From positions 46,965,932-47,029,931 of the forward strand of contig CM067346.1 in assembly GCA_034190875.2 (NCBI GenBank): a stretch of 64,000 bases of DNA, in the 5' to 3' direction. The position numbers and the translations under genes were made by a program. The notes under the pieces were generated by a model, which saw only the letters and a list, made by a program, of their open reading frames with translations, was not told where the DNA came from and did not search any database. This stretch comes from Urechis unicinctus. Lineage: Eukaryota; Annelida; Polychaeta; Xenopneusta; Urechidae. Within the stretch, counting starts at the first letter, position 1, and every line of letters begins with the position of its first letter. Positions 1 to 64,000 of this stretch are shown in pieces.

Positions 1-1150
1 AGGTCAACAAAATCATATTACATAAGCCAAATAACAACTACCTGACTATAAAGATACATTGGAACATCATTTGTTTTAAATATCCATATGACTCACTGCA
101 GCATTGTGTCCAAAGTTCCTCTTGTACAGGAGCCTGATTCATGCTTGCTTCCTCTGTTAACTCTTCAAAGGCAAAGTTGTGGCTTCCAGAAACTTCAGTC
201 TCAGGGGGATGAGCAGTTTCATAGTGCTTTGATATCTTGGAATTGTATTTCTCTTTACAATGCAGGTAATAGTCACTCTATATATAGTTGCTCTTCCCAT
301 TCCAATCACTGATGTAGGTGGGAATAGTAACTGCAAGTAAAAGGGTATTGTTTTCCAAGAGCTTCCTAGCTTTTACTTTGACAACTTACTTTTCTGTAAT
401 GAAATCTGACCCTTGCTACCCCAATTCTGTGGAGTAATGAAACATCATTTCAGGGCACCATCAATCTAAACATATGGACTTACTATTCCTACAGGCTCTG
501 TCCTTAATACATACAATTAAGCTGAGACTTCTTTACTGAACAGTTGCCAGGATTTGCTTGGGCTATATGCTGGCTTTTTTAACAAGACTAAGACTAGTCA
601 GACTATTGCCCTGTCCATATTAAACCAGCTACTCCCAGTAAAAATTTACTATCCACTGTATTAACCGTGGTAGAGTTCACAGTTAATTGCAAATATCATA
701 ATCTAATCATTGACTGTTTTACTCAAATAAGGGTCATATCATTTGGCTCAGAAGCACATTCAGCATCTAGATCTCCATCTTAGAAGAAGTGAATTGAATT
801 CAGAAAACTACACGGATGCATTAGCCACTACCATATACATATGCTACACATTAAAATAGGTCTCTGATCATGAATTATGAATAAATACAAGCTCTATGGT
901 AAACAACTATTAAACAACAATACACCATGTCAAGGTTAACAATCAAGACATACGACCTCCATCCCCAGCAGCAGTAGTAGAATTGAAATTTGTAAAAGCA
1001 GACATGCAGCAGGGAAAATTAATAAGACATTTATGCTTACATTGCTTCACCAATGTTGTCTTTCTTGAAAGCCTAATGACATGTACAGAAACACACTTTA
1101 CAAATATGAGTTATAGTTAGTTTGCTGCAGTTTAAGTCTTCTCAATGGTT
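1..1150. other. No recognisable gene or repeat
   Basis: AT-rich DNA with only short random reading frames. I see no protein motif, clear tandem structure or terminal repeat here. Confidence 0.5.
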
Positions 1151-1164
1151 TAGTTACTGCATAC

Positions 1165-1800
1165 ATGAAATAATAATAATAATTTTTTTTATATAGCGTA
1201 GATTCCACAATAAGTGCTCTGAAACGCTGAGTGCAAGGAGCTAAGTGCAAACATTTGCCGTAACATTTTCGGCGAAAAGAAATGTTTGTAATCGTGACTT
1301 AAAGACATCTTCATTGTCTATATGTCTCAAGGAGTTTGGAAGGTTAATCCACAAGAATGGGCCAGCAAAACCTAAAGTCCGCTGCTGCTGACAACGTAAA
1401 AGGAACTTGCAGTAAGCATTGGTTAGCCGATCTCAACTCTTTTCCTGGAATATAGGGAGCGATAAGATCGTCGAGGTACGTTGGTGCCATCTTATATACA
1501 GACAAGTACCAGAATCTTAAATTTGATTCACTGTATCACTGGCAACCAATGAAGCAAGTACAGAACCGGAGTGATGTGATCACACTTTGAGTGTCCAGTA
1601 ATAAGTCTTGCCGCGATATTTTGTATATTTTGCAGTCGATGTACGAGGGAGGCAGGAACGCCATAGAGAAGAGCAATGTAAAAATCTATTTTGATGTTAT
1701 AAATGCATGTACTACTTGCTCCAGTGAAGATCGGTCACGAAAATGCGTTATTTTACAGATGGCTGTGACCTGCGGTTTCATTGATGCAAAAGAGTCATGA
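1165..1800. repeat. Probable dispersed-repeat remnant
   Basis: Begins with an (AAT)n run and a phrase of the type TATATAGCGTAGATTCC. It continues into a block around 1500-1590 (ACTGGCAACCAATGAAG, then GGAGTGATGTGATCAC) of a kind I remember recurring in many marine animal genomes as the tail of an interspersed element. It has no convincing coding potential. Family assignment is not possible from sequence alone; a second copy is not visible in this window. Confidence 0.35.
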
Positions 1801-1899
1801 ATTCATACTAGGGCATTGACTGATCTTTGCCTATCCTAGCATTGGACTGTAAACATAAACTTGCAAGATATAAAAGATAACCGAGTGATATATAATGTG

Positions 1900-2230
1900 T
1901 TTGACATCGTCCCTGTCAGACATGTACAGTCTGTTACATGTTTAATACTTTCAATGTGATATGTGTACACTGAATGTTTGGTATCTCAGGTGTCAGATAT
2001 GTACACTGTCAGTTACAAGTGTTTAAAACCTTCACTGTGAGATGTGTACAGTGCCTGTTACATGTGTTTAATATAATCGGTGTCAGATATGTGTTTAATA
2101 TCGTTTGTCATATGTATACACTGTCTGCTACATGTGTTTCATCCTCACTGTGAGATTTGTACTCTCACTGTTGTATGTGTTTGATACTTTCACTCTGAGA
2201 TGTGTACACTGTCTGTTAATGGGTTTGGTA
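1900..2230. repeat. Degenerate tandem repeat, about 60-bp unit
   Basis: The phrases CTGTTACATGTGTTTAAT and GAGATGTGTACACTG recur about every 60 bp with many substitutions (for example near 1925, 2000, 2050, 2130 and 2205). It reads as an old, decayed minisatellite lying just upstream of a second, better-conserved one. Confidence 0.6.
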
Positions 2231-2399
2231 TCATCAAGGCCAGAATGACACCAACACTTTTGGATGGATCAACCCTTTCAAACAATTTAGACATTGAATA
2301 ACATAGGTATCCCACTTAGCATCCTACATTGATTGGCATTTTAATCCAGTGTTTATCCTTCCTTGGAGAGCAAAGTAAAAACCTGCCATGTGTATCCTG

Positions 2400-3095
2400 A
2401 CTTGGGTAGCATTACAAGCCAAGCGTGCCTCCTAGCTTGGTTAGAATAGTAAACCCAGTGTGTGTCCAAGCTTGAATAGCATAGTAAACCCATTGTGTCC
2501 TAGCTTGTATAGCATAGTAAACCAAAATGTGTTCTAACTTGGATAGCATAGTAAACCAATAGAATAGTAAATAGTGTCCAAGCTTAGATAGCATTATAAA
2601 CCCTGTGTTCTAGCTTAGATAGCATAGTAAACCAGCCCACAGTGTGTCCTAGAGAGCATAGTAACACCAGTGTGCCGTAGCTTGGATAGCATAGTAAACC
2701 CAGTGTGTCCTAGCTTGGATAGCATAATAAAAACAGTGTGCTTGCTTAGATAGCATGGTGAACCCAGTCTGTGCTCTAGCTTGGATAGCATAGTAAATTC
2801 AATGTGTGCCCAGGCTTGGATAGCACAACAAACCCAGTGTGTGCCCTGGCATGGAGAGCATAGTAAACCCAATGTGTGTCCTGGCTTGGATAGCATGGTG
2901 AACATACAATGAGCATCCTGGCTTGAATAGCACAGTCAAAATGCAGTGTGTAACCTAGCTTGGAAAGAAAAGTAAAAACCAGCGTGACAGAGTTGGATAC
3001 CACAGTAAACCCAATGTTTCCTGGCGCGGATAGGATAGTAAAGCCCCTGTGACCAAGCTTGGATAACATAGTAACCCCAGTGTGTATCACATAAT
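2400..3095. repeat. Minisatellite, 33-38-bp unit
   Basis: About eighteen diverged units based on AGCTTGGATAGCATAGTAAA followed by CCCAGTGTGTCCT. Unit length drifts from about 33 to 38 bp, so reading frames that cross it are repeat artefacts and not genes. Confidence 0.85.
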
Positions 3096-3944
3096 TGATT
3101 ATACCTCTTCCTGTTACTAACACAGCAAAGTGCAAGCGTCGTAAGACGATCATGTTGGTACCGTAATTTATATGAGCTTATTCTATTTGAAAGTAATAAT
3201 GTATTCTCCTCAACTTGAACTAAACTCTAGTGGATCACTATTGTTCGTACCATTGTAAGACACAGCTCGTCTTGGAGGAGCTATGCGCTCTATTGTGTGG
3301 CTTCTAGTTCAGTTTGTAAAGTTAATAAGCGTCCAGCGGCGGAAATACACAGGTATTAAAATAAGAGCAATTGAAGAGAATTGAGAACATTGCCAGCGAG
3401 CTAAAGGCAACCTGGGTTGCAGGATAGTAGCAGCAAAATACGTCCAAGCTACCATGGCAACTAAGTGTTTCCGATTAGCGGATACATTCTCCACCAAAAG
3501 AAAAAGCACCTTGGCAACGTCTTGAATTGTGACGAATCTCCAAATTATACATCTACGGGACCGACGTGAAATCATTGGGGGGCCAAGGTTGTAACTATGG
3601 CAATTAACGATGAATGGGTATTTATCTGGTTTCTCTAACTAGTTGGTGCATTTTTGGTCGCATACAAAACGTAATGCATTCGGTCATATCCGTTTTGTCG
3701 AGGCCTTTTTGGGAAATGCGGTGCTCGTCTGTAACTGACTGGTGGCATCGCGCGGTACAATAGCAGCCACTGCATCAAATTTAATTATGTTGAAATGGAC
3801 ATGTCCACACAGACCTACTTTCTACGATCCCGGGGTTTGTTAATTGAGTACATATTATAGAAAACACACTATTATATGCAAACTAACCGAGCAAGGCTCG
3901 AAACCAACACAAGCCCGCTCGTAAATGACTGGTGAAAAAGCCGC
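3096..3944. other. No recognisable gene
   Basis: Unique-looking sequence between the minisatellite and the dispersed repeat at 3945. No coding motif was recognised. Confidence 0.4.
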
Positions 3945-4500
3945 TCAGATGGTAGCTCCGGTCGAACGGTAATATAAATATATACCGTTCTGCTTCAACA
4001 TTTTGGGCGCACATTTAAACATGCGCTTGACTATATCGCTGGGTTTGGCATCAAGAAAACAACATATATCAAAAGCCTGTGAAAAAATATGTCCCATCGC
4101 ACCAAAAGCTTACCGATCGATGCGATACTTGAAGAAATGCCATCTATATATCATTTCCAAAAGATCGCGATGCGATGACCGCCATTTTGGAAAATACTGG
4201 GTAGCGTGATTTCCCGCCGCCTCATCCGCATTGCCTCCCTGCTAAGCTTGCGAAGCCCTTTGAGTACAATCTGCTGTATCTTATCGGGTTCAGACGCAGG
4301 AAGTAATAGTCGTCAATGGGTCAGGCCTTTCTGAGCATGCGCGTCGTACATGGTCTTGAACTTGAAAAAAGACAACACGTTGCCGAGTTTCGGACTTTCT
4401 ACCGCTTCCAAATTTATCGAACTATAACTAATTACCATGGATGAAATCCCCCGCCACAAAGGGATAAAAATTGTCCGTGAACATCATTGCATTCTAAAAC
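3945..4500. repeat. Dispersed repeat R1, copy 1
   Basis: Co-linear over about 550 bp with 63463-64000. Shared landmarks are TAGCTCCGGTCGAACGGT, TTTTGGGCGCACATT, GACCGCCATTTTGGAAAAT, CCTCCCTGCTAAGCTTGCGA and ACCATGGATGAAA. The left edge carries the TATA-core palindrome at 3964-3990. Read on the minus strand, both copies keep a similar peptide around RLLLPASE followed by LRKLSREA, so the repeat may include the remains of a coding exon. The element type is unknown. Confidence 0.75.
3964..3990. repeat. Palindrome with TATAAATA core (P1)
   Basis: Perfect arms GAACGGTA and TACCGTTC flank an 11-bp ATATAAATATA core. It is preceded by GTAGCTCCGGTC. This is one member of a dispersed family (see 41923, 45976, 46312, 54803, 59840 and 60721) that has the same core but different, self-matching arms. 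Confidence 0.8.
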
Positions 4501-4593
4501 TCCGTCACTTGGGTATGTTTGTTGTTTGGTTGTTGACTGAATCGATCTCAAAATTTGTAACATTGCGTCATTTTCAAACAGAGTAAGACATCT

Positions 4594-4640
4594 ACTCAGA
4601 CGTCTTGTAGGGCTACTCGGATGGTAGCCCCGATCAAACA
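4594..4640. repeat. Short module shared with 46364
   Basis: The block beginning ACTCAGACGTCTTGTAGG is repeated exactly for about 23 bp at 46364-46387. It is followed here by GGTAGCCCCGATCAAACAG, a variant of the GTAGCTCCGGTCGAACGG module. The pairing of these two modules in both places suggests they belong to one element end. Confidence 0.7.
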
Positions 4641-4739
4641 GTGAGGCCACCAACCATGAACAATAAGACGCCAGCGCCGACTGAAAAGTTGTTCTTTTCA
4701 CACAGCCCTTATATAGGAAACCCACTCAAATCAAGCCAG

Positions 4740-5880
4740 CTAGAGACCTGTTAGTCACTCGGTGGTTCGAACAGGTTGGGAACTGCCGCGCTGCTCTCAT
4801 AATATAGTGCTTAACAGCTAAATACTTCCCAACCCTGCCAAGTCACACAACAATGATAGTAAGGAACTTGAACATTGGCATTTGAAGACGCAGGGTGATC
4901 CGAAAAAAAATAAATCGATGTCTACCTGAACGCGGCTCTGTGGATTCTTTCCATCATATAGAAAGATTTTACTCAGGATGCCAGCTGAAGGTGTTTAGAA
5001 TGGAAATGGTAATATTTGGGTTTCACGTCACTTTCAACGAGGTGATATCGTGACGGTGATGGATGCTGATGATTGTGATGTATCGATACTTGGCACCAAC
5101 CCGGGCTGCGAAACAACGCCGCTGGTACATCCCCTTCCAGAGATGGGAACAGCTATTTAATTTGATCATTCGAGTCACGCATAGCCAGTCAGTTTGTCAC
5201 ACATTGGGATCGATCAACAACCTGTGGGTCGGGTCGATACGCGATAGGCGGCGCAGCTAACCACTGCGCAGTGAGAACTGGCAAAGTAAAGAGGATGGAA
5301 AACAAACGGCGCTGAGTGCGATTGGGTAACGTGAGATAGGATTAACTGATTAATTGAGGATGTGGTGTTTCAGAATCACTTAGAAAGTTTGACGTGACGG
5401 GTGTGCCAATGGACGCATAGACACATGGAAGCCTGATACCGGGAACCAAATGCCGGTTGTTGGTCCGACAGGGTTATATGCGAGCCGGTGGGGAATATCA
5501 CAGGAAGTTTCGTCAGACTTGCAAACGCGATGCCTCAATAACTTATTGGCTACACCAAATACCATTGGTTATGTGATACCAATGGATGGCCATTAAAGGT
5601 GCATTTCATCAAAAAATCACTAGATTTTTAATCGAAAAAAAAATGTTGCTGAATGCAAGAGTATCTTAAACGGTGCTGATATCCGGAATCCAAAGTTGGA
5701 ATGGCCGTATATATTTCTTGTTGTTCTTTAATAAACTTTCAATTCCTTATTTTTCACGTCCCGTCAAAAATAGCCCTTATTTGGAAGCTCATGTATTATT
5801 AATTCCGGTAGCGCAGAAACGTCATCAATCTGTGCCGTTCGCCGACGGCGGATGTTTAGTTTGCGCTATTTTCATTGCGA
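4740..5880. other. No recognisable gene
   Basis: Short open frames only, with no protein motif. No tandem or inverted structure stands out. Confidence 0.4.
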
Positions 5881-5883
5881 TAA

Positions 5884-6745
5884 TGGACGACCAAAGCAAG
5901 AAACGAAGAAAAGGTGGAGGGAGAAAGAGGCTATTAACAGATTCAACAACTAAGAGAAGGAAGCGTGACCTAGACCAGATGCGGTTCAACACGAGGGTCT
6001 CTTTAAGATAGGCATTCAGGGAAGCGAGGAGGTTGACCAACGAAGAAGCTGCAAAGTTTTTGCTGGACATGTTAAGTAATCTCGTTGTATTATGAATACC
6101 CTGCTATCGAATAGGCCTGTATTGAATCGATTTGTGTAAATGTCACCGATTAAATAAAATCTAAGTGCCTATTGTGTGTCCATTGCACTATTTGGATTTG
6201 TTAATTGTTATTGCAAACATACATTACTTTGTAAATTTAAGGTAGAGAAATTATTGCATCCTCTTGACCCTAATTCAATGGCTTGTGTTCAGGCGTTCGT
6301 CATACCTTGCCCGCAATCAAATTGTGGCAATGGACCACAACAGGCATAGGGATCAGGCATATGCACTCAAGAAGGATGGTCAGCCAATGTAGGTCTCTCA
6401 TGACCACTCAACTACACACTGACTAAATGACCTATCAGAAAACAAAATACTGATGTCACACATGTAATGTGTTCTAGCTATTTGGCCATATAATGCAATT
6501 TTGTTGTGTTACAGGTACAGCACTCACTTCAACAAGCCGTCAAAGACGTGGTCATCAGTTAAGAGGCCAATACTTACGCCCATATACCAGATATGATGAC
6601 AGAAATCTTAAGGCCTAGGCAATGCAACAGCAATCACAAGAACATCCACAACGCTCTGCTGATAACCCCGCAACATCAGACTGAACGTTGCTCCTGTGCC
6701 AAGGCCATCTACCCAAGAAACAGTTGAGTTGTAGGTGTCTCGTTT
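5884..6745 (+). pseudogene. Fragment of an unclassified transposon-type gene
   Basis: The first exon-like piece (5884-6070) starts MDDQSKKRRKGGGRKR and runs into a basic, helical stretch ending NEEAAKFLLDM. I remember this layout (basic tail, then a helical segment ending in LLD) from the N-terminus of large unnamed transposase-like proteins of invertebrates. An in-frame stop at about 6009 interrupts it. Further downstream, 6300-6390 can be read as a piece with ARNQIVAMDHNRHRDQ, and 6515-6740 as another with IPDMMTEILRPRQ; both are broken by stops. There is no core catalytic domain, so only the 5' part of the gene is present. Function is not assignable. Confidence 0.4.
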
Positions 6746-6749
6746 TGAT

Positions 6750-7960
6750 TAAAAATATGATATGGAAATTTGTTTTTGTTAAAATGTACAAATCTTTTAT
6801 TAGTCACATTCTATTGTCTGTAGATCCAAACTGTAATAGAAGAACTCATGGAATTGGTAAATAAATAATACATGAACTCATCTTAATGTCACTTCTTTTT
6901 TCATCAGGGCTAGAATTATGAACATAAAAAGTCAAATCTGAAGATAACGTGTCATGACTAATTGACAATATAATGTGTGCATAAATCTTTTCTTCTGTGT
7001 TTGAGAGACGAAAAATTGACTATTATATGAATGCTCATTCCATAAAACAAATAGACGATAAATTATGAGATTGTTGAAACAAAAAAGTTCAGAACAAATA
7101 ATACCACATGTTTTGTGAGACTAGGCAATTTCAATACTGGGACTTATCAATATAATCCACACAAAAATACCAATCAGAACATTGAGATATTTCCTGATTA
7201 AAATTACAAATTAAAACATTTAAGCTTAGTATATTACCAAAACCTACTTTGTATTAAGGCTGTATACTGTCAATACTTGTCAAGGAAGAGGTCTCTTGAT
7301 CTTTCACACACAGTTACCCTCCTGTTGCACTCCCCCAAAAAGCCATGAATTCAGAGATCTAATTGCTGATAGGCGCCGTGTCTAAGCATCTTTTTTTTGG
7401 TCCTCGACAACCGCATCTAATTCCCACAGCAAGTCCACCCGGTAACTGTTAATAACCTCAATGACCATCGGGTCAAGCACAACTCCTTCCATCTGAGGTG
7501 CTCAAGTCTGGGCAGTTGGTGCAACATTGCCGCTCCACAGGGGTAGGTATTTGCCTACATCGAAGGCAGATGCACCAGTCTGGTGAAGTGGTAGTTGCTG
7601 TCACGACTATGTGTTGTAAACAAATGACCGCCCAATACGCATGCGTCATTTTCCCATCGACATGTGCTCATGTTTGTAAACATGGGTGTGACCGACAGAT
7701 TTCGATACGGTGTAATCAGTCCGCAAAATAGTTTATATAGATTTGATCTATTAAATGGAGCAAAAAAAACAGCATGCCTTTTTTTTGGAAAAAAATGCAC
7801 CTTTAATGAGGGTGTCCCAGTCTTAGCACTTCGAGAGATTGTACATACAACAATTTATTTTGAATATTGAGTCTGCTGTAAGCAGTAAACAAAACTATGT
7901 ATCCATCAATACTCCACATGGAAGATGCATTTCCTGATTATTAAACTTCAATGCTTTAGT
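6750..7960. other. No recognisable gene
   Basis: AT-rich sequence with short overlapping frames on both strands and no motif I recognise. Confidence 0.4.
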
Positions 7961-7970
7961 TACTGTTGGA

Positions 7971-8330
7971 ATGTGTCTTGGCGCAAGTGGTGTACTTATG
8001 TCTACGGTAGTTGCCATTCCTATTGCCACAGTGTTGGATGCTGCTGGAGCCGCTAGTGGGCTACTTGTAATTGCTGGAAAATTCATCAGTAGGCGGCTGA
8101 CCATCAAGGCGAAAAAACATGATCAGATCCGCATTCTAGCGCAGAGCAAATTGAATATCATTGCTGACATTGTATCGACAGCACTAGAAGATGGTAATAT
8201 CTCAGATCATGAGTTTAAACTCGTTTTAGCTGAGGCCGCAAAATATACCCAAATGAAGGGCGAAATTAAGGCTAGATCTGTAAAGGTGCGTCAGACTGTT
8301 TCAATTAATGAAACGGCGAGGGCGGTGTAA
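7971..8330 (+). CDS. Small membrane-segment protein, family unnamed
   Basis: 119 codons. Residues about 4-38 form a Gly/Ala/Val-rich hydrophobic stretch (MSTVVAIPIATVLDAAGA and onward) long enough for one or two membrane helices. After it come a basic turn (RRLTIKAKKHDQ) and a helical, charged half containing ALEDGNISDHEFKLVLAEA. I recall similar proteins recurring in cnidarian and mollusc genomes, usually next to mobile elements, but I cannot name the family. The frame is intact, unlike most others here. The true 5' end may lie upstream in another exon, since the first Met is not strongly supported. A 61-codon coiled-coil frame starts 5 bases after the stop. Confidence 0.45.
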   Translation: MCLGASGVLMSTVVAIPIATVLDAAGAASGLLVIAGKFISRRLTIKAKKHDQIRILAQSKLNIIADIVSTALEDGNISDHEFKLVLAEAAKYTQMKGEIKARSVKVRQTVSINETARAV

Positions 8331-8335
8331 AAGAG

Positions 8336-8518
8336 TTGAAGTTAGATACAGATTATATGAAAGACGTAAAAATAGATCTGGAGGACATTCTGAGTGATAT
8401 GGAGACTAAGTATGATGACCTTGTGGAGCTGCAGGACATGGTGAGAGATCTTGAGGTTAAGAACAATGATCTTATGAAGCGAGTGGAGCATCTAGTGGAC
8501 CTTGTTAGCAGGTTGTGA
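8336..8518 (+). CDS. Short coiled-coil frame after 7971-8330
   Basis: 60 residues, almost all charged or leucine, with heptad-like spacing (DLEDILSDMETKYDDLVEL, then LMKRVEHLVDLVSRL). It begins 5 bases after the stop of the preceding frame and in a different phase. It could therefore be the continuation of one protein split by a frameshift, or a separate small frame. The helical character is clear from sequence; whether it is translated is unknown. Confidence 0.4.
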   Translation: MKLDTDYMKDVKIDLEDILSDMETKYDDLVELQDMVRDLEVKNNDLMKRVEHLVDLVSRL

Positions 8519-8739
8519 ACGACACACTGTTGAACTAGTGCACCCATAGAAAATATGGGGGGGAAAAACTGTGCTATCAGAAAGCGACATAGAAGGTGTG
8601 AAGAAAAGTCCGTATATCAGACAGGCAAAACTCAAATACCATATAGGAAGTTCCAGGGCTAAAGAAATCCGTACAGGTATCATCAGACCAAGAAAGTCTA
8701 GAAAACGAAAGTCATAGACACCCTGGTCTATGGGCACAA

Positions 8740-8860
8740 CAAACCAGCCCCTCGGCCCCGCTTGGGGGTCGGGTCCGAGTCGCCCTTGGGGTGAGCAAAA
8801 ATCTTCCCTCGGCCCCGTTTGGGGGACGGGTCCGAGTCGCACTAGGGTGAGCAAAATTCT
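8740..8860. repeat. Two-copy GC-rich tandem repeat
   Basis: Two units of about 65 bp share CCTCGGCCCCG, TTGGGGG, CGGGTCCGAGTCGC and GGGTGAGCAAAA. Each unit contains a self-complementary CGGCCCC/GGGG segment that could fold. Confidence 0.7.
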
Positions 8861-8869
8861 TGTATAAGC

Positions 8870-9985
8870 TGCCAAAGGGCGAGTAGAGTACGTACGAGTG
8901 GTTCTGTCCCAGAACCGCTACAACGTATACTACTAGTGGTAACTGTCCCGAGAAAGGTTAATTGCATTCTTTCCTATTTCCCTTCATATGATTGTGACTC
9001 GCAGTTGCTTGTCCGTAGAAATCGCCATCGGTGACCGAACATTACTATTAAATTCGCTTTGTCGCATTTTGAGTATCATGAGTTCTACCGTATTTCTTAA
9101 AAGATACGGGATGGAGAGAAGAGGTGAGTTTTCTAACAAATGCAGGCCAAACAGTTCATTGGGATAGCCCAACAGACCAAGAGTCGATTGGGTACTCCCT
9201 TCTTGGTCTAACAGGACAACCCTCCGTTTATCGGTAGATTGACAAACGTGCTTAACTTATCACGTTAAAAATACTTACTGAGAAGAATTTAAAGCCACCA
9301 ACAGTGAGAGTATTGACTGAATTTAATCCATGTGGGTTATTTTATTACCAATATCCGGGAGAACACTTGATAATCGATAATTTTCTAACTTTTCGGCGAA
9401 ATTCCACTCCGAATTCTGGTGGGAAGAATTCCCTAGAACTTCCGGTGCCAACAAACAGTCTCCTGCAATTCGTTGTCGTTAACGACTGCGTGGAATTTGC
9501 TGAGTTGTAATCGTACCATTATTGTCATCATCTGTCTGATTATACTTTTCACAGGTGAGTCAATTTATACTAGATGCATACCTTACAACTTTCCCACCCA
9601 GTTGCCTTTTCCTCTCCTTTATTCAGCTGCATAATAAGTCTGTTTCGAAGCAAAGAGCGATAATACAGATGGAAAATGCTGGCGAGGACATAGGCAAAAA
9701 TTTTATGATCGTGTATCTTTTCAATTTGGGTAAATATTTGCCAATTTTGGGGTTTTGTACATTCCTTATCGTCAGATAGAAGAGTATTGGTATTTATTTA
9801 TTAATAATAACGCAATTTGATTTCAAATATTGATGGTTATAGTATTATTCTATTATTTATAGTTTGTGTGCTCAAAGTACCCTGGCATTTGTACTCCACG
9901 ATAACTGCGTCAGGATAGTACGTCAGGATGTTCGATACGACGGGTACGATTTTCTACATTAATTTATGAATTTGTTTATTTTACA
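8870..9985. other. No recognisable gene
   Basis: Unassigned sequence upstream of the transposase at 9993. It should hold the left end of that element, but I find no copy of the palindromes seen at the 46.3-kb element. Confidence 0.35.
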
Positions 9986-9992
9986 GTAACAG

Positions 9993-11870
9993 ATGTCGCG
10001 CTGTGCCAATTGTGGTGATGACTGGCTGGAGGGGAACCATCAGAAGTATAGGGTGCTCACTGTTGCCTCCCCATATACTGCACGGAAAGCCTTCCCTGGT
10101 ATGAGCAGCCCAACCAAACAGAAGATTTGCGGCTCTTGCCGCAATGACTTGACCCTTCGTACCGTCTTCAAGCGTTCCACAAGAAAAAGGACATGGCCCA
10201 CACACACCCCGAAGCGGCCCAAGAGGTTGGTCCCAGACAGCACCCCAACAAAGGCACCACCTTCCAAGCGCTCATCATCAGGAGCCAGTGCTGAGCCATC
10301 AGACCATTCCGAAGCTCCAGCAGCTACACCAACACCAACGACACCCGTGTCATCCTTCAAGGATCGGGCAAAATCATACATTGATGGCAGTCAATACATC
10401 AAGGCCTTTCGAACGCTTATTCATTCAAATTCATCGGCTGCCAAGGCTGCTCTCCACACTTTGGCGGCCCAGGAGGTACGAAAGGAGATGGTACAGGCCA
10501 GGTTCAATGGAGCCAGTCCCCTCTCATCCCTGCAGTCTCCTGTCTCAAAGGAAAGGCTAGATGTTTTCTCGTGGCATGCCATCCACGAGGAAGCAAGTAG
10601 CACACTTCCTTTGCTGGTCAAAGTGCTGGAGGTAGCAATGCCATCCACCAAAGTTATGGCTCGGCATTTTACCAGAGGACCGCGCACCGAAAGAAGGCAA
10701 GTACTGTCTCTCTTTGCTACTTAGTCTTCTGTGCATCATTGAATGAACTTGATTGTTTCCGTTCCTATCTATTCCTGTCTTACACTTTCATCAGATTTAA
10801 ACCTGACCGATCATGGTGCTGCTGTGAATATTAACAAAGTCTGCTCCTTCTTTGACTGTGTAGATTTCTAACCGAGGAGGAGGCGCTCCAAAAGAGGAAC
10901 GCTCGGCTTTCTATGATGTTGGGCATCATTTTTTACAGCCGCAATCCTCGGCGGTATAGTTTCATACAGGCCATGATGAGTGTTGACCTCTGGTTGCAAG
11001 GCGCATCCCATGCAACTGTCCGCAGCCTCAATTTTCTGGGAGTGTCACAGGGTGTGGATGCAGCACGCAACCATGTTGACAACATCAGGGCTGGCTATGA
11101 CCAGAAAGTAGTGTCTTGGAGGCTAGAGGCAGAGGTGTGTATACTGATACCACAATTTTGCTAGATGTAAAAAAAAATCCTGAGGCCCTTTGCTGCATAG
11201 AGTAGGACACAATATTTGAGTATTTGTCTGCATAGATTTATAGCTGCTGTTCCGAAGAGACAGGTTATCAACTTTGTGCTGTGTCTGTGTTAATCAAGGC
11301 CAGTTATGGACAACAGACGCGACGGCGCCTCTCTTACGGTCCAGAACCTGCACCTCCACCAGCTGGATACAGTGTCTGCTTCGACAACGTACAGTTTCAA
11401 TCACATCGGAAGCACCAACGAAAGGACGCCACCTCTGAGTTTATCATCAGCTCCTTAGCTTTTGCGTCCCAGTCACTTGTCTCGGCCCAATGGTCTCCTT
11501 CCCTTGCTGCGGATTTGAACACGTCTGTCTTTCTCCCGGCTGACCCGGATTTTAAGCTCCAGCGTGCTGATCTGGGCGCTGCGGTGAAAAGGATCCTGGT
11601 TCTTCACCTTGCTGCGTTCACTCGGTGTAAGAATCGGATCGCTCGCACGACTCCCCATGCTTACACTGAGGTCATGAAGACCAAGTCAGAGGTAGTTAGT
11701 TTAGGTGCCATTCAGGGCAACCCAGCCGCACCCCAGATACCATCGACGTGCTTGACAATCTAATGGCCTACGTCCCAGTAGTTGGCAATCGTGCCATGCC
11801 CGTTCCTTGCCATGGGGACGGTGGGACAGTTGAAAGTGTGATCAAGGCGAAGCGGGGAAGGGTGCTATCT
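9993..11870 (+). pseudogene. DUF6589-like transposase, element copy 1 (truncated)
   Basis: Exon 1 (9993-10696) starts MSRCANCGDDW with a second CxxC at KICGSCRND, a likely zinc-binding N-terminus, then a basic Pro/Ser-rich linker and a helical region. Its donor is GC (AAG|GCAAGT at 10697). Exon 2 starts at about 10865 (FLTEEEALQKRNARLS), restoring the frame as R-F, and includes LGIIFYSRNPRRYSFIQ. Exon 3 (about 11270 on) holds GYSVCFDNVQFQSH, whose FDN should be the first catalytic Asp. Near 11800, in a shifted frame, PVPCHGDGGTVESV matches the second Asp region (PCNGDQLSVERM) of the copy at 46.6 kb. Everything after that is missing. The gene runs straight into an opposing helicase exon, as expected of an internally deleted copy. 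DUF6589/Academ-type assignment is from memory. Confidence 0.65.
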
Positions 11871-11890
11871 CATAAAGCAGTTTAATGTAC

Positions 11891-12070
11891 CTTGTCAAGT
11901 ACGAGCGGAGCTAAAGCAAAAACGTCGCTCTTCCCGTAGCCGGTTGGCAGACTGACGAAAAGATTCCTGCCGTTGCAAATGTGAAGGAGGCAACGGATCT
12001 GCTCTTCGCGGAAGCTGTACGTCAGCGAAAGGTCCTCCCGTACACTCTGCAACGCAGCGCCGAATTCCAT
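11891..12070 (-). pseudogene. RecQ-like helicase exon 1, element copy 1
   Basis: Starts MEFGAALQ and contains the RecQ motif 0 glutamine (SFREEQIRCLL) and an intact Walker A, SLPTGYGKSDVFALAPL. It ends with a good splice donor after DK (AAG|GTACAT). No later helicase exon follows: the opposing transposase sequence begins within 20-30 bp. In the full element the helicase tail and transposase tail are convergent, so one internal deletion removed the 3' parts of both genes. Upstream (12089-12349) is another minus-strand frame of unknown meaning. Confidence 0.7.
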
Positions 12071-12499
12071 GGCAAAAAGTTGAGTCAGCTAAGTAGAGTA
12101 GCTAAAGAAGAGTCGCTCGCTATTGTCTTCAATGGTCGGATCGACGGATGAATGTGAATTTGCTAATCCGCGCGTAATTATGTCTGTCATGCGTGTCACT
12201 AATGGAAGGAGAAAAAGTTTCTTAAAAAGTGATGCGCGTTGGCGGGAAATAGCCTTGACGTAGCTACCTTGACGCGCTGCGCGTATTTTTCGCGCCCAGT
12301 GCGCCAGCGTCTGCGCCGCAACGAGTTTCGAAGTAATTTGTGCGAACATTAGCGACGAATTATTTCCATTGAGTTTAGACCAAAGTCACACCTCATGTAC
12401 CTCACAATCCAAGTTCAGATATAAATGACCTAAGGTTCAGAAAGAAAATATACTTCCACTTGGTCTCTGGCCTGCGCTACGCAAGATCAAGATGAAATC

Positions 12500-12830
12500 T
12501 AAAGGATTTGTCTATGATTTTTTTAAATATCTGTTCATAATACATATATCACTACATCATATTACCCAGTTTTGTTCAAAACTCATCGGTCAATTTTTTT
12601 ATGGAGGTTTGAATATTGAAATACACCACACCCAGGGAATACAACCAAAAACCCGTTGTGGCTTCCCATCGACTACACGGACCTATGATTTGTTAATTTC
12701 TGTTCATAGTACATATATCACTTAGATAATATTACTGCACTATACTACCAAGTTTAGTTCAAAACTCAGTGGTCAAATTTTTTTATGGAGGTTTGACGTC
12801 ATTCTGGAGAAAAATTTACAATAAATTCAT
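12500..12830. repeat. Diverged direct duplication, about 165-200 bp
   Basis: The phrase around CATATATCACT, AGTTTTGTTCAAAACTC and TTTTTTTATGGAGGTTTGA occurs at about 12541-12615 and again at about 12708-12796, each time after GATTTG plus TGTTCATA. It looks like an old tandem duplication of non-coding DNA. Confidence 0.6.
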
Positions 12831-12839
12831 AAATGGCTT

Positions 12840-14930
12840 GATATTTTTTTGTAAAGCAGATATTGTTCTGTCTGTATGTCAAATATAATGTAATTCGCTG
12901 CATGAACTTTTCTGTAGAACCAAAATATTATCAAAAACGCATAATTCCCATTGGCTTAACATGTGGATCTTAAATCCGCCTTACTCAGAAATTTACACCA
13001 GTGACCCATACTTTTTTCATTTTATATTTCGTAAGCTTTATATACGAGCTTACTCTCTGCAACAAATCGTGAAAATCTATGAACGAATCAAGAACTGTCG
13101 CAATTGTCTTTAAATAGGGTTTTCACGTGGCGCGGAATTACGGTCGGTCTTGCCGATGTTCTAACCGGCTTATGTTGTGCAATCTCGCCGCCATATTGGA
13201 ATAAAGTCGGAAAAGTGAATCGCCTCGCACATTTTAGGCAATTATTCATATTAACAAGTTTTCACGATCCCTGAGAATCAAACTCGATGCATAATACTGA
13301 TTTCTTTTTTAAACTGACTTGTTAAATAAAGTCGACATCGTGAAGGTAAGGTTTTATCATACAATGTTCTACCTAGGTAATGCGCACGTCGAGAACCAAG
13401 AGGGAGCGTAAGCTTCACTTGGTTCATAAGAGCTACATTGGGATGCTCCAATAACTAGGGTTGATAGGTTGAAGGGAATGACCACACACTTTTTTAAAAA
13501 ATATTAAAGCATGTCAACAGTTTCACTCACACATGCAAAATGACTGCGAAAGTCCAATTGACTTTGTATATCAGTTTGATTCCATATCAACGAACTTCAA
13601 AATACGAGTCATACTCAGGCTCGCCGCCCTTTGACAAAGTCGCAATATAAAAACCCCCAAGGACGCGGATTGTTACCATTGCGCCTAAGTTACGGCATGG
13701 GGAGTTTTCTCAGGGAAAATAAACTGATTACATAGTGGCTTTAAATTGACCGTACCTTTTTTTATTCTTGGTCCCACAAAAAAGATAAGCATACCGATGT
13801 GTTGAGGAGAGTCTCCTTTAGAGCAAAAGATCGAAATATCGCTTATGTTAAATCCGTTTCACGCAGATAGTGCAGGTTTTGATCACATGACATAGATATA
13901 TTTAGTCTCCAGTGTCTCATCTTTGAGTGATAGTGGAAGCACTGAAGATTAGTTGGTAAGTTTGATTCATTAGGGGCAACCCATGAATAACTGTCACTTC
14001 CTGTTTGAAATTTGCTTCTTACTGACCGTGTTACAGTAAATTCTGGGCAATTCATATTTGTCACAATCCAAATTAATATGTCTATCAACTATCGAGGAGG
14101 AAGTCAGCGCTGAGTGAGCTAAGGAACCAGTGGGCGATACTTGTCGGCCACTGCGTACCAACCAACAAGCTATGATATGCGCATGCCCAAAGTTGGGGGA
14201 GCAGTTACTTAGTCGATTCTGAATTTAATGCGTCGACGTACCGTATTACTCATTAAGATGTTAGTCTTGTAACGACAACTGACGTAATATTTCTCACAAC
14301 AGTCGTACAAGGTAAATGCTAATGGTGTATGTATTCAAATAACGCATAGTTTTTACCTTTAAACTAACAACCATGAAGATTATACGAGTATTGTAGCTCT
14401 CCATGTGTATCTAGATTCTACGCAAAATAACTCCGCCTCTGACAGCTGCAGAGGAGAAGAGCCATCCATGCCAAAACAATTGTGACAAAATGAAAGGACA
14501 CGAGGACTGTTTCTATTTCTAAAGTATCGTACTATTGTTTTGTTTCAGCACGAAAGTGCGGCACGTCGAGAAACTTTGTTCAAAACCTCCATCGACAAGC
14601 GTAGATTAAATAACAATAAAAAGTAGACACTAGGCTCTATTTGCCCTTACAGTCCCATCTTGTTACGACGAGGTCAAGCTGCTCGTTTAGATAATTCAAT
14701 TTTATGTCCTTCGTGTTAGATAGCATTCATCGAATGATCGTAACCACAGCTCAACGCCATTTAATCTTACACGAGGTCCAACAATTAACGACGCGTAGAA
14801 CTATAAACAAAAATTCAATTCCATTGTGACACGCGAGACGTCTGGTCTACTCATTCTTTGCTTGCACAGTCGAGAAAGAAAGACGTACAAAAGTTGTTTG
14901 AGGATAAGTGTTGGTGCTTACATGGTCAAC
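12840..14930. other. No recognisable gene
   Basis: About 2 kb with only short frames and no motif recognised. The left end of the element copy at 14.9 kb should be in here but is not obvious. Confidence 0.4.
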
Positions 14931-14934
14931 ATGG

Positions 14935-16417
14935 TGCTTACACAGGAACTAGTGTTGTTCGCCTATGGAGAAGTTAGTAAGGAGTGTGGTTTCAACTACG
15001 ATCAAAACAGCTCGAAAGCTTAACCAGCGTGATAAACCGTCAACGCACGCTCGCAGTGCTACCCATGGGCTATAGAAAAAGCGACATTTTTATATGGACG
15101 CCTTTGGTTTAAGACACCCTGTGCCCCGAAAAACGCCATTTGCTTTGGTAGTGCCACTAGTAAGTGTAATGACTGACATGGCATCCAAGTACGGAGACAG
15201 GGGTGTAAAAGTATGCCCTTATAAGCAGGCGGGCCGAAATGAAGAAACATCATTTTGTTGGTCTGGCAGACGGTTTGTTGTCCATTCTCTTTATCTCACC
15301 AGAATCGCTGACGTTTGCGGAAGAGTGGAGAACGCTATTCCTGGAATCGGACCAGTACAGATCAGGACTCGATGGCTATAGACGAGGCTCATGTACTTAT
15401 ACCCATGGTGAGTTGGAACTGCTTGTTAATAGTGTCCCATAGCTGAAGCATATATCAGTTTAAGAACTTGTCGTGAATTGACAGTTATATTAATTGGCAG
15501 GGGGGGGGGGGGGGGGGGGGGGGGGGTTCCACCCAGCCTACCAATATCTAGGGGAACTCAGCAGAATTTTTTTTTGACCGTCCTCCCATCTTGTTGACCT
15601 CGGCAACCTGTACTGCCAACCTCAGGAGGGCCATGATAAAACTCCTCCACATTCCAACTCAGACGACTATCGCCGTAATCCCAGACAGGTATCTGAATGA
15701 CGAAAAACCGCGACTGTGAACTTGATAAGTTTTATGATACACATTTATTTGTATATTTTTCCGTCTTACTGTGCAGGCCAAATATTAAACTGCACTTCCA
15801 CCATGTGCATACCCCAGATCTCGAGGACAGTATCGACTGCTATCTGAGGGAACTAGCAGAGAAAGGGTCTGAAGCAAGGGAAGCCGTCATATACTGCAGG
15901 TACCTATTAAATAACGAGTACAGTTTGTTAACACTAATACAATCACAAAGAAGACAGGTATTGACCGTTGTTTTAATTGTTGGTACCTTACAATCAAAAC
16001 ATATCATAACAAATTACTCTGTGTTGTAGGACCTTACGCCAGACAGGACGCGGGTACGCTATGTTGTTATACTCCTTAAAACACCACGCCTACGCGAAGG
16101 GTAATCCTTGCTTCGTGAATAAGATAGTCGCTCAATACCACGCTGAGGTGGACGATGCCGACAAGGAAAGAATACTGGCCGAGTTCAGAAAACCGGACAG
16201 ACAGATACGCATACTGGTATCAGCGGTCGCGTTTGGTATGGAGATTGACATCCAAGATATAGCCTTGATTATTCACTGGGGCGAAAGTAAAACAGTTGCT
16301 CAATACTGGCAAGCGGTGGGTAGGGCAGGCAGAAACGGGGTAAAAGCTGATGCGCATTTGTACCACCGGGCAATGCAGCTTATGTTATGTCAGCAGGACG
16401 CGAAGAAGCTGTTGTAG
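14935..16417 (+). pseudogene. RecQ-like helicase, element copy 3
   Basis: Superfamily 2 helicase in pieces. The Walker A region at about 15058-15105 reads LPMGYRKSDIFIWTPLV, where the usual GYGKS has become GYRKS. Motif Ia is PLVSVMTDMA (about 15150). ISPESLTFAEEWR leads to an intact DEAH box (AIDEAHVLIPM, about 15373-15405). The next exon, starting at a poly-G tract, gives ILLTSATCTANLRR (motif III). Then come exons 15777-15899 (PNIKLHFHHVHTP to VIYCR) and 16030-16417, with RILVSAVAFGMEIDI and the motif VI WQAVGRAGRNG. Introns after PDR and YCR fall at the same codons and phase as in the 50.9-54.6 kb copy. Stops near 15020 and frameshifts near 15110-15300 and 15560 make it a pseudogene. Confidence 0.75.
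15500..15526. repeat. Poly-G tract of 27
   Basis: Uninterrupted G27 directly after a GGCAG that fits a splice acceptor for the helicase exon that follows. The homologous acceptor in the 52.2-kb copy is TAG|GGGGAGC, so the run seems to have expanded from a short G-stretch at the exon's start. Confidence 0.85.
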
Positions 16418-16997
16418 GTAGTTAAGCGGGGTACATGCATAAAAGCCGCTGTTCTTGCCTGTCTGCACGTTGGGGACATGGGTACATTCAAGGAAAACAC
16501 GTCAGGGGAATGCTGCTGAGTTTCTGATGAAATTAAATCAAAATCACTTAATTAACATCAAATTCTATGTAGATATGACTCCTTCGCGGGCAAGTTTCAA
16601 TACCATTCGTTCTGAGTCCAGAACATGGGAATATTTACGCAGTCTTTCCCGCAACTTTTGCGGTCTCTCTGTGACTATGACATGTTTGAAGTTTGCGTAA
16701 GTTTGATGTGATCGTCCGGGCTTTGGTTTGAAGAACTAGTCTCGACATTTAATTATCTCTCCACATATCGGCTCGTTAACCTAGGATAACCCCATTTGTA
16801 TCACAACAAATATGAGTCATTGTATTAATTTACTGTTTGCGATTAATGAATAGAATACGAAAGTGGATTGTTATGATAGGAGACAGACTATAAGACTATA
16901 TGGTATTCCATATGTGTACTGAGGCTTAGTGCAAGAAGGGTATACGATATTTCAATTTGTTATCCTGAAATAAAACATTTATTTCCCTGTCAGACTA

Positions 16998-17372
16998 TTA
17001 ATTTCTTACTTTCCTGCTTGCGATTGACATTTCTATTGAGCTATACCTGTGACAAATTTGGAGATGTCGCCAGTGTAATCGCCACTGTGGTGTTTCCCCA
17101 TCCCCAGGTACACATTCTCCGCGATTGATTCTGCATGCACTGCCGATATCTGCTTGCCAATTGACCCTACTAATTGGCTGACACGTTCTGCGTGCAGTTC
17201 CGAGTAGTGGCCGTAACCTGCGCGAAGAACGGTTGCTGTGCTCACATTTCAGGTCAAGCGCGACGTTATGTCCTGTGCCCCAACACGTGTTGATCGTGTT
17301 CGTGCAATTGAATGAGTACTTGACAACCAATTCACTGTACGGCAAATTCCAATATTCTGGGGTTGCTTCCAT
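16998..17372 (-). pseudogene. DUF6589-like transposase C-terminus, element copy 3
   Basis: Reads, on the minus strand, GTGHNVALDLKCEHSNR, then after a one-base frameshift VLRAGYGHYSELHAERV and SIGKQISAVHAESI. The pattern G-x-N-[VI]-[AP]-LDL-x-x-E-x-x-N parallels AKNIPLDLLNEFLNNDFK near the end of the transposase at 50.3 kb. It lies tail to tail with the helicase at 14935-16417, 580 bp away, repeating the gene order of the other two copies. Its upstream part is cut off by the retrotransposon that starts at about 17365. Confidence 0.55.
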
Positions 17373-18112
17373 TATGGCCTGTCTGGACCAGATCCGTCTA
17401 TGGATGCGCTCTAATATGCTTGCACAATGAGAGTAAGACGGAACTTCTCTGGTTCACCTCTCAGCACAAGAAGGTCGGTGACCGGGCACCGGTGACTGAC
17501 GTACGGGTGGGTGACGTCACTATTTCCCCATCACAGACTGCTCGTAACATAGGAGTAGTGATAGACAATTCCGGCTCAATGACCGAACACATCACTAGTG
17601 TGTGTAGCGCTGCGTCGTACGCTCTGTGGGGAATAGTATTAGAAAATTAGGACTAAGCTACAACGGAGTAATTAGTACATGCATCGATTAGTTCCCGACT
17701 AGATTATTGTAACAGTTTGTTATTCGGCGTTTCTGATTATAAAATCAGAAAATTACAATTGATTCAAAATTCAGCTGCACGACTGGTCACCAGGATGTCC
17801 TTCAAGTCTCGTCAAGAGATGACACCAGTTCTCATAGAACTACATACTATGCCGGCCCTAAGCTATGGAACGAGTTATTGGAACATATCCGGGATATCAG
17901 CGAGTTTGAGAGCTTCAAAAGAACTCTAAAGACGCATTTAACATTTTAATCCTCTGTGATATTTTATTTATTCAATCGATGTAGTCCGAAATTAGCCCTA
18001 TTGCTGTACACTTTTATCTTTGTGCATCATATTTATCATTATATCTATTTATTCATATACTCGATGAACAGCCTGTTGAGATGCCGATGGAATGGGCTTA
18101 GAATAAACAATC
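17365..18112 (+). mobile_element. 5'-truncated CR1/L2-type retrotransposon end
   Basis: Carries the end of a reverse-transcriptase frame: KTELLWFTSQHKK, then ARNIGVVIDNSGSMTEHI (the ARNLGV...D...M..HI region after the RT core), [20 protein letters not shown], then [14 protein letters not shown] and, in another frame, [19 protein letters not shown] and FKRTLKTHL. This is the usual C-terminus of CR1/L2/jockey-like elements. Several frameshifts and stops are present. The 3' end passes into AATAAACAATCATAATCAT. It interrupts the opposing transposase remnant at 16998-17372. Confidence 0.75.
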
Positions 18113-19914
18113 ATAATCATATCATACTAACCAGCAAGTGTAATGAAACCAATGTGCAAGCAGCTCGTCAACAGAGCACTAACTAGCAAGTGTATAGAAC
18201 CTGGTTAGTGAGAGGAAGAGGGGTTCTTCACAAAAGCACTAACCAGTAAGTGTATAGAATTTAACCAGCAAGAGGAACAGGGGCTCTTCACTAGAGCACT
18301 TACCAACAAGTGTATGGAACTCCACCAGCAAGAGTAAGAGCGGCTCTTCACTAGGGCACTAGCCAGCAAGTGTATAGAACTCCACCAGCAAGAGGAATAG
18401 TAGTTCTTCACTAAAGTACTAACCAGCAGGTGTATAGAACTCAACCAGCAAAAGGAACAGGGGTTCTTCAATAGAGTACTAACCAGCAAGTGTATAAAAC
18501 TCAATGAGCAAGCAGCTCGTCACCAGAGCACTAACTAGCAAGTGTATAAAACCTGGTTGGTAAGAGGAAGAGGGACTCTTCACTAAAGCAATAACTAGCA
18601 AGTGTATAAAACCTGATTAGCAAGAGGAAGTGGGGTTCTTCACTAGAGCACTTACCAGCAAGTGTATGGAACTCAAACAGCAAGAGGAAGAGGGGCTCTT
18701 CACTAGGGCACTTGTCAGCAAGTGTATAGAACTCTACCAGCAAGAGGATTAGTAGTCCTTCACCAAAGTACTAACCAGCAGGTGTAAAGAACTCAAACAG
18801 CAAGAGGAAGATGGGTTCTTTAATTAAGTACTAACCAGCAAGTGTATAGAACCCAATGAGCAAGAGGAAGAGCGGCTCGTCACTAGACCACTAACTAGCA
18901 AGTGTATAGGAACCAATGAGCAAAAGGAAGAGGGGCTCTTTACTAAAGCACTAGCCAGCAAGTGTATAGAACTCCACCAGCAAGAGGAATAGTAGTTCTT
19001 CACTAAAGTACTAACCAGCAGGTGTATAGAACTCAACCAGCAAAAGGAACAGGGGTTCTTCAATAGAGTACTAACCAGCAAGTGTATAAAACCCAATGAG
19101 CAAGCAGCTCGTCACCAGAGCACTAACTAGCAAGTGTATAAAACCTGGTTGGTAAGAGGAAGAGGGACTCTTCACTAAAGCAATAACTAGCAAGTGTATA
19201 AAACCTGATTAGCAAGAGGAAGTGGGGTTCTTCACTAGAGCACTTACCAGCAAGTGTATGGAACTCAAACAGCAAGAGGAAGAGGGGCTCTTCACTAGGG
19301 CACTTGTCAGCAAGTGTATAGAACTCTACCAGCAAGAGGATTAGTAGTCCTTCACCAAAGTACTAACCAGCAGGTGTAAAGAACTCAAACAGCAAGAGGA
19401 AGATGGGTTCTTTAATTAAGTACTAACCAGCAAGTGTATAGAACCCAATGAGCAAGAGGAAGAGCGGCTCGTCACTAGACCACTAACTAGCAAGTGTATA
19501 GGAACCAATGAGCAAAAGGAAGAGGGGCTCTTTACTAAAGCACTAGCCAGCAAGTGTATAGAACTCAACCAGCAAGAAAAAGAGGGGCTCTTCACTGGAG
19601 CACTAGCAAGCAAGTGTATAGAACTAAATGAGCAAGAGAAAGAGGGGCTCTTCACTAGAGCACAAACCAGCAAGTGTATAGAACACAATGCGCAAGAGAC
19701 GTGGGGTTCTTCAGTAGAGTACTAACCAGCAAGTGAATAGAACTCAACCAGCAAGAGGAACAGGGGTTCTTCAATAGAGTACTAACCAGCAAGTGTATAG
19801 AACCCAATGAGCAAGCAGCTCGTCACCAGAGCACAAACTAGCAAGTGTATAGAACCTGGTTAGTAGGAGGAAGAGGGGCTCTTCACTAAAGCAATAACTA
19901 GCAAGTGTATAAAA

Positions 19915-20204
19915 CAGGGATGAAAGTGGCCTGTTAAAAAAAAACCTGAAAATTTTCCACACACTACATCAATGGGAATACAAAGATAACGGCGGACATT
20001 ACCGATCGCGGAGCGGCAAGTGCCGAAGGCACCCGCCATGATGGGTTCCTGCAAAACGGGAACTTGGTCATTAGAAAATTGGAACTTGGAAACCGGAACG
20101 AAGAAAAATGACAAAACCCGGAAAACTGTACTTCGATAATTATTTAATTTTCGGCGGGCGCAAAACCCGGAATTCCGGGTATACCCGGAGGACTTTCATC
20201 CCTG
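19915..20204. mobile_element. MITE inside the satellite, copy 1
   Basis: 290 bp with terminal inverted repeats CAGGGATGAAAGT and ACTTTCATCCCTG, no coding capacity, and an internal GC-rich part (GATCGCGGAGCGGCAAG, then CCCGGAATTCCGGGTATACC). The uninterrupted satellite phrase is GTGTATAAAACCTGATTAG (18607). Here it is split, with ATAAAA(C) on both sides, a short target duplication. The CAGGG ends suggest a hAT-type MITE, although a clean 8-bp duplication is not seen. Confidence 0.8.
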
Positions 20205-20914
20205 ATAAAACCTGATTAGCAAGAGGAAGTGGGGTTCTTCACTAGAGCACTTACCAGCAAGTGTATGGAACTCAAAGCAAGAGGAAGAGGGGCTCTTTAC
20301 TAGGGACACTAGCCAGCAAGTGTATAGAACTCCACCAGCAAGAGGATTAGTAGTCCTTCACAAAAGTACTAACCAGCAAGTGTATAGAACTCAACCAGCA
20401 AGAGGAAAATGGGTTCTTCAATAAAGTACTAACCAGCGAGTGTATAGAACCTAATGAGTTAAAGGAAGAGTGGCTAGTCACTAGAGCACTAACTAGCAAG
20501 TGTATAGGAACCAAAAGGAAGAGGGGCTCTTTACTAGAGCACTAGCCAGCAAATGTATAGAACTCAACCAGCAAGAGGAAGAGGGGCTCTTCACTGGAGC
20601 ACTAGCAAGCAAGTGTATAGAACTAAATGAGCAAGAGAAAGAGGGGCTCTTCACTAGAGCACAAACCAGCAAGTGTATAGAACACAATGCGCAAGAGACG
20701 TGGGGTTCTTCAGTAGAGTACTAACCAGCAAGTGAATAGAACTCAACCAGCAAGAGGAACAGGGGTTCTTCAATAGAGTACTAACCAGCAAGTGTATAGA
20801 ACCCAATGAGCAAGCAGCTCGTCACCAGAGCACAAACTAGCAAGTGTATAGAACCTGGTTAGTAGGAGGAAGAGGGGCTCTTCACTAAAGCAATAACTAG
20901 CAAGTGGTATAAAA

Positions 20915-21215
20915 CAGGGATGAAAGTGGCCTGTTAAAAAAAAAAAAACCTGAAAATTTTCCACACACTACATCAATGGGAATACAAAGATAACGGCGGA
21001 CATTACCGATCGCGGAGCGGCAAGTGCCGAAGGCACCCGCCATGATGGGTTCCTGCAAAACGGGAACTTGGTCATTAGAAAATTGGAACTTGGAAACCGG
21101 AACGAAGAAAAATGAAAAATGACAAAACCCGGAAAACTGTACTTCGATAATTATTTAATTTTCGGCGGGCGCAAAACCCGGAATTCCGGGTATACCCGGA
21201 GGACTTTCATCCCTG
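20915..21215. mobile_element. MITE copy 2 in satellite
   Basis: Same ends as copy 1. It is 301 bp because of a longer A-run near the left end and a local duplication of GAAAAAT near 21110. Confidence 0.8.
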
Positions 21216-21925
21216 ATAAAACCTGATTAGCAAGAGGAAGTGGGGTTCTTCACTAGAGCACTTACCAGCAAGTGTATGGAACTCAAACAGCAAGAGGAAG
21301 AGGGGCTCTTTACTAGGACACTAGCCAGCAAGTGTATAGAACTCCACCAGCAAGAGGATTAGTAGTCCTTCACAAAAGTACTAACCAGCAAGTGTATAGA
21401 ACTCAACCAGCAAGAGGAAAATGGGTTCTTCAATAAAGTACTAACCAGCGAGTGTATAGAACCTAATGAGTTAAAGGAAGAGTGGCTAGTCACTAGAGCA
21501 CTAACTAGCAAGTGTATAGGAACCAAAAGGAAGAGGGGCTCTTTACTAGAGCACTAGCCAGCAAATGTATAGAACTCAACCAGCAAGAGGAAGAGGGGCT
21601 CTTCACTGGAGCACTAGCAAGCAAGTGTATAGAACTAAATGAGCAAGAGAAAGAGGGGCTCTTCACTAGAGCACAAACCAGCAAGTGTATAGAACACAAT
21701 GCGCAAGAGACGTGGGGTTCTTCAGTAGAGTACTAACCAGCAAGTGAATAGAACTCAACCAGCAAGAGGAACAGGGGTTCTTCAATAGAGTACTAACCAG
21801 CAAGTGTATAGAACCCAATGAGCAAGCAGCTCGTCACCAGAGCACAAACTAGCAAGTGTATAGAACCTGGTTAGTAGGAGGAAGAGGGGCTCTTCACTAA
21901 AGCAATAACTAGCAAGTGTATAAAA

Positions 21926-22215
21926 CAGGGATGAAAGTGGCCTGTTAAAAAAAAACCTGAAAATTTTCCACACACTACATCAATGGGAATACAAAGATAA
22001 CGGCGGACATTACCGATCGCGGAGCGGCAAGTGCCGAAGGCACCCGCCATGATGGGTTCCTGCAAAACGGGAACTTGGTCATTAGAAAATTGGAACTTGG
22101 AAACCGGAACGAAGAAAAATGACAAAACCCGGAAAACTGTACTTCGATAATTATTTAATTTTCGGCGGGCGCAAAACCCGGAATTCCGGGTATACCCGGA
22201 GGACTTTCATCCCTG
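21926..22215. mobile_element. MITE copy 3 in satellite
   Basis: 290 bp, essentially identical to copy 1 and in the same place within its satellite block. Confidence 0.8.
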
Positions 22216-22925
22216 ATAAAACCTGATTAGCAAGAGGAAGTGGGGTTCTTCACTAGAGCACTTACCAGCAAGTGTATGGAACTCAAACAGCAAGAGGAAG
22301 AGGGGCTCTTTACTAGGACACTAGCCAGCAAGTGTATAGAACTCCACCAGCAAGAGGATTAGTAGTCCTTCACAAAAGTACTAACCAGCAAGTGTATAGA
22401 ACTCAACCAGCAAGAGGAAAATGGGTTCTTCAATAAAGTACTAACCAGCGAGTGTATAGAACCTAATGAGTTAAAGGAAGAGTGGCTAGTCACTAGAGCA
22501 CTAACTAGCAAGTGTATAGGAACCAAAAGGAAGAGGGGCTCTTTACTAGAGCACTAGCCAGCAAATGTATAGAACTCAACCAGCAAGAGGAAGAGGGGCT
22601 CTTCACTGGAGCACTAGCAAGCAAGTGTATAGAACTAAATGAGCAAGAGAAAGAGGGGCTCTTCACTAGAGCACAAACCAGCAAGTGTATAGAACACAAT
22701 GCGCAAGAGACGTGGGGTTCTTCAGTAGAGTACTAACCAGCAAGTGAATAGAACTCAACCAGCAAGAGGAACAGGGGTTCTTCAATAGAGTACTAACCAG
22801 CAAGTGTATAGAACCCAATGAGCAAGCAGCTCGTCACCAGAGCACAAACTAGCAAGTGTATAGAACCTGGTTAGTAGGAGGAAGAGGGGCTCTTCACTAA
22901 AGCAATAACTAGCAAGTGTATAAAA

Positions 22926-23215
22926 CAGGGATGAAAGTGGCCTGTTTAAAAAAAACCTGAAAATTTTCCACACACTACATCAATGGGAATACAAAGATAA
23001 CGGCGGACATTACCGATCGCGGAGCGGCAAGTGCCGAAGGCACCCGCCATGATGGGTTCCTGCAAAACGGGAACTTGGTCATTAGAAAATTGGAACTTGG
23101 AAACCGGAACGAAGAAAAATGACAAAAACCCGGAAAACTGTACTTCGATAATTATTTAATTTCGGCGGGCGCAAAACCCGGAATTCCGGGTATACCCGGA
23201 GGACTTTCATCCCTG
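22926..23215. mobile_element. MITE copy 4 in satellite
   Basis: 290 bp. Small differences: the A-run is TTTAAAAAAAA and ACAAAAACCC replaces ACAAAACCC. Confidence 0.8.
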
Positions 23216-23925
23216 ATAAAACCTGATTAGCAAGAGGAAGTGGGGTTCTTCACTAGAGCACTTACCAGCAAGTGTATGGAACTCAAACAGCAAGAGGAAG
23301 AGGGGCTCTTTACTAGGACACTAGCCAGCAAGTGTATAGAACTCCACCAGCAAGAGGATTAGTAGTCCTTCACAAAAGTACTAACCAGCAAGTGTATAGA
23401 ACTCAACCAGCAAGAGGAAAATGGGTTCTTCAATAAAGTACTAACCAGCGAGTGTATAGAACCTAATGAGTTAAAGGAAGAGTGGCTAGTCACTAGAGCA
23501 CTAACTAGCAAGTGTATAGGAACCAAAAGGAAGAGGGGCTCTTTACTAGAGCACTAGCCAGCAAATGTATAGAACTCAACCAGCAAGAGGAAGAGGGGCT
23601 CTTCACTGGAGCACTAGCAAGCAAGTGTATAGAACTAAATGAGCAAGAGAAAGAGGGGCTCTTCACTAGAGCACAAACCAGCAAGTGTATAGAACACAAT
23701 GCGCAAGAGACGTGGGGTTCTTCAGTAGAGTACTAACCAGCAAGTGAATAGAACTCAACCAGCAAGAGGAACAGGGGTTCTTCAATAGAGTACTAACCAG
23801 CAAGTGTATAGAACCCAATGAGCAAGCAGCTCGTCACCAGAGCACAAACTAGCAAGTGTATAGAACCTGGTTAGTAGGAGGAAGAGGGGCTCTTCACTAA
23901 AGCAATAACTAGCAAGTGTATAAAA

Positions 23926-24216
23926 CAGGGATGAAAGTGGCCTGTTAAAAAAAAACCTGAAAATTTTCCACACACTACATCAATGGGAATACAAAGATAA
24001 CGGCGGACATTACCGATCGCGGAGCGGCAAGTGCCGAAGGCACCCGCCATGATGGGTTCCTGCAAAACGGGAACTTGGTCATTAGAAAATTGGAACTTGG
24101 AAACCGGAACGAAGAAAAATGACAAAAACCCGGAAAACTGTACTTCGATAATTATTTAATTTTCGGCGGGCGCAAAACCCGGAATTCCGGGTATACCCGG
24201 AGGACTTTCATCCCTG
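23926..24216. mobile_element. MITE copy 5 in satellite
   Basis: 291 bp. It shares the ACAAAAACCC variant with copy 4, which suggests the two blocks are closest relatives. Confidence 0.8.
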
Positions 24217-24928
24217 ATAAAACCTGATTAGCAAGAGGAAGTGGGGTTCTTCACTAGAGCACTTACCAGCAAGTGTATGGAACTCAAACAGCAAGAGGAA
24301 GAGGGGCTCTTTACTAGGACACTAGCCAGCAAGTGTATATAGAACTCCACCAGCAAGAGGATTAGTAGTCCTTCACAAAAGTACTAACCAGCAAGTGTAT
24401 AGAACTCAACCAGCAAGAGGAAAATGGGTTCTTCAATAAAGTACTAACCAGCGAGTGTATAGAACCTAATGAGTTAAAGGAAGAGTGGCTAGTCACTAGA
24501 GCACTAACTAGCAAGTGTATAGGAACCAAAAGGAAGAGGGGCTCTTTACTAGAGCACTAGCCAGCAAATGTATAGAACTCAACCAGCAAGAGGAAGAGGG
24601 GCTCTTCACTGGAGCACTAGCAAGCAAGTGTATAGAACTAAATGAGCAAGAGAAAGAGGGGCTCTTCACTAGAGCACAACAGCAAGTGTATAGAACACAA
24701 TGCGCAAGAGACGTGGGGTTCTTCAGTAGAGTACTAACCAGCAAGTGAATAGAACTCAACCAGCAAGAGGAACAGGGGTTCTTCAATAGAGTACTAACCA
24801 GCAAGTGTATAGAACCCAATGAGCAAGCAGCTCGTCACCAGAGCACAAACTAGCAAGTGTATAGAACCTGGTTAGTAGGAGAGGAAGAGGGGCTCTTCAC
24901 TAAAGCAATAACTAGCAAGTGTATAAAA

Positions 24929-25220
24929 CAGGGATGAAAGTGGCCTGTTAAAAAAAAACCTGAAAATTTTCCCACACACTACATCAATGGGAATACAAAG
25001 ATAACGGCGGACATTACCGATCGCGGAGCGGCAAGTGCCGAAGGCACCCGCCATGATGGGTTCCTGCAAAACGGGAACTTGGTCATTAGAAAATTGGAAC
25101 TTGGAAACCGGAACGAAGAAAAATGACAAAACCCGGAAAAACTGTACTTCGATAATTATTTAATTTTCGGCGGGCGCAAAACCCGGAATTCCGGGTATAC
25201 CCGGAGGACTTTCATCCCTG
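24929..25220. mobile_element. MITE copy 6 in satellite
   Basis: 292 bp, with single-base length changes in C and A runs (TTTCCCACAC, GGAAAAACTG). Confidence 0.8.
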
Positions 25221-25932
25221 ATAAAACCTGATTAGCAAGAGGAAGTGGGGTTCTTCACTAGAGCACTTACCAGCAAGTGTATGGAACTCAAACAGCAAGA
25301 GGAAGAGGGGCTCTTTACTAGGACACTAGCCAGCAAGTGTATAGAACTCCACCAGCAAGAGGATTAGTAGTCCTTCACAAAAGTACTAACCAGCAAGTGT
25401 ATAGAACTCAAACCAGCAAGAGGAAAATGGGTTCTTCAATAAAGTACTAACCAGCGAGTGTATAGAAACCTAATGAGTTAAAGGAAGAGTGGCTAGTCAC
25501 TAGAGCACTAACTAGCAAGTGTATAGGAACCAAAAGGAAGAGGGGCTCTTTACTAGAGCACTAGCCAGCAAATGTATAGAACTCAACCAGCAAGAGGAAG
25601 AGGGGCTCTTCACTGGAGCACTAGCAAGCAAGTGTATAGAACTAAATGAGCAAGAGAAAGAGGGGCTCTTCACTAGAGCACAAACCAGCAAGTGTATAGA
25701 ACACAATGCGCAAGAGACGTGGGGTTCTTCAGTAGAGTACTAACCAGCAAGTGAATAGAACTCAACCAGCAAGAGGAACAGGGGTTCTTCAATAGAGTAC
25801 TAACCAGCAAGTGTATAGAACCCAATGAGCAAGCAGCTCGTCACCAGAGCACAAACTAGCAAGTGTATAGAACCTGGTTAGTAGGAGGAAGAGGGGCTCT
25901 TCACTAAAGCAATAACTAGCAAGTGTATAAAA

Positions 25933-26225
25933 CAGGGATGAAAGTGGCCTGTTAAAAAAAAAAACCTGAAAATTTTCCACACACTACATCAATGGGAATA
26001 CAAAGATAACGGCGGACATTACCGATCGCGGAGCGGCAAGTGCCGAAGGCACCCGCCATGATGGGGTTCCTGCAAAACGGGAACTTGGTCATTAGAAAAT
26101 TGGAACTTGGAAACCGGAACGAAGAAAAATGACAAAACCCGGAAAACTGTACTTCGATAATTATTTAATTTTCGGCGGGCGCAAAACCCGGAATTCCGGG
26201 TATACCCGGAGGACTTTCATCCCTG
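25933..26225. mobile_element. MITE copy 7 in satellite
   Basis: 293 bp and the last copy. The satellite block following it runs to the SINE-like insertion at 26781. Confidence 0.8.
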
Positions 26226-26780
26226 ATAAAACCTGATTAGCAAGAGGAAGTGGGGTTCTTCACTAGAGCACTTACCAGCAAGTGTATGGAACTCAAACAG
26301 CAAGAGGAAGAGGGGCTCTTTACTAGGACACTAGCCAGCAAGTGTATAGAACTCCACCAGCAAGAGGATTAGTAGTCCTTCACAAAAGTACTAACCAGCA
26401 AGTGTATAGAACTCAACCAGCAAGAGGAAAATGGGTTCTTCAATAAAGTACTAACCAGCGAGTGTATAGAACCTAATGAGTTAAAGGAAGAGTGGCTAGT
26501 CACTAGAGCACTAACTAGCAAGTGTATAGGAACCAAAAGGAAGAGGGGCTCTTTACTAGAGCACTAGCCAGCAAATGTATAGAACTCAACCAGCAAGAGG
26601 AAGAGGGGCTCTTCACTAGAGCACTAGCAAGCAAGTGTATGGAACTAAATTAGCAAGAGGAAAAGGGGCTCTTCACTAGAGCACAAACCAGCAAGTGTAC
26701 AGAACTCAATGCGCAAGAGGAACTTGGGTTCTTCACTAGAGTACTAACCAGCAAGTGTATAGAACTCAACCAGCAACAGG

Positions 26781-27204
26781 AGTGAGTGAGTGAGAATACG
26801 GTTTAACGGCACACCAACACGTATGTGTTATATGGCGCCTAGAAAGGTTAATAGATAAGTTTGACCTGATTAAGCAGCCGCCTTCAAAGATAAATGGAAA
26901 AAAGAGGGACATACAAGTGGATGATGTTGAAAAAGATAAAAATGCAAATAGTATCCTAGGGCAAGTCACCACCAGCAGATTGACTGGACCAGGCCATTCC
27001 AGTCTCTCGTCTAGGCAAAATCAGGGCCAGAGTAGTGTGTTGCAGATACGGACCTCAAAAGGACCGCTTCACTCAACCACCAGGATCCCATTGTCCACCG
27101 ACACGAGTCGCAACCCACAGCCAACAGGTTGCCCCCTATTAGTCGCCTCTTACGACATGCAGGAGGATACAGTGGGCCTATTCTACCCCCGGACCCACAG
27201 GGGG
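26781..27204. mobile_element. SINE-like insertion, copy 1, with 13-bp target duplication
   Basis: 424 bp, bounded on both sides by AACCAGCAACAGG (26768-26780 and 27205-27217), a satellite phrase with a private C. The left end is (GTGA)n, then GGTTTAACGGCACACCAACA. The right part has CCTATTAGTCGCCTCTTACG, GTGGGCCTATTCTACCCC and GGACCCACAGGGGG. The layout resembles a repeat I remember from abalone and other gastropods (TTTTACGCCGCACT...TTAGTCGCCTCTTACGAC). A 13-bp duplication fits target-primed reverse transcription. Confidence 0.75.
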
Positions 27205-27378
27205 AACCAGCAACAGGAAGAGGGGCTCTTCACTAAGGCACTAGCCAGCAAGTGCATAGAACTCAACCAGCAAGAGGAAGAGTTGCTCTTCACTGGAGCA
27301 CTAGCCAGCAAGTGTATAGAACTAAATCAGCAAGTGGAAGAGGGGCTCTTCACTAGAGTATTAGCCAGTAAGTGCTGA
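27205..27378. repeat. Last satellite units, beyond the SINE-like insertion
   Basis: About three 60-bp units continue the array after the inserted element, ending at TTAGCCAGTAAGTGCTGATT. Confidence 0.8.
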
Positions 27379-27714
27379 TTGGAAATGAGCTCTGTATATT
27401 GATGTTGGAAAAAAAACCTGATTCATTTGTATGAACTGAAGGAAACTTCAACATAAAATATAATAAATGATATATACTAACTTAAAATTCGTAAACTTTA
27501 TTTGTTACTGGTTAAATGTATTGCATTCACATATTATTCCTGTGCACATGATTAGTGCGACAAGACATGATCGATTTGATATGAATGTTTTAACTAAATG
27601 CTCCCTTCTTGTTGGTTGGGTTTCGTCCAACCAGCAAGCATCTCTGGCAAATGCTCAGCTCTCTCAGCGCTGAAAAGCTTTTAGAACTATCAGAGCGCCA
27701 TATTGAAAATAATC
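27379..27714. other. No recognisable gene
   Basis: Short AT-rich spacer between the satellite and the second SINE-like copy. Confidence 0.4.
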
Positions 27715-27730
27715 TCGAACCCAAAGTAAA

Positions 27731-28104
27731 GGTTAGGTAAGTATAGGTTTAACAGCACACCAACACCCATTTGTCATATGGTGCCAAGAAGGTTAGTAGA
27801 TAACATTGACCTGATTAAGCGGCCGCCTTCTAGGATAAATGTAAATGGACATGGAAAAAGATAAAAATGGAAAGGATTTTCGTAGGGCAAGTCACCACCA
27901 GCCGATTGGCTGGACCAGGCCATTCCAATCTCTTGTCTAGGTGAAAGCCGGAGCAGTGTGTTGCAGATATGGCCCTCAAAAGGACCGATCCGCTCAGCCA
28001 CCTGGATCCCAACCCCCGGCCGACAGGTTGCCCCCTATTAGTCGCTTCTTACGACATGCAGATGGATACAGTGGGCCTTTTCTACCCCCGGACCCACAGG
28101 GGGG
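27731..28104. mobile_element. SINE-like insertion, copy 2, with 16-bp target duplication
   Basis: 374 bp, bounded by TCGAACCCAAAGTAAA at 27715-27730 and 28105-28120. It is co-linear with the copy at 26781 (GGTTTAACAGCACACCAACA, GGGCAAGTCACCACCAGC, CCTATTAGTCGCTTCTTACG, ATTCCAATCTCTTGTC) and in the same orientation, with about 10-20% difference by eye. The perfect duplication indicates a fairly recent insertion. Confidence 0.8.
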
Positions 28105-29419
28105 TCGAACCCAAAGTAAATATGGGGGTCGAAATTAACGCACCACAAAGTAACTACATGGCCTTATTTCGACCCACTTCTTGAAAAGAAGTAATAGACT
28201 AGTCTACTTACAAGAATTATAATTTTTTTTTGATAGTTAACATGGTGTTGTGAATTTCTTACTATCTATTATTGGAGAGAGTTTAGTGTATCCCAAAACA
28301 ATCATTATCAAACATCAATCGGACGTTATGAACCTCAAAAACGTTATGATAAGGAGGTCATGCTTAATGCATAAACTAGTATAGAACTTGGTAAACAGAT
28401 TTAAATGTGTTAGATAACCCATAATGTCCTATTTTATGTGGTTCTCAGAAATGTCTTACAGAAAATATTCCCAGGAAACCCTGGAGGCAGTTGTGGCTGC
28501 CGTTGATGGCCGAATGTCCAGGAAGGGGGCAGCCAAAGCTTTGGTGTGTCCACACTTCCTGGTTAGCATCGTCTACTGCATGATTAATAAATGATGGTTG
28601 ATAATGCATTGTGTACTGTTGTGCCAATAAACCATGTCCTATATTTAATTGATATTCTGCATTATTTATTATATGTCAAAATAAGTATGTTCTACTTTCA
28701 TAACTACAAACATATGCCGGACCTGCTGACAGACATACTTAGTACTAGGGTGCTTCTGGTGGCAAAGGCAGGCCACCCAACTGTATTGACCAGTGCAGAA
28801 GAACATGCTCTGGTTGAATATATTAAACTCAGGCCACCATTGGGTATCCACTGTCGAGAAGAAAGCTTTGCTATGAAGAGGCAAAGATCATTGATGGGCG
28901 TAAAACCCAATTCTTTTTAGCATGCAGTCTTTATTAATGGTGATGGACTGGATAATTATTCATCAGCGGCATGGGCAATTTCAGTAAGATTGTTTACTTT
29001 GATTTGTAATTAAGTACATTCAACTTCATCTCTTATTCAGGTCCAGATTGGGTTGGCGGTTTCCCGAAAAGGAATAAAACAGAACTGGCAGAGAGAAAAG
29101 CCATGCATCTAGGTGCATAGCAAGCACTGGATGTGTTCAGTGGAAAAGTACTTGCACCCAAAGGTGCCAGAAATGTGTATGCTATTTCAAGTGGTTTGAA
29201 AGAACAAATTACTTGTATGGTAGCCTGTAGTGCTGCTGGGCAGTTCATGCCACCGATGATAGTCTTTTTGGGGCAATGGATCAGGGACATTGGCCTGGGC
29301 AATTTTCCAGAGGCAATTTTTGGAGTGACACAGAATGGGTGGATGGGTGGATGGATGGTTATTTGTTTGTCGGAGGCATTACTATAAGTGGTTGGTAGAT
29401 TCAGGCGTACCCTTTCCTA

Positions 29420-30020
29420 CTAGGTGGCGCTGCACCGCAGCGACACGCAGTCTAGTGTGTGCTCGTGTTTTTCTGTCATTTTCCTCGTGTTTTGGCCTTT
29501 GTTGGGCTTGTGTTTTTAATGCAGTGTGACTACAACATCTTTGAATCAAAGGATATATCTGAATCTGTTGGACTTTCTCATCAGCTGCCCAGGAAGGGAC
29601 ATTGTGTTTTACCCGCTGCTCAACTACGCACTTCGCTTCTCGGAAAGCCACGTGCTTTGCCTGGTCCTGTTTCCAGTGTCTTTCGCACTCTTCGACCGTG
29701 AAAACTACATCAACGTCACCAAACAACCAGCCATCTTTCTGACCACCACATCAATATGTAATGTGAGTTGCCGATCATGTGACGACCGTGTGCAAATAAA
29801 GCATATGCTGTCCAACACCAGGAAGGAACTGCTCGATATCTGCGGGTCACTGCTTCTTCATCACAGCACCCGTCTTCCAGCGCCATCTGGAATTTTCCTG
29901 CCAAAACACGGGCCTAGCAGGGGCTGGGACACGAGGAGAATGACAGAGAGACACGAGTCAATTGTAGACTGTAAAGCAAATTCCCGAATAGGGCTAATAA
30001 ATTATCTTATCTTATCCTGT
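29420..30020 (+). mobile_element. Non-LTR retroelement or SINE end nested in the Tigger gene
   Basis: It interrupts the transposase between VDSGVPFP (ends about 29420) and HLTLRAAEF-type sequence (resumes about 30020). It starts near TAGGTGGCGCTGCACCGCAG and ends GGGCTAATAAATTATCTTAT-CTTATC, the short-repeat tail usual for non-LTR elements. It contains a 171-codon frame with no domain I recognise. About 18 bp of the transposase (a VLLLVD-like stretch) is missing at the site, so the insertion came with a small target deletion. Confidence 0.6.
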
Positions 30021-30351
30021 CATCTACTCATCTTACTCTGAGAGCAGCAGAGTTTGCCTCAGCAAATCAAATAATTCTCTACTGTTTACTGGTCAACGTT
30101 ACACATATAATGCAGGCCCCTGGATGTTGGATTTTGTTCCCCCATGAAGGCTGCATGAAAAGATGATGTGAGGTCTTGGTAGCTAGACAGCCTGGGTGTG
30201 CCGATGACCAAAAAAAATTTCCGAAAGTTTTCCACTCAGCATGGGATCGAGTTTCTACAGTTCTAGTAGTAGCAGTGAATGCCTTGCACAAAACAGGGCT
30301 GTTCCCATTAAACACTAATGCAGGGGATCACTCCAGGCTTGGCCCTTCCCT

Positions 30352-30813
30352 GTGGGTAGGTCCACCTTAGCCGAAATGGTTGTAGTCTCTGATGAGCGTG
30401 TTGTTAGCCCTTCCACTGTGGGTAGGTCCACCCTAGCCGAAATGGCTGTAGTCTCTGATGAGCTGGTTGTTGGCCCTTACACTGCGGGTAGGTCCACCCT
30501 AGCCGAAATGGCTGTAGTCTCTGATGAGCTGGTTGTTGGCCCTTCCACTGTGGGTAGGTCCACCCTAGCCGAAATGACTGTAGTCTCTGATGAGCTGGTT
30601 GTTGGCCCTTCCACTGTGGGTAGGTCCACCCTAGCCAAAATGGCTGTAGTCTCTGATGAGCTGGTTGTTGGCCCTTCCACTGTGGGTAGGTCCACCCTAG
30701 CCAAAATGGTTTTAGTCTCTGATGAGCATGTTGTTGGCCCTTCCACTGTGGGTAGGTCCACCCTAGCCGAAATGGCTGTAGTCCCTGATGAGCGTGTTCT
30801 AGTCAAACGCAAT
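30352..30813 (+). repeat. 66-bp in-frame tandem repeat, seven units
   Basis: Unit GTGGGTAGGTCCACCCTAGC, then CGAAATGGCTGTAGTCTCTG and ATGAGCTGGTTGTTGGCCC, encoding VGRSTLAEMAVVSDELVVGP-ST (22 residues) seven times. It lies within the transposase C-terminal region. Since 66 is a multiple of three, the expansion did not shift the frame. Confidence 0.9.
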
Positions 30814-31352
30814 TAAATGAATGTGTCCAAAGCTTTCAGTTCCCTGAGGGTGCCCGAATTGAAATCCCAAGAAATCTGTGGCCAACATTCGCCGAAACCT
30901 ACCCAAAGCCATTTCAAGGACAGAGGCGATAAATATGCTCAGGGAAAGAGAGGAAACAAAGAAACTTCTGGAGGAAGAGAAAGCAAAACGAAAAGAAGAG
31001 AGGAAAAAGAAAGGATTGATAAAGTTAAGGCTGAGCTAAAGAAGAAGGAAGTGAGGGAAAGAAAGAGGGAGGATATGCAACAAAAGAAAGCAGCCCAACT
31101 ACTTGCCAGAGAAATGAAAAGAAAAAACACAACATCTCGCAAGCACAGGGTTGATAGTGACACAGTGAGGAAAATGAAGCAAACTGTAGAAACTGCCACA
31201 TGGGGAAGGGGGAGTCAACCCAATGGATTGGTTGTGATGAGTGCCAGAGATGGTGGCATAAGGACTGCACTGCCGACCACACCCTAGCAACACTAACAGA
31301 TGATGAAATTGAGGCTTATCATTTTATTTGTTCCATATGCCAAATATAATTT

Positions 31353-31854
31353 GCTATTATCGATATCATGGTGTATTCACTACAGTTATTACTTTACTCC
31401 TTTACATATAATAAATGAGGCGTTTGACATCCAACCACATCATTCTTTTTCATACGAAATGCTTCATCAAATGTGACAGTTGAGAAAAAAAACTTCATAT
31501 GACTGCAAATTGTAAAAGTCACTATAAATTATAAAATTTGTATTAAACAGATGAGCTGTTGGCCATGTAAACTACGGAAGGTATTCTATCATGTACTAGT
31601 CTTCGCCTGCCTGCTAATTGCACTCTTCGAAGAATTCAAAAGGGGTCAGTCATTGGGGGTCGTAATCAGCAGACGGGTGTAAAAATTAGCCTACGCGACA
31701 TATTTAACATGAAATAATGACAAGTCCTACCACATACGATATCCGGTGTGCCAGTGCGTTAAAGTAAATAGCCGGGCAGCCACGCAACTTCATGTGATAC
31801 GTTTTAGGCTAGTTAACCACATATAACTCCTCTTTATCGCTCACCAATCGATAA
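31353..31854. other. No recognisable gene
   Basis: Spacer between the Tigger pseudogene and the Harbinger left end. I could not place a matching Tigger terminal repeat here. Confidence 0.4.
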
Positions 31855-31879
31855 GTGGCCTATTTCACGTAAGTGGCTA

Positions 31880-31992
31880 AGTCCGTATCCGACTATCCTA
31901 TCGCAGTCGACGAAGTTAAGATGGCTTAGTTCGTAGTCGACTAAAGCATTTCACAAACGATTTCGGTAGTCGACTAAACAAAGTCGACTATG
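31880..31992. promoter_or_regulatory. Subterminal AGTCGACT cluster, left end
   Basis: GCAGTCGACGAAG, GTAGTCGACTAAAG, GTAGTCGACTAAAC and AAAGTCGACTATG occur within about 70 bp, plus looser TCCGACTATCC. The mirror cluster is at 41140-41290. Repeated palindromes just inside transposon ends are typical transposase or accessory-protein binding sites. That role is inferred here. Confidence 0.55.
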
Positions 31993-32680
31993 CTTAGCCA
32001 ACTGCGCGCTTTTTTTCCCGTTGTTATGGGGATTCCCCGGGAAATCCCGGGATTCCCTAATTTGTTGTCGTCTGCTGAGAGACGACGTAATTTCACTGCT
32101 AATGAAGAACTCTTTTTAGTTGATGAAGTAGAAAAAAGAGGGGTTATTGAGGGGAAATTTTCCCCTTCAATAACAACAAAAACCAAGCAAATTGCTTGGT
32201 TAGAAGCGACGAAGGCACTGAACAGGTAAGAAAATCGCGATTTTAATAATTAATTTTCGATATATTAAGAAATTGTTTGCCGATTATTCATTTATAATTC
32301 CAGCCTAAACTATTTCATACGTTATTTTAGCAACTTCACCCAGTCGAAACGAACATGGGAAGAAGTGAAGGAAAAGTACAAAAATATCGATCAATCAGGT
32401 ATTTAATTACATATATTCCATTAACTTGAGTAGAGCGCTCTAGTGATCTACCTATAATACAAGCCAACAAATTTAGGGGTTTTTTTCAAAGCCAAAAAGA
32501 AGGCATATTTAGCCAAACATCCACCGACCGGAGGGGACATGCAGGGTGCCGAGCCGTCGGCATCCGAGGAGGCGGTTTTAGTGTCTTTGCAAGGGCGGCC
32601 AGTACTTGCCGGATTAGATGCGGGGGACGACAGCGCAGATTCAAAGGAGACCCTTGTGGTTGATCTGCCAATATGCCTAG
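31990..32680 (+). CDS. Harbinger Myb/SANT-like DNA-binding protein, three exons
   Basis: Exon 1 runs from ATG 31990 (or 32026) to 32225, donor GTAAG. Exon 2 is 32331-32398 after TTTTAG. Exon 3 is 32477-32680 after ATTTAG, with donor GTATGTG. All phases agree. The domain is a Myb/SANT-like fold: RRNFTANEELFLVDEVEKRG, then TKQIAWLEATKALNSN and SKRTWEEVKEKYKNI. Exon 3 gives SGVFFKAKKKAYLAKHPPTG, then EEAVLVSLQGRP and LAGLDAG, the usual continuation in this family. In Harbinger elements such a protein helps bring the transposase to DNA and the nucleus. A last exon should follow but foreign sequence intervenes, so the gene is 3'-truncated. No frameshift occurs in the three exons. Confidence 0.8.
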
Positions 32681-32794
32681 GTATGTGCTTTTTATCCTGT
32701 CGATGGGGATTATCAGAGTAGACTAGCCCCCCCCCCCCCATATTTGTTCAATGTGATGAGTATGATGTACCATGGATAGTCCAATTGTTCATCT

Positions 32795-32890
32795 CAGGGC
32801 TCGACATTAACCACTGCCCGATTGCCCGGGGCAAGTAATTTTTGCAGGCGGGCTGTAGTTTTAAGAATCTACCTGCCCGATCGGGCAGTA
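32795..32890. repeat. hAT-like end and 16-bp palindrome
   Basis: CAGGGCTCGACATTAACC resembles the CAGGGCTCGAAATTAAC ends I remember for some hAT elements. It is followed by CTGCCCGATTGCCCGGGGC and by the perfect palindrome CTGCCCGATCGGGCAG (32873-32888). A matching inverted end was not found downstream, so only one end seems present. Confidence 0.4.
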
Positions 32891-33319
32891 ACGAAAAAAA
32901 ATCGTAAAATTGGCGACTTTTCCGGTAAAAAAGCCTATTGCATCATTTATTTAGCATCTCCTTTCTGGAGAGTATTTATTAAACCGAAACCAATGCACTC
33001 ATTGGTTGTTTACTCGGAAATCGGGTCAAACGCACCTCAGCCATTTTCATTCGAAACAACGCATTGCGGAGATTGCCGAATATTTTCCGATAGAGCTCGA
33101 GTAATACCGTCCAGATCCGTTGCCGTTGGCAAATCGCGTGAGCTGTACCAAATCAATAAAGCTAGCGTTCCAGTAGGGTTGGGTCAATAATGCATTTTTT
33201 GCGTGCCATTTGTTTTGCGTTTTTAGCGAGTTCATCTGTCATTTTGACTTCGGAACCTCGGAAATTGCACAGGCGGCTCTTCGCCTCTACAGCTCGGATG
33301 TAAGAGATCGAAAGTAGTA

Positions 33320-35795
33320 AATAGCGCGGAGCTGTCAGAGGCGGAGTTTCTTTGCTTAGTGAGGTACGGAATGACTGGATTAGTAAAAATGTGTATCCGC
33401 TCAGTGAACGTTCCGTAGCGAAATGTATTCGGGAGAATTACGATTTCTTGCTTAATATGCGTAAAAGCGAGAAAGAAGGTTACAGGTCTGATAAATGGCA
33501 ATATAAAGCTTCCGACTTTAATGAAAGAATGACTATCCGAGCGTTCGATATCAGGGCCACTGACGCTTTGTACGAAAAACAACTAGCTCTAGGCGCAACA
33601 CGGTGTGAGAATGACCAAAGACGACAACTCCTTTTACGATGATAACTGTCACGGAACATACATCGCGCGATGCAGTGAGACGGTTTCTCGGAACTGGCTG
33701 AAGCAGAAGAAGAGACTGGAATCACGTCGCGTATCACAGTCGCAGTCGCGGGAACTTAAATGGGCATTAACATGCGTGAAATAGAAGCAGCTATACAATC
33801 TATTTCTGACACGGAAACTAGTGATCCTGCTTATATAGCTAGTGATACGGACTGTACCATCACGTCATCTTCCCGCACTCTGAAAAATGCAGCAGCATAC
33901 TCCGATTTTCCGAATGTCAAGATCAGAACAGGAACAGGGTACAAGACGTTGAATGAGCCATTAATTCGTTGTCTGGTACAATGTCTCTAAAAGTACAAAG
34001 TCACGACAAACGACTTACTAGGCATCTTTGTCGAGTTCGCGAACGGAGTTTTCCAGCAGAATTGGAAGTTATGTGACTACGATGAGGGATTAGGCGACGA
34101 CGATGATTTTGAAGATCCAATGTCGGATACACCAAAGCGACGAAGAAGATGTGACGATCGCACATATGTAATGCCTAGTAGAAAATCAGTTCGAAACTAC
34201 TTCATACCGGATGCTTCATACCTGAACATGGAGATGATTGCGAGACATCTTGCTGAAGGGTCAGAGAACACAATAACTGTCGGTTTAGATGACACCACGA
34301 AGGCGACAGGTTTTCAACATTAAAACGGACCATATTACTATAGCTGGACCCACATCAGAAAAGAAGACGTTCACTACTAGTTACGCCGACAACCTATCAC
34401 ATTCTGGAGAGGATGCCGCAAAGACGTACGAGTTCAAACTGAATAGTTTAGCAATTCTTGCCGATTGTTCCACTGACGAGAAAAAGGAACATATTGACTT
34501 TTGGATCACAAACCGGGCTGGTGATTGCTCAACCATAGAAAAAGTGCTGAAAGAAAAATGGGAATTGAGAATCTGATTGACTGTTCGGGTATTCTCCGCT
34601 CAGCGCCATCCAGTATCCTGACCACCGGGTTGATCGCTGTGACGAAGTTATTATCTTCGAGCCACGCGGCACACTCGGTGTCGCTATAATCCTATATAAT
34701 GAATTTGTGAACTGGTTAGAAACCAATGGCCACGAGTGTAACGGTTTCGGGGGGTTCATTTCCAATCGATTCGGCCGCATTGCAGAGCTTGCAAAGTTAT
34801 ATATTGATAAAAAAAAGATCAGATAAAAGATTTTTTTGATGCGGTAGTTGATGCCAATACGAATAAGCTCGTATTAGCCGTGTCAACGTTTATTACGAAC
34901 GACTGGTTTCAGTGTGCCTGTGAAGTATATTCCCTGATTGGTGATATCATGATATTTCCTATGATGGATCTATTCGGCATTGATGGGCGTACGTGCGGAT
35001 CCGATCACAGTTGGTCTAATGTTCGATCGTTCTTCGCTGAGAAGCTGAAATATTTAGAGTCACTAAGAGAACAATTCGGCAAAACCTCGACTGGGAAAGG
35101 GCAATTAATCGGTGCGGTCATTGAAGAAACCATTGATGTTATGAACAGGCAGCTATCACAGATGGGCTATTTCGATGGCGATACACCTACTACGGTTGAT
35201 GAAGAAAAACTGAGGTTTGCTCCAATCACCAATTTAGGGTGCGTGTTCAGCTTCGCCAGATTGGATAACCAGATGAAGATTGCAGGTGGAATGACCAAAG
35301 TAGAAACTCATTCTCGCAAATGCATTGTAACCACTAATGGACTGTTAGCTAATGGAATATTCACTGAACTAACCGATGAAGAGCGCAGAAAAAAGTGGAA
35401 ATGGGCCAGAAGTAGTGACAAAGTTCAGTGTGTCAGACATGACCACCGTTAAGGTAAGCAAACAATTGGCGTTAAAACAGAACAGAGGTTTGCTAGAATG
35501 CAGAAACTATTGGACACTTGTAAGTCTCATGGTGGTTCAGTCACTGCATCTTCCATCACATTACTGAACCGACTGAATGAACGACAGCTTCTCTCTGAAA
35601 TTGGCTATTTGAGGATAACCACAGCCCCAGACATCCGCCAAAAACGGCGCGTAAAAGCTGACTATGGGAAATTTCGATTCCAAAACTTCACTTTACAAGA
35701 ACTCAAGGAATCAATAAAAGCAGTCGTCCATCCAGAGTATAAGCAAGTCTGCGATATTGAGGTCTTGTCAAAATCAGCACTGGCTAAGCGATGAT
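33320..35795 (+). pseudogene. Transposase-like protein of an unnamed invertebrate family
   Basis: Intron-free coding remnant in six or more frame segments, in order: LSEVRNDWISKNVYPLSERS, SFYDDNCHGTYIARCSETVS, IRTGTGYKTLNEPLIRCLVQ, a basic patch (PKRRRRCDDR), ITVGLDDTTKATG, SYADNLSHSGEDAAKTYEFK, FWITNRAGDCSTIEK, LYNEFVNWLETNGHECNGFG, NDWFQCACEVYSLIG, SDHSWSNVRSFFAEKLKYL, TKVETHSRKCIVTTN and LLDTCKSHGGSVTASSITLL. I recall proteins of this layout being common and unannotated in cnidarian and mollusc genomes. LDDTTK and RAGDC could hold acidic catalytic residues of an RNase-H-type transposase, but that is inference. Frameshifts near 33645, 34000, 34300, 34560, 34810 and 35440 disable it. Confidence 0.55.
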
Positions 35796-37409
35796 GAGTT
35801 ATTTGAACTGTTAGTCCGTATGTTATATGCGTGTCAGATATGCAGTGTGTAATTTGAATGCAATTATGAAATTGGGATCGGTTCAGATATTTTACCTGAC
35901 ACCTGAGATGAGATGATAGCCTTTACACCCAGCTGTCCTCTGGTGTGTTGTAATGCTTCTATTTTGATTAATGTATATATTTCATCTTGTGGCATGTGTT
36001 TGAATTAATGGGATGAAATTCATAATAAAATCCATAGGTATTTTTTTATCAATAAAAAATCAATCGTGATTCGTCATTGATTCAATTTCTGTTTTTTTTT
36101 GCGCGACAGTGGTAGTGTCCATATTCTCTGATGCGGACAATGATCTACTTGGTGACAATCCTCGTTTCTTACGGTTCAGAGTGCAGTAATAAGTTGGTTT
36201 CTCCAGGCATGTTTAGTAACTATAGTAGATAACTCAGATCATACCAGAAGAGGATCCAGTGACAGCCTAGTTTTGGGAACTGTACGATTTCGCTTTGCAT
36301 TGAGATAAATTGTGATTTACTACAAAATAATTGTAAGATTACCAGACTAAAATAAATCCGAGGTGAGTCATTCCATTTCAAATGAACCAAAATTTGGAAA
36401 ATTCCCCGCAAAGGATTTTTGATTTTTTTCTAGCTTCTCACAGTGAAAGTTCCATATATCTGACGGACTTTGGTCAAATAATTAAGCCCAAATATGATTA
36501 CTTCTTCAGATTCAGCCTATTTTATGATAGGGGGGGGGGGGGGGGGGGGGTCATTTTTTATATTAAGGCCTTCATTTTGGAGCATGTTGAGGCCCCTGGA
36601 AACGGCATTTTAAGAACAACCAGGCACATAGCTTTCATTTTCCCTTCAGAAAAGTAAAAATATATTTGTATTGCATCATTTTTTCTCACCTTGGACCCTT
36701 GGTTATCCTCTCACAAGCTCCAGTAAATGCGAAATATCACCGTGACGCGAATTCGCGAGTGGTTTTTAGTGATGTTGATTTGTATTTTTCTCAAGGAATA
36801 TTCATGATGGGACCTTCATCTTTGGTATGCAAACTCAGAATAAACTTTTCTAATAGTCTAAGCAAGCCCGAAGCTCTCAGTGATGAATATCAAGATTTAT
36901 AGTGTTTCAAAGTTGGCTCCAGCCTGAAAAGTGCTATTTTTATCACTTTTCGGGGGGTACTTTTCTCAAAAGGGACACATGTTGTCCCCATATTTTTTTT
37001 TGTCGTGATAGATATGTATCTTAAAAAAATTAAAAATGTAATATGTGTCCTTTTCATTTTACATCATATTTCCACTAGTGATGTCGTGGAAGCATCTTAG
37101 CCATGATTATGAGTGTATTGGTTGCAAATTGTGCTGTCTAATACTTTGAGATACTGGCAGATTAATTTTGCATTAATACCTGGACTAAACATGTGCATTT
37201 GCAAGATTTATATCATCATTTTCAGCGTTTTTTTAACATTTCTGTGACATTCCTTTTCTAAAATGGCTACTAGTATATCTATATATAAGCAATCATGATT
37301 AACATCTACAATAAATTAGAAATGAAAACCTCTATATTCCCCTAAGTTCCATGAATACAGAATACTTCATCCAATGTCTTGAGAAACCGGGAATTCCCCA
37401 TATTGGGTT
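35796..37409. other. No recognisable gene; poly-G tract
   Basis: AT-rich DNA with an uninterrupted G21 at 36530-36550. No coding motif. Confidence 0.45.
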
Positions 37410-37526
37410 ATGAGACTTCTAGGAATCCCACATTTGGTTTCAGTCTACAAAGCACACACCCTATATAAAGGTGGCTCCTCAGCAGAAGTCAACAGGTTTT
37501 ATTGCTCTCCTAAACTGTTTGCAAAT

Positions 37527-40073
37527 ATGGAGGGTTGCAGCATAGGGTTGCATCTTGGAAATACAGGCGACTGTCACAAAACAACTTATTCCACTACAGC
37601 TGGATTCAACAAGGTGTTTGAGCTACAGTTAGAAGATCGTGAGCTTCTCCTTCGGAGAACTGAATTTTCAGAGCCCGATTCTTATACAACCGTGTGTTTT
37701 CATCATCAGAAAATCTACATTGACAAATATGCATTCCTGCAGAGGAACTGTTGTGATCCATATAGCCTACATAAAGATTCATCACGACGCAAATCACTCC
37801 GTACTATAGACCTTCAAACTGCCGACACCTTAAGCGTACAAGTTGGAAAGAAAGTGCATCCTGGTCAAAAGCTCTGTACTCAATGTCTAACCTACAGCTA
37901 CCCAGCATTTCCATCAGAAGAAGAAGAAGAACCTGAGGCTGGACCCTCTGGTTTGTTGACCAGTGCATCCAGAGAAGCGCAGGTAGTACAGGAGAGCTTG
38001 ACTGAACATCACCTGGAGACAATAGATACCAGTCTCATCGAAGCTGGCTTTTCTCCCCTGAAGTTTAAGAGAGTCACCTCAAGAGACCGAGTAAGGTATG
38101 GCAAAAGAAAGGCCCTAGAAGCTCAGGAAGCTGTATCCTATCAGGTTGCATCCTGTTTAGGAGTTCCTCCAGATGCTATTGAACAAGGATCTCATGACAA
38201 ACCAGATTGAGGAGGTGAAGCATAAACTTTCAACAACTACTTCCAGCTTGACAAAGATTCAAATTCTTACACTTGCTCCTCCCAGCTGGACATTAGAAAA
38301 GATATCTCAAGAGTTTGGGGTATCCATATATCTTGCTAAAAAAGCACGAGCGTTGAAGAAAACAGCTGGCATCTTGGCAGAACCTCCACGAAAGAAGGGC
38401 AACAATCTGCCAATGTCCACTGTGGAGAAAGTGGTAGCTTTCTATGAAAGTGATGAGTTTTCCCGTATGTGTCCAGGTCAGAAAGAGTTTGTGTCATCAA
38501 AGGTTGAGGGCGAGAAGGTACAGAAACAGAAACGCCTTCTGCTGGTAAACTTGAAAGAACTTTACACTGCTTTCAAAGAAAAGGGGCCCCAGTGCAAAGT
38601 TGGTTTCTCAAAATTTTGTGAAATGCGACCCAAATGGTGTGTCACTGTGGCATCCCCGGGTGCACAGTCAGTTTGTGTGTGTGAAATTCACCAAAATCCC
38701 AAACTTATGATTGCTGCACTACCAGGTTCTCATGAATATGAAGCGCTGATGGAAAAAATGGTATGTGATACAAAGGACAGAAACTGCATGATACATGGTT
38801 GTGAAAAGTGTCCTGGTAGTTCTGCTTTAGAACAACATGTTCTAGGTTTGTTTCGGGGAGCAGACATAGATGAAGAGGACACTGTATCCTTCAAGCAGTG
38901 GGACAGAGGTTGTACTCTGATAACTAGACCAGAAACTGTGTCCACATTCGTTGAAGAACTGACCAAAAAAATGGATAATCTGACCACCCATCACTTCATA
39001 GCCAAATCACAGGCTGCCTTCCTGTCTAGATGCAAGGCATCCCTAGATGACGGAGCAGCTTTGGTACTCCTGGACTTTGCAGAAAATTATTCATTTATAG
39101 TCCAGGATGCTGTGCAAGGCCATCACTGGGATAACAGCCAGGCTACCATACACCCTTTTGCTGTATACCACTTGCAGGAGGGAAAGGTGAAATGTATCAG
39201 TATGTGTATTGTGAGTGACTGCCTCCGCCACGATACTCCGACAGTTCACACCTTCCTCACAGTAGCCCTTCAGTACCTGAGAGAGGTACTGCCTGATTTG
39301 AGGTGCATAAAGTACTTCAGTGATGGAGCAGCTAGCCAGTATAAGAACTACAAGAACCTGGCAGACCTGCTCAATCACAGGGAAGACCACGGCTTGCCTG
39401 CTGAGTGGCATTTTTTTGCAACAAGTCATGGGAAGTCACCCTGTGATGGGATCGATGAGTACCTGAGCTTTATTGTTGATGCAGATATATTTGTAGCTTG
39501 AAATTAAAGCACTCTGTACAAATATGATGGTTGCATTAATAAGTACTGGTATTACATGTAATATTTAGATCAGATACACATCATACTACATGATTGAGAT
39601 TTCTTCTGTTCTCTGCAGGAGGGACTGTGAAGCGGCTGGCAGCTAGGGCATCACTACATGCCACCACCACCAACCACATCCTTACTCCAAGACAGATGTT
39701 TGAATGGGCTGATGCAAACATCCATGGTATCAAGTTCCTGTATGTCAAGAAGGAGGATGTAGAGAGTGCATCACCAATACAAGAGGCAAGGTACAAAGAG
39801 GCAAAGAGAGTGCCTGGCATCAGGAGCCACCATTGCTTCATCCCAGAAGGCAATGAACTGCGCATGTTTAGGGTCTCATCTGACACCTCTGGTACACTCG
39901 CCATGGTACCTGTGCATGAAGACATAATTCTTGAACAGTACAAGCCAGGGACCTATGTTGGTGCGGTGTACGATCAAGCATGGTATACTGGAAGCGTTGT
40001 AGAGGTTAATGAGGAGAATCATGACCTCCTGATAACTTTCATGTCCAAGGCAAAGGGAACCTCTTTCAGATAA
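37527..40073 (+). pseudogene. DDE-type transposase of an unassigned family
   Basis: Exon 1 starts MEGCSIGLHLGNTGDCHKTT (an upstream in-frame stretch opens at 37410). It contains likely zinc ligands (VCFHHQKIYIDKYAF, HPGQKLCTQC). A +1 shift at about 38180-38205 moves to the long frame 38173-39501, with a helix-turn-helix-like SLTKIQILTLAPPSWTLEKI, CVCEIHQNP, HGCEKCPG and a DDE-like core: LLDFAENYSFIVQDAVQGHH, HPFAVYH and YFSDGAASQYKNYKNL, then HFFATSHGKSPCDG. The last exon (about 39619-40073) continues GGTVKRLAARASLHATTTNH and ends with an SH3/Tudor-like tail (YDQAWYTGSVVEVN). The donor before it is AT instead of GT (39455). Shift plus lost donor argue for a recently dead gene. Confidence 0.65.
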
Positions 40074-40082
40074 ATTCTGCAT

Positions 40083-41095
40083 GCCGAAATAATAGTCACA
40101 GCGCGTTATGGGTTAACTCTCAGAAACTTAAGGCATTGGAATCGATTCTCAACTATTCTAAATGTTTGCTCAATCCTGACTCGATTGGCAATGAGCTTTG
40201 TTCAAGCATATTTCATGAGGATTGGGGTTTTTTTAATTGTCGTATTTCCGATTACAAAAAAATTGAATACCGTTCTCAAATTGTCTGCCGATTACTGACT
40301 CTCTGTGAAAATTCGTGAATCATGCACTGAGCCAGGCCAGCGGATCACAGCATTACAGATATAGTACTCATGGTCGCATATGGCCTGTAAAAGAAAAACA
40401 CAAGCAGATAAATTCTGCATACTACAGCAGAAGTGGCAACTGGGTATTCAAACTTGAACGTTGATACTGTGAACTCCTTTACGTTTTACAAAATCCGGCT
40501 CCCTGTCCCCCAAAGGAGCAATTATGGGCACATGGGTACAGTCAATCGCAACAATGGCGTTCGGCATACCTTTTAAACGAAAATATCATAAATTAAAAAA
40601 GAAAAGACGTATAAAACGATAGAGGTTTTTTTTTCATTATTCTAAAATTCCTTTGTTATAAAAGGTTTATGTACCAAAAATTTCAGAGAATCCTCTTTTA
40701 ATCCGAGCAATTCGTTGTCCTGACAGCATAACTATAAGTTCTGGTACCAAAGACTAGAATGCTGAGCAGACGCGCCACACACATCGACTGACAGTTGCAG
40801 CCGACACCCTTGGCATGGCATCCCCGACAACGATTAAGAATGATCCACATCCAAGGAATCGAAGACAAATAAGAAGTTGAAGCAGTCCAGGCAAAGCCAT
40901 GGCACGGCGCGTAGTATGATCTATTCGAAACTTGATGAAACCCAGCAGGAAAAAAATGTTCCTTCGATCAAAACGATAGCGAGTATACAGCTGTTGATCG
41001 GTAAATACTTCTGTGGGATTTTCCCTGTTCTGAAAAATCCTTCCCCGCCGCATCGCTCTTCTGTATCCTTCTCGTATTATTGGTGGTGCTGCCAT
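40083..41095 (-). pseudogene. HARBI1-like transposase, copy A (broken)
   Basis: The N-terminal part (41095-40754) is open: FTDQQLYTRYRFDRRNIFFL, LPGLLQLLICLRFLGCGSF and SAATVSRCVWRV, the helix-turn-helix half typical of Harbinger nucleases. The rest matches the copy at 56.4-57.6 kb but lacks about 200 bp of it (the part with the GxSGYP motif, joined at about 40222). The C-terminus is absent: similarity stops at 40083, where the foreign transposase gene ends. It cannot make an active nuclease. Confidence 0.7.
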
Positions 41096-41139
41096 TGTAA
41101 CGTTGGATTGGTCTCAACAAAAATCGTCTGCTTTTGTGC

Positions 41140-41305
41140 CTTAGTCGACTACGCAAAAGCTTAGCCAGCTCCGTGGCAGGCTAAGCTTAGTCGACTACGG
41201 AGAGTCATCGTAGGCGTTCGTGAAACGCAATTAAGTCGGATAGTCGGCTAACCATAGTCGGCTAGGCATGATAGTCGACTAAGATGCGTGCGTGAAATAG
41301 GCCAC
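41140..41305. promoter_or_regulatory. Right-end AGTCGACT cluster and terminal repeat
   Basis: TTAGTCGACTACG (twice), TAGTCGGCTA variants and GATAGTCGACTAAG, then GCGTGCGTGAAATAGGCCAC at the end. It mirrors 31855-31992 and is nearly identical to 57720-57877. Confidence 0.6.
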
Positions 41306-41475
41306 AGGGGTCGAAATTACCCCACTTTGCGAAAAATGGTACCAAATAAAAAAGCTATTCTTCATTTTTAATGTAAAGGGACAAAATGTATCATTTGCGC
41401 CAGTGGTCATTTACATGAGACTACCAAACGGCCCTGCCCAAGCGAGATCGGCGCGGCGTTTGGCCGACCCATAGA
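41306..41475. repeat. Flank shared with 57878-58045
   Basis: Begins AGGGGTCGAAATTACCCCAC and includes GACAAAATGTATCATTTGCG and CAAGCGAGATCGGCGCGGCG. It matches the flank of the other HARBI1 copy beyond the Harbinger terminal repeat, so the two loci are related by duplication and not by two independent insertions. Confidence 0.65.
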
Positions 41476-41922
41476 TGATAGTCGACGGATGACAAACTCG
41501 TGCTTTCTCGCGCTTTTGTTATGACGACGAGACTTGGGCGTGAGTTAAGGTTCATTACTTCCGGCGTCTTGGTTGCTATGATCTGACAAAGACATGGTCG
41601 TCTGCTCGTTGTTTACATTTTTGTATCGTCGTTTTTAGAGGTCTGTGTTCATCTTGGTCTTTAAAAACACTGGTGAGTAATTTCTATTTTCACATTTTAA
41701 TTATTTTGCCACCACAAGCATTTAAAACATATTTATTTAAAAAGAAACCACATCGATACATTCCATAAAGGGGGGTTTACCACAATAGCATGGCGTAAAC
41801 ATGGGAATTAATATTTTATAAACCAATGGCAATACAACCAAATTATAATGGGATGGGTTGTAATCGCAATGTATGGGTAACGCACATTAAACTATGTACA
41901 GCTATGTATGGGTGATCGTAGC

Positions 41923-41977
41923 CTAGCCGTGCACAACGTCTTTGGTATATATTTATATTACCGTCGTGCACGGCTAG
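41923..41977. repeat. Palindrome P2
   Basis: Outer arms CTAGCCGTGCACAACG and CGTCGTGCACGGCTAG (one mismatch) enclose GGTATATATTTATATTACC. It is the longest and clearest member of the family. Confidence 0.85.
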
Positions 41978-42252
41978 GGTGATTGTATACTTGAATGAGT
42001 AGACAATACCACGTATAGGATTGCCCAATTTTATTATAGTTTAGTTTTATTATGAACCCAATAGCTTTATTTTATTATCAGAATCTGTTAAAAATACAGT
42101 GTGCAATTGTAATCGTGGTCAGAGATTGCAAATTTTGAAGGATCATATTTAGTAACAGCATTCTAAACCAGTGATGCTTCCCACCCACCTAGAGCTGCAT
42201 TACCCTACCCATATCATAAATTGAAATCATTATTTGATTCTATTTGCAGAAG

Positions 42253-45160
42253 ATGTCGTGTACTATTGTGGGATGCAGTGCTTCCTCAGAGAAGTGTAGG
42301 GGATTGTCGTTCTATGCAGTACATAGGCCACTTAATATAAAGTGGGAGAAAGAAATGATCACCCGAATAAACAGATGTGATAAATCATTCAACAAAATGA
42401 ATGCTAAGATCTGTTCCCGGCATTTTGATACTTCATGCTTCAATGTTTCTGGAGATTTTTTTCGTCATTCATTTTCAAGAAAACCTAAATAATGACATGT
42501 AAGAAAATTGCTTGGGGTATTAATTCTTCCAAGATTTTTGTTTTAGAGCACACTGGGAAACAGACTTTCGTAGAGGGCAGCTTGCCCTCATTGTTTATGC
42601 CTGAAAAATGTATAAAGACACCCAAATTGCCATGTAGAAAGGAGCCAGTGAGTCTTCCAGAGTAAATTAAACATGTTTATTGCAAGTTGGGCTGCTTTTT
42701 ACAAGGCTATTCAGATTTTAACAATTTGAAGAAGCCTTCTCTTCACCTAGTCAAGGTCCCCTAGCCTGATGGCTGCGGGCGCTGTTTACATGTTACTGAT
42801 GTTCAATAGTCTCGCCTTCAAAGTCTCCTTTCTGACTGTGATTATTCTGCTTGCATTATATTGTTTCATTTTGTGGTTTTTCCAAGATGGTGAGATTTTT
42901 CATGGAGAAAACAAAATCCATTACCATGGATGTCCTTGCAAGAGATTCCAAGAATGCCAAGGGACGGTGTGTGTTGGCGGGAGACGATTTGGTGATTGTG
43001 AAAATCAAAGATCTCAAGGTACTGCTTTACAGGCAGTTGTCTAATAGACTATTAATACTAAATGTATCATTCATTGATATATGGATAAATTATTTAATAT
43101 AAGTATATATTTGTTTGAGCTACATCATAAAGAATTATTATCATGAAAGCTGACAGGTGTCTGAAGGTGAATTCAGAATTAAAGACTGAAGTATGGCTCC
43201 AAGGCAGGTTGCAGTCCAGTTTCCTAAGGGATTCAGGTAGCCCTTGACATCATCATGGAATTGGAGCCATGCCATGGTGTGTTTGATCATGGGGTGCAAG
43301 ATGTAGCAGAATGGATTGGCAGGGATCATTATCGTGAGGTAGAGTATGAAGGTGCAGGGAAATCCATCAGCATAGTAAGAAGTCGAGAATGTCTGGGTGT
43401 AGGTGGTGTTTGTAAGATGTGTAGTCAGGTCAGGTACAATCTGTTGAGGAAGAAAAATAGAAGAGAACAGGCAGTTAGGAAAGGTCTTCTGAGAAAAGCT
43501 CCCTTAGCATCAGTTTGTAAAGGTAGGATATCCAAAGCCTTACAAGAACAGAGGAAAAGGAATCAACAACTAGAGAGACAGGTCAAGAAGTTGCAGACAA
43601 AGATCAGAAAAGAATCAGTTGAAATATCCGGGACCATGCACTCATCCCTAGCTAATATCATGGAAGCAGAAGATCTTTCGAATCCACTAGTTAAGCTTTT
43701 CTGGACAGAGCAGAAGAAGAATTTTAGTAGGACAGCCTCAGGACATAGATGGCACCCCATGATGATCCGCCTGGCAGTGCTCCTGCATTCCCAAAGTCCT
43801 CAAACCTACCGATCCTTGAAGGTGTTCTTCAGCTCCCTTGTGAAGCCACACTAAGGGACTATTCCAACGCCATTAATCCAAAACAAGGATTTCAACCTGA
43901 GGTCTGTTAACTATTGTTTAGGTAACTTATCTTAAAAACACAATCGTCATGTATGTATTGAGTGCTATTTACCCAATAACTGATTAAGATTTTTTCAAAC
44001 ATAACACACTTCATTGCTCTAGGTCATAGCAGAACTCAAAGACAGGGCCACAAACTTGGGTGTAAATGAGAGATGGGTAGCTCTACTTCATGACGAGATG
44101 TTCATCATATCAGATTTGGTGATAATACCAAAGTTGATTTTTACGCAAAATTTTAATTTGTAATTATTTACCACATATATGATCCAGCATTTATGAACTT
44201 ATATGTAAAGGTATTCAACGGGAGATCAGGAGAGTTGGTGGGCTATTCTTATGATGGAAACACTGTAGCAAGCCATGTTTTGGTGTTCATGGTTGTCGGC
44301 CTCAACTACCGCAGTCCCATCAAATATAGCTTGGGCTATTTTGGCACAAATGGTCTCACTGCAGACCATATTTATCCCCTATTCTGGGAGGCAGTGTGCC
44401 ACTTGGAAGTCACATGTGGTCTTAAGGTTCTATTAATTTTTGTTTTATTTGTTAAGGTAGTTATTGGAATACATATGGTCCACCACACATTCCATACACT
44501 CAACCCCAGTTCCTGTGCCATAAATAATACAAAAACACAAAGGATGAAAGCACTTCTAGCACAACCATTTGTTTACAATGATACCTGGACTGAATGGCCG
44601 AAAATGACTGAAGATTTTATCAAAGATAGCCTTTATCGAATCTCAGATTTTATCATGGCATTCATATCTCACTACTTAAATATGTATTTAAGTTGTTTTG
44701 TTGTTTTTCAGTAACCTTGTATTTGACCCAGTTTGAAATAACCTCAGATTTCATAGTATGTGACAAGTTTATTCTTTTTAAGTTAATGACATTAATTCTT
44801 GCATTGTTAATTAAATTAATTAATTTTTAGTTAGCATTCATGTTTTGGACTGCAGACTGCAATTAATTTTTTCTCTATTAAAAGTTATATATATTCACGG
44901 ATTTATCTGAATTTTGATGTGGTAATGTGAAACATGGTTGAATATTTGACGACTAATTATGTCATGGTTTTTTATGACCACAATATCATATTCATTGATG
45001 CATTTACATTAATCAATGTAGTGTCATTAGTTAACCCAGGTCCCCAGTAAAAACCTATTCTTACTTGTCTTGTTTATGACAGGTTCTGATTTCAACAGCA
45101 GACAATGCCTCACCCAACCAAAAGCTGATTAGCATGCACGGGCCAACCCCACAACCAATT
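42253..45160 (+). pseudogene. THAP-domain P-element-like transposase
   Basis: The first exon (42253-42492) is a THAP zinc finger: MSCTIVGCSASSEKCRGLSF, VHRPLNIKWEKEM and NAKICSRHFDTSCF, i.e. C-x4-C...C-x2-H. Later pieces: a coiled-coil (QEQRKRNQQLERQVKKLQTK, about 43550), HPMMIRLAVLLHSQSPQTYR (43750), then LGVNERWVALLHDEMFI (about 44060), in which DEM should be the first catalytic Asp. Next are GRSGELVGY, VASHVLVFMVVGL, LTADHIYPLFWEAV and, after an intron, VLISTADNASPNQKL (about 45083). This order matches P-transposase/THAP9-type proteins. Frames are interrupted several times and the C-terminal third is not found. Confidence 0.7.
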
Positions 45161-45970
45161 TAATTTGCTCCTGATCGATGCATCTTTTTTATTTCTTACC
45201 CTCCCCATCTAGTTAAGACGATCCGAAACAACCTAGCCAACTCAGGTTCTGTACTCAACACACGCTTTCTCTGTGTAGGTGTCACAGCAAATAAATGAAT
45301 TTATCTACAAGTGCATGAAACTATAACCTTATGGTCACATTTGTGAAAAATGACAAATGAAACCTGCAAATCTGGAAATTTCAAATCAAAGCGTTAAAAA
45401 CTTTATTACATAAAATACGACAGACAGAAATAGAAAGAGGTTGGATGAGAACTGATGAAACAACTGAATTAAACGTAATCCATGACTTTTCCTCAGCACT
45501 TGTAGGAAATCTCTCATCACACTAGCAATCTTTGAGTGGACTTAAGCCTTTGTATTAATCCGGGGACTGTGGAAAACAATATAATAATGTGTTTACAGAG
45601 GTTGATCAGGCATTGAAGCAATACCACCTAAAAAGTCATCTTAAGTTTATGCAAACAGCGGAATAATGTCTGAGCGCCATAATTGTATGAAGGTCAAGGC
45701 CGTTCGCTGGGCGCACGCGCAGACGAGGTCTTCGGTAAGCGAACTATTGCTTCCCGCATTTTATGACGTAAGTACATGCTCTGAAAATATTTCTGATTCT
45801 TATTTGTCATTACCTAACTTGCAGTTGGTTTATGTATTCTACCATATTATTTTAACAATTAAATAATTAAAGTGATTTTGAGTGAAATTATTTTAGGCCC
45901 TGAAAGGGATACTTGACATATTAAAACAATGGGTGATATATATACAATATACCAATGTCATTAACACGTG
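45161..45970. other. No recognisable gene
   Basis: Spacer between the P-like transposase and the palindrome cluster at 45976. Nothing coding was recognised. Confidence 0.4.
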
Positions 45971-45975
45971 TAGAC

Positions 45976-46066
45976 GCGCACGACGGTAATATAAATATAT
46001 ACGCCAATAAGACGTCGTGCACGGCCATAACACGTCGTTCACGACTATAACACGTCGTGCACGGCT
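45976..46066. repeat. Palindrome P3 with extra half-sites
   Basis: GCGCACGACGGTAATATAAA, then TATATACG and GACGTCGTGCACGGCC, followed by two direct half-copies, CACGTCGTTCACGACTA (46030) and CACGTCGTGCACGGCTA (46050). Repeated half-sites suggest a protein-binding or replication-slippage history. Confidence 0.75.
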
Positions 46067-46311
46067 ACATCGATCATCGCCCAACATTAAACTACCCGAT
46101 GGTAGTATCCCGCGTGTAAAAGTTTAGTGAACCCTCGTAAATACAGGAAAATAAATAAATATAATTTATTGATTTCCATGAACTCCACCCAATGATGAAA
46201 CCACTCACAATGGATGACTGGGTGTCATTTAAAATAATTCTGGACCCTTAAAAACCATGCAAACCCTACTTTATCAAACAATCTGTATCCATTCACTCCA
46301 ATGATGCAGGT

Positions 46312-46475
46312 AGCTCCGGTCGAACGGTAGCAAAGCTCCGGTCAAACGGTAACATGAATTTATACTCAGACGTCTTGTAGGGCTACTTAGACGTCTTGTA
46401 GGGCTATGATGCAGGGAGATGCCAAACGTAGCCCCAGTAGGACGGTTACATAAGTATAAACGTCGTGCACGGCTA
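46312..46475. repeat. Left-end module cluster
   Basis: In order: GTAGCTCCGGTCGAACGGTA, AGCTCCGGTCAAACGGTAAC, ACTCAGACGTCTTGTAGG, TTAGACGTCTTGTAGGGCTA, GTAGCCCCAGTAGGACGGTT and AAACGTCGTGCACGGCTA. The first module also opens the repeat at 3945 and 63463, the third recurs at 4594, and the last is the half-site of P2, P3, P5 and P7. Confidence 0.75.
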
Positions 46476-46584
46476 AATAAAACACAGAACAGCTTAGTTT
46501 GACTGCAAGGAAATATTCATTTGTAGTCTTGATAAGCAGCTGAATAAAAACCAATGCCATATTATTGTCATTTCCAGGTTCAGA

Positions 46585-49500
46585 ATGTCGGAATCTTGCT
46601 GCGCCTGTGGCGATCCTTTTATTAAGATGAAGGGTGGGTACAACCGCCGATCGTGCTCGATCACTGCTTCCCCCTCGTTCTTTGAGGAAGGTGTTTGGTA
46701 GGGATTTTGAGGGCTACCTGTTTTCAAGTTGTCATACGCAAGTAGTGGGCAAGACAATTGTTGTGAAGAAAGGGAGTCATAGGAGACGCACCTGGCCCTT
46801 CGCAGGCTGCAGTTCATCCCCTGCAGCGCTTAGCACCCCCTCTACAGCATGTAGTCCCCCAACCACTCCACACAGGCTGGCCAAACGTCTGATGGACAAC
46901 TTCAGTCCTCTGCAGTCTCCAAAGAAAGTGAACACAATGACGCACTCCGTCTAAGCAGCGCCCGTCTTTGGTTTTATCGCCCTACAGGCGTCACGTCCGC
47001 CATAGAGCACAGGCATGGGAAGCTGGCCCCTACCAAGCCACATATTCTTACCAGAGGCAAGCTGCCAAGCTCGTTCTTTGTTCGAAGTATCGCCCCATCC
47101 TCAAGCTGTTGTGCGCCAAGTCCAAGGCAGCCAAACATGCCATGTTGGAAGTGGTTTGTTCTCTCATGAGATCAGAGATTGTGGGGCTCACCACCAGGAA
47201 ATGTCGGAGAAAGTCCACTGTGGATACGTTGGCCGGGGGTGTCACCCTCCCTCGACTTCAGGACTTTAGTTGGGGCACTGTCCTGAGTGAGATGAAACAG
47301 AAGGCGCCGATCTTCCACACCGTGCTGGACACAGCCCTCCCCTCGATAGGCACCTTCAGGATGAGGGCCATTAAAGGGCGTAAAGGAAATAGAAGGTGAG
47401 TTTGTGAAACAAGGTTAATCATACAACAGTTTCATAGAAAATAAATTTCCTTAATCCACTGTGTGACATGATATCATGTGTGAACAGAACCCTGAATTTG
47501 TGTGAGGCTGCTGGCTTCAGGCAGTCAAGACTCGGGCAGGTCGCCAATTTAGTCCTGTCTTCTGCTGTGCCCAAGCTCTACAAATTCCTGAGCTCTTCTG
47601 TTGGGTGTGGAGCTTCGGAGGCAAGGATGCTCCCACAAGGACTTTACCTTGTTAAGCCACATGGGCATAAGCCAATCCGCCACTTCCGCCAGAGCCCACA
47701 TCGACATCATCGGACAGGGTCACGCTGATGACGTCAAGGCATGGAAGAATGCCATTGAGGTGATTTAAATATGACATCCGAATAGGCAGATTGTATCCTG
47801 AAATGCATTTCTTAGCACATGAATCAAATAATACAACACAAATACTCTTTCATATTTGCCTGTTGTGTTGTAGTGTGCTGACCAACATGTTGTTGTGGGG
47901 CCAAACACCCGTCGCAGGGTGGCATTTGAAGCTGAACAGGTAGCTGGGATAGACAACAGCCAGTTGAGTTACTCTGTGGGATGGGACAATGTCCAGATGG
48001 ATGTCCACACCAAGCACCAGACATCGGACCACCACAATACGTTCCTCATGATGGGCCTCACGTATGGCGCACGCCACCGCATCCCCTCCCTCCATCTCGA
48101 TGACCACGCCTACACCAACGCCGTGTAAATCCCCGCCAAATCCTTCCTCCCTACTGCCGAGGATTATGACACGTTCCTCCGACCTCGCCTGGTCACTATG
48201 GTGGAACGTGTTCTCGTGAACAACGTGCCTTGGCTAAGGAAGGGTTATGTGGCATATCCCACACGAGCAGACCCAGTCCATGTCACAGAAAACACTTGTG
48301 AGTTCATACAGTATTTATCAATGACTTGCCACAAAAGCATCTCATCTCCTCTTAACTTGTATGAGGTGGTAAACTTATATTGGGGTTCTCATTTGGTCAA
48401 TGCTTAATATATGTGCATGTTGTCAATGATCCCGCCTCTACAGCGGGTGTGATTGGCATCATGGCGCACCTGCACGACTATGTACCTGTCATTGAGAATG
48501 GTCAGCGGGTACACACCATTCCGTGTAATGGTGATCAACTAAGCGTGGAGAGGATGGCACAGGCATCACCGAAGAAAAAATGTGTCAGGGCCTTCTGGAA
48601 ACTCCTCAGGAGTTTCACAAAGAAGTAAGTAAGTCAAAAATATTGTATGGATACAATTTTTAATCACCATAGATGGTTCTCATGGGCCATACATCCATAT
48701 GACTAATACAAGGCATTTGGTTTATTTTTTGTGTACAGGACACAATGAACCTCTTCTTCAATGGTCGGTGCAACACCAACAGGGGGACATTGGCCATGTT
48801 AAAGGACTTCTTCGACCACAGAAGTTTGAATGGCCATGTCATGGAAAGCTTTCAGCATGCCTGGGATTTTGTTGAGGTGAGCTCAATACAAGTAATTGAG
48901 AAATTAATCACATTTCTCATGGCTAAGTCAACTATGGAGCTGCTCTCAATATCAATTACCTTGAATGAACCATCCCTAAAGAAATCCATTCATGTAATGT
49001 TTCAGTTTGTGACCGAGGGTTTCACTGCCCTAACTGCCTTGAAGTTAGCAGATGTTGAGGCACTGGAGATTGTCCTGCATAACTTCCCCAGAGAAGAGAA
49101 TGAGCACACGGCATGGCTCCATCACCTGGCCGAGAGAGTTGTAGAGCACTGCTGGATGCCCTGCAACTCGGAGGAACTCAAGCTAGCAAGACAGACTGCA
49201 GATACCCACAACAATGGCGAGCAGGATGTCAGGCTATACCCCTTCTGTACTGCAAAAGTGGTGAGAGATATTTAGGAATATTTTTCTTCAAAAATATTTA
49301 CTGCTGTAAAAGTTCCCGGTAAGCTTAATTTGCATATTATGTATTGGGCAGTAACAATAAGGCGTTATACAGTATGCTGCACTGAAAACAGACATGGGAG
49401 GACAGATGATTCTGTGCGCCAACAACTTTTGCCCAGTGGAGTGGTACCACATTGGATGCCTCGACCCTCCACTTAGAAGAGCGCCACAAGGCAACTGGTA

Positions 49501-50850
49501 CTGCAGTGAGGCCTGCCAATCTGCACCTGACTTCATATATTGTTCCTGTCAGTTGAAAAGAGGAGATGCAGAGGACATGAGGCTGCTTCGGTGCAAGCTG
49601 AAGGACAACTGCAGGAGAAGGGAACGCTACCACTGGGCTTGTGTTACCCCTGGGCCTGTAAATCTAGGTACAAACATACCTACATATCTAACCTACAATG
49701 AATAATGACAATATATAGCTGGGAGAAAATTAAGTGGAATGCCTGTGCAATAGTTTAAAACTAAATAGATGCTACTAGTTTCCAAACACAAATTATACTT
49801 CCTGACCACAAATGCTTTTCTTGCTGATTTAACTTTGTATCTATTGTTATTGATGGAACTGTGTGAGTAGAAGAGTGGTATTGCAGCGAGGAATGTGAGT
49901 TGGATGAGGAGAAAGATGACGGTGTTTTTGAGTACACAAAAGGACTCATGTGGCATGGTCTTCAGCATCTTGCCAACAGAGATGCTCAAGTTCTGGCGTC
50001 TAAACATGCCAGAGTTTTGGATGCAAGGAAACCCGAAATATATCATCCTCAAGCACTGGCGTCTTGCTAGTAAGTTTTAATCAAGTGTCTAGACTTCCTC
50101 ATAGTCAATGGAAGGTATTTGTTTTAAGGTATATCCCTACAAAGGAACCCTGAAGATATATAACATATTATCCACCTTACATGCCTTGATAAGTTGTACT
50201 CATCATATGTTGTACAGATACCAATGGATTCCAGGCAGCTCGATTGGCCCAGGAGCTCACCTGGGAGAGAGTGACTAATCCAAGTGGTGTCAAGGCGAAA
50301 AATATTCCACTGGATCTGTTAAATGAGTTTCTGAACAACGACTTTAAGGGTAATTCATTTGTTATCTTCATTTATGCATCATAACTACCCAATCCTTATT
50401 GACATCATCATCAACATTATAATAAACATAAGTTTTAAACTGATCACAGACTGCATAAGCATCAGATTGTCAAGGAAATGAACAATTACAAATATGAAAG
50501 TAATGAACGGTACAATCTTAATACCATAAACAACACAAAGCATGACATTGTTACATCACTTATGCATGTAATTCGCTGTGCAGAGATGCTAAAAAAGTCA
50601 CGCGGTAACTACACTGGAAAACAGATCACTCGCTGCAGCCACCTGTGTGGGGCTTTTGGCAAACACATGGACCGGCTCTTTCACCAGGCAATGGGCATGG
50701 GTGTGGAAAGCTTGACTCAACGCAAGAAGCCACTGCGCTACAAACAAGATCTTGTGAAGTTTGTACAGGAGTTCCAGCCTGATGCTTTGGTACACTACCT
50801 GCCACCATGATCCCACTCGGACTTTCCGAACTTCACAAATCGGACTCAGG
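46585..50850 (+). pseudogene. DUF6589-like transposase with PHD finger, element copy 2
   Basis: N-terminal MSESCCACGDPF (zinc-type, as in copy 1), then after a shift EEGVFGRDFEGYLFSS. Exon pieces: to 47395 (FSWGTVLSEMKQKAPIFHTV, donor AG|GTGAGT); 47474-47758 (LNLCEAAGFRQSRLGQVANL); 47879-48300 (LSYSVGWDNVQMDVHTKHQT, first Asp; stop at about 48126); about 48430 (VHTIPCNGDQLSVERM, second Asp); 48739-48877 (LFFNGRCNTNRGTLAMLKDF); 49008-49259; 49394-49667 (ILCANNFCPVEWYHIGC, GNWYCSEAC, a PHD finger of the ING type); and 50218-50353 (AKNIPLDLLNEFLNNDFK), ending near 50810. Introns have ordinary GT-AG ends. At least two frameshifts and one stop disable it. Residues fit my memory of DUF6589 proteins. 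Confidence 0.65.
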
Positions 50851-50862
50851 TACGGGAACCTG

Positions 50863-53800
50863 TTAAGCTAGGGAGCCATCTTCATGCGGTGAGCTCTCAG
50901 TTGGACTTTTGGAGGAGGAGGCAGCGCCGACATCCCCATCCACGACGCCGAGACCCTGACCTCTAGAACAAATGTGACAGCACATTTCTCCTCGGCAACA
51001 AGCCTGGATTTCCTCATCAGTCATTCCCTCAAGCTTAAGTGTCGTTAGAATGCGTCCCCTCAAACAGCTGTCCTGCTCCTTCACCAGCTTCATCATTTCC
51101 TCTGACACTGTCCTTTCATCCACAGAACGTGGGGGCAAATACATCCTTGCACTTCCAGGCAGCCCATCCCTGGCACAGCGGCCCACCTCCTGCCAGTTTC
51201 CGTGAACTGATGAAGCTGGCCCCCAGTGGACAACTTTCCTTTTATCGGGTACCTCAATACCCATTCCAAAAGCTACGGTTGATATGAGGAGTCTTATTGT
51301 TGAGTCTGGCCTACAAAACTCTGTGGTGATAACCTCCTCAGTCTCCGTGTCAAGCTGGCCATGGAACAGCTCAACGTGCACTTCCCGTTCTTCTGCGTTG
51401 TCTCTTTCCAGTGCTTCTACTATTACCTGATAGGTGCTGGTAACATTGTCTATAGTCCTGAAAGCATGACAACATGTGCAGTTTATCACACATTTACGAT
51501 TTGTACTGATGATCCTTGTGGAACAACAATATAACGATATAGTTAGTATTATGATACACATGTTGTACAGTTTTTATACATGTCATGGCTGTTACCTGCA
51601 GTATATAACAGTTTTGGGGGCATTCTCCCCTTTCTCAATGATAAGATCACTAAGCCATTTGATGTTGTCACAGGATGCTACACTGGGAGCCATCTCAAGG
51701 TATATATTTTTCCTGTACAATTGCAAGGGATGTTTTAGCTATTGTGTTATCTTTGTGTTCTAAATTACAAGGTCATATTGTAGTGATTTGACTTTGTAAT
51801 TTGGATGTGATTCCGTTCACTAATTGGCCTCTTCGTGTGTATATAGGATGGTAATAAGGATAGATGTGTTGTCTCAAGGAACTGATCATACAGAAATAGA
51901 GGCATCTATTGGTATTTAGGGGTGTAATTTTAGTGTGGCATTCTAGTAGCAAACACATAAGCTTGTGGCTTATGTGTGATAATATAGTGAGGTCACAATT
52001 TAATACAGAAACCCCGTATTTCAGATTTATCATTTCTGACACAAACCTGTTTGGAACAGCGACAACCATCTGCACGTCTTGCAGATTTACAATATCTGTC
52101 ACTGCCTCTATCACCTGTGTAGTTGCTGTGGCAGTCAGACACTTCACTGGCACTTTAGAGCCCAGCACTGCTCTTAGCTCTCTGACTCGATGGTAGGATT
52201 GGCGGAAACTGCTCCCCCTACAAACACATGATGCAATGATTTTTTAATAATATTGTTATAATTCATATATTAGGCATACACATATTGTGTGTGTGTGTGT
52301 GTGTGTGTGCGGAAACTGCTCCCCCTACAAACACATGATCATGCAATGATTTTTAATAATATTGTTAGTAATTCATAGTTTTATGATTGATAGTGTAGGG
52401 TAGGGTAAGTTTAGGGTATGTTACACATGTTAGGGTCGGGCATGCAAGCATAGGGCATACAGGGTAATGTTATAGTGTAGGGTTAGGGTGTGTGTGTTAG
52501 GGTGTGTGTGTAGATTAATGTAGGGTGTGGGTAGGGTGGGTAGGGTGTTAGGGTAGGGTAGGGTAGGTAGTTAGGTTAAGTTCGTTGGGTAGTTAGGGTC
52601 GGTTAGGGTCGGGGTTAATTTAGGGTAGGGGTAGGTTAGGGTATGTTAGGGGGTCGGGGGTCGGGGTTAAGTTTAGGGTAGGGTATGGTAGGGTGTTAAG
52701 TCGGGTAGGGGTGTAGTTAAGTCGGGGTCGGTAGATTAAGTTAGGTAGGGTATGTTAAGTTAGGGTAGGGTAGGTTAGGGTAGGGTCTGGTGGTCCGTCG
52801 GTAGGTATTTTCCGGTCGTTTAGGGTAGGGTAATGGTTAGGGGTAGGGTAGGTTAGGGTTAAGGGTAGGGTGTCAGTTAGGGTAGGGTAGATGTTAAGTT
52901 AGGGTTCGGGTAGGGTATTGTAAGTGTTCCGTCGGTAAGTAGGGTTAGGGTCGGGGTTTAGTTAGTAATGGTTTCGGGTCGGGTTAGGGGTCCTGTTCCG
53001 TTTCGGGTCGGGTCTGTTAAGTCGGGTAGGGGTAAGTTCGGGTTTCCGTAGGGTAGGGTATGGTAGGGTAGGGTATGGTAGGGTCGATTCCCGTTAGGGT
53101 ATGGGTATGTTAAGTTAGGGTAGGGTATGTTAAGTAAGTAAGTAAGGGTAGGGTAGGGTAGCTTGTTAGGGTTAGGGTATAGGGTTCCGTAGGGTAGGGT
53201 ATGTTAAGTTAGGGTAGGGTAGGGTAAGTCCGGTTCTGGTAGGGTCGGGTTCTGTTCCGCTCGGGTAGGGTCTGTTCCGTTAAGGTATGGTAAGTTAAGG
53301 GTATGGGTAGGGTAGGGTAGGGGTATGGTCGGTTAAGATAGGGTAGGGGGTCTGTTAAGTTAGGGTAGTTCGGGTCGGGTCTGTTCCGTAGGTTAAGGTA
53401 AGTTAGGGTAGGGTATGTTAAGTTAGGGTCGGGGGTATGTTTTTGGTTAGGGTCGGGTCCGGGTAGGGCGTTAGGGTAGGGTTGTTCCGCTCGGTTAGGG
53501 TAGGGTAGGGTTTGTTGAGTTAGGGTAGATTAAGTTAAGTCAGGGTAGGGTAGGGTATGTTAAGTTAGATGAGGGAAAGATTGTGTGTGTGTATATGTTT
53601 GCATTTGTACATGAATGTTTGTGTGTGTGCATGTTTGTGTGTTGACGGTACATGGATATGTAATCTTGTAAATTAAGTGTTATTGTAACTATTACATATG
53701 TTGAAGAAAATTTCTTTACCATAGTTCAAAACAATGTGCTTCGTCTATAACAAGCAGACAAATTTTCTTGGCCAGTGCACGGACCATAGCCATCCATCCT

Positions 53801-54580
53801 TTTTCCAAGATTGCCTCCAGGGAAGTAAACACGAGTTGAAACTCGCCCTTCTGGATTCCTATTTTATGAAACAGAGTAGTTTAGGAAGCTACAATAGAAA
53901 GAAAGCACTGCACCCTGACCCTCGTTGAAAGTTTCTCAAAGAAAAAATAGGTACCATGAATCGTCTCCTCATCCATATCGATGATCTTCTGTATAGAGGC
54001 AGCCTTGACTCCAAGATGTGTCCATCTTAACACCTGGTCACGACTAGGAGCCCGTAGGGGACTCACTATCAGACATATGGAGCCACCTTTTCCCTTAATC
54101 TACAACAAATAACAAGGTTCTTTTTAAAACAACACTGTAAAATATTGTTGCTTAGCAATAATAATTCAACAAAGATTCATCAAGTTTTTCTTTGTTGTGA
54201 TATTAGACAAAATTAAACTTCCATTAAAGAAACAGCACCAAAAAAAAATTATATTCTTTTAACATAAAATTAAAATAAAAAATTGCACCTAACAACGTGG
54301 GGTACCACCAGTACACTTCGGATTTGCTATATCCAGTTGGCAGCGCTCCAAAAATGTCCTTCCCTGACAAGAGCAGACTCATAGCCTTCAACTGTAAAGG
54401 CTTAAGCGTGTAACTAACGCCATGTTGCAATAAAATATCGTGTAATTGCTGTTCCATGATGTCAAAAACACGCTTCAAGAAAAGGGCTAAAAAACGACAA
54501 TCTGATGATACCGCGGAAGCAATTTCCCGCTTTTGGGAAGGGAGAGTGAAACTGAAACTGCTAACAGGACGTGACGTCAT
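50863..54580 (-). CDS. RecQ-like DNA helicase, six exons, element copy 2
   Basis: Exons: e1 about 54291-54580, e2 53955-54099, e3 53720-53858, e4 52047-52217, e5 51596-51712, e6 50863-51457. Phases agree from e2 to e6 without a stop. Motifs: I, ALPTGYSKSE (GYGKS expected); Ia, CLIVSPLRAPSRDQV; FQLVFTSLEAILEKGW; II, LLVIDEAHCFELW; W-GSSFRQSYHRV; III, VKCLTATATTQ; IV-V, LLISTVAFGMGIEVP; VI, NWQEVGRCARDGLPG; then RGEMCCHIC, a possible zinc cluster. About 485 residues, covering the helicase core without an HRDC domain. RecQ proteins unwind DNA 3'-5'. Whether e1 starts at 54580 (MTSRPVS) or 54461 (MEQQ) is open, and the e1-e2 join is not clean. The Ser in Walker A and the Cys-Ala in motif VI (usually GRAGRD) may mean loss of activity. 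Confidence 0.7.
52202..52378. repeat. Duplicated intron 3' end with (GT)n between
   Basis: GCGGAAACTGCTCCCCCTAC, then AAACACATGAT and TTTTTAATAATATTGTTA, occurs at 52202-52268 and 52309-52378, separated by (GT)12 at about 52285-52308. The repeated piece contains the helicase splice acceptor and the first 16 bases of exon e4. Confidence 0.85.
52385..53575 (+). repeat. Degenerate telomere-like array, TAGGG/TTAGGG
   Basis: About 1.2 kb of GGGTA, TTAGGG, GGTTAGGG and related words with frequent variants (TTAAG, TTCCG, TCGGG). The G-rich strand is plus. It fills most of the helicase intron between e3 (DEAH) and e4 (TATAT), so the pre-mRNA would be C-rich here. TTAGGG is the usual animal telomere unit. 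The mixed 5- and 6-base units and noise mean this is either an old interstitial array or a poorly called real one. Confidence 0.85.
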
Positions 54581-54802
54581 AATTCATTCATGAAGGAGGT
54601 TGCCGAGAACGAAAGTTGTGATTCTAAAAGTTCATGTGAATATTGCTAAATAATCACGAGACAGTGGATAACCAAAATAATGTGGATGGATGGATATTGA
54701 TCTCATTTGTCGACATATATAATTACGTAAGTACACAACATTGATGAGAAGCTACCCGCACGCGAAATACAAAACTTTCCACACGACCCACATATCTTCG
54801 GT

Positions 54803-54833
54803 CACGACGGTATATATTTATATTAACGTCGTG
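54803..54833. repeat. Palindrome P5, upstream of the helicase
   Basis: CACGACGG and TAACGTCGTG arms around TATATATTTATAT, then GTGCGCGGCTAG. It lies about 220 bp before the first helicase ATG on the minus strand, where a promoter would be, and has a TATAAATA core in that orientation. Confidence 0.75.
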
Positions 54834-54982
54834 CGCGGCTAGGAGAGAGTACGTCAACGCACGTCACTCGCACACTGCGCAAGGTGCACGTATTGGCGCC
54901 TGGCCGTGAGCGTATGTGGTAAGTGCTTTACCTTGCCTACGGCCGTGCGAGCGGTATATAGGCCGAACGACCTTCACGTACA

Positions 54983-55639
54983 ATGTCCATACTCTCGCAT
55001 GTTGTAAGTGCGTGGAAGTCCCAGATGAACGTGAGTTTTTCCGCCCATTATGCTGCCTCAAGATGCTTCTCCAGAAGTCCCATTCCACCACAGAGACTCC
55101 GGGTTCTGATGCTGCAAGAGCAGCTTCAATTGGCAACGCATGAGCACGACATTGTATTACTTGCCTTGATACGGGAGAGGGAGAGGCAACAGGGACGCCA
55201 ACGCAGGAGATGGTGGGTTCGTCCATGGATCGAGAGGAGGAGGCTTTTCGGGCAGTACGAAACGTTGTTCCAAGAGCTAGAGCGTGAATCGAGGGGGGAC
55301 TATGTCGGATACATCCGAATGGACCCCAAGCTCTTCGCCGAGCTCCTGCTCCGAGTGACCCCTCGAATCACCAAGGGCCCAAGATATGTGTCTTCATTTC
55401 TGCCATAAAAATGCTTGGTTTTGCTTTTTGTATTTGCTTAAAAATGTTGTCTGATCATTTCACGAATACATTCTATTAATCCATTAATATTAATGTCTCT
55501 ATCTTGGTATTTCTGAGATATGGCACATTATTGCATGGGACGTCAATAGTAGTATACGGTGCCAATTTGAGCCCCCTTAAGAAAAAGGAATGGTTAAGGT
55601 ATTGGTTATGGTTAAATCATAACAACAGCCATGACCTTG

Positions 55640-55736
<97 letters not shown>

Positions 55737-55900
55737 AATGCTATACATTTTATGTTTCAGGAGTCGCCGCCCTCTGGAGCCTGGCCTGAAGCTGGCCATC
55801 ACCCTTACTTCTTGGCGACGGGGAACAGCTAGGTGCTCCTTCTTTTTCGCCGAACGAGCAGTTGGCCTTCTCCGATCCATCAGCAGCATCCTCCTCATGA
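54983..55900 (+). pseudogene. Second Harbinger-lineage transposase, N-terminal part
   Basis: The first piece (to 55400) has a Leu/Gln-rich helix and then RRWWVRPWIERRRLFGQYET, ESRGDYVGYIRMDPKLFAEL and LLRVTPRITKG, the N-terminal pattern of one common HARBI1-like group (RPW...FMRL/MxPxxFxELL). After an intron largely filled by (AT)n, a second piece at about 55762 gives LEPGLKLAITL and, one frame over, FLATGNS. The nuclease core is not found. It lies on the opposite strand to the HARBI1 copy B that follows and is a different lineage. Confidence 0.6.
55641..55733. repeat. (AT)n microsatellite
   Basis: 93 bp of uninterrupted AT, inside the intron of the 54983 Harbinger fragment. Confidence 0.95.
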
Positions 55901-56378
55901 TCAGACTCTCTGCCATATCTGACTATCTTCGCTCCTCCTCGCCCTTCTATACTCTCTTTATCTGTTTCTGTTTCTCTGGCCGATCCGCTGCCTTTGAGCT
56001 GCAGATCCAGCTGACCCCTCTGTGTCCTTTATTGGGCATCTTGGAGACGAAATGTTGGCACTCGTGCAGAAATCAGTGCACAGCGTTCGTTGATAGTGTG
56101 GAGCACGTGCTTACTCGGTACGATCCACGTCAGTTCTGCGTGCTCATTGGACAGTAGAACTGGGGAAGTGCCGGGTAAGCACAGACCACACATCTATCAC
56201 ATGTGCAGCCCGCACGTGCTAAGTATGCCGTCCGTAGAGCAAGTGACCGTGGGAAAAATTTAAAAGACTCACGCAGTGCGCTCATTGGCTCATTGGCAAG
56301 CGCGTCACCCGTACTGGGGTGAATCCGTAGCCCGACCGCATCCCGAACGAAGCAAAAGTTCCTCATGCACCAAAAGTG
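55901..56378. other. No gene recognised
   Basis: GC-richer sequence continuing from the second Harbinger lineage. Repeated CACGTGCT and GGTAAGCAC words hint at subterminal repeats, but no end can be defined. Confidence 0.3.
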
Positions 56379-57600
56379 CTACAGCGTGTCTGCGTGCTCC
56401 CAAATCCGTACTGAGGCGGTACTCACCACGTACGGATCCCCAAATTTTGCCCACGTTTTTGCACGCACTTGCAAGTACGGCGGGTTGGGAACACGGCTTA
56501 AAGCAGAACCTTCTTCAATGTTGTTCAAGAGCCCCACCTCGATATCTTCTTCTTCTTCTTCAGTCACATTAGCAAACCGAATATCGTTGCGCAAACAAGC
56601 ATTATCATGGAGAACAAAACATGCCGAAATAATAGTAACAGCGCGTAATGGGTTGACTCCCAGAAACTTAAGGCATTGGAATCGATTCTCAACTATTCTA
56701 AATGTTTGCTCAATCCTGACTCTCGATTGGCAATGAGCTTTGTTAAAGCATATTTCATGAGGCAATGCTGGGCCGATGTATGGGATCAATAAGAACGTCT
56801 TACATGGGTAACCTGAGTTGCCCAATAGAAAACCGTTGGGTGTCTCTGAAATACAGGGCAATAGTAGACACATAACATTTCTGTTATTTTTTTTTGGAAG
56901 TAATTGTGTTGTCTGTTGCAGATGGTGAATAACAGTCTCTATGACTCGGCTCATGTTGATTGGTTTTTTTTTAATTGTCGTATTTCCGATTACAAAAAAA
57001 ATTGAATACCGTTCTCAAATTGTCGGCCGATTGCTGACTCTCTGTGAAAATTTGTGAATCATGCACTGAGCCAGGCCAGCGGATCACAGCATTACAGATA
57101 TAGTACTCATGGTCGCATATGGCCTGTAAAAGAAAAACACAAGCAGATAAATTCTACATACTACAGCAGGGACTCAGTTACTCAATTATAGCAGAAGTGA
57201 AAACTGGGCATTCATACTTGAACGTTAATACTGTGAACTCCTTTACAGTTTACAAAATCCGGCTTCCTGTCCCCCAAAGGAGCAATTATGGGCACATGGG
57301 TACAGTCAATCGCAACAATGACGTTCGGCATACCTTTAACTTTTAAACAAAAATATTCTATATTAATTAAAAAAGAAAAGATGTATAAAACAATAGAGGT
57401 TTTTCTTCATTGTTCTAAAATTCCTTTGTTATAAAAGGTTTATGTACCAGAAATTTCAGAGAATCCTCTTTTAATCCGAGCAATTCATTGTCCTGACAGC
57501 ATAACTAAATGTTCTGGTACCAAAGACTGGAATGCTGAGCAGACGCGCCACACACATCGACTGACAAAACGATAGCGAGTATACAGCTGTTAATACTTCT
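56379..57600 (-). pseudogene. HARBI1-like transposase, copy B (broken)
   Basis: C-terminal frame 56954-56379: ETPNGFLLGNSGYPCKTFLL, LPHEICFNKAHCQSRVRIEQ, FRIVENRFQCLKFLGVNPLR and VTIISACFVLHDNACL. The family motif is GDSGYP; here it is GNSGYP, so a catalytic Asp has become Asn (codon at 56817-56819). The upstream coding part continues to about 57600 but lacks about 170 bp that copy A keeps (40788-40965, joined at about 57566). Poly-acidic EEEEEDIE follows the core. Not functional. Confidence 0.75.
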
Positions 57601-57719
57601 GTGGGATTTTCCCTGTCCTGAAAAATCCTTCCCCGCTCTTCTGTATCCTTCTCGTATTATTGGTGGTGCTGCCATTGTAACGTTGGATTGGTCTCAACAA
57701 AAACCGTCTGCTTTTGTGC

Positions 57720-57877
57720 CTTAGTCGACTACGCAAAAGCTTAGCCAGCTCCGTGGCAGGCTAAGCTTAGTCGACTACGGATAGTCATCTAAGCCTAATG
57801 TGTTCGTGAAACGCAATTAAGTCGGATAGTCGGCTAAGCGTGATAGTCGACTAAGAAGCGTGCGTGAAATAGGCCAC
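57720..57877. promoter_or_regulatory. Harbinger end of copy B
   Basis: TTAGTCGACTACG (twice) and GATAGTCGACTAAG, then CGTGAAATAGGCCAC at 57863-57877, as at 41140-41305. No Myb-like gene or opposite end was found to its left. Confidence 0.6.
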
Positions 57878-58045
57878 AGGCACAGGGGTCGAAATTACCC
57901 CACTTTGCGAAAAATGGTATCAAATAGAAAAGCTATTATTCATTTTTAATGTAAAGGGACAAAATGTATCATTTGCGCCGGTGGTCATTTACATGATACT
58001 ACCACACGGCCCTACCCAAGCGAGATCGGCGCGGCGATTGGCCGA
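57878..58045. repeat. Flank shared with 41306-41475
   Basis: Matches up to CGATTGGCCGACC, then the two loci diverge. The start has an extra AGGCAC before CAGGGGTCGAAATTA. Confidence 0.65.
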
Positions 58046-59150
<1,105 letters not shown>

Positions 59151-59152
59151 CA

Positions 59153-59825
59153 TCATAACAAATGAAGACACAATATCTTACTAACATGGCAATCACGCAG
59201 GTGATGGTGTTCAGGCGTTGTGTGGAGATGACATGGATTGATTCTAGCTGACTGATCAAACAGGAAGCTTATGTCCTGAACAATCGATATCATGGTTCTG
59301 ACACAAGGAATGTTCGAACTACGGACCAAAGACAGATTGAAACAATGCGATTTGCAATGTACGTAATTTACATGTGGTGAACGTTCACGGATAAGAGCTT
59401 GAAGTCCCCCAAATTTCCAAGATAAGTTTGACGCACCGTCATAGCGCTGAGCTCTGATCTTAAGTATATCGAGATTTGCTTCTTGCAAGAGTTCTACAAT
59501 GTTCGCGCAAAGTGCGACTCCCTTGATCGATTCACACACGACGAATCCAAGAAATTCTTCTCGGACTACGCAACTCCCATCGATGAAACTCACGCAAAAA
59601 GACAGTTGTTTTTTTTGTCGATTTGTCTGTTGCTTCATCAACCATGGTGGCGCAATAGGGGCACGACCGACAGTCTTCCAAAAGTTGTTTCTTCACCTGA
59701 CTAGCGCAAATACCAATTAATTCATTTTGGATTTCTGATCCCATGTGCCGGCTGTAAAGATTTTCTCTTGTCCGTCTATGCCTCCGAACAAACAGCAGTT
59801 CACACAAAAGACGGCATCCTTTGTC
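59153..59825 (-). pseudogene. hAT transposase fragment (ZMYM/DUF4371-like)
   Basis: Two overlapping frames. 59780-59610: MGSEIQNELIGICASQVKKQ, then YCATMVDEATDKSTKK (first catalytic Asp region). 59620-59153: QLSFCVSFIDGSCVVREEFL, LDILKIRAQRYDGASNLSWK (second Asp region) and VNYVHCKSHCFNLSLV. This is the order seen in ZMYM1/5-like hAT proteins. A frameshift near 59610 separates them and the C-terminal dimerisation half is missing. Confidence 0.7.
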
Positions 59826-59839
59826 ATGGATAGCCGCGA

Positions 59840-60130
59840 ACGACGGTAATATAAATATATACCGTCGTGAGTGAGGATATGTGGGTCGTGTGGCAATTTT
59901 TTTTATTTCGCGTCTCCGCGGCTTACCACCAAGTTGTGTACTTACGTAAATATATATGTCGACAAATGAGATGAATATCCGTTTCTCCGCACTATTTTGG
60001 TTATCCACTGGCTCGTGATTATTTAGCAATTGTCAAATGAACATTTAGAATCACAACTTTCATTCACGGCAGCCCCAGTTTTGGGGATATGACGTCACAT
60101 TACGCAGTTTCATTTTCACTCGCCATGTGG
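59840..60130 (+). pseudogene. Second copy of helicase 5' region with palindrome P6
   Basis: The palindrome (59840-59868: ACGACGGTAATATAAATATA, then TACCGTCGT) is perfect. The 260 bp after it match the reverse complement of 54541-54800 (GTGTACTTACGTAA, TATATGTCGACAAATGAGAT, CGTGATTATTTAGCAAT, ATGACGTCAC), down to the helicase start codon and its first codons at about 60089. Similarity then stops. It shows that palindrome plus leader plus ATG travel together as an element end. Confidence 0.65.
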
Positions 60131-60900
60131 CTGCAGGTCCCGGAGGAGGGGGCACTTAAGTATATAGAGGTAGTATACATGTTTCAGCCTCCCGACGAGT
60201 TTTGTTGACCTCATAATTGTAGGATGGGGTATGCTCTTGCCATTTCTACCTTGTATGACGGGTACAGGTTTTTGAGATCCCGGGGCACAACCCTACGTAG
60301 GACAAGGCCAAATGCCCCCTCCAGACTACGGGAATCAATAAGTGTTATCTTTTTTTAAATGTCAATGTGATATCGTTGAATACATATCGCCCTTCAAAGT
60401 AGATATTTCCAAAAGATAATCATTGACAAAATGACACATATACTCAAATAATAAAATTCAGAAAGAAAAAGTTCGCTTGCGAGGAACCTTGTCTGCGCAT
60501 GCGCGCAGAAACCGATCTTGTCGTTCAAAATAAACATGAACTTTTCAGAATTTGTGTGGCCGGATTAAATCGCCTTTGACGAAATCTCACACGTAAACTA
60601 ACTCAACTTGTTAATAAACATTCATTTATGTGAAAAATTATTCTTCATATGTACATTTGTGTAATTATCGTGTATAATTGGAACTCATGTATCGTTCACG
60701 CGCATTCGGTTACGATCTTTGCACGACGTTAATAAACGTCGTGCACGGCTATGTCATGGAGTACCTCAACCAAGGTATTTCCGTTAAACATTTTCCGCTG
60801 AGTTTTCGCCGCTGACGACATAGCCCTGGAAAAGAAAACTACAATAATAAATAATGGTTTTTAAAATTAAATTGTTACAAGACAAAGAATTTAAAAAAAA
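60131..60900. other. No gene recognised; palindrome P7
   Basis: GCACGACGTTAATAAACGTC, then GTGCACGGCTA, at 60721-60751 is a perfect 24-bp palindrome with the same half-site as P2 and P3 but a short AATA core. Confidence 0.6.
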
Positions 60901-60902
60901 AT

Positions 60903-60976
60903 TAGCCGGACGGGGAATCGAACCCGGTGTGCCTGGGTGCAAGGCAAGCATTGATCCCCTACACTGTTGTCTCAGT
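60903..60976 (-). tRNA. tRNA-like 3' half (pseudogene)
   Basis: Minus strand: TTGCCTTGCACCCAGGCA (anticodon-arm-like), then CCGGGTTCGATTCCCCG with a perfect B box (GGTTCGATTCC), TCCGGCTA and T8, an RNA polymerase III-type terminator. The 5' half does not pair with the acceptor strand, and the T-arm has one base too many. It is probably a tRNA pseudogene or a tRNA-derived repeat head. Confidence 0.4.
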
Positions 60977-61127
60977 ACAATGTTATGTGTATTATAGGTT
61001 ATTGATTCAATAATTTTAACTCGGCCATTTGAAAATAAATTTAGGAATACAAAAAATAACTGGTTAACATAGTAAATCTATCTTAACTGGTTTAAATATT
61101 AGTTTCTTACATAAGCACGCGGTTCAC

Positions 61128-61223
61128 ATGGAAATATCCGTCACTGAGGGTAACTGTTTTGGCGGAAACGAGGCTCTGCTGAATTCCCACGAAACAGTTA
61201 TCCGAAGTGACGGATATTTCCAT
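61128..61223. other. Long foldback hairpin
   Basis: Arms of 33 bp, 61128-61160 (ATGGAAATATCCGTCACTGA and onward) and 61191-61223 (ending AGTGACGGATATTTCCAT), pair with four mismatches around a 30-base loop. Either strand could fold. It could be a foldback MITE or a small-RNA precursor. Confidence 0.6.
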
Positions 61224-61239
61224 CTGATCCAAGTATCTC

Positions 61240-62745
61240 ATGGTAGAAACTCTTTCTTGCATACTGTCTTGCATTATAAAATAGATTATTAGATACAAAC
61301 TTATGGAAATGATGCATTTTGAGTTATTCAGATGCTGTGTTTGGGAAAGTGATGTCACATTGTTTATAACGTTACGTCACAAGTAATTCACGCGAGTCGT
61401 CTTTCATGGATGGTGGGTGGGTGTGGGGGGGGGGGGGGTAAGATGAGATTTTCCAGCATTGGTAAAAATTACAGATATCCCCATCTGGTATGCAAGACAA
61501 ATCTATCTAAAGACAGGAGAAATCCACTTTTAAAATATACCTGTGCTTGTACTAAGCACACTATTTAATACCACTTGTTAAAGGTTTGAAACTAAGTAAA
61601 AGACTAACCGCGTGGGAAATGAGAACTGAAGACATGATGGCCAGGTTCCATTTAACAACTTTTGTTAGGTGTCTTCGTCTACAGGAGGTAAAGTAAAACA
61701 TCCGATATCCGGATACTTGGGAATGTTTTCGGTCATGATGACCTCTGTCAGGCTCTTGATCTGTTGACATTTCAAAGAAAATGCGCCCACCAAGCATCCT
61801 TTGATATGTTTAAAAGACGAAACTTTACAATACGCGGCCTGAACTTTACAATATACGGGCTCCAGACGTTCGCACTCTTCCTTGGGGTATAAAGACTATA
61901 AACCATTCCATCCGACAAATCATGTATCACTGTCTGTTCTTAGCTAATATTGTTTCTGGTGTTCCATTTCCCCTGCCCCCCCCCCCCCCCCCTCCGATTT
62001 TGATTGCATTTTTAGCATTTTTTTTCTTTCCACTATCTGGGGAAATGTGTAGGCCGGCCGGCCGGCCGCGGCCTACACGGCCTTTAGGAAGCTACGACCC
62101 TGGCAATTACGAAAATCTTTACTATGACTTTGAGCTGAATATATCCTGCGCATATTCGGGATTAACGATGGTAGTTCTGTAGGTACAATACATTGCAGAT
62201 TTTGAATTAAATTCATAACATGTGGAATTAAGAGCAAAATATAACACTGGGTAAAGGCGCGCAATGCCGGGTGTCATAACGGTATAATATTATGAAAATG
62301 ATCACACAGAAATGCTATAATGTCGTGAGTGATATATGTATCGTGTCTGGCTTGGCATTCGTGTATTTATTGGAGTTGCCAATAAAGTATCAGACAAGTC
62401 GATCTGACAATCATACAATCTTATGACACCGGGGTTTATAGAACTCGCGGCGCATTCAGCCAAAATCACATGAGGCCCGTATATTGTTCAGAATATGGGC
62501 AGTCAAGGCCGTTTGGTGTTCCGGAATACAGTTAGGATGGTCAGGACATGCGGGTGATACATTTAGAACCCGCATAATAGCTACAAAGAAAGAAGTCAAT
62601 TTCTGGTTGGCGCTTCGGTCGGGAAAGCGTGGATTTCCGCGAGCGGATATTTGTATCACAATACAGGTTTGTTGTGATTTGTGGTGCTCTACTTTAACAG
62701 TTGCAATGCATATGTTGGAATGGTTTATTGTGTATGAGTGCATAA
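61240..62745. other. No gene recognised; homopolymers
   Basis: Poly-G near 61425-61438, poly-C near 61976-61992 and a short GGCC tandem at about 62052-62070. Frames here lack motifs. Confidence 0.5.
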
Positions 62746-63234
<489 letters not shown>

Positions 63235-63462
63235 TAAACATTAAGGCACGCATGTGCGGGCGTGTTAAATTCATTGTTCACTGAGTATCTCTTACCATTG
63301 CCATTGCGGTCGGGTGTTGTCATATTGGGGCGCTTGGTCATCTTCACTGGTCAATAGCTCGTATTAGGTTCGCGCTTATTTCAATTTATTTGCTTACTCA
63401 TAGTGATGATATTGTGACACTGATAGAATGATATGAGGATACTACGTGTGTATCCAGATCCA

Positions 63463-64000
63463 AGATAGCTCCGGTCGAACGGTTATATAAATATTTTGGG
63501 CGCACATTAAAACATGCGTTTGGCTAAAGTGCTGCATCACGCATCTAGAAAACATATATCAAGAGCCTGTACAAAAAAAAGTCACAGCGCACCAAAAAGC
63601 TTTTCCCTGATCGACGCTATTCTATAAGAAATGCCATCTTTATATCATTTCCCAAAAAATCGCGATACGATGACCGCCATTTTGGAAAATATTGGGTGGC
63701 GTGATTTCCCGCAATTTTCCACCGCCTCATCCGCTTTGCCTCCCTGCTAAGCTTGCGAAGCACTTTGAATACAATCTGCTGTAACTTATCGAGTTCAGAC
63801 GCAGGAAGCAATAGTCTCATATGGGTCAGGCCATTCTGAGCATGCGCGATGTACGTGGTCTTAAACTTGAAAACAAACTTGTTGCTGTGTTTCGGACTTT
63901 CTACTGCTTTCAAATTGATCGAACTATAAATTATTACCATGGATGAAAACCCCCGCCACAAAGGGATAAAATTGACCGTGGACATCATTTCATTCTAAAA
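63463..64000. repeat. Dispersed repeat R1, copy 2 (cut by window end)
   Basis: Same orientation and order as 3945-4500. The left end is ATAGCTCCGGTCGAACGGTT, then ATATAAATATTTTGGGCGCA: the right arm of the palindrome is deleted here. A minus-strand frame (63988-63617) is open over 123 codons, longer than in copy 1. Confidence 0.75.

Follow-up and report, generated by a model that had tools for sequence, protein, structure and literature searches.

A decayed, very probably AcademH-type DNA transposon with a RecQ-like helicase gene in Urechis unicinctus, and its apparently mobile 57-bp offshoots

RecQ helicases are host genes, and the target duplication of Kolobok transposons is TTAA. AcademH DNA transposons are reportedly the subject of work by Kojima in 2020 (Mob DNA 11:15). 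In the excerpts available from PMC10045372, AcademH elements are described as carrying a helicase and as generating target duplications of 9 or 10 bp; AcademX belongs like AcademH to the Academ superfamily but has duplications of 3 or 4 bp and a nuclease in the helicase's place. KolobokH, a member of a different superfamily, is a DDE transposon with a RecQ helicase, reported from fungi only in the excerpted text of PMC9587614.

A module of comparable content occurs in 64 kb of Urechis unicinctus DNA (the window, i.e., the whole stretch analysed), a region rich in repeats. It is very probably a decayed AcademH-type DNA transposon in which the helicase is a normal part and whose enzymes mobilized short derivatives as well. 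Copy 1 (45665..54841, plus strand) is a 5'-truncated element whose transposase exons (46585-50810, plus strand) run tail to tail with the helicase exons (54457-50863, minus strand); the convergent pair that the original prediction placed at 46.6-54.6 kb thus maps to 46.6-54.5 kb. Its proposed element start at 46312 is too far to the right, because homology to other copies already begins at 45665 in loci L041, L050, L051 and L052 (further right in L049, L048 and L053). The right end, common to genomic copies, is 54841, and the right terminus (54810..54841, plus strand) reads TAGCCGCGCACGACG inward; copy 1 has neither a left terminus nor a target duplication. An inverted repeat, 45971-46002 / 54810-54841, was considered as the pair of terminal repeats and ruled out, since its flanks mismatch and the repeat at 45971 belongs to a nested miniature (see below).

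The transposase gene of copy 1 (46585..50810, plus strand) comprises about 10 exons, as aligned to L041 and L042, and has decayed through frame breaks near 46690 and 46955 and an in-frame stop at 48126-48128. It encodes the motifs GWDNVQ and GDQLSVER, and a PHD finger exon lies at ~49364-49665 (plus strand). A Pfam search of the joined copy 1 exons had been proposed as a check and was borne out for DEAD (4e-17), Helicase_C (7.2e-14) and, at its cut-off, PHD (E = 4e-5); DUF6589 (PF20231) gave E 0.007 and 15.6 bits against a cut-off of 27 (13.5 bits in copy 2). A genome-wide transposase search returned 26 matches. Four diverged copies of the transposase exon, at C15:613729, C8:18652248, C10:64843549 and C3:74455602, lie about 200 bp upstream of same-strand DUF6589 matches, which score 29.6, 28.7, 28.2 and 26.9 bits (27.4 with neighbours; cut-off 27). 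The joined transposase had no match at E 0.001 among 7487 candidates from the protein database. Transposase dN/dS is 0.47-0.52 in three copy pairs.

The RecQ-like helicase gene (50863..54457, minus strand) has about six exons and encodes SF2 motifs as well as a short Cys-rich tail; one intron holds degenerate TTAGGG-like, TG-rich satellite DNA, recognized by self-similarity (approximately 52280..53570). Its top matches among solved structures are human WRN and RECQ5, and of 42 such matches four are RNA helicases and 38 DNA helicases, with 35 of the latter named WRN, BLM, Q1, Q4, Q5 or RecQ. Neither RQC nor HRDC accessory domains matched the joined model in Pfam up to E 10. Walker A of copy 1 is altered relative to the copies at L040, L041 and L042. 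As judged from substitution ratios, purifying selection on the helicase is clear in three of six copy pairs, with dN/dS of 0.28 (window-L042), 0.25 (L042-L040) and 0.38 (L041-L042); the remaining pairs (window-L041, window-L040 and L041-L040) give 0.62-0.68.

Two further copies in the window have the same layout, as had been predicted. The internally deleted copy 2 (9990..12025; predicted at 10-12 kb) consists of an N-terminal transposase part, from 9990 to ~11.86 kb on the plus strand, which meets a match to helicase exon 1 (12025-11888, minus strand); both genes lack their C-terminal parts. The diverged copy 3 (15040..17272; predicted at 14.9-17.4 kb) is decayed, with helicase motifs at ~15.04-16.4 kb (plus strand; Helicase_C E = 2.5e-12 in Pfam) and a C-terminal transposase piece at 17051-17272 (minus strand). 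One frame of six stood out for this piece, with a score of 66 where the highest of 200 shuffles reached 54. The claim that intron positions are conserved in two copies also holds: copies 1 and 3 share helicase introns in both place and phase after P-N/D-R (starts 52046 / 15689) and after Y-C-R (starts 51595 / 15900). No convincing ends were found for copies 2 and 3 by a scan for terminal repeats with an 8-10 bp duplication, which did recover a 921-bp non-autonomous derivative at 59831..60751 (minus strand). Over its left 294 bp this derivative shows 82% identity with the rightmost 301 bp of copy 1, and it is flanked by the target duplication TGTCATGGA at 59822..59830 and 60752..60760 (plus strand).

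Elsewhere in the genome, L040 is 2,914 bp long and carries the helicase only, between both termini and an exact 9-bp duplication, TGACTGATC. L041 (8,385 bp) carries both genes between exact 9-bp duplications, GATACAAAT; its left terminus is damaged, with ~17 bp lost. The view that the helicase is part of the element is upheld by these two loci, in which it lies inside termini and inside exact 9-mers, respectively. The search for full copies with precise ends succeeded in part, in that L040 is exact at its ends and duplication but lacks the transposase, and L041 has both genes but a damaged end; no copy was seen that combines the two genes with intact termini on both sides. The transposase and helicase are convergent in L041 and L042, as in the window copies, and an intact left terminus is present in L050 (C4:29.30-29.31 Mb), with the flank TACTGACAC. 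Of 29 loci whose right end is complete, 16 are without a left terminus and matching 9-mer within the 1.5-kb flank. A terminus scan covered the window and loci L001-L076, which partly overlap and were mostly picked for similarity to these ends; a call required both termini (≤3 mismatches) together with a duplication of 9 bp (≤1 mismatch). It gave 30 distinct element calls: 13 of 57-58 bp, one of 77 bp (the window's own site), one of 752, one of 873, thirteen of 914-938 and one of 2,914 bp. Five shifted controls together gave one.

Apart from the two ends, the 57-bp miniatures contain almost nothing, and they fold into a hairpin. One is nested in copy 1 at 45971..46027 (plus strand; flanks TAACACGTG / TAACACGTC); a 20-bp repeat follows it directly, so that the unit can also be read as 77 bp long, up to 46047. 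A diverged 53-bp miniature at 41924..41976 (plus strand) has both termini, without an intact 9-bp duplication. Thirty genomic copies match the 57-bp sequence at ≤3 mismatches (none for the backwards control). Judged by their flanks, these offshoots of the helicase transposon appear to have jumped too. Their makeup of little besides two hairpin-forming ends would also suit immobile products of recombination or slippage between inverted ends, as would the 6 of 22 placed miniatures that show no duplication even at ≤1 mismatch. We consider that origin unlikely: the 9-bp duplications differ in sequence and are exact in 10/22 and within one mismatch in 16/22, compared with 0/462 mispaired controls; the 30-bp left flanks of the 22 are all distinct; and the insertion at 45971 is missing from six related loci, L048-L053. 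Exact duplications occur at a length of 9 bp in 10/22 and at 8 or 10 bp in 0/22. Among the papers listed in literature searches aimed at very small elements, none dealt with one of this size, which is weak evidence that no such element has been published.

The AcademH assignment is made because a helicase inside the element and 9-bp duplications, found in miniatures and longer elements alike, fit that group; the 3 or 4 bp of AcademX do not agree with 9 bp. Since RecQ proteins are its nearest solved relatives, the helicase could instead be a host RecQ gene captured as functionless passenger DNA. In the motif V-VI stretch, copy 1 has 28/73 identical positions with WRN (38%) and 33/79 with copy 3 (42%), values so close that similarity alone cannot separate transposon from host helicases. 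Capture is nevertheless improbable given that two more diverged window copies and a second DUF6589 lineage also carry a helicase, that copies 1 and 3 have two intron places and phases in common, and that three of the six pairs have dN/dS values of 0.25-0.38. In the second lineage, an opposite-strand RecQ-like helicase lies within 1.5 kb at 4/8 loci, one of them examined in detail; none was found within 1.5 kb of DUF6589 loci L004 and L006-L008, and element ends were sought and not found in the L076 lineage.

The other RecQ-bearing transposon lineage, KolobokH (PMC9587614, in part), is a very improbable identity for the element, in view of its description there from fungi only, the DUF6589 kind of the transposase here, and 9-bp duplications of varied sequence in place of TTAA. 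The many repeats in the window could also have placed transposase pieces of one element beside helicase pieces of another by chance, which is the least credible reading of all: copies 1, 2 and 3, L041 and L042 all show the convergent order, and the family's termini bound the helicase in L040.

In the AcademH-type element proposed here, the PHD-finger, DUF6589-kind transposase would recognize the TAGCCGYGCACGACG termini and excise the element, and insertion would proceed by a 9-bp staggered target cut, the duplications being observed and the chemistry presumed. The helicase most likely works in trans on DNA during transposition, where it may open the ends or clear a strand for synapsis, strand transfer or gap repair. 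Derivatives of 57 bp and ~0.9 kb without a complete gene still bear 9-bp duplications, which argues that the helicase gene need not be present in cis; shared termini and duplications suggest that the same enzymes mobilized internal-deletion derivatives of 0.75-2.9 kb and 57 bp. We know of no tested helicase role in any cut-and-paste transposon. The family extends from an 8.4-kb element that has both genes down to 57 bp of little but ends; this range offers a natural test of such a role, and the ends required in cis would not exceed ~32 bp at one side and 25 bp at the other. A length of 57 bp is far under the persistence length of duplex DNA. It is conceivable, if doubtful, that the element's helicase melts the DNA between the ends, the 57-bp unit being synapsed, excised and reinserted as a locally melted duplex or a 57-nt hairpin. 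If so, the minimum size would be lower for transposons that carry a helicase than for those that do not, and few units moved by any DNA transposon of this kind would be as small as the 57-bp ones; were very short units to move only in the helicase's presence, this would reveal what the enzyme does.

Very short relatives of transposons have been described in other systems. The 80-bp Hsmar1 miniatures of humans, as presented in the excerpted text of PMC2642840, resemble the 57-bp units in that mobility at such a length strains DNA bending; they differ in size and in deriving from a mariner element. Paramecium IESs are likewise very short transposon-related DNA, and the available part of PMC3408717 considers helical phasing and local melting for them, but they are known there for excision by a piggyBac-derived enzyme. 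The closest likeness is to AcademH, itself a DNA transposon with a helicase and duplications of 9 or 10 bp (PMC10045372, in part) where 9 bp are found here. From AcademH as outlined in the accessible portions of citing papers, the Urechis element may differ in its separate, convergent helicase gene and the PHD finger of its transposase; its 57-bp derivative is a further difference.

The transposase gene and RecQ-like helicase gene predicted to converge in three copies do so in all three window copies. In copy 1 the transposase gene (46585-50810, +) lies tail to tail with the helicase gene (54457-50863, -). In copy 2 (9990-12025) helicase exon 1 and an N-terminal portion of the transposase remain, and copy 3 comprises the helicase (~15.04-16.4 kb, +) and a C-terminal transposase piece (17051-17272, -) with a score of 66, obtained by trying six frames, against 54 for the best of 200 shuffles. 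Two helicase introns have the same place and phase in copies 1 and 3, in agreement with the conserved intron positions noted originally. Adjoining copy 3 are open frames (17324-17929, +) that we take to resemble the terminal part of a LINE reverse transcriptase; 17672-17929 has no Pfam match. A degenerate, strand-asymmetric TTAGGG-like satellite occupies 52280-53570 within a helicase intron of copy 1; GC skew across 52001-54000 is 0.48.

Other repeats are also present in the window. A long satellite array with strong AT skew and roughly 60-bp units (18173-26781) has repeated words spaced ~1,000 bp apart, and a 66-bp tandem repeat (~7 copies, 94% matches) lies at 30339-30793. One repeat is found twice, at 40080-41469 and 56620-58047, in three blocks 89-95% identical. 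The transposase piece at 56379-57014 (-), matching Pfam DDE_Tnp_4 at 2.2e-11, is presumably of Harbinger type; 54962-55408 (+), for which Pfam gave no match, may be its N-terminal part.

Searched against Pfam, the joined pieces of copy 1 match DEAD (4e-17), Helicase_C (7.2e-14) and, right at the cut-off, PHD (4e-5, 24 bits); the predicted transposase domain DUF6589 (PF20231) falls under its cut-off (0.007; 15.6 of 27 bits). By its sequence the helicase is RecQ-like: among 42 distinct sequences of solved structures matched at E 0.001, 38 are DNA helicases and four RNA helicases, and 35 of the 38 are named WRN, BLM, Q1, Q4, Q5 or RecQ, with WRN and RECQ5 at the top. The window transposase exon has 26 genome matches (13 at 82-100% identity, 10 at 70-72% and three short). 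We regard assignment of the transposase to the DUF6589 kind as well supported, because four of the ~70% matches sit ~200 bp upstream of same-strand DUF6589 matches; of these, three score above the Pfam threshold and the fourth reaches it once neighbours are included. We infer the D residues of GWDNVQ and GDQLSVER as candidate catalytic residues.

The ends of the element were sought in the whole genome (1.19 Gb, 926 contigs). With the rightmost 301 bp of copy 1 as query, 40 of 1691 first-look candidates were scored, at 85-100% identity, and 29 loci have a complete right end. A left terminus was called at no more than 4 mismatches to TAGCCGTGCACGACG when the 9 bp just before it repeated, with at most one mismatch, the 9 bp just after the right end; 13 of the 29 have one (spans 752-938 bp), and the other 16 have none with a matching 9-mer inside the 1.5-kb flank examined. 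L041, on the same contig as the window, carries both genes (1514-9898) between exact GATACAAAT copies, but its left terminus has lost ~17 bp; L040 (6981-9894) has both termini between exact TGACTGATC copies, but the helicase without the transposase. Compared with these, copy 1 starts at 45665 without the left end, and therefore has no target duplication. At another locus, L042:600-7500, a partial tandem duplication of ~3.8 kb covers parts of both genes.

A part of the finding that specialists may not anticipate is a 57-bp miniature, in which the initial 32 nt of the element's right end are fused to the final 24-25 nt of its left end. Position 45971 was considered as the left terminal repeat of the element and ruled out; it begins such a unit (45971-46027) instead. 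Searched against the genome, the left 210 bp gave 30 loci (40 scored of 435 first-look candidates), and both miniature ends could be placed in 22, the window's own site included, with lengths of 57 bp (19), 58 bp (two) and 59 bp (one). Their 9-bp duplications are exact in 10 of 22 and within one mismatch in 16 of 22, compared with 0 of 462 mispaired flank comparisons; exact duplications of 8 or 10 bp occur in none of the 22, and no two share an identical 30-bp left flank. One or both ends are missing from the remaining eight loci (L047-L053, L062). The nearly identical flanks of L062 and L063 make these two probable duplicates of a single site, and six related loci (L048-L053) lack the copy 1 insertion, for which a length of 77 bp is an alternative reading since 20 extra bp adjoin the window miniature. 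A pattern search at up to 3 mismatches found 30 copies, the window's included, and none with the backwards control; three, evenly spaced at C9:41.34 Mb, look like one array. The single strand folds into a hairpin of -14.3 kcal/mol (2 of 200 shuffles equally stable), as expected because the ends are inverted. More terminus-like motifs close to the transposase start (46028-46067, 46461-46475) are perhaps transposase sites or miniature remnants.

The helicase is part of the element, as originally proposed: it lies inside the L040, L041 and L042 copies, and its dN/dS is low in three pairs (0.28 window-L042, 0.25 L042-L040, 0.38 L041-L042), though 0.62-0.68 in the three pairs among the window, L041 and L040. 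Transposase values are 0.47-0.52 in three pairs, the three L040 pairs having no codons. Codons from poorly aligned stretches were removed (helicase, six pairs: 19/297, 2/431, 0/331, 21/285, 4/225, 0/321; transposase, three pairs: 99/808, 6/359, 50/332). The low values indicate a protein that stayed functional while copies multiplied, and the higher ones fit later decay. A RecQ-like helicase also lies on the opposite strand at four of the five strongest genomic DUF6589 loci (L001, L002, L003, L005), whose transposases show no match to that of the window, and at L076:2102-5087, of a second DUF6589 lineage, two helicase exons flank a DUF6589 transposase exon in antisense orientation; the pairing therefore recurs in a distant lineage. 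The other four DUF6589 loci examined (L004, L006-L008) showed no helicase within 1.5 kb.

Termini, 9-bp duplications, two convergent genes and, in some pairs, selection on the helicase are direct observations, and derivatives without complete genes bear the duplications as well. A DDE transposase would make a 9-bp staggered cut, and the helicase would act in trans upon the DNA undergoing transposition. Duplex DNA of only 57 bp is stiff. The element helicase might melt the DNA between the ends so that even this unit can move. For Paramecium, it has been proposed that very short loops are favoured by local melting or by factors that bend the DNA (PMC3408717). We consider helicase melting improbable all the same, because a transposase that bends the ends, or synapsis of ends belonging to two copies, would help too. 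A Mos1 paper states that fragments under 90 bp need considerable force to bend, cites thousands of 80-bp Hsmar1 elements as a contradiction, and shows that Mos1 transposase itself bends its ends by ~90 degrees (PMC2642840).

AcademH, an Academ lineage, is described as encoding a helicase and making duplications of 9 or 10 bp (PMC10045372), and the title of its original description, as cited there, places it in animals and fungi. The Urechis element likewise encodes a helicase, and its 9-bp duplication lies within that range; both agree with the AcademH description, and the element is therefore, judged by helicase and duplication, a further case of this already known kind.
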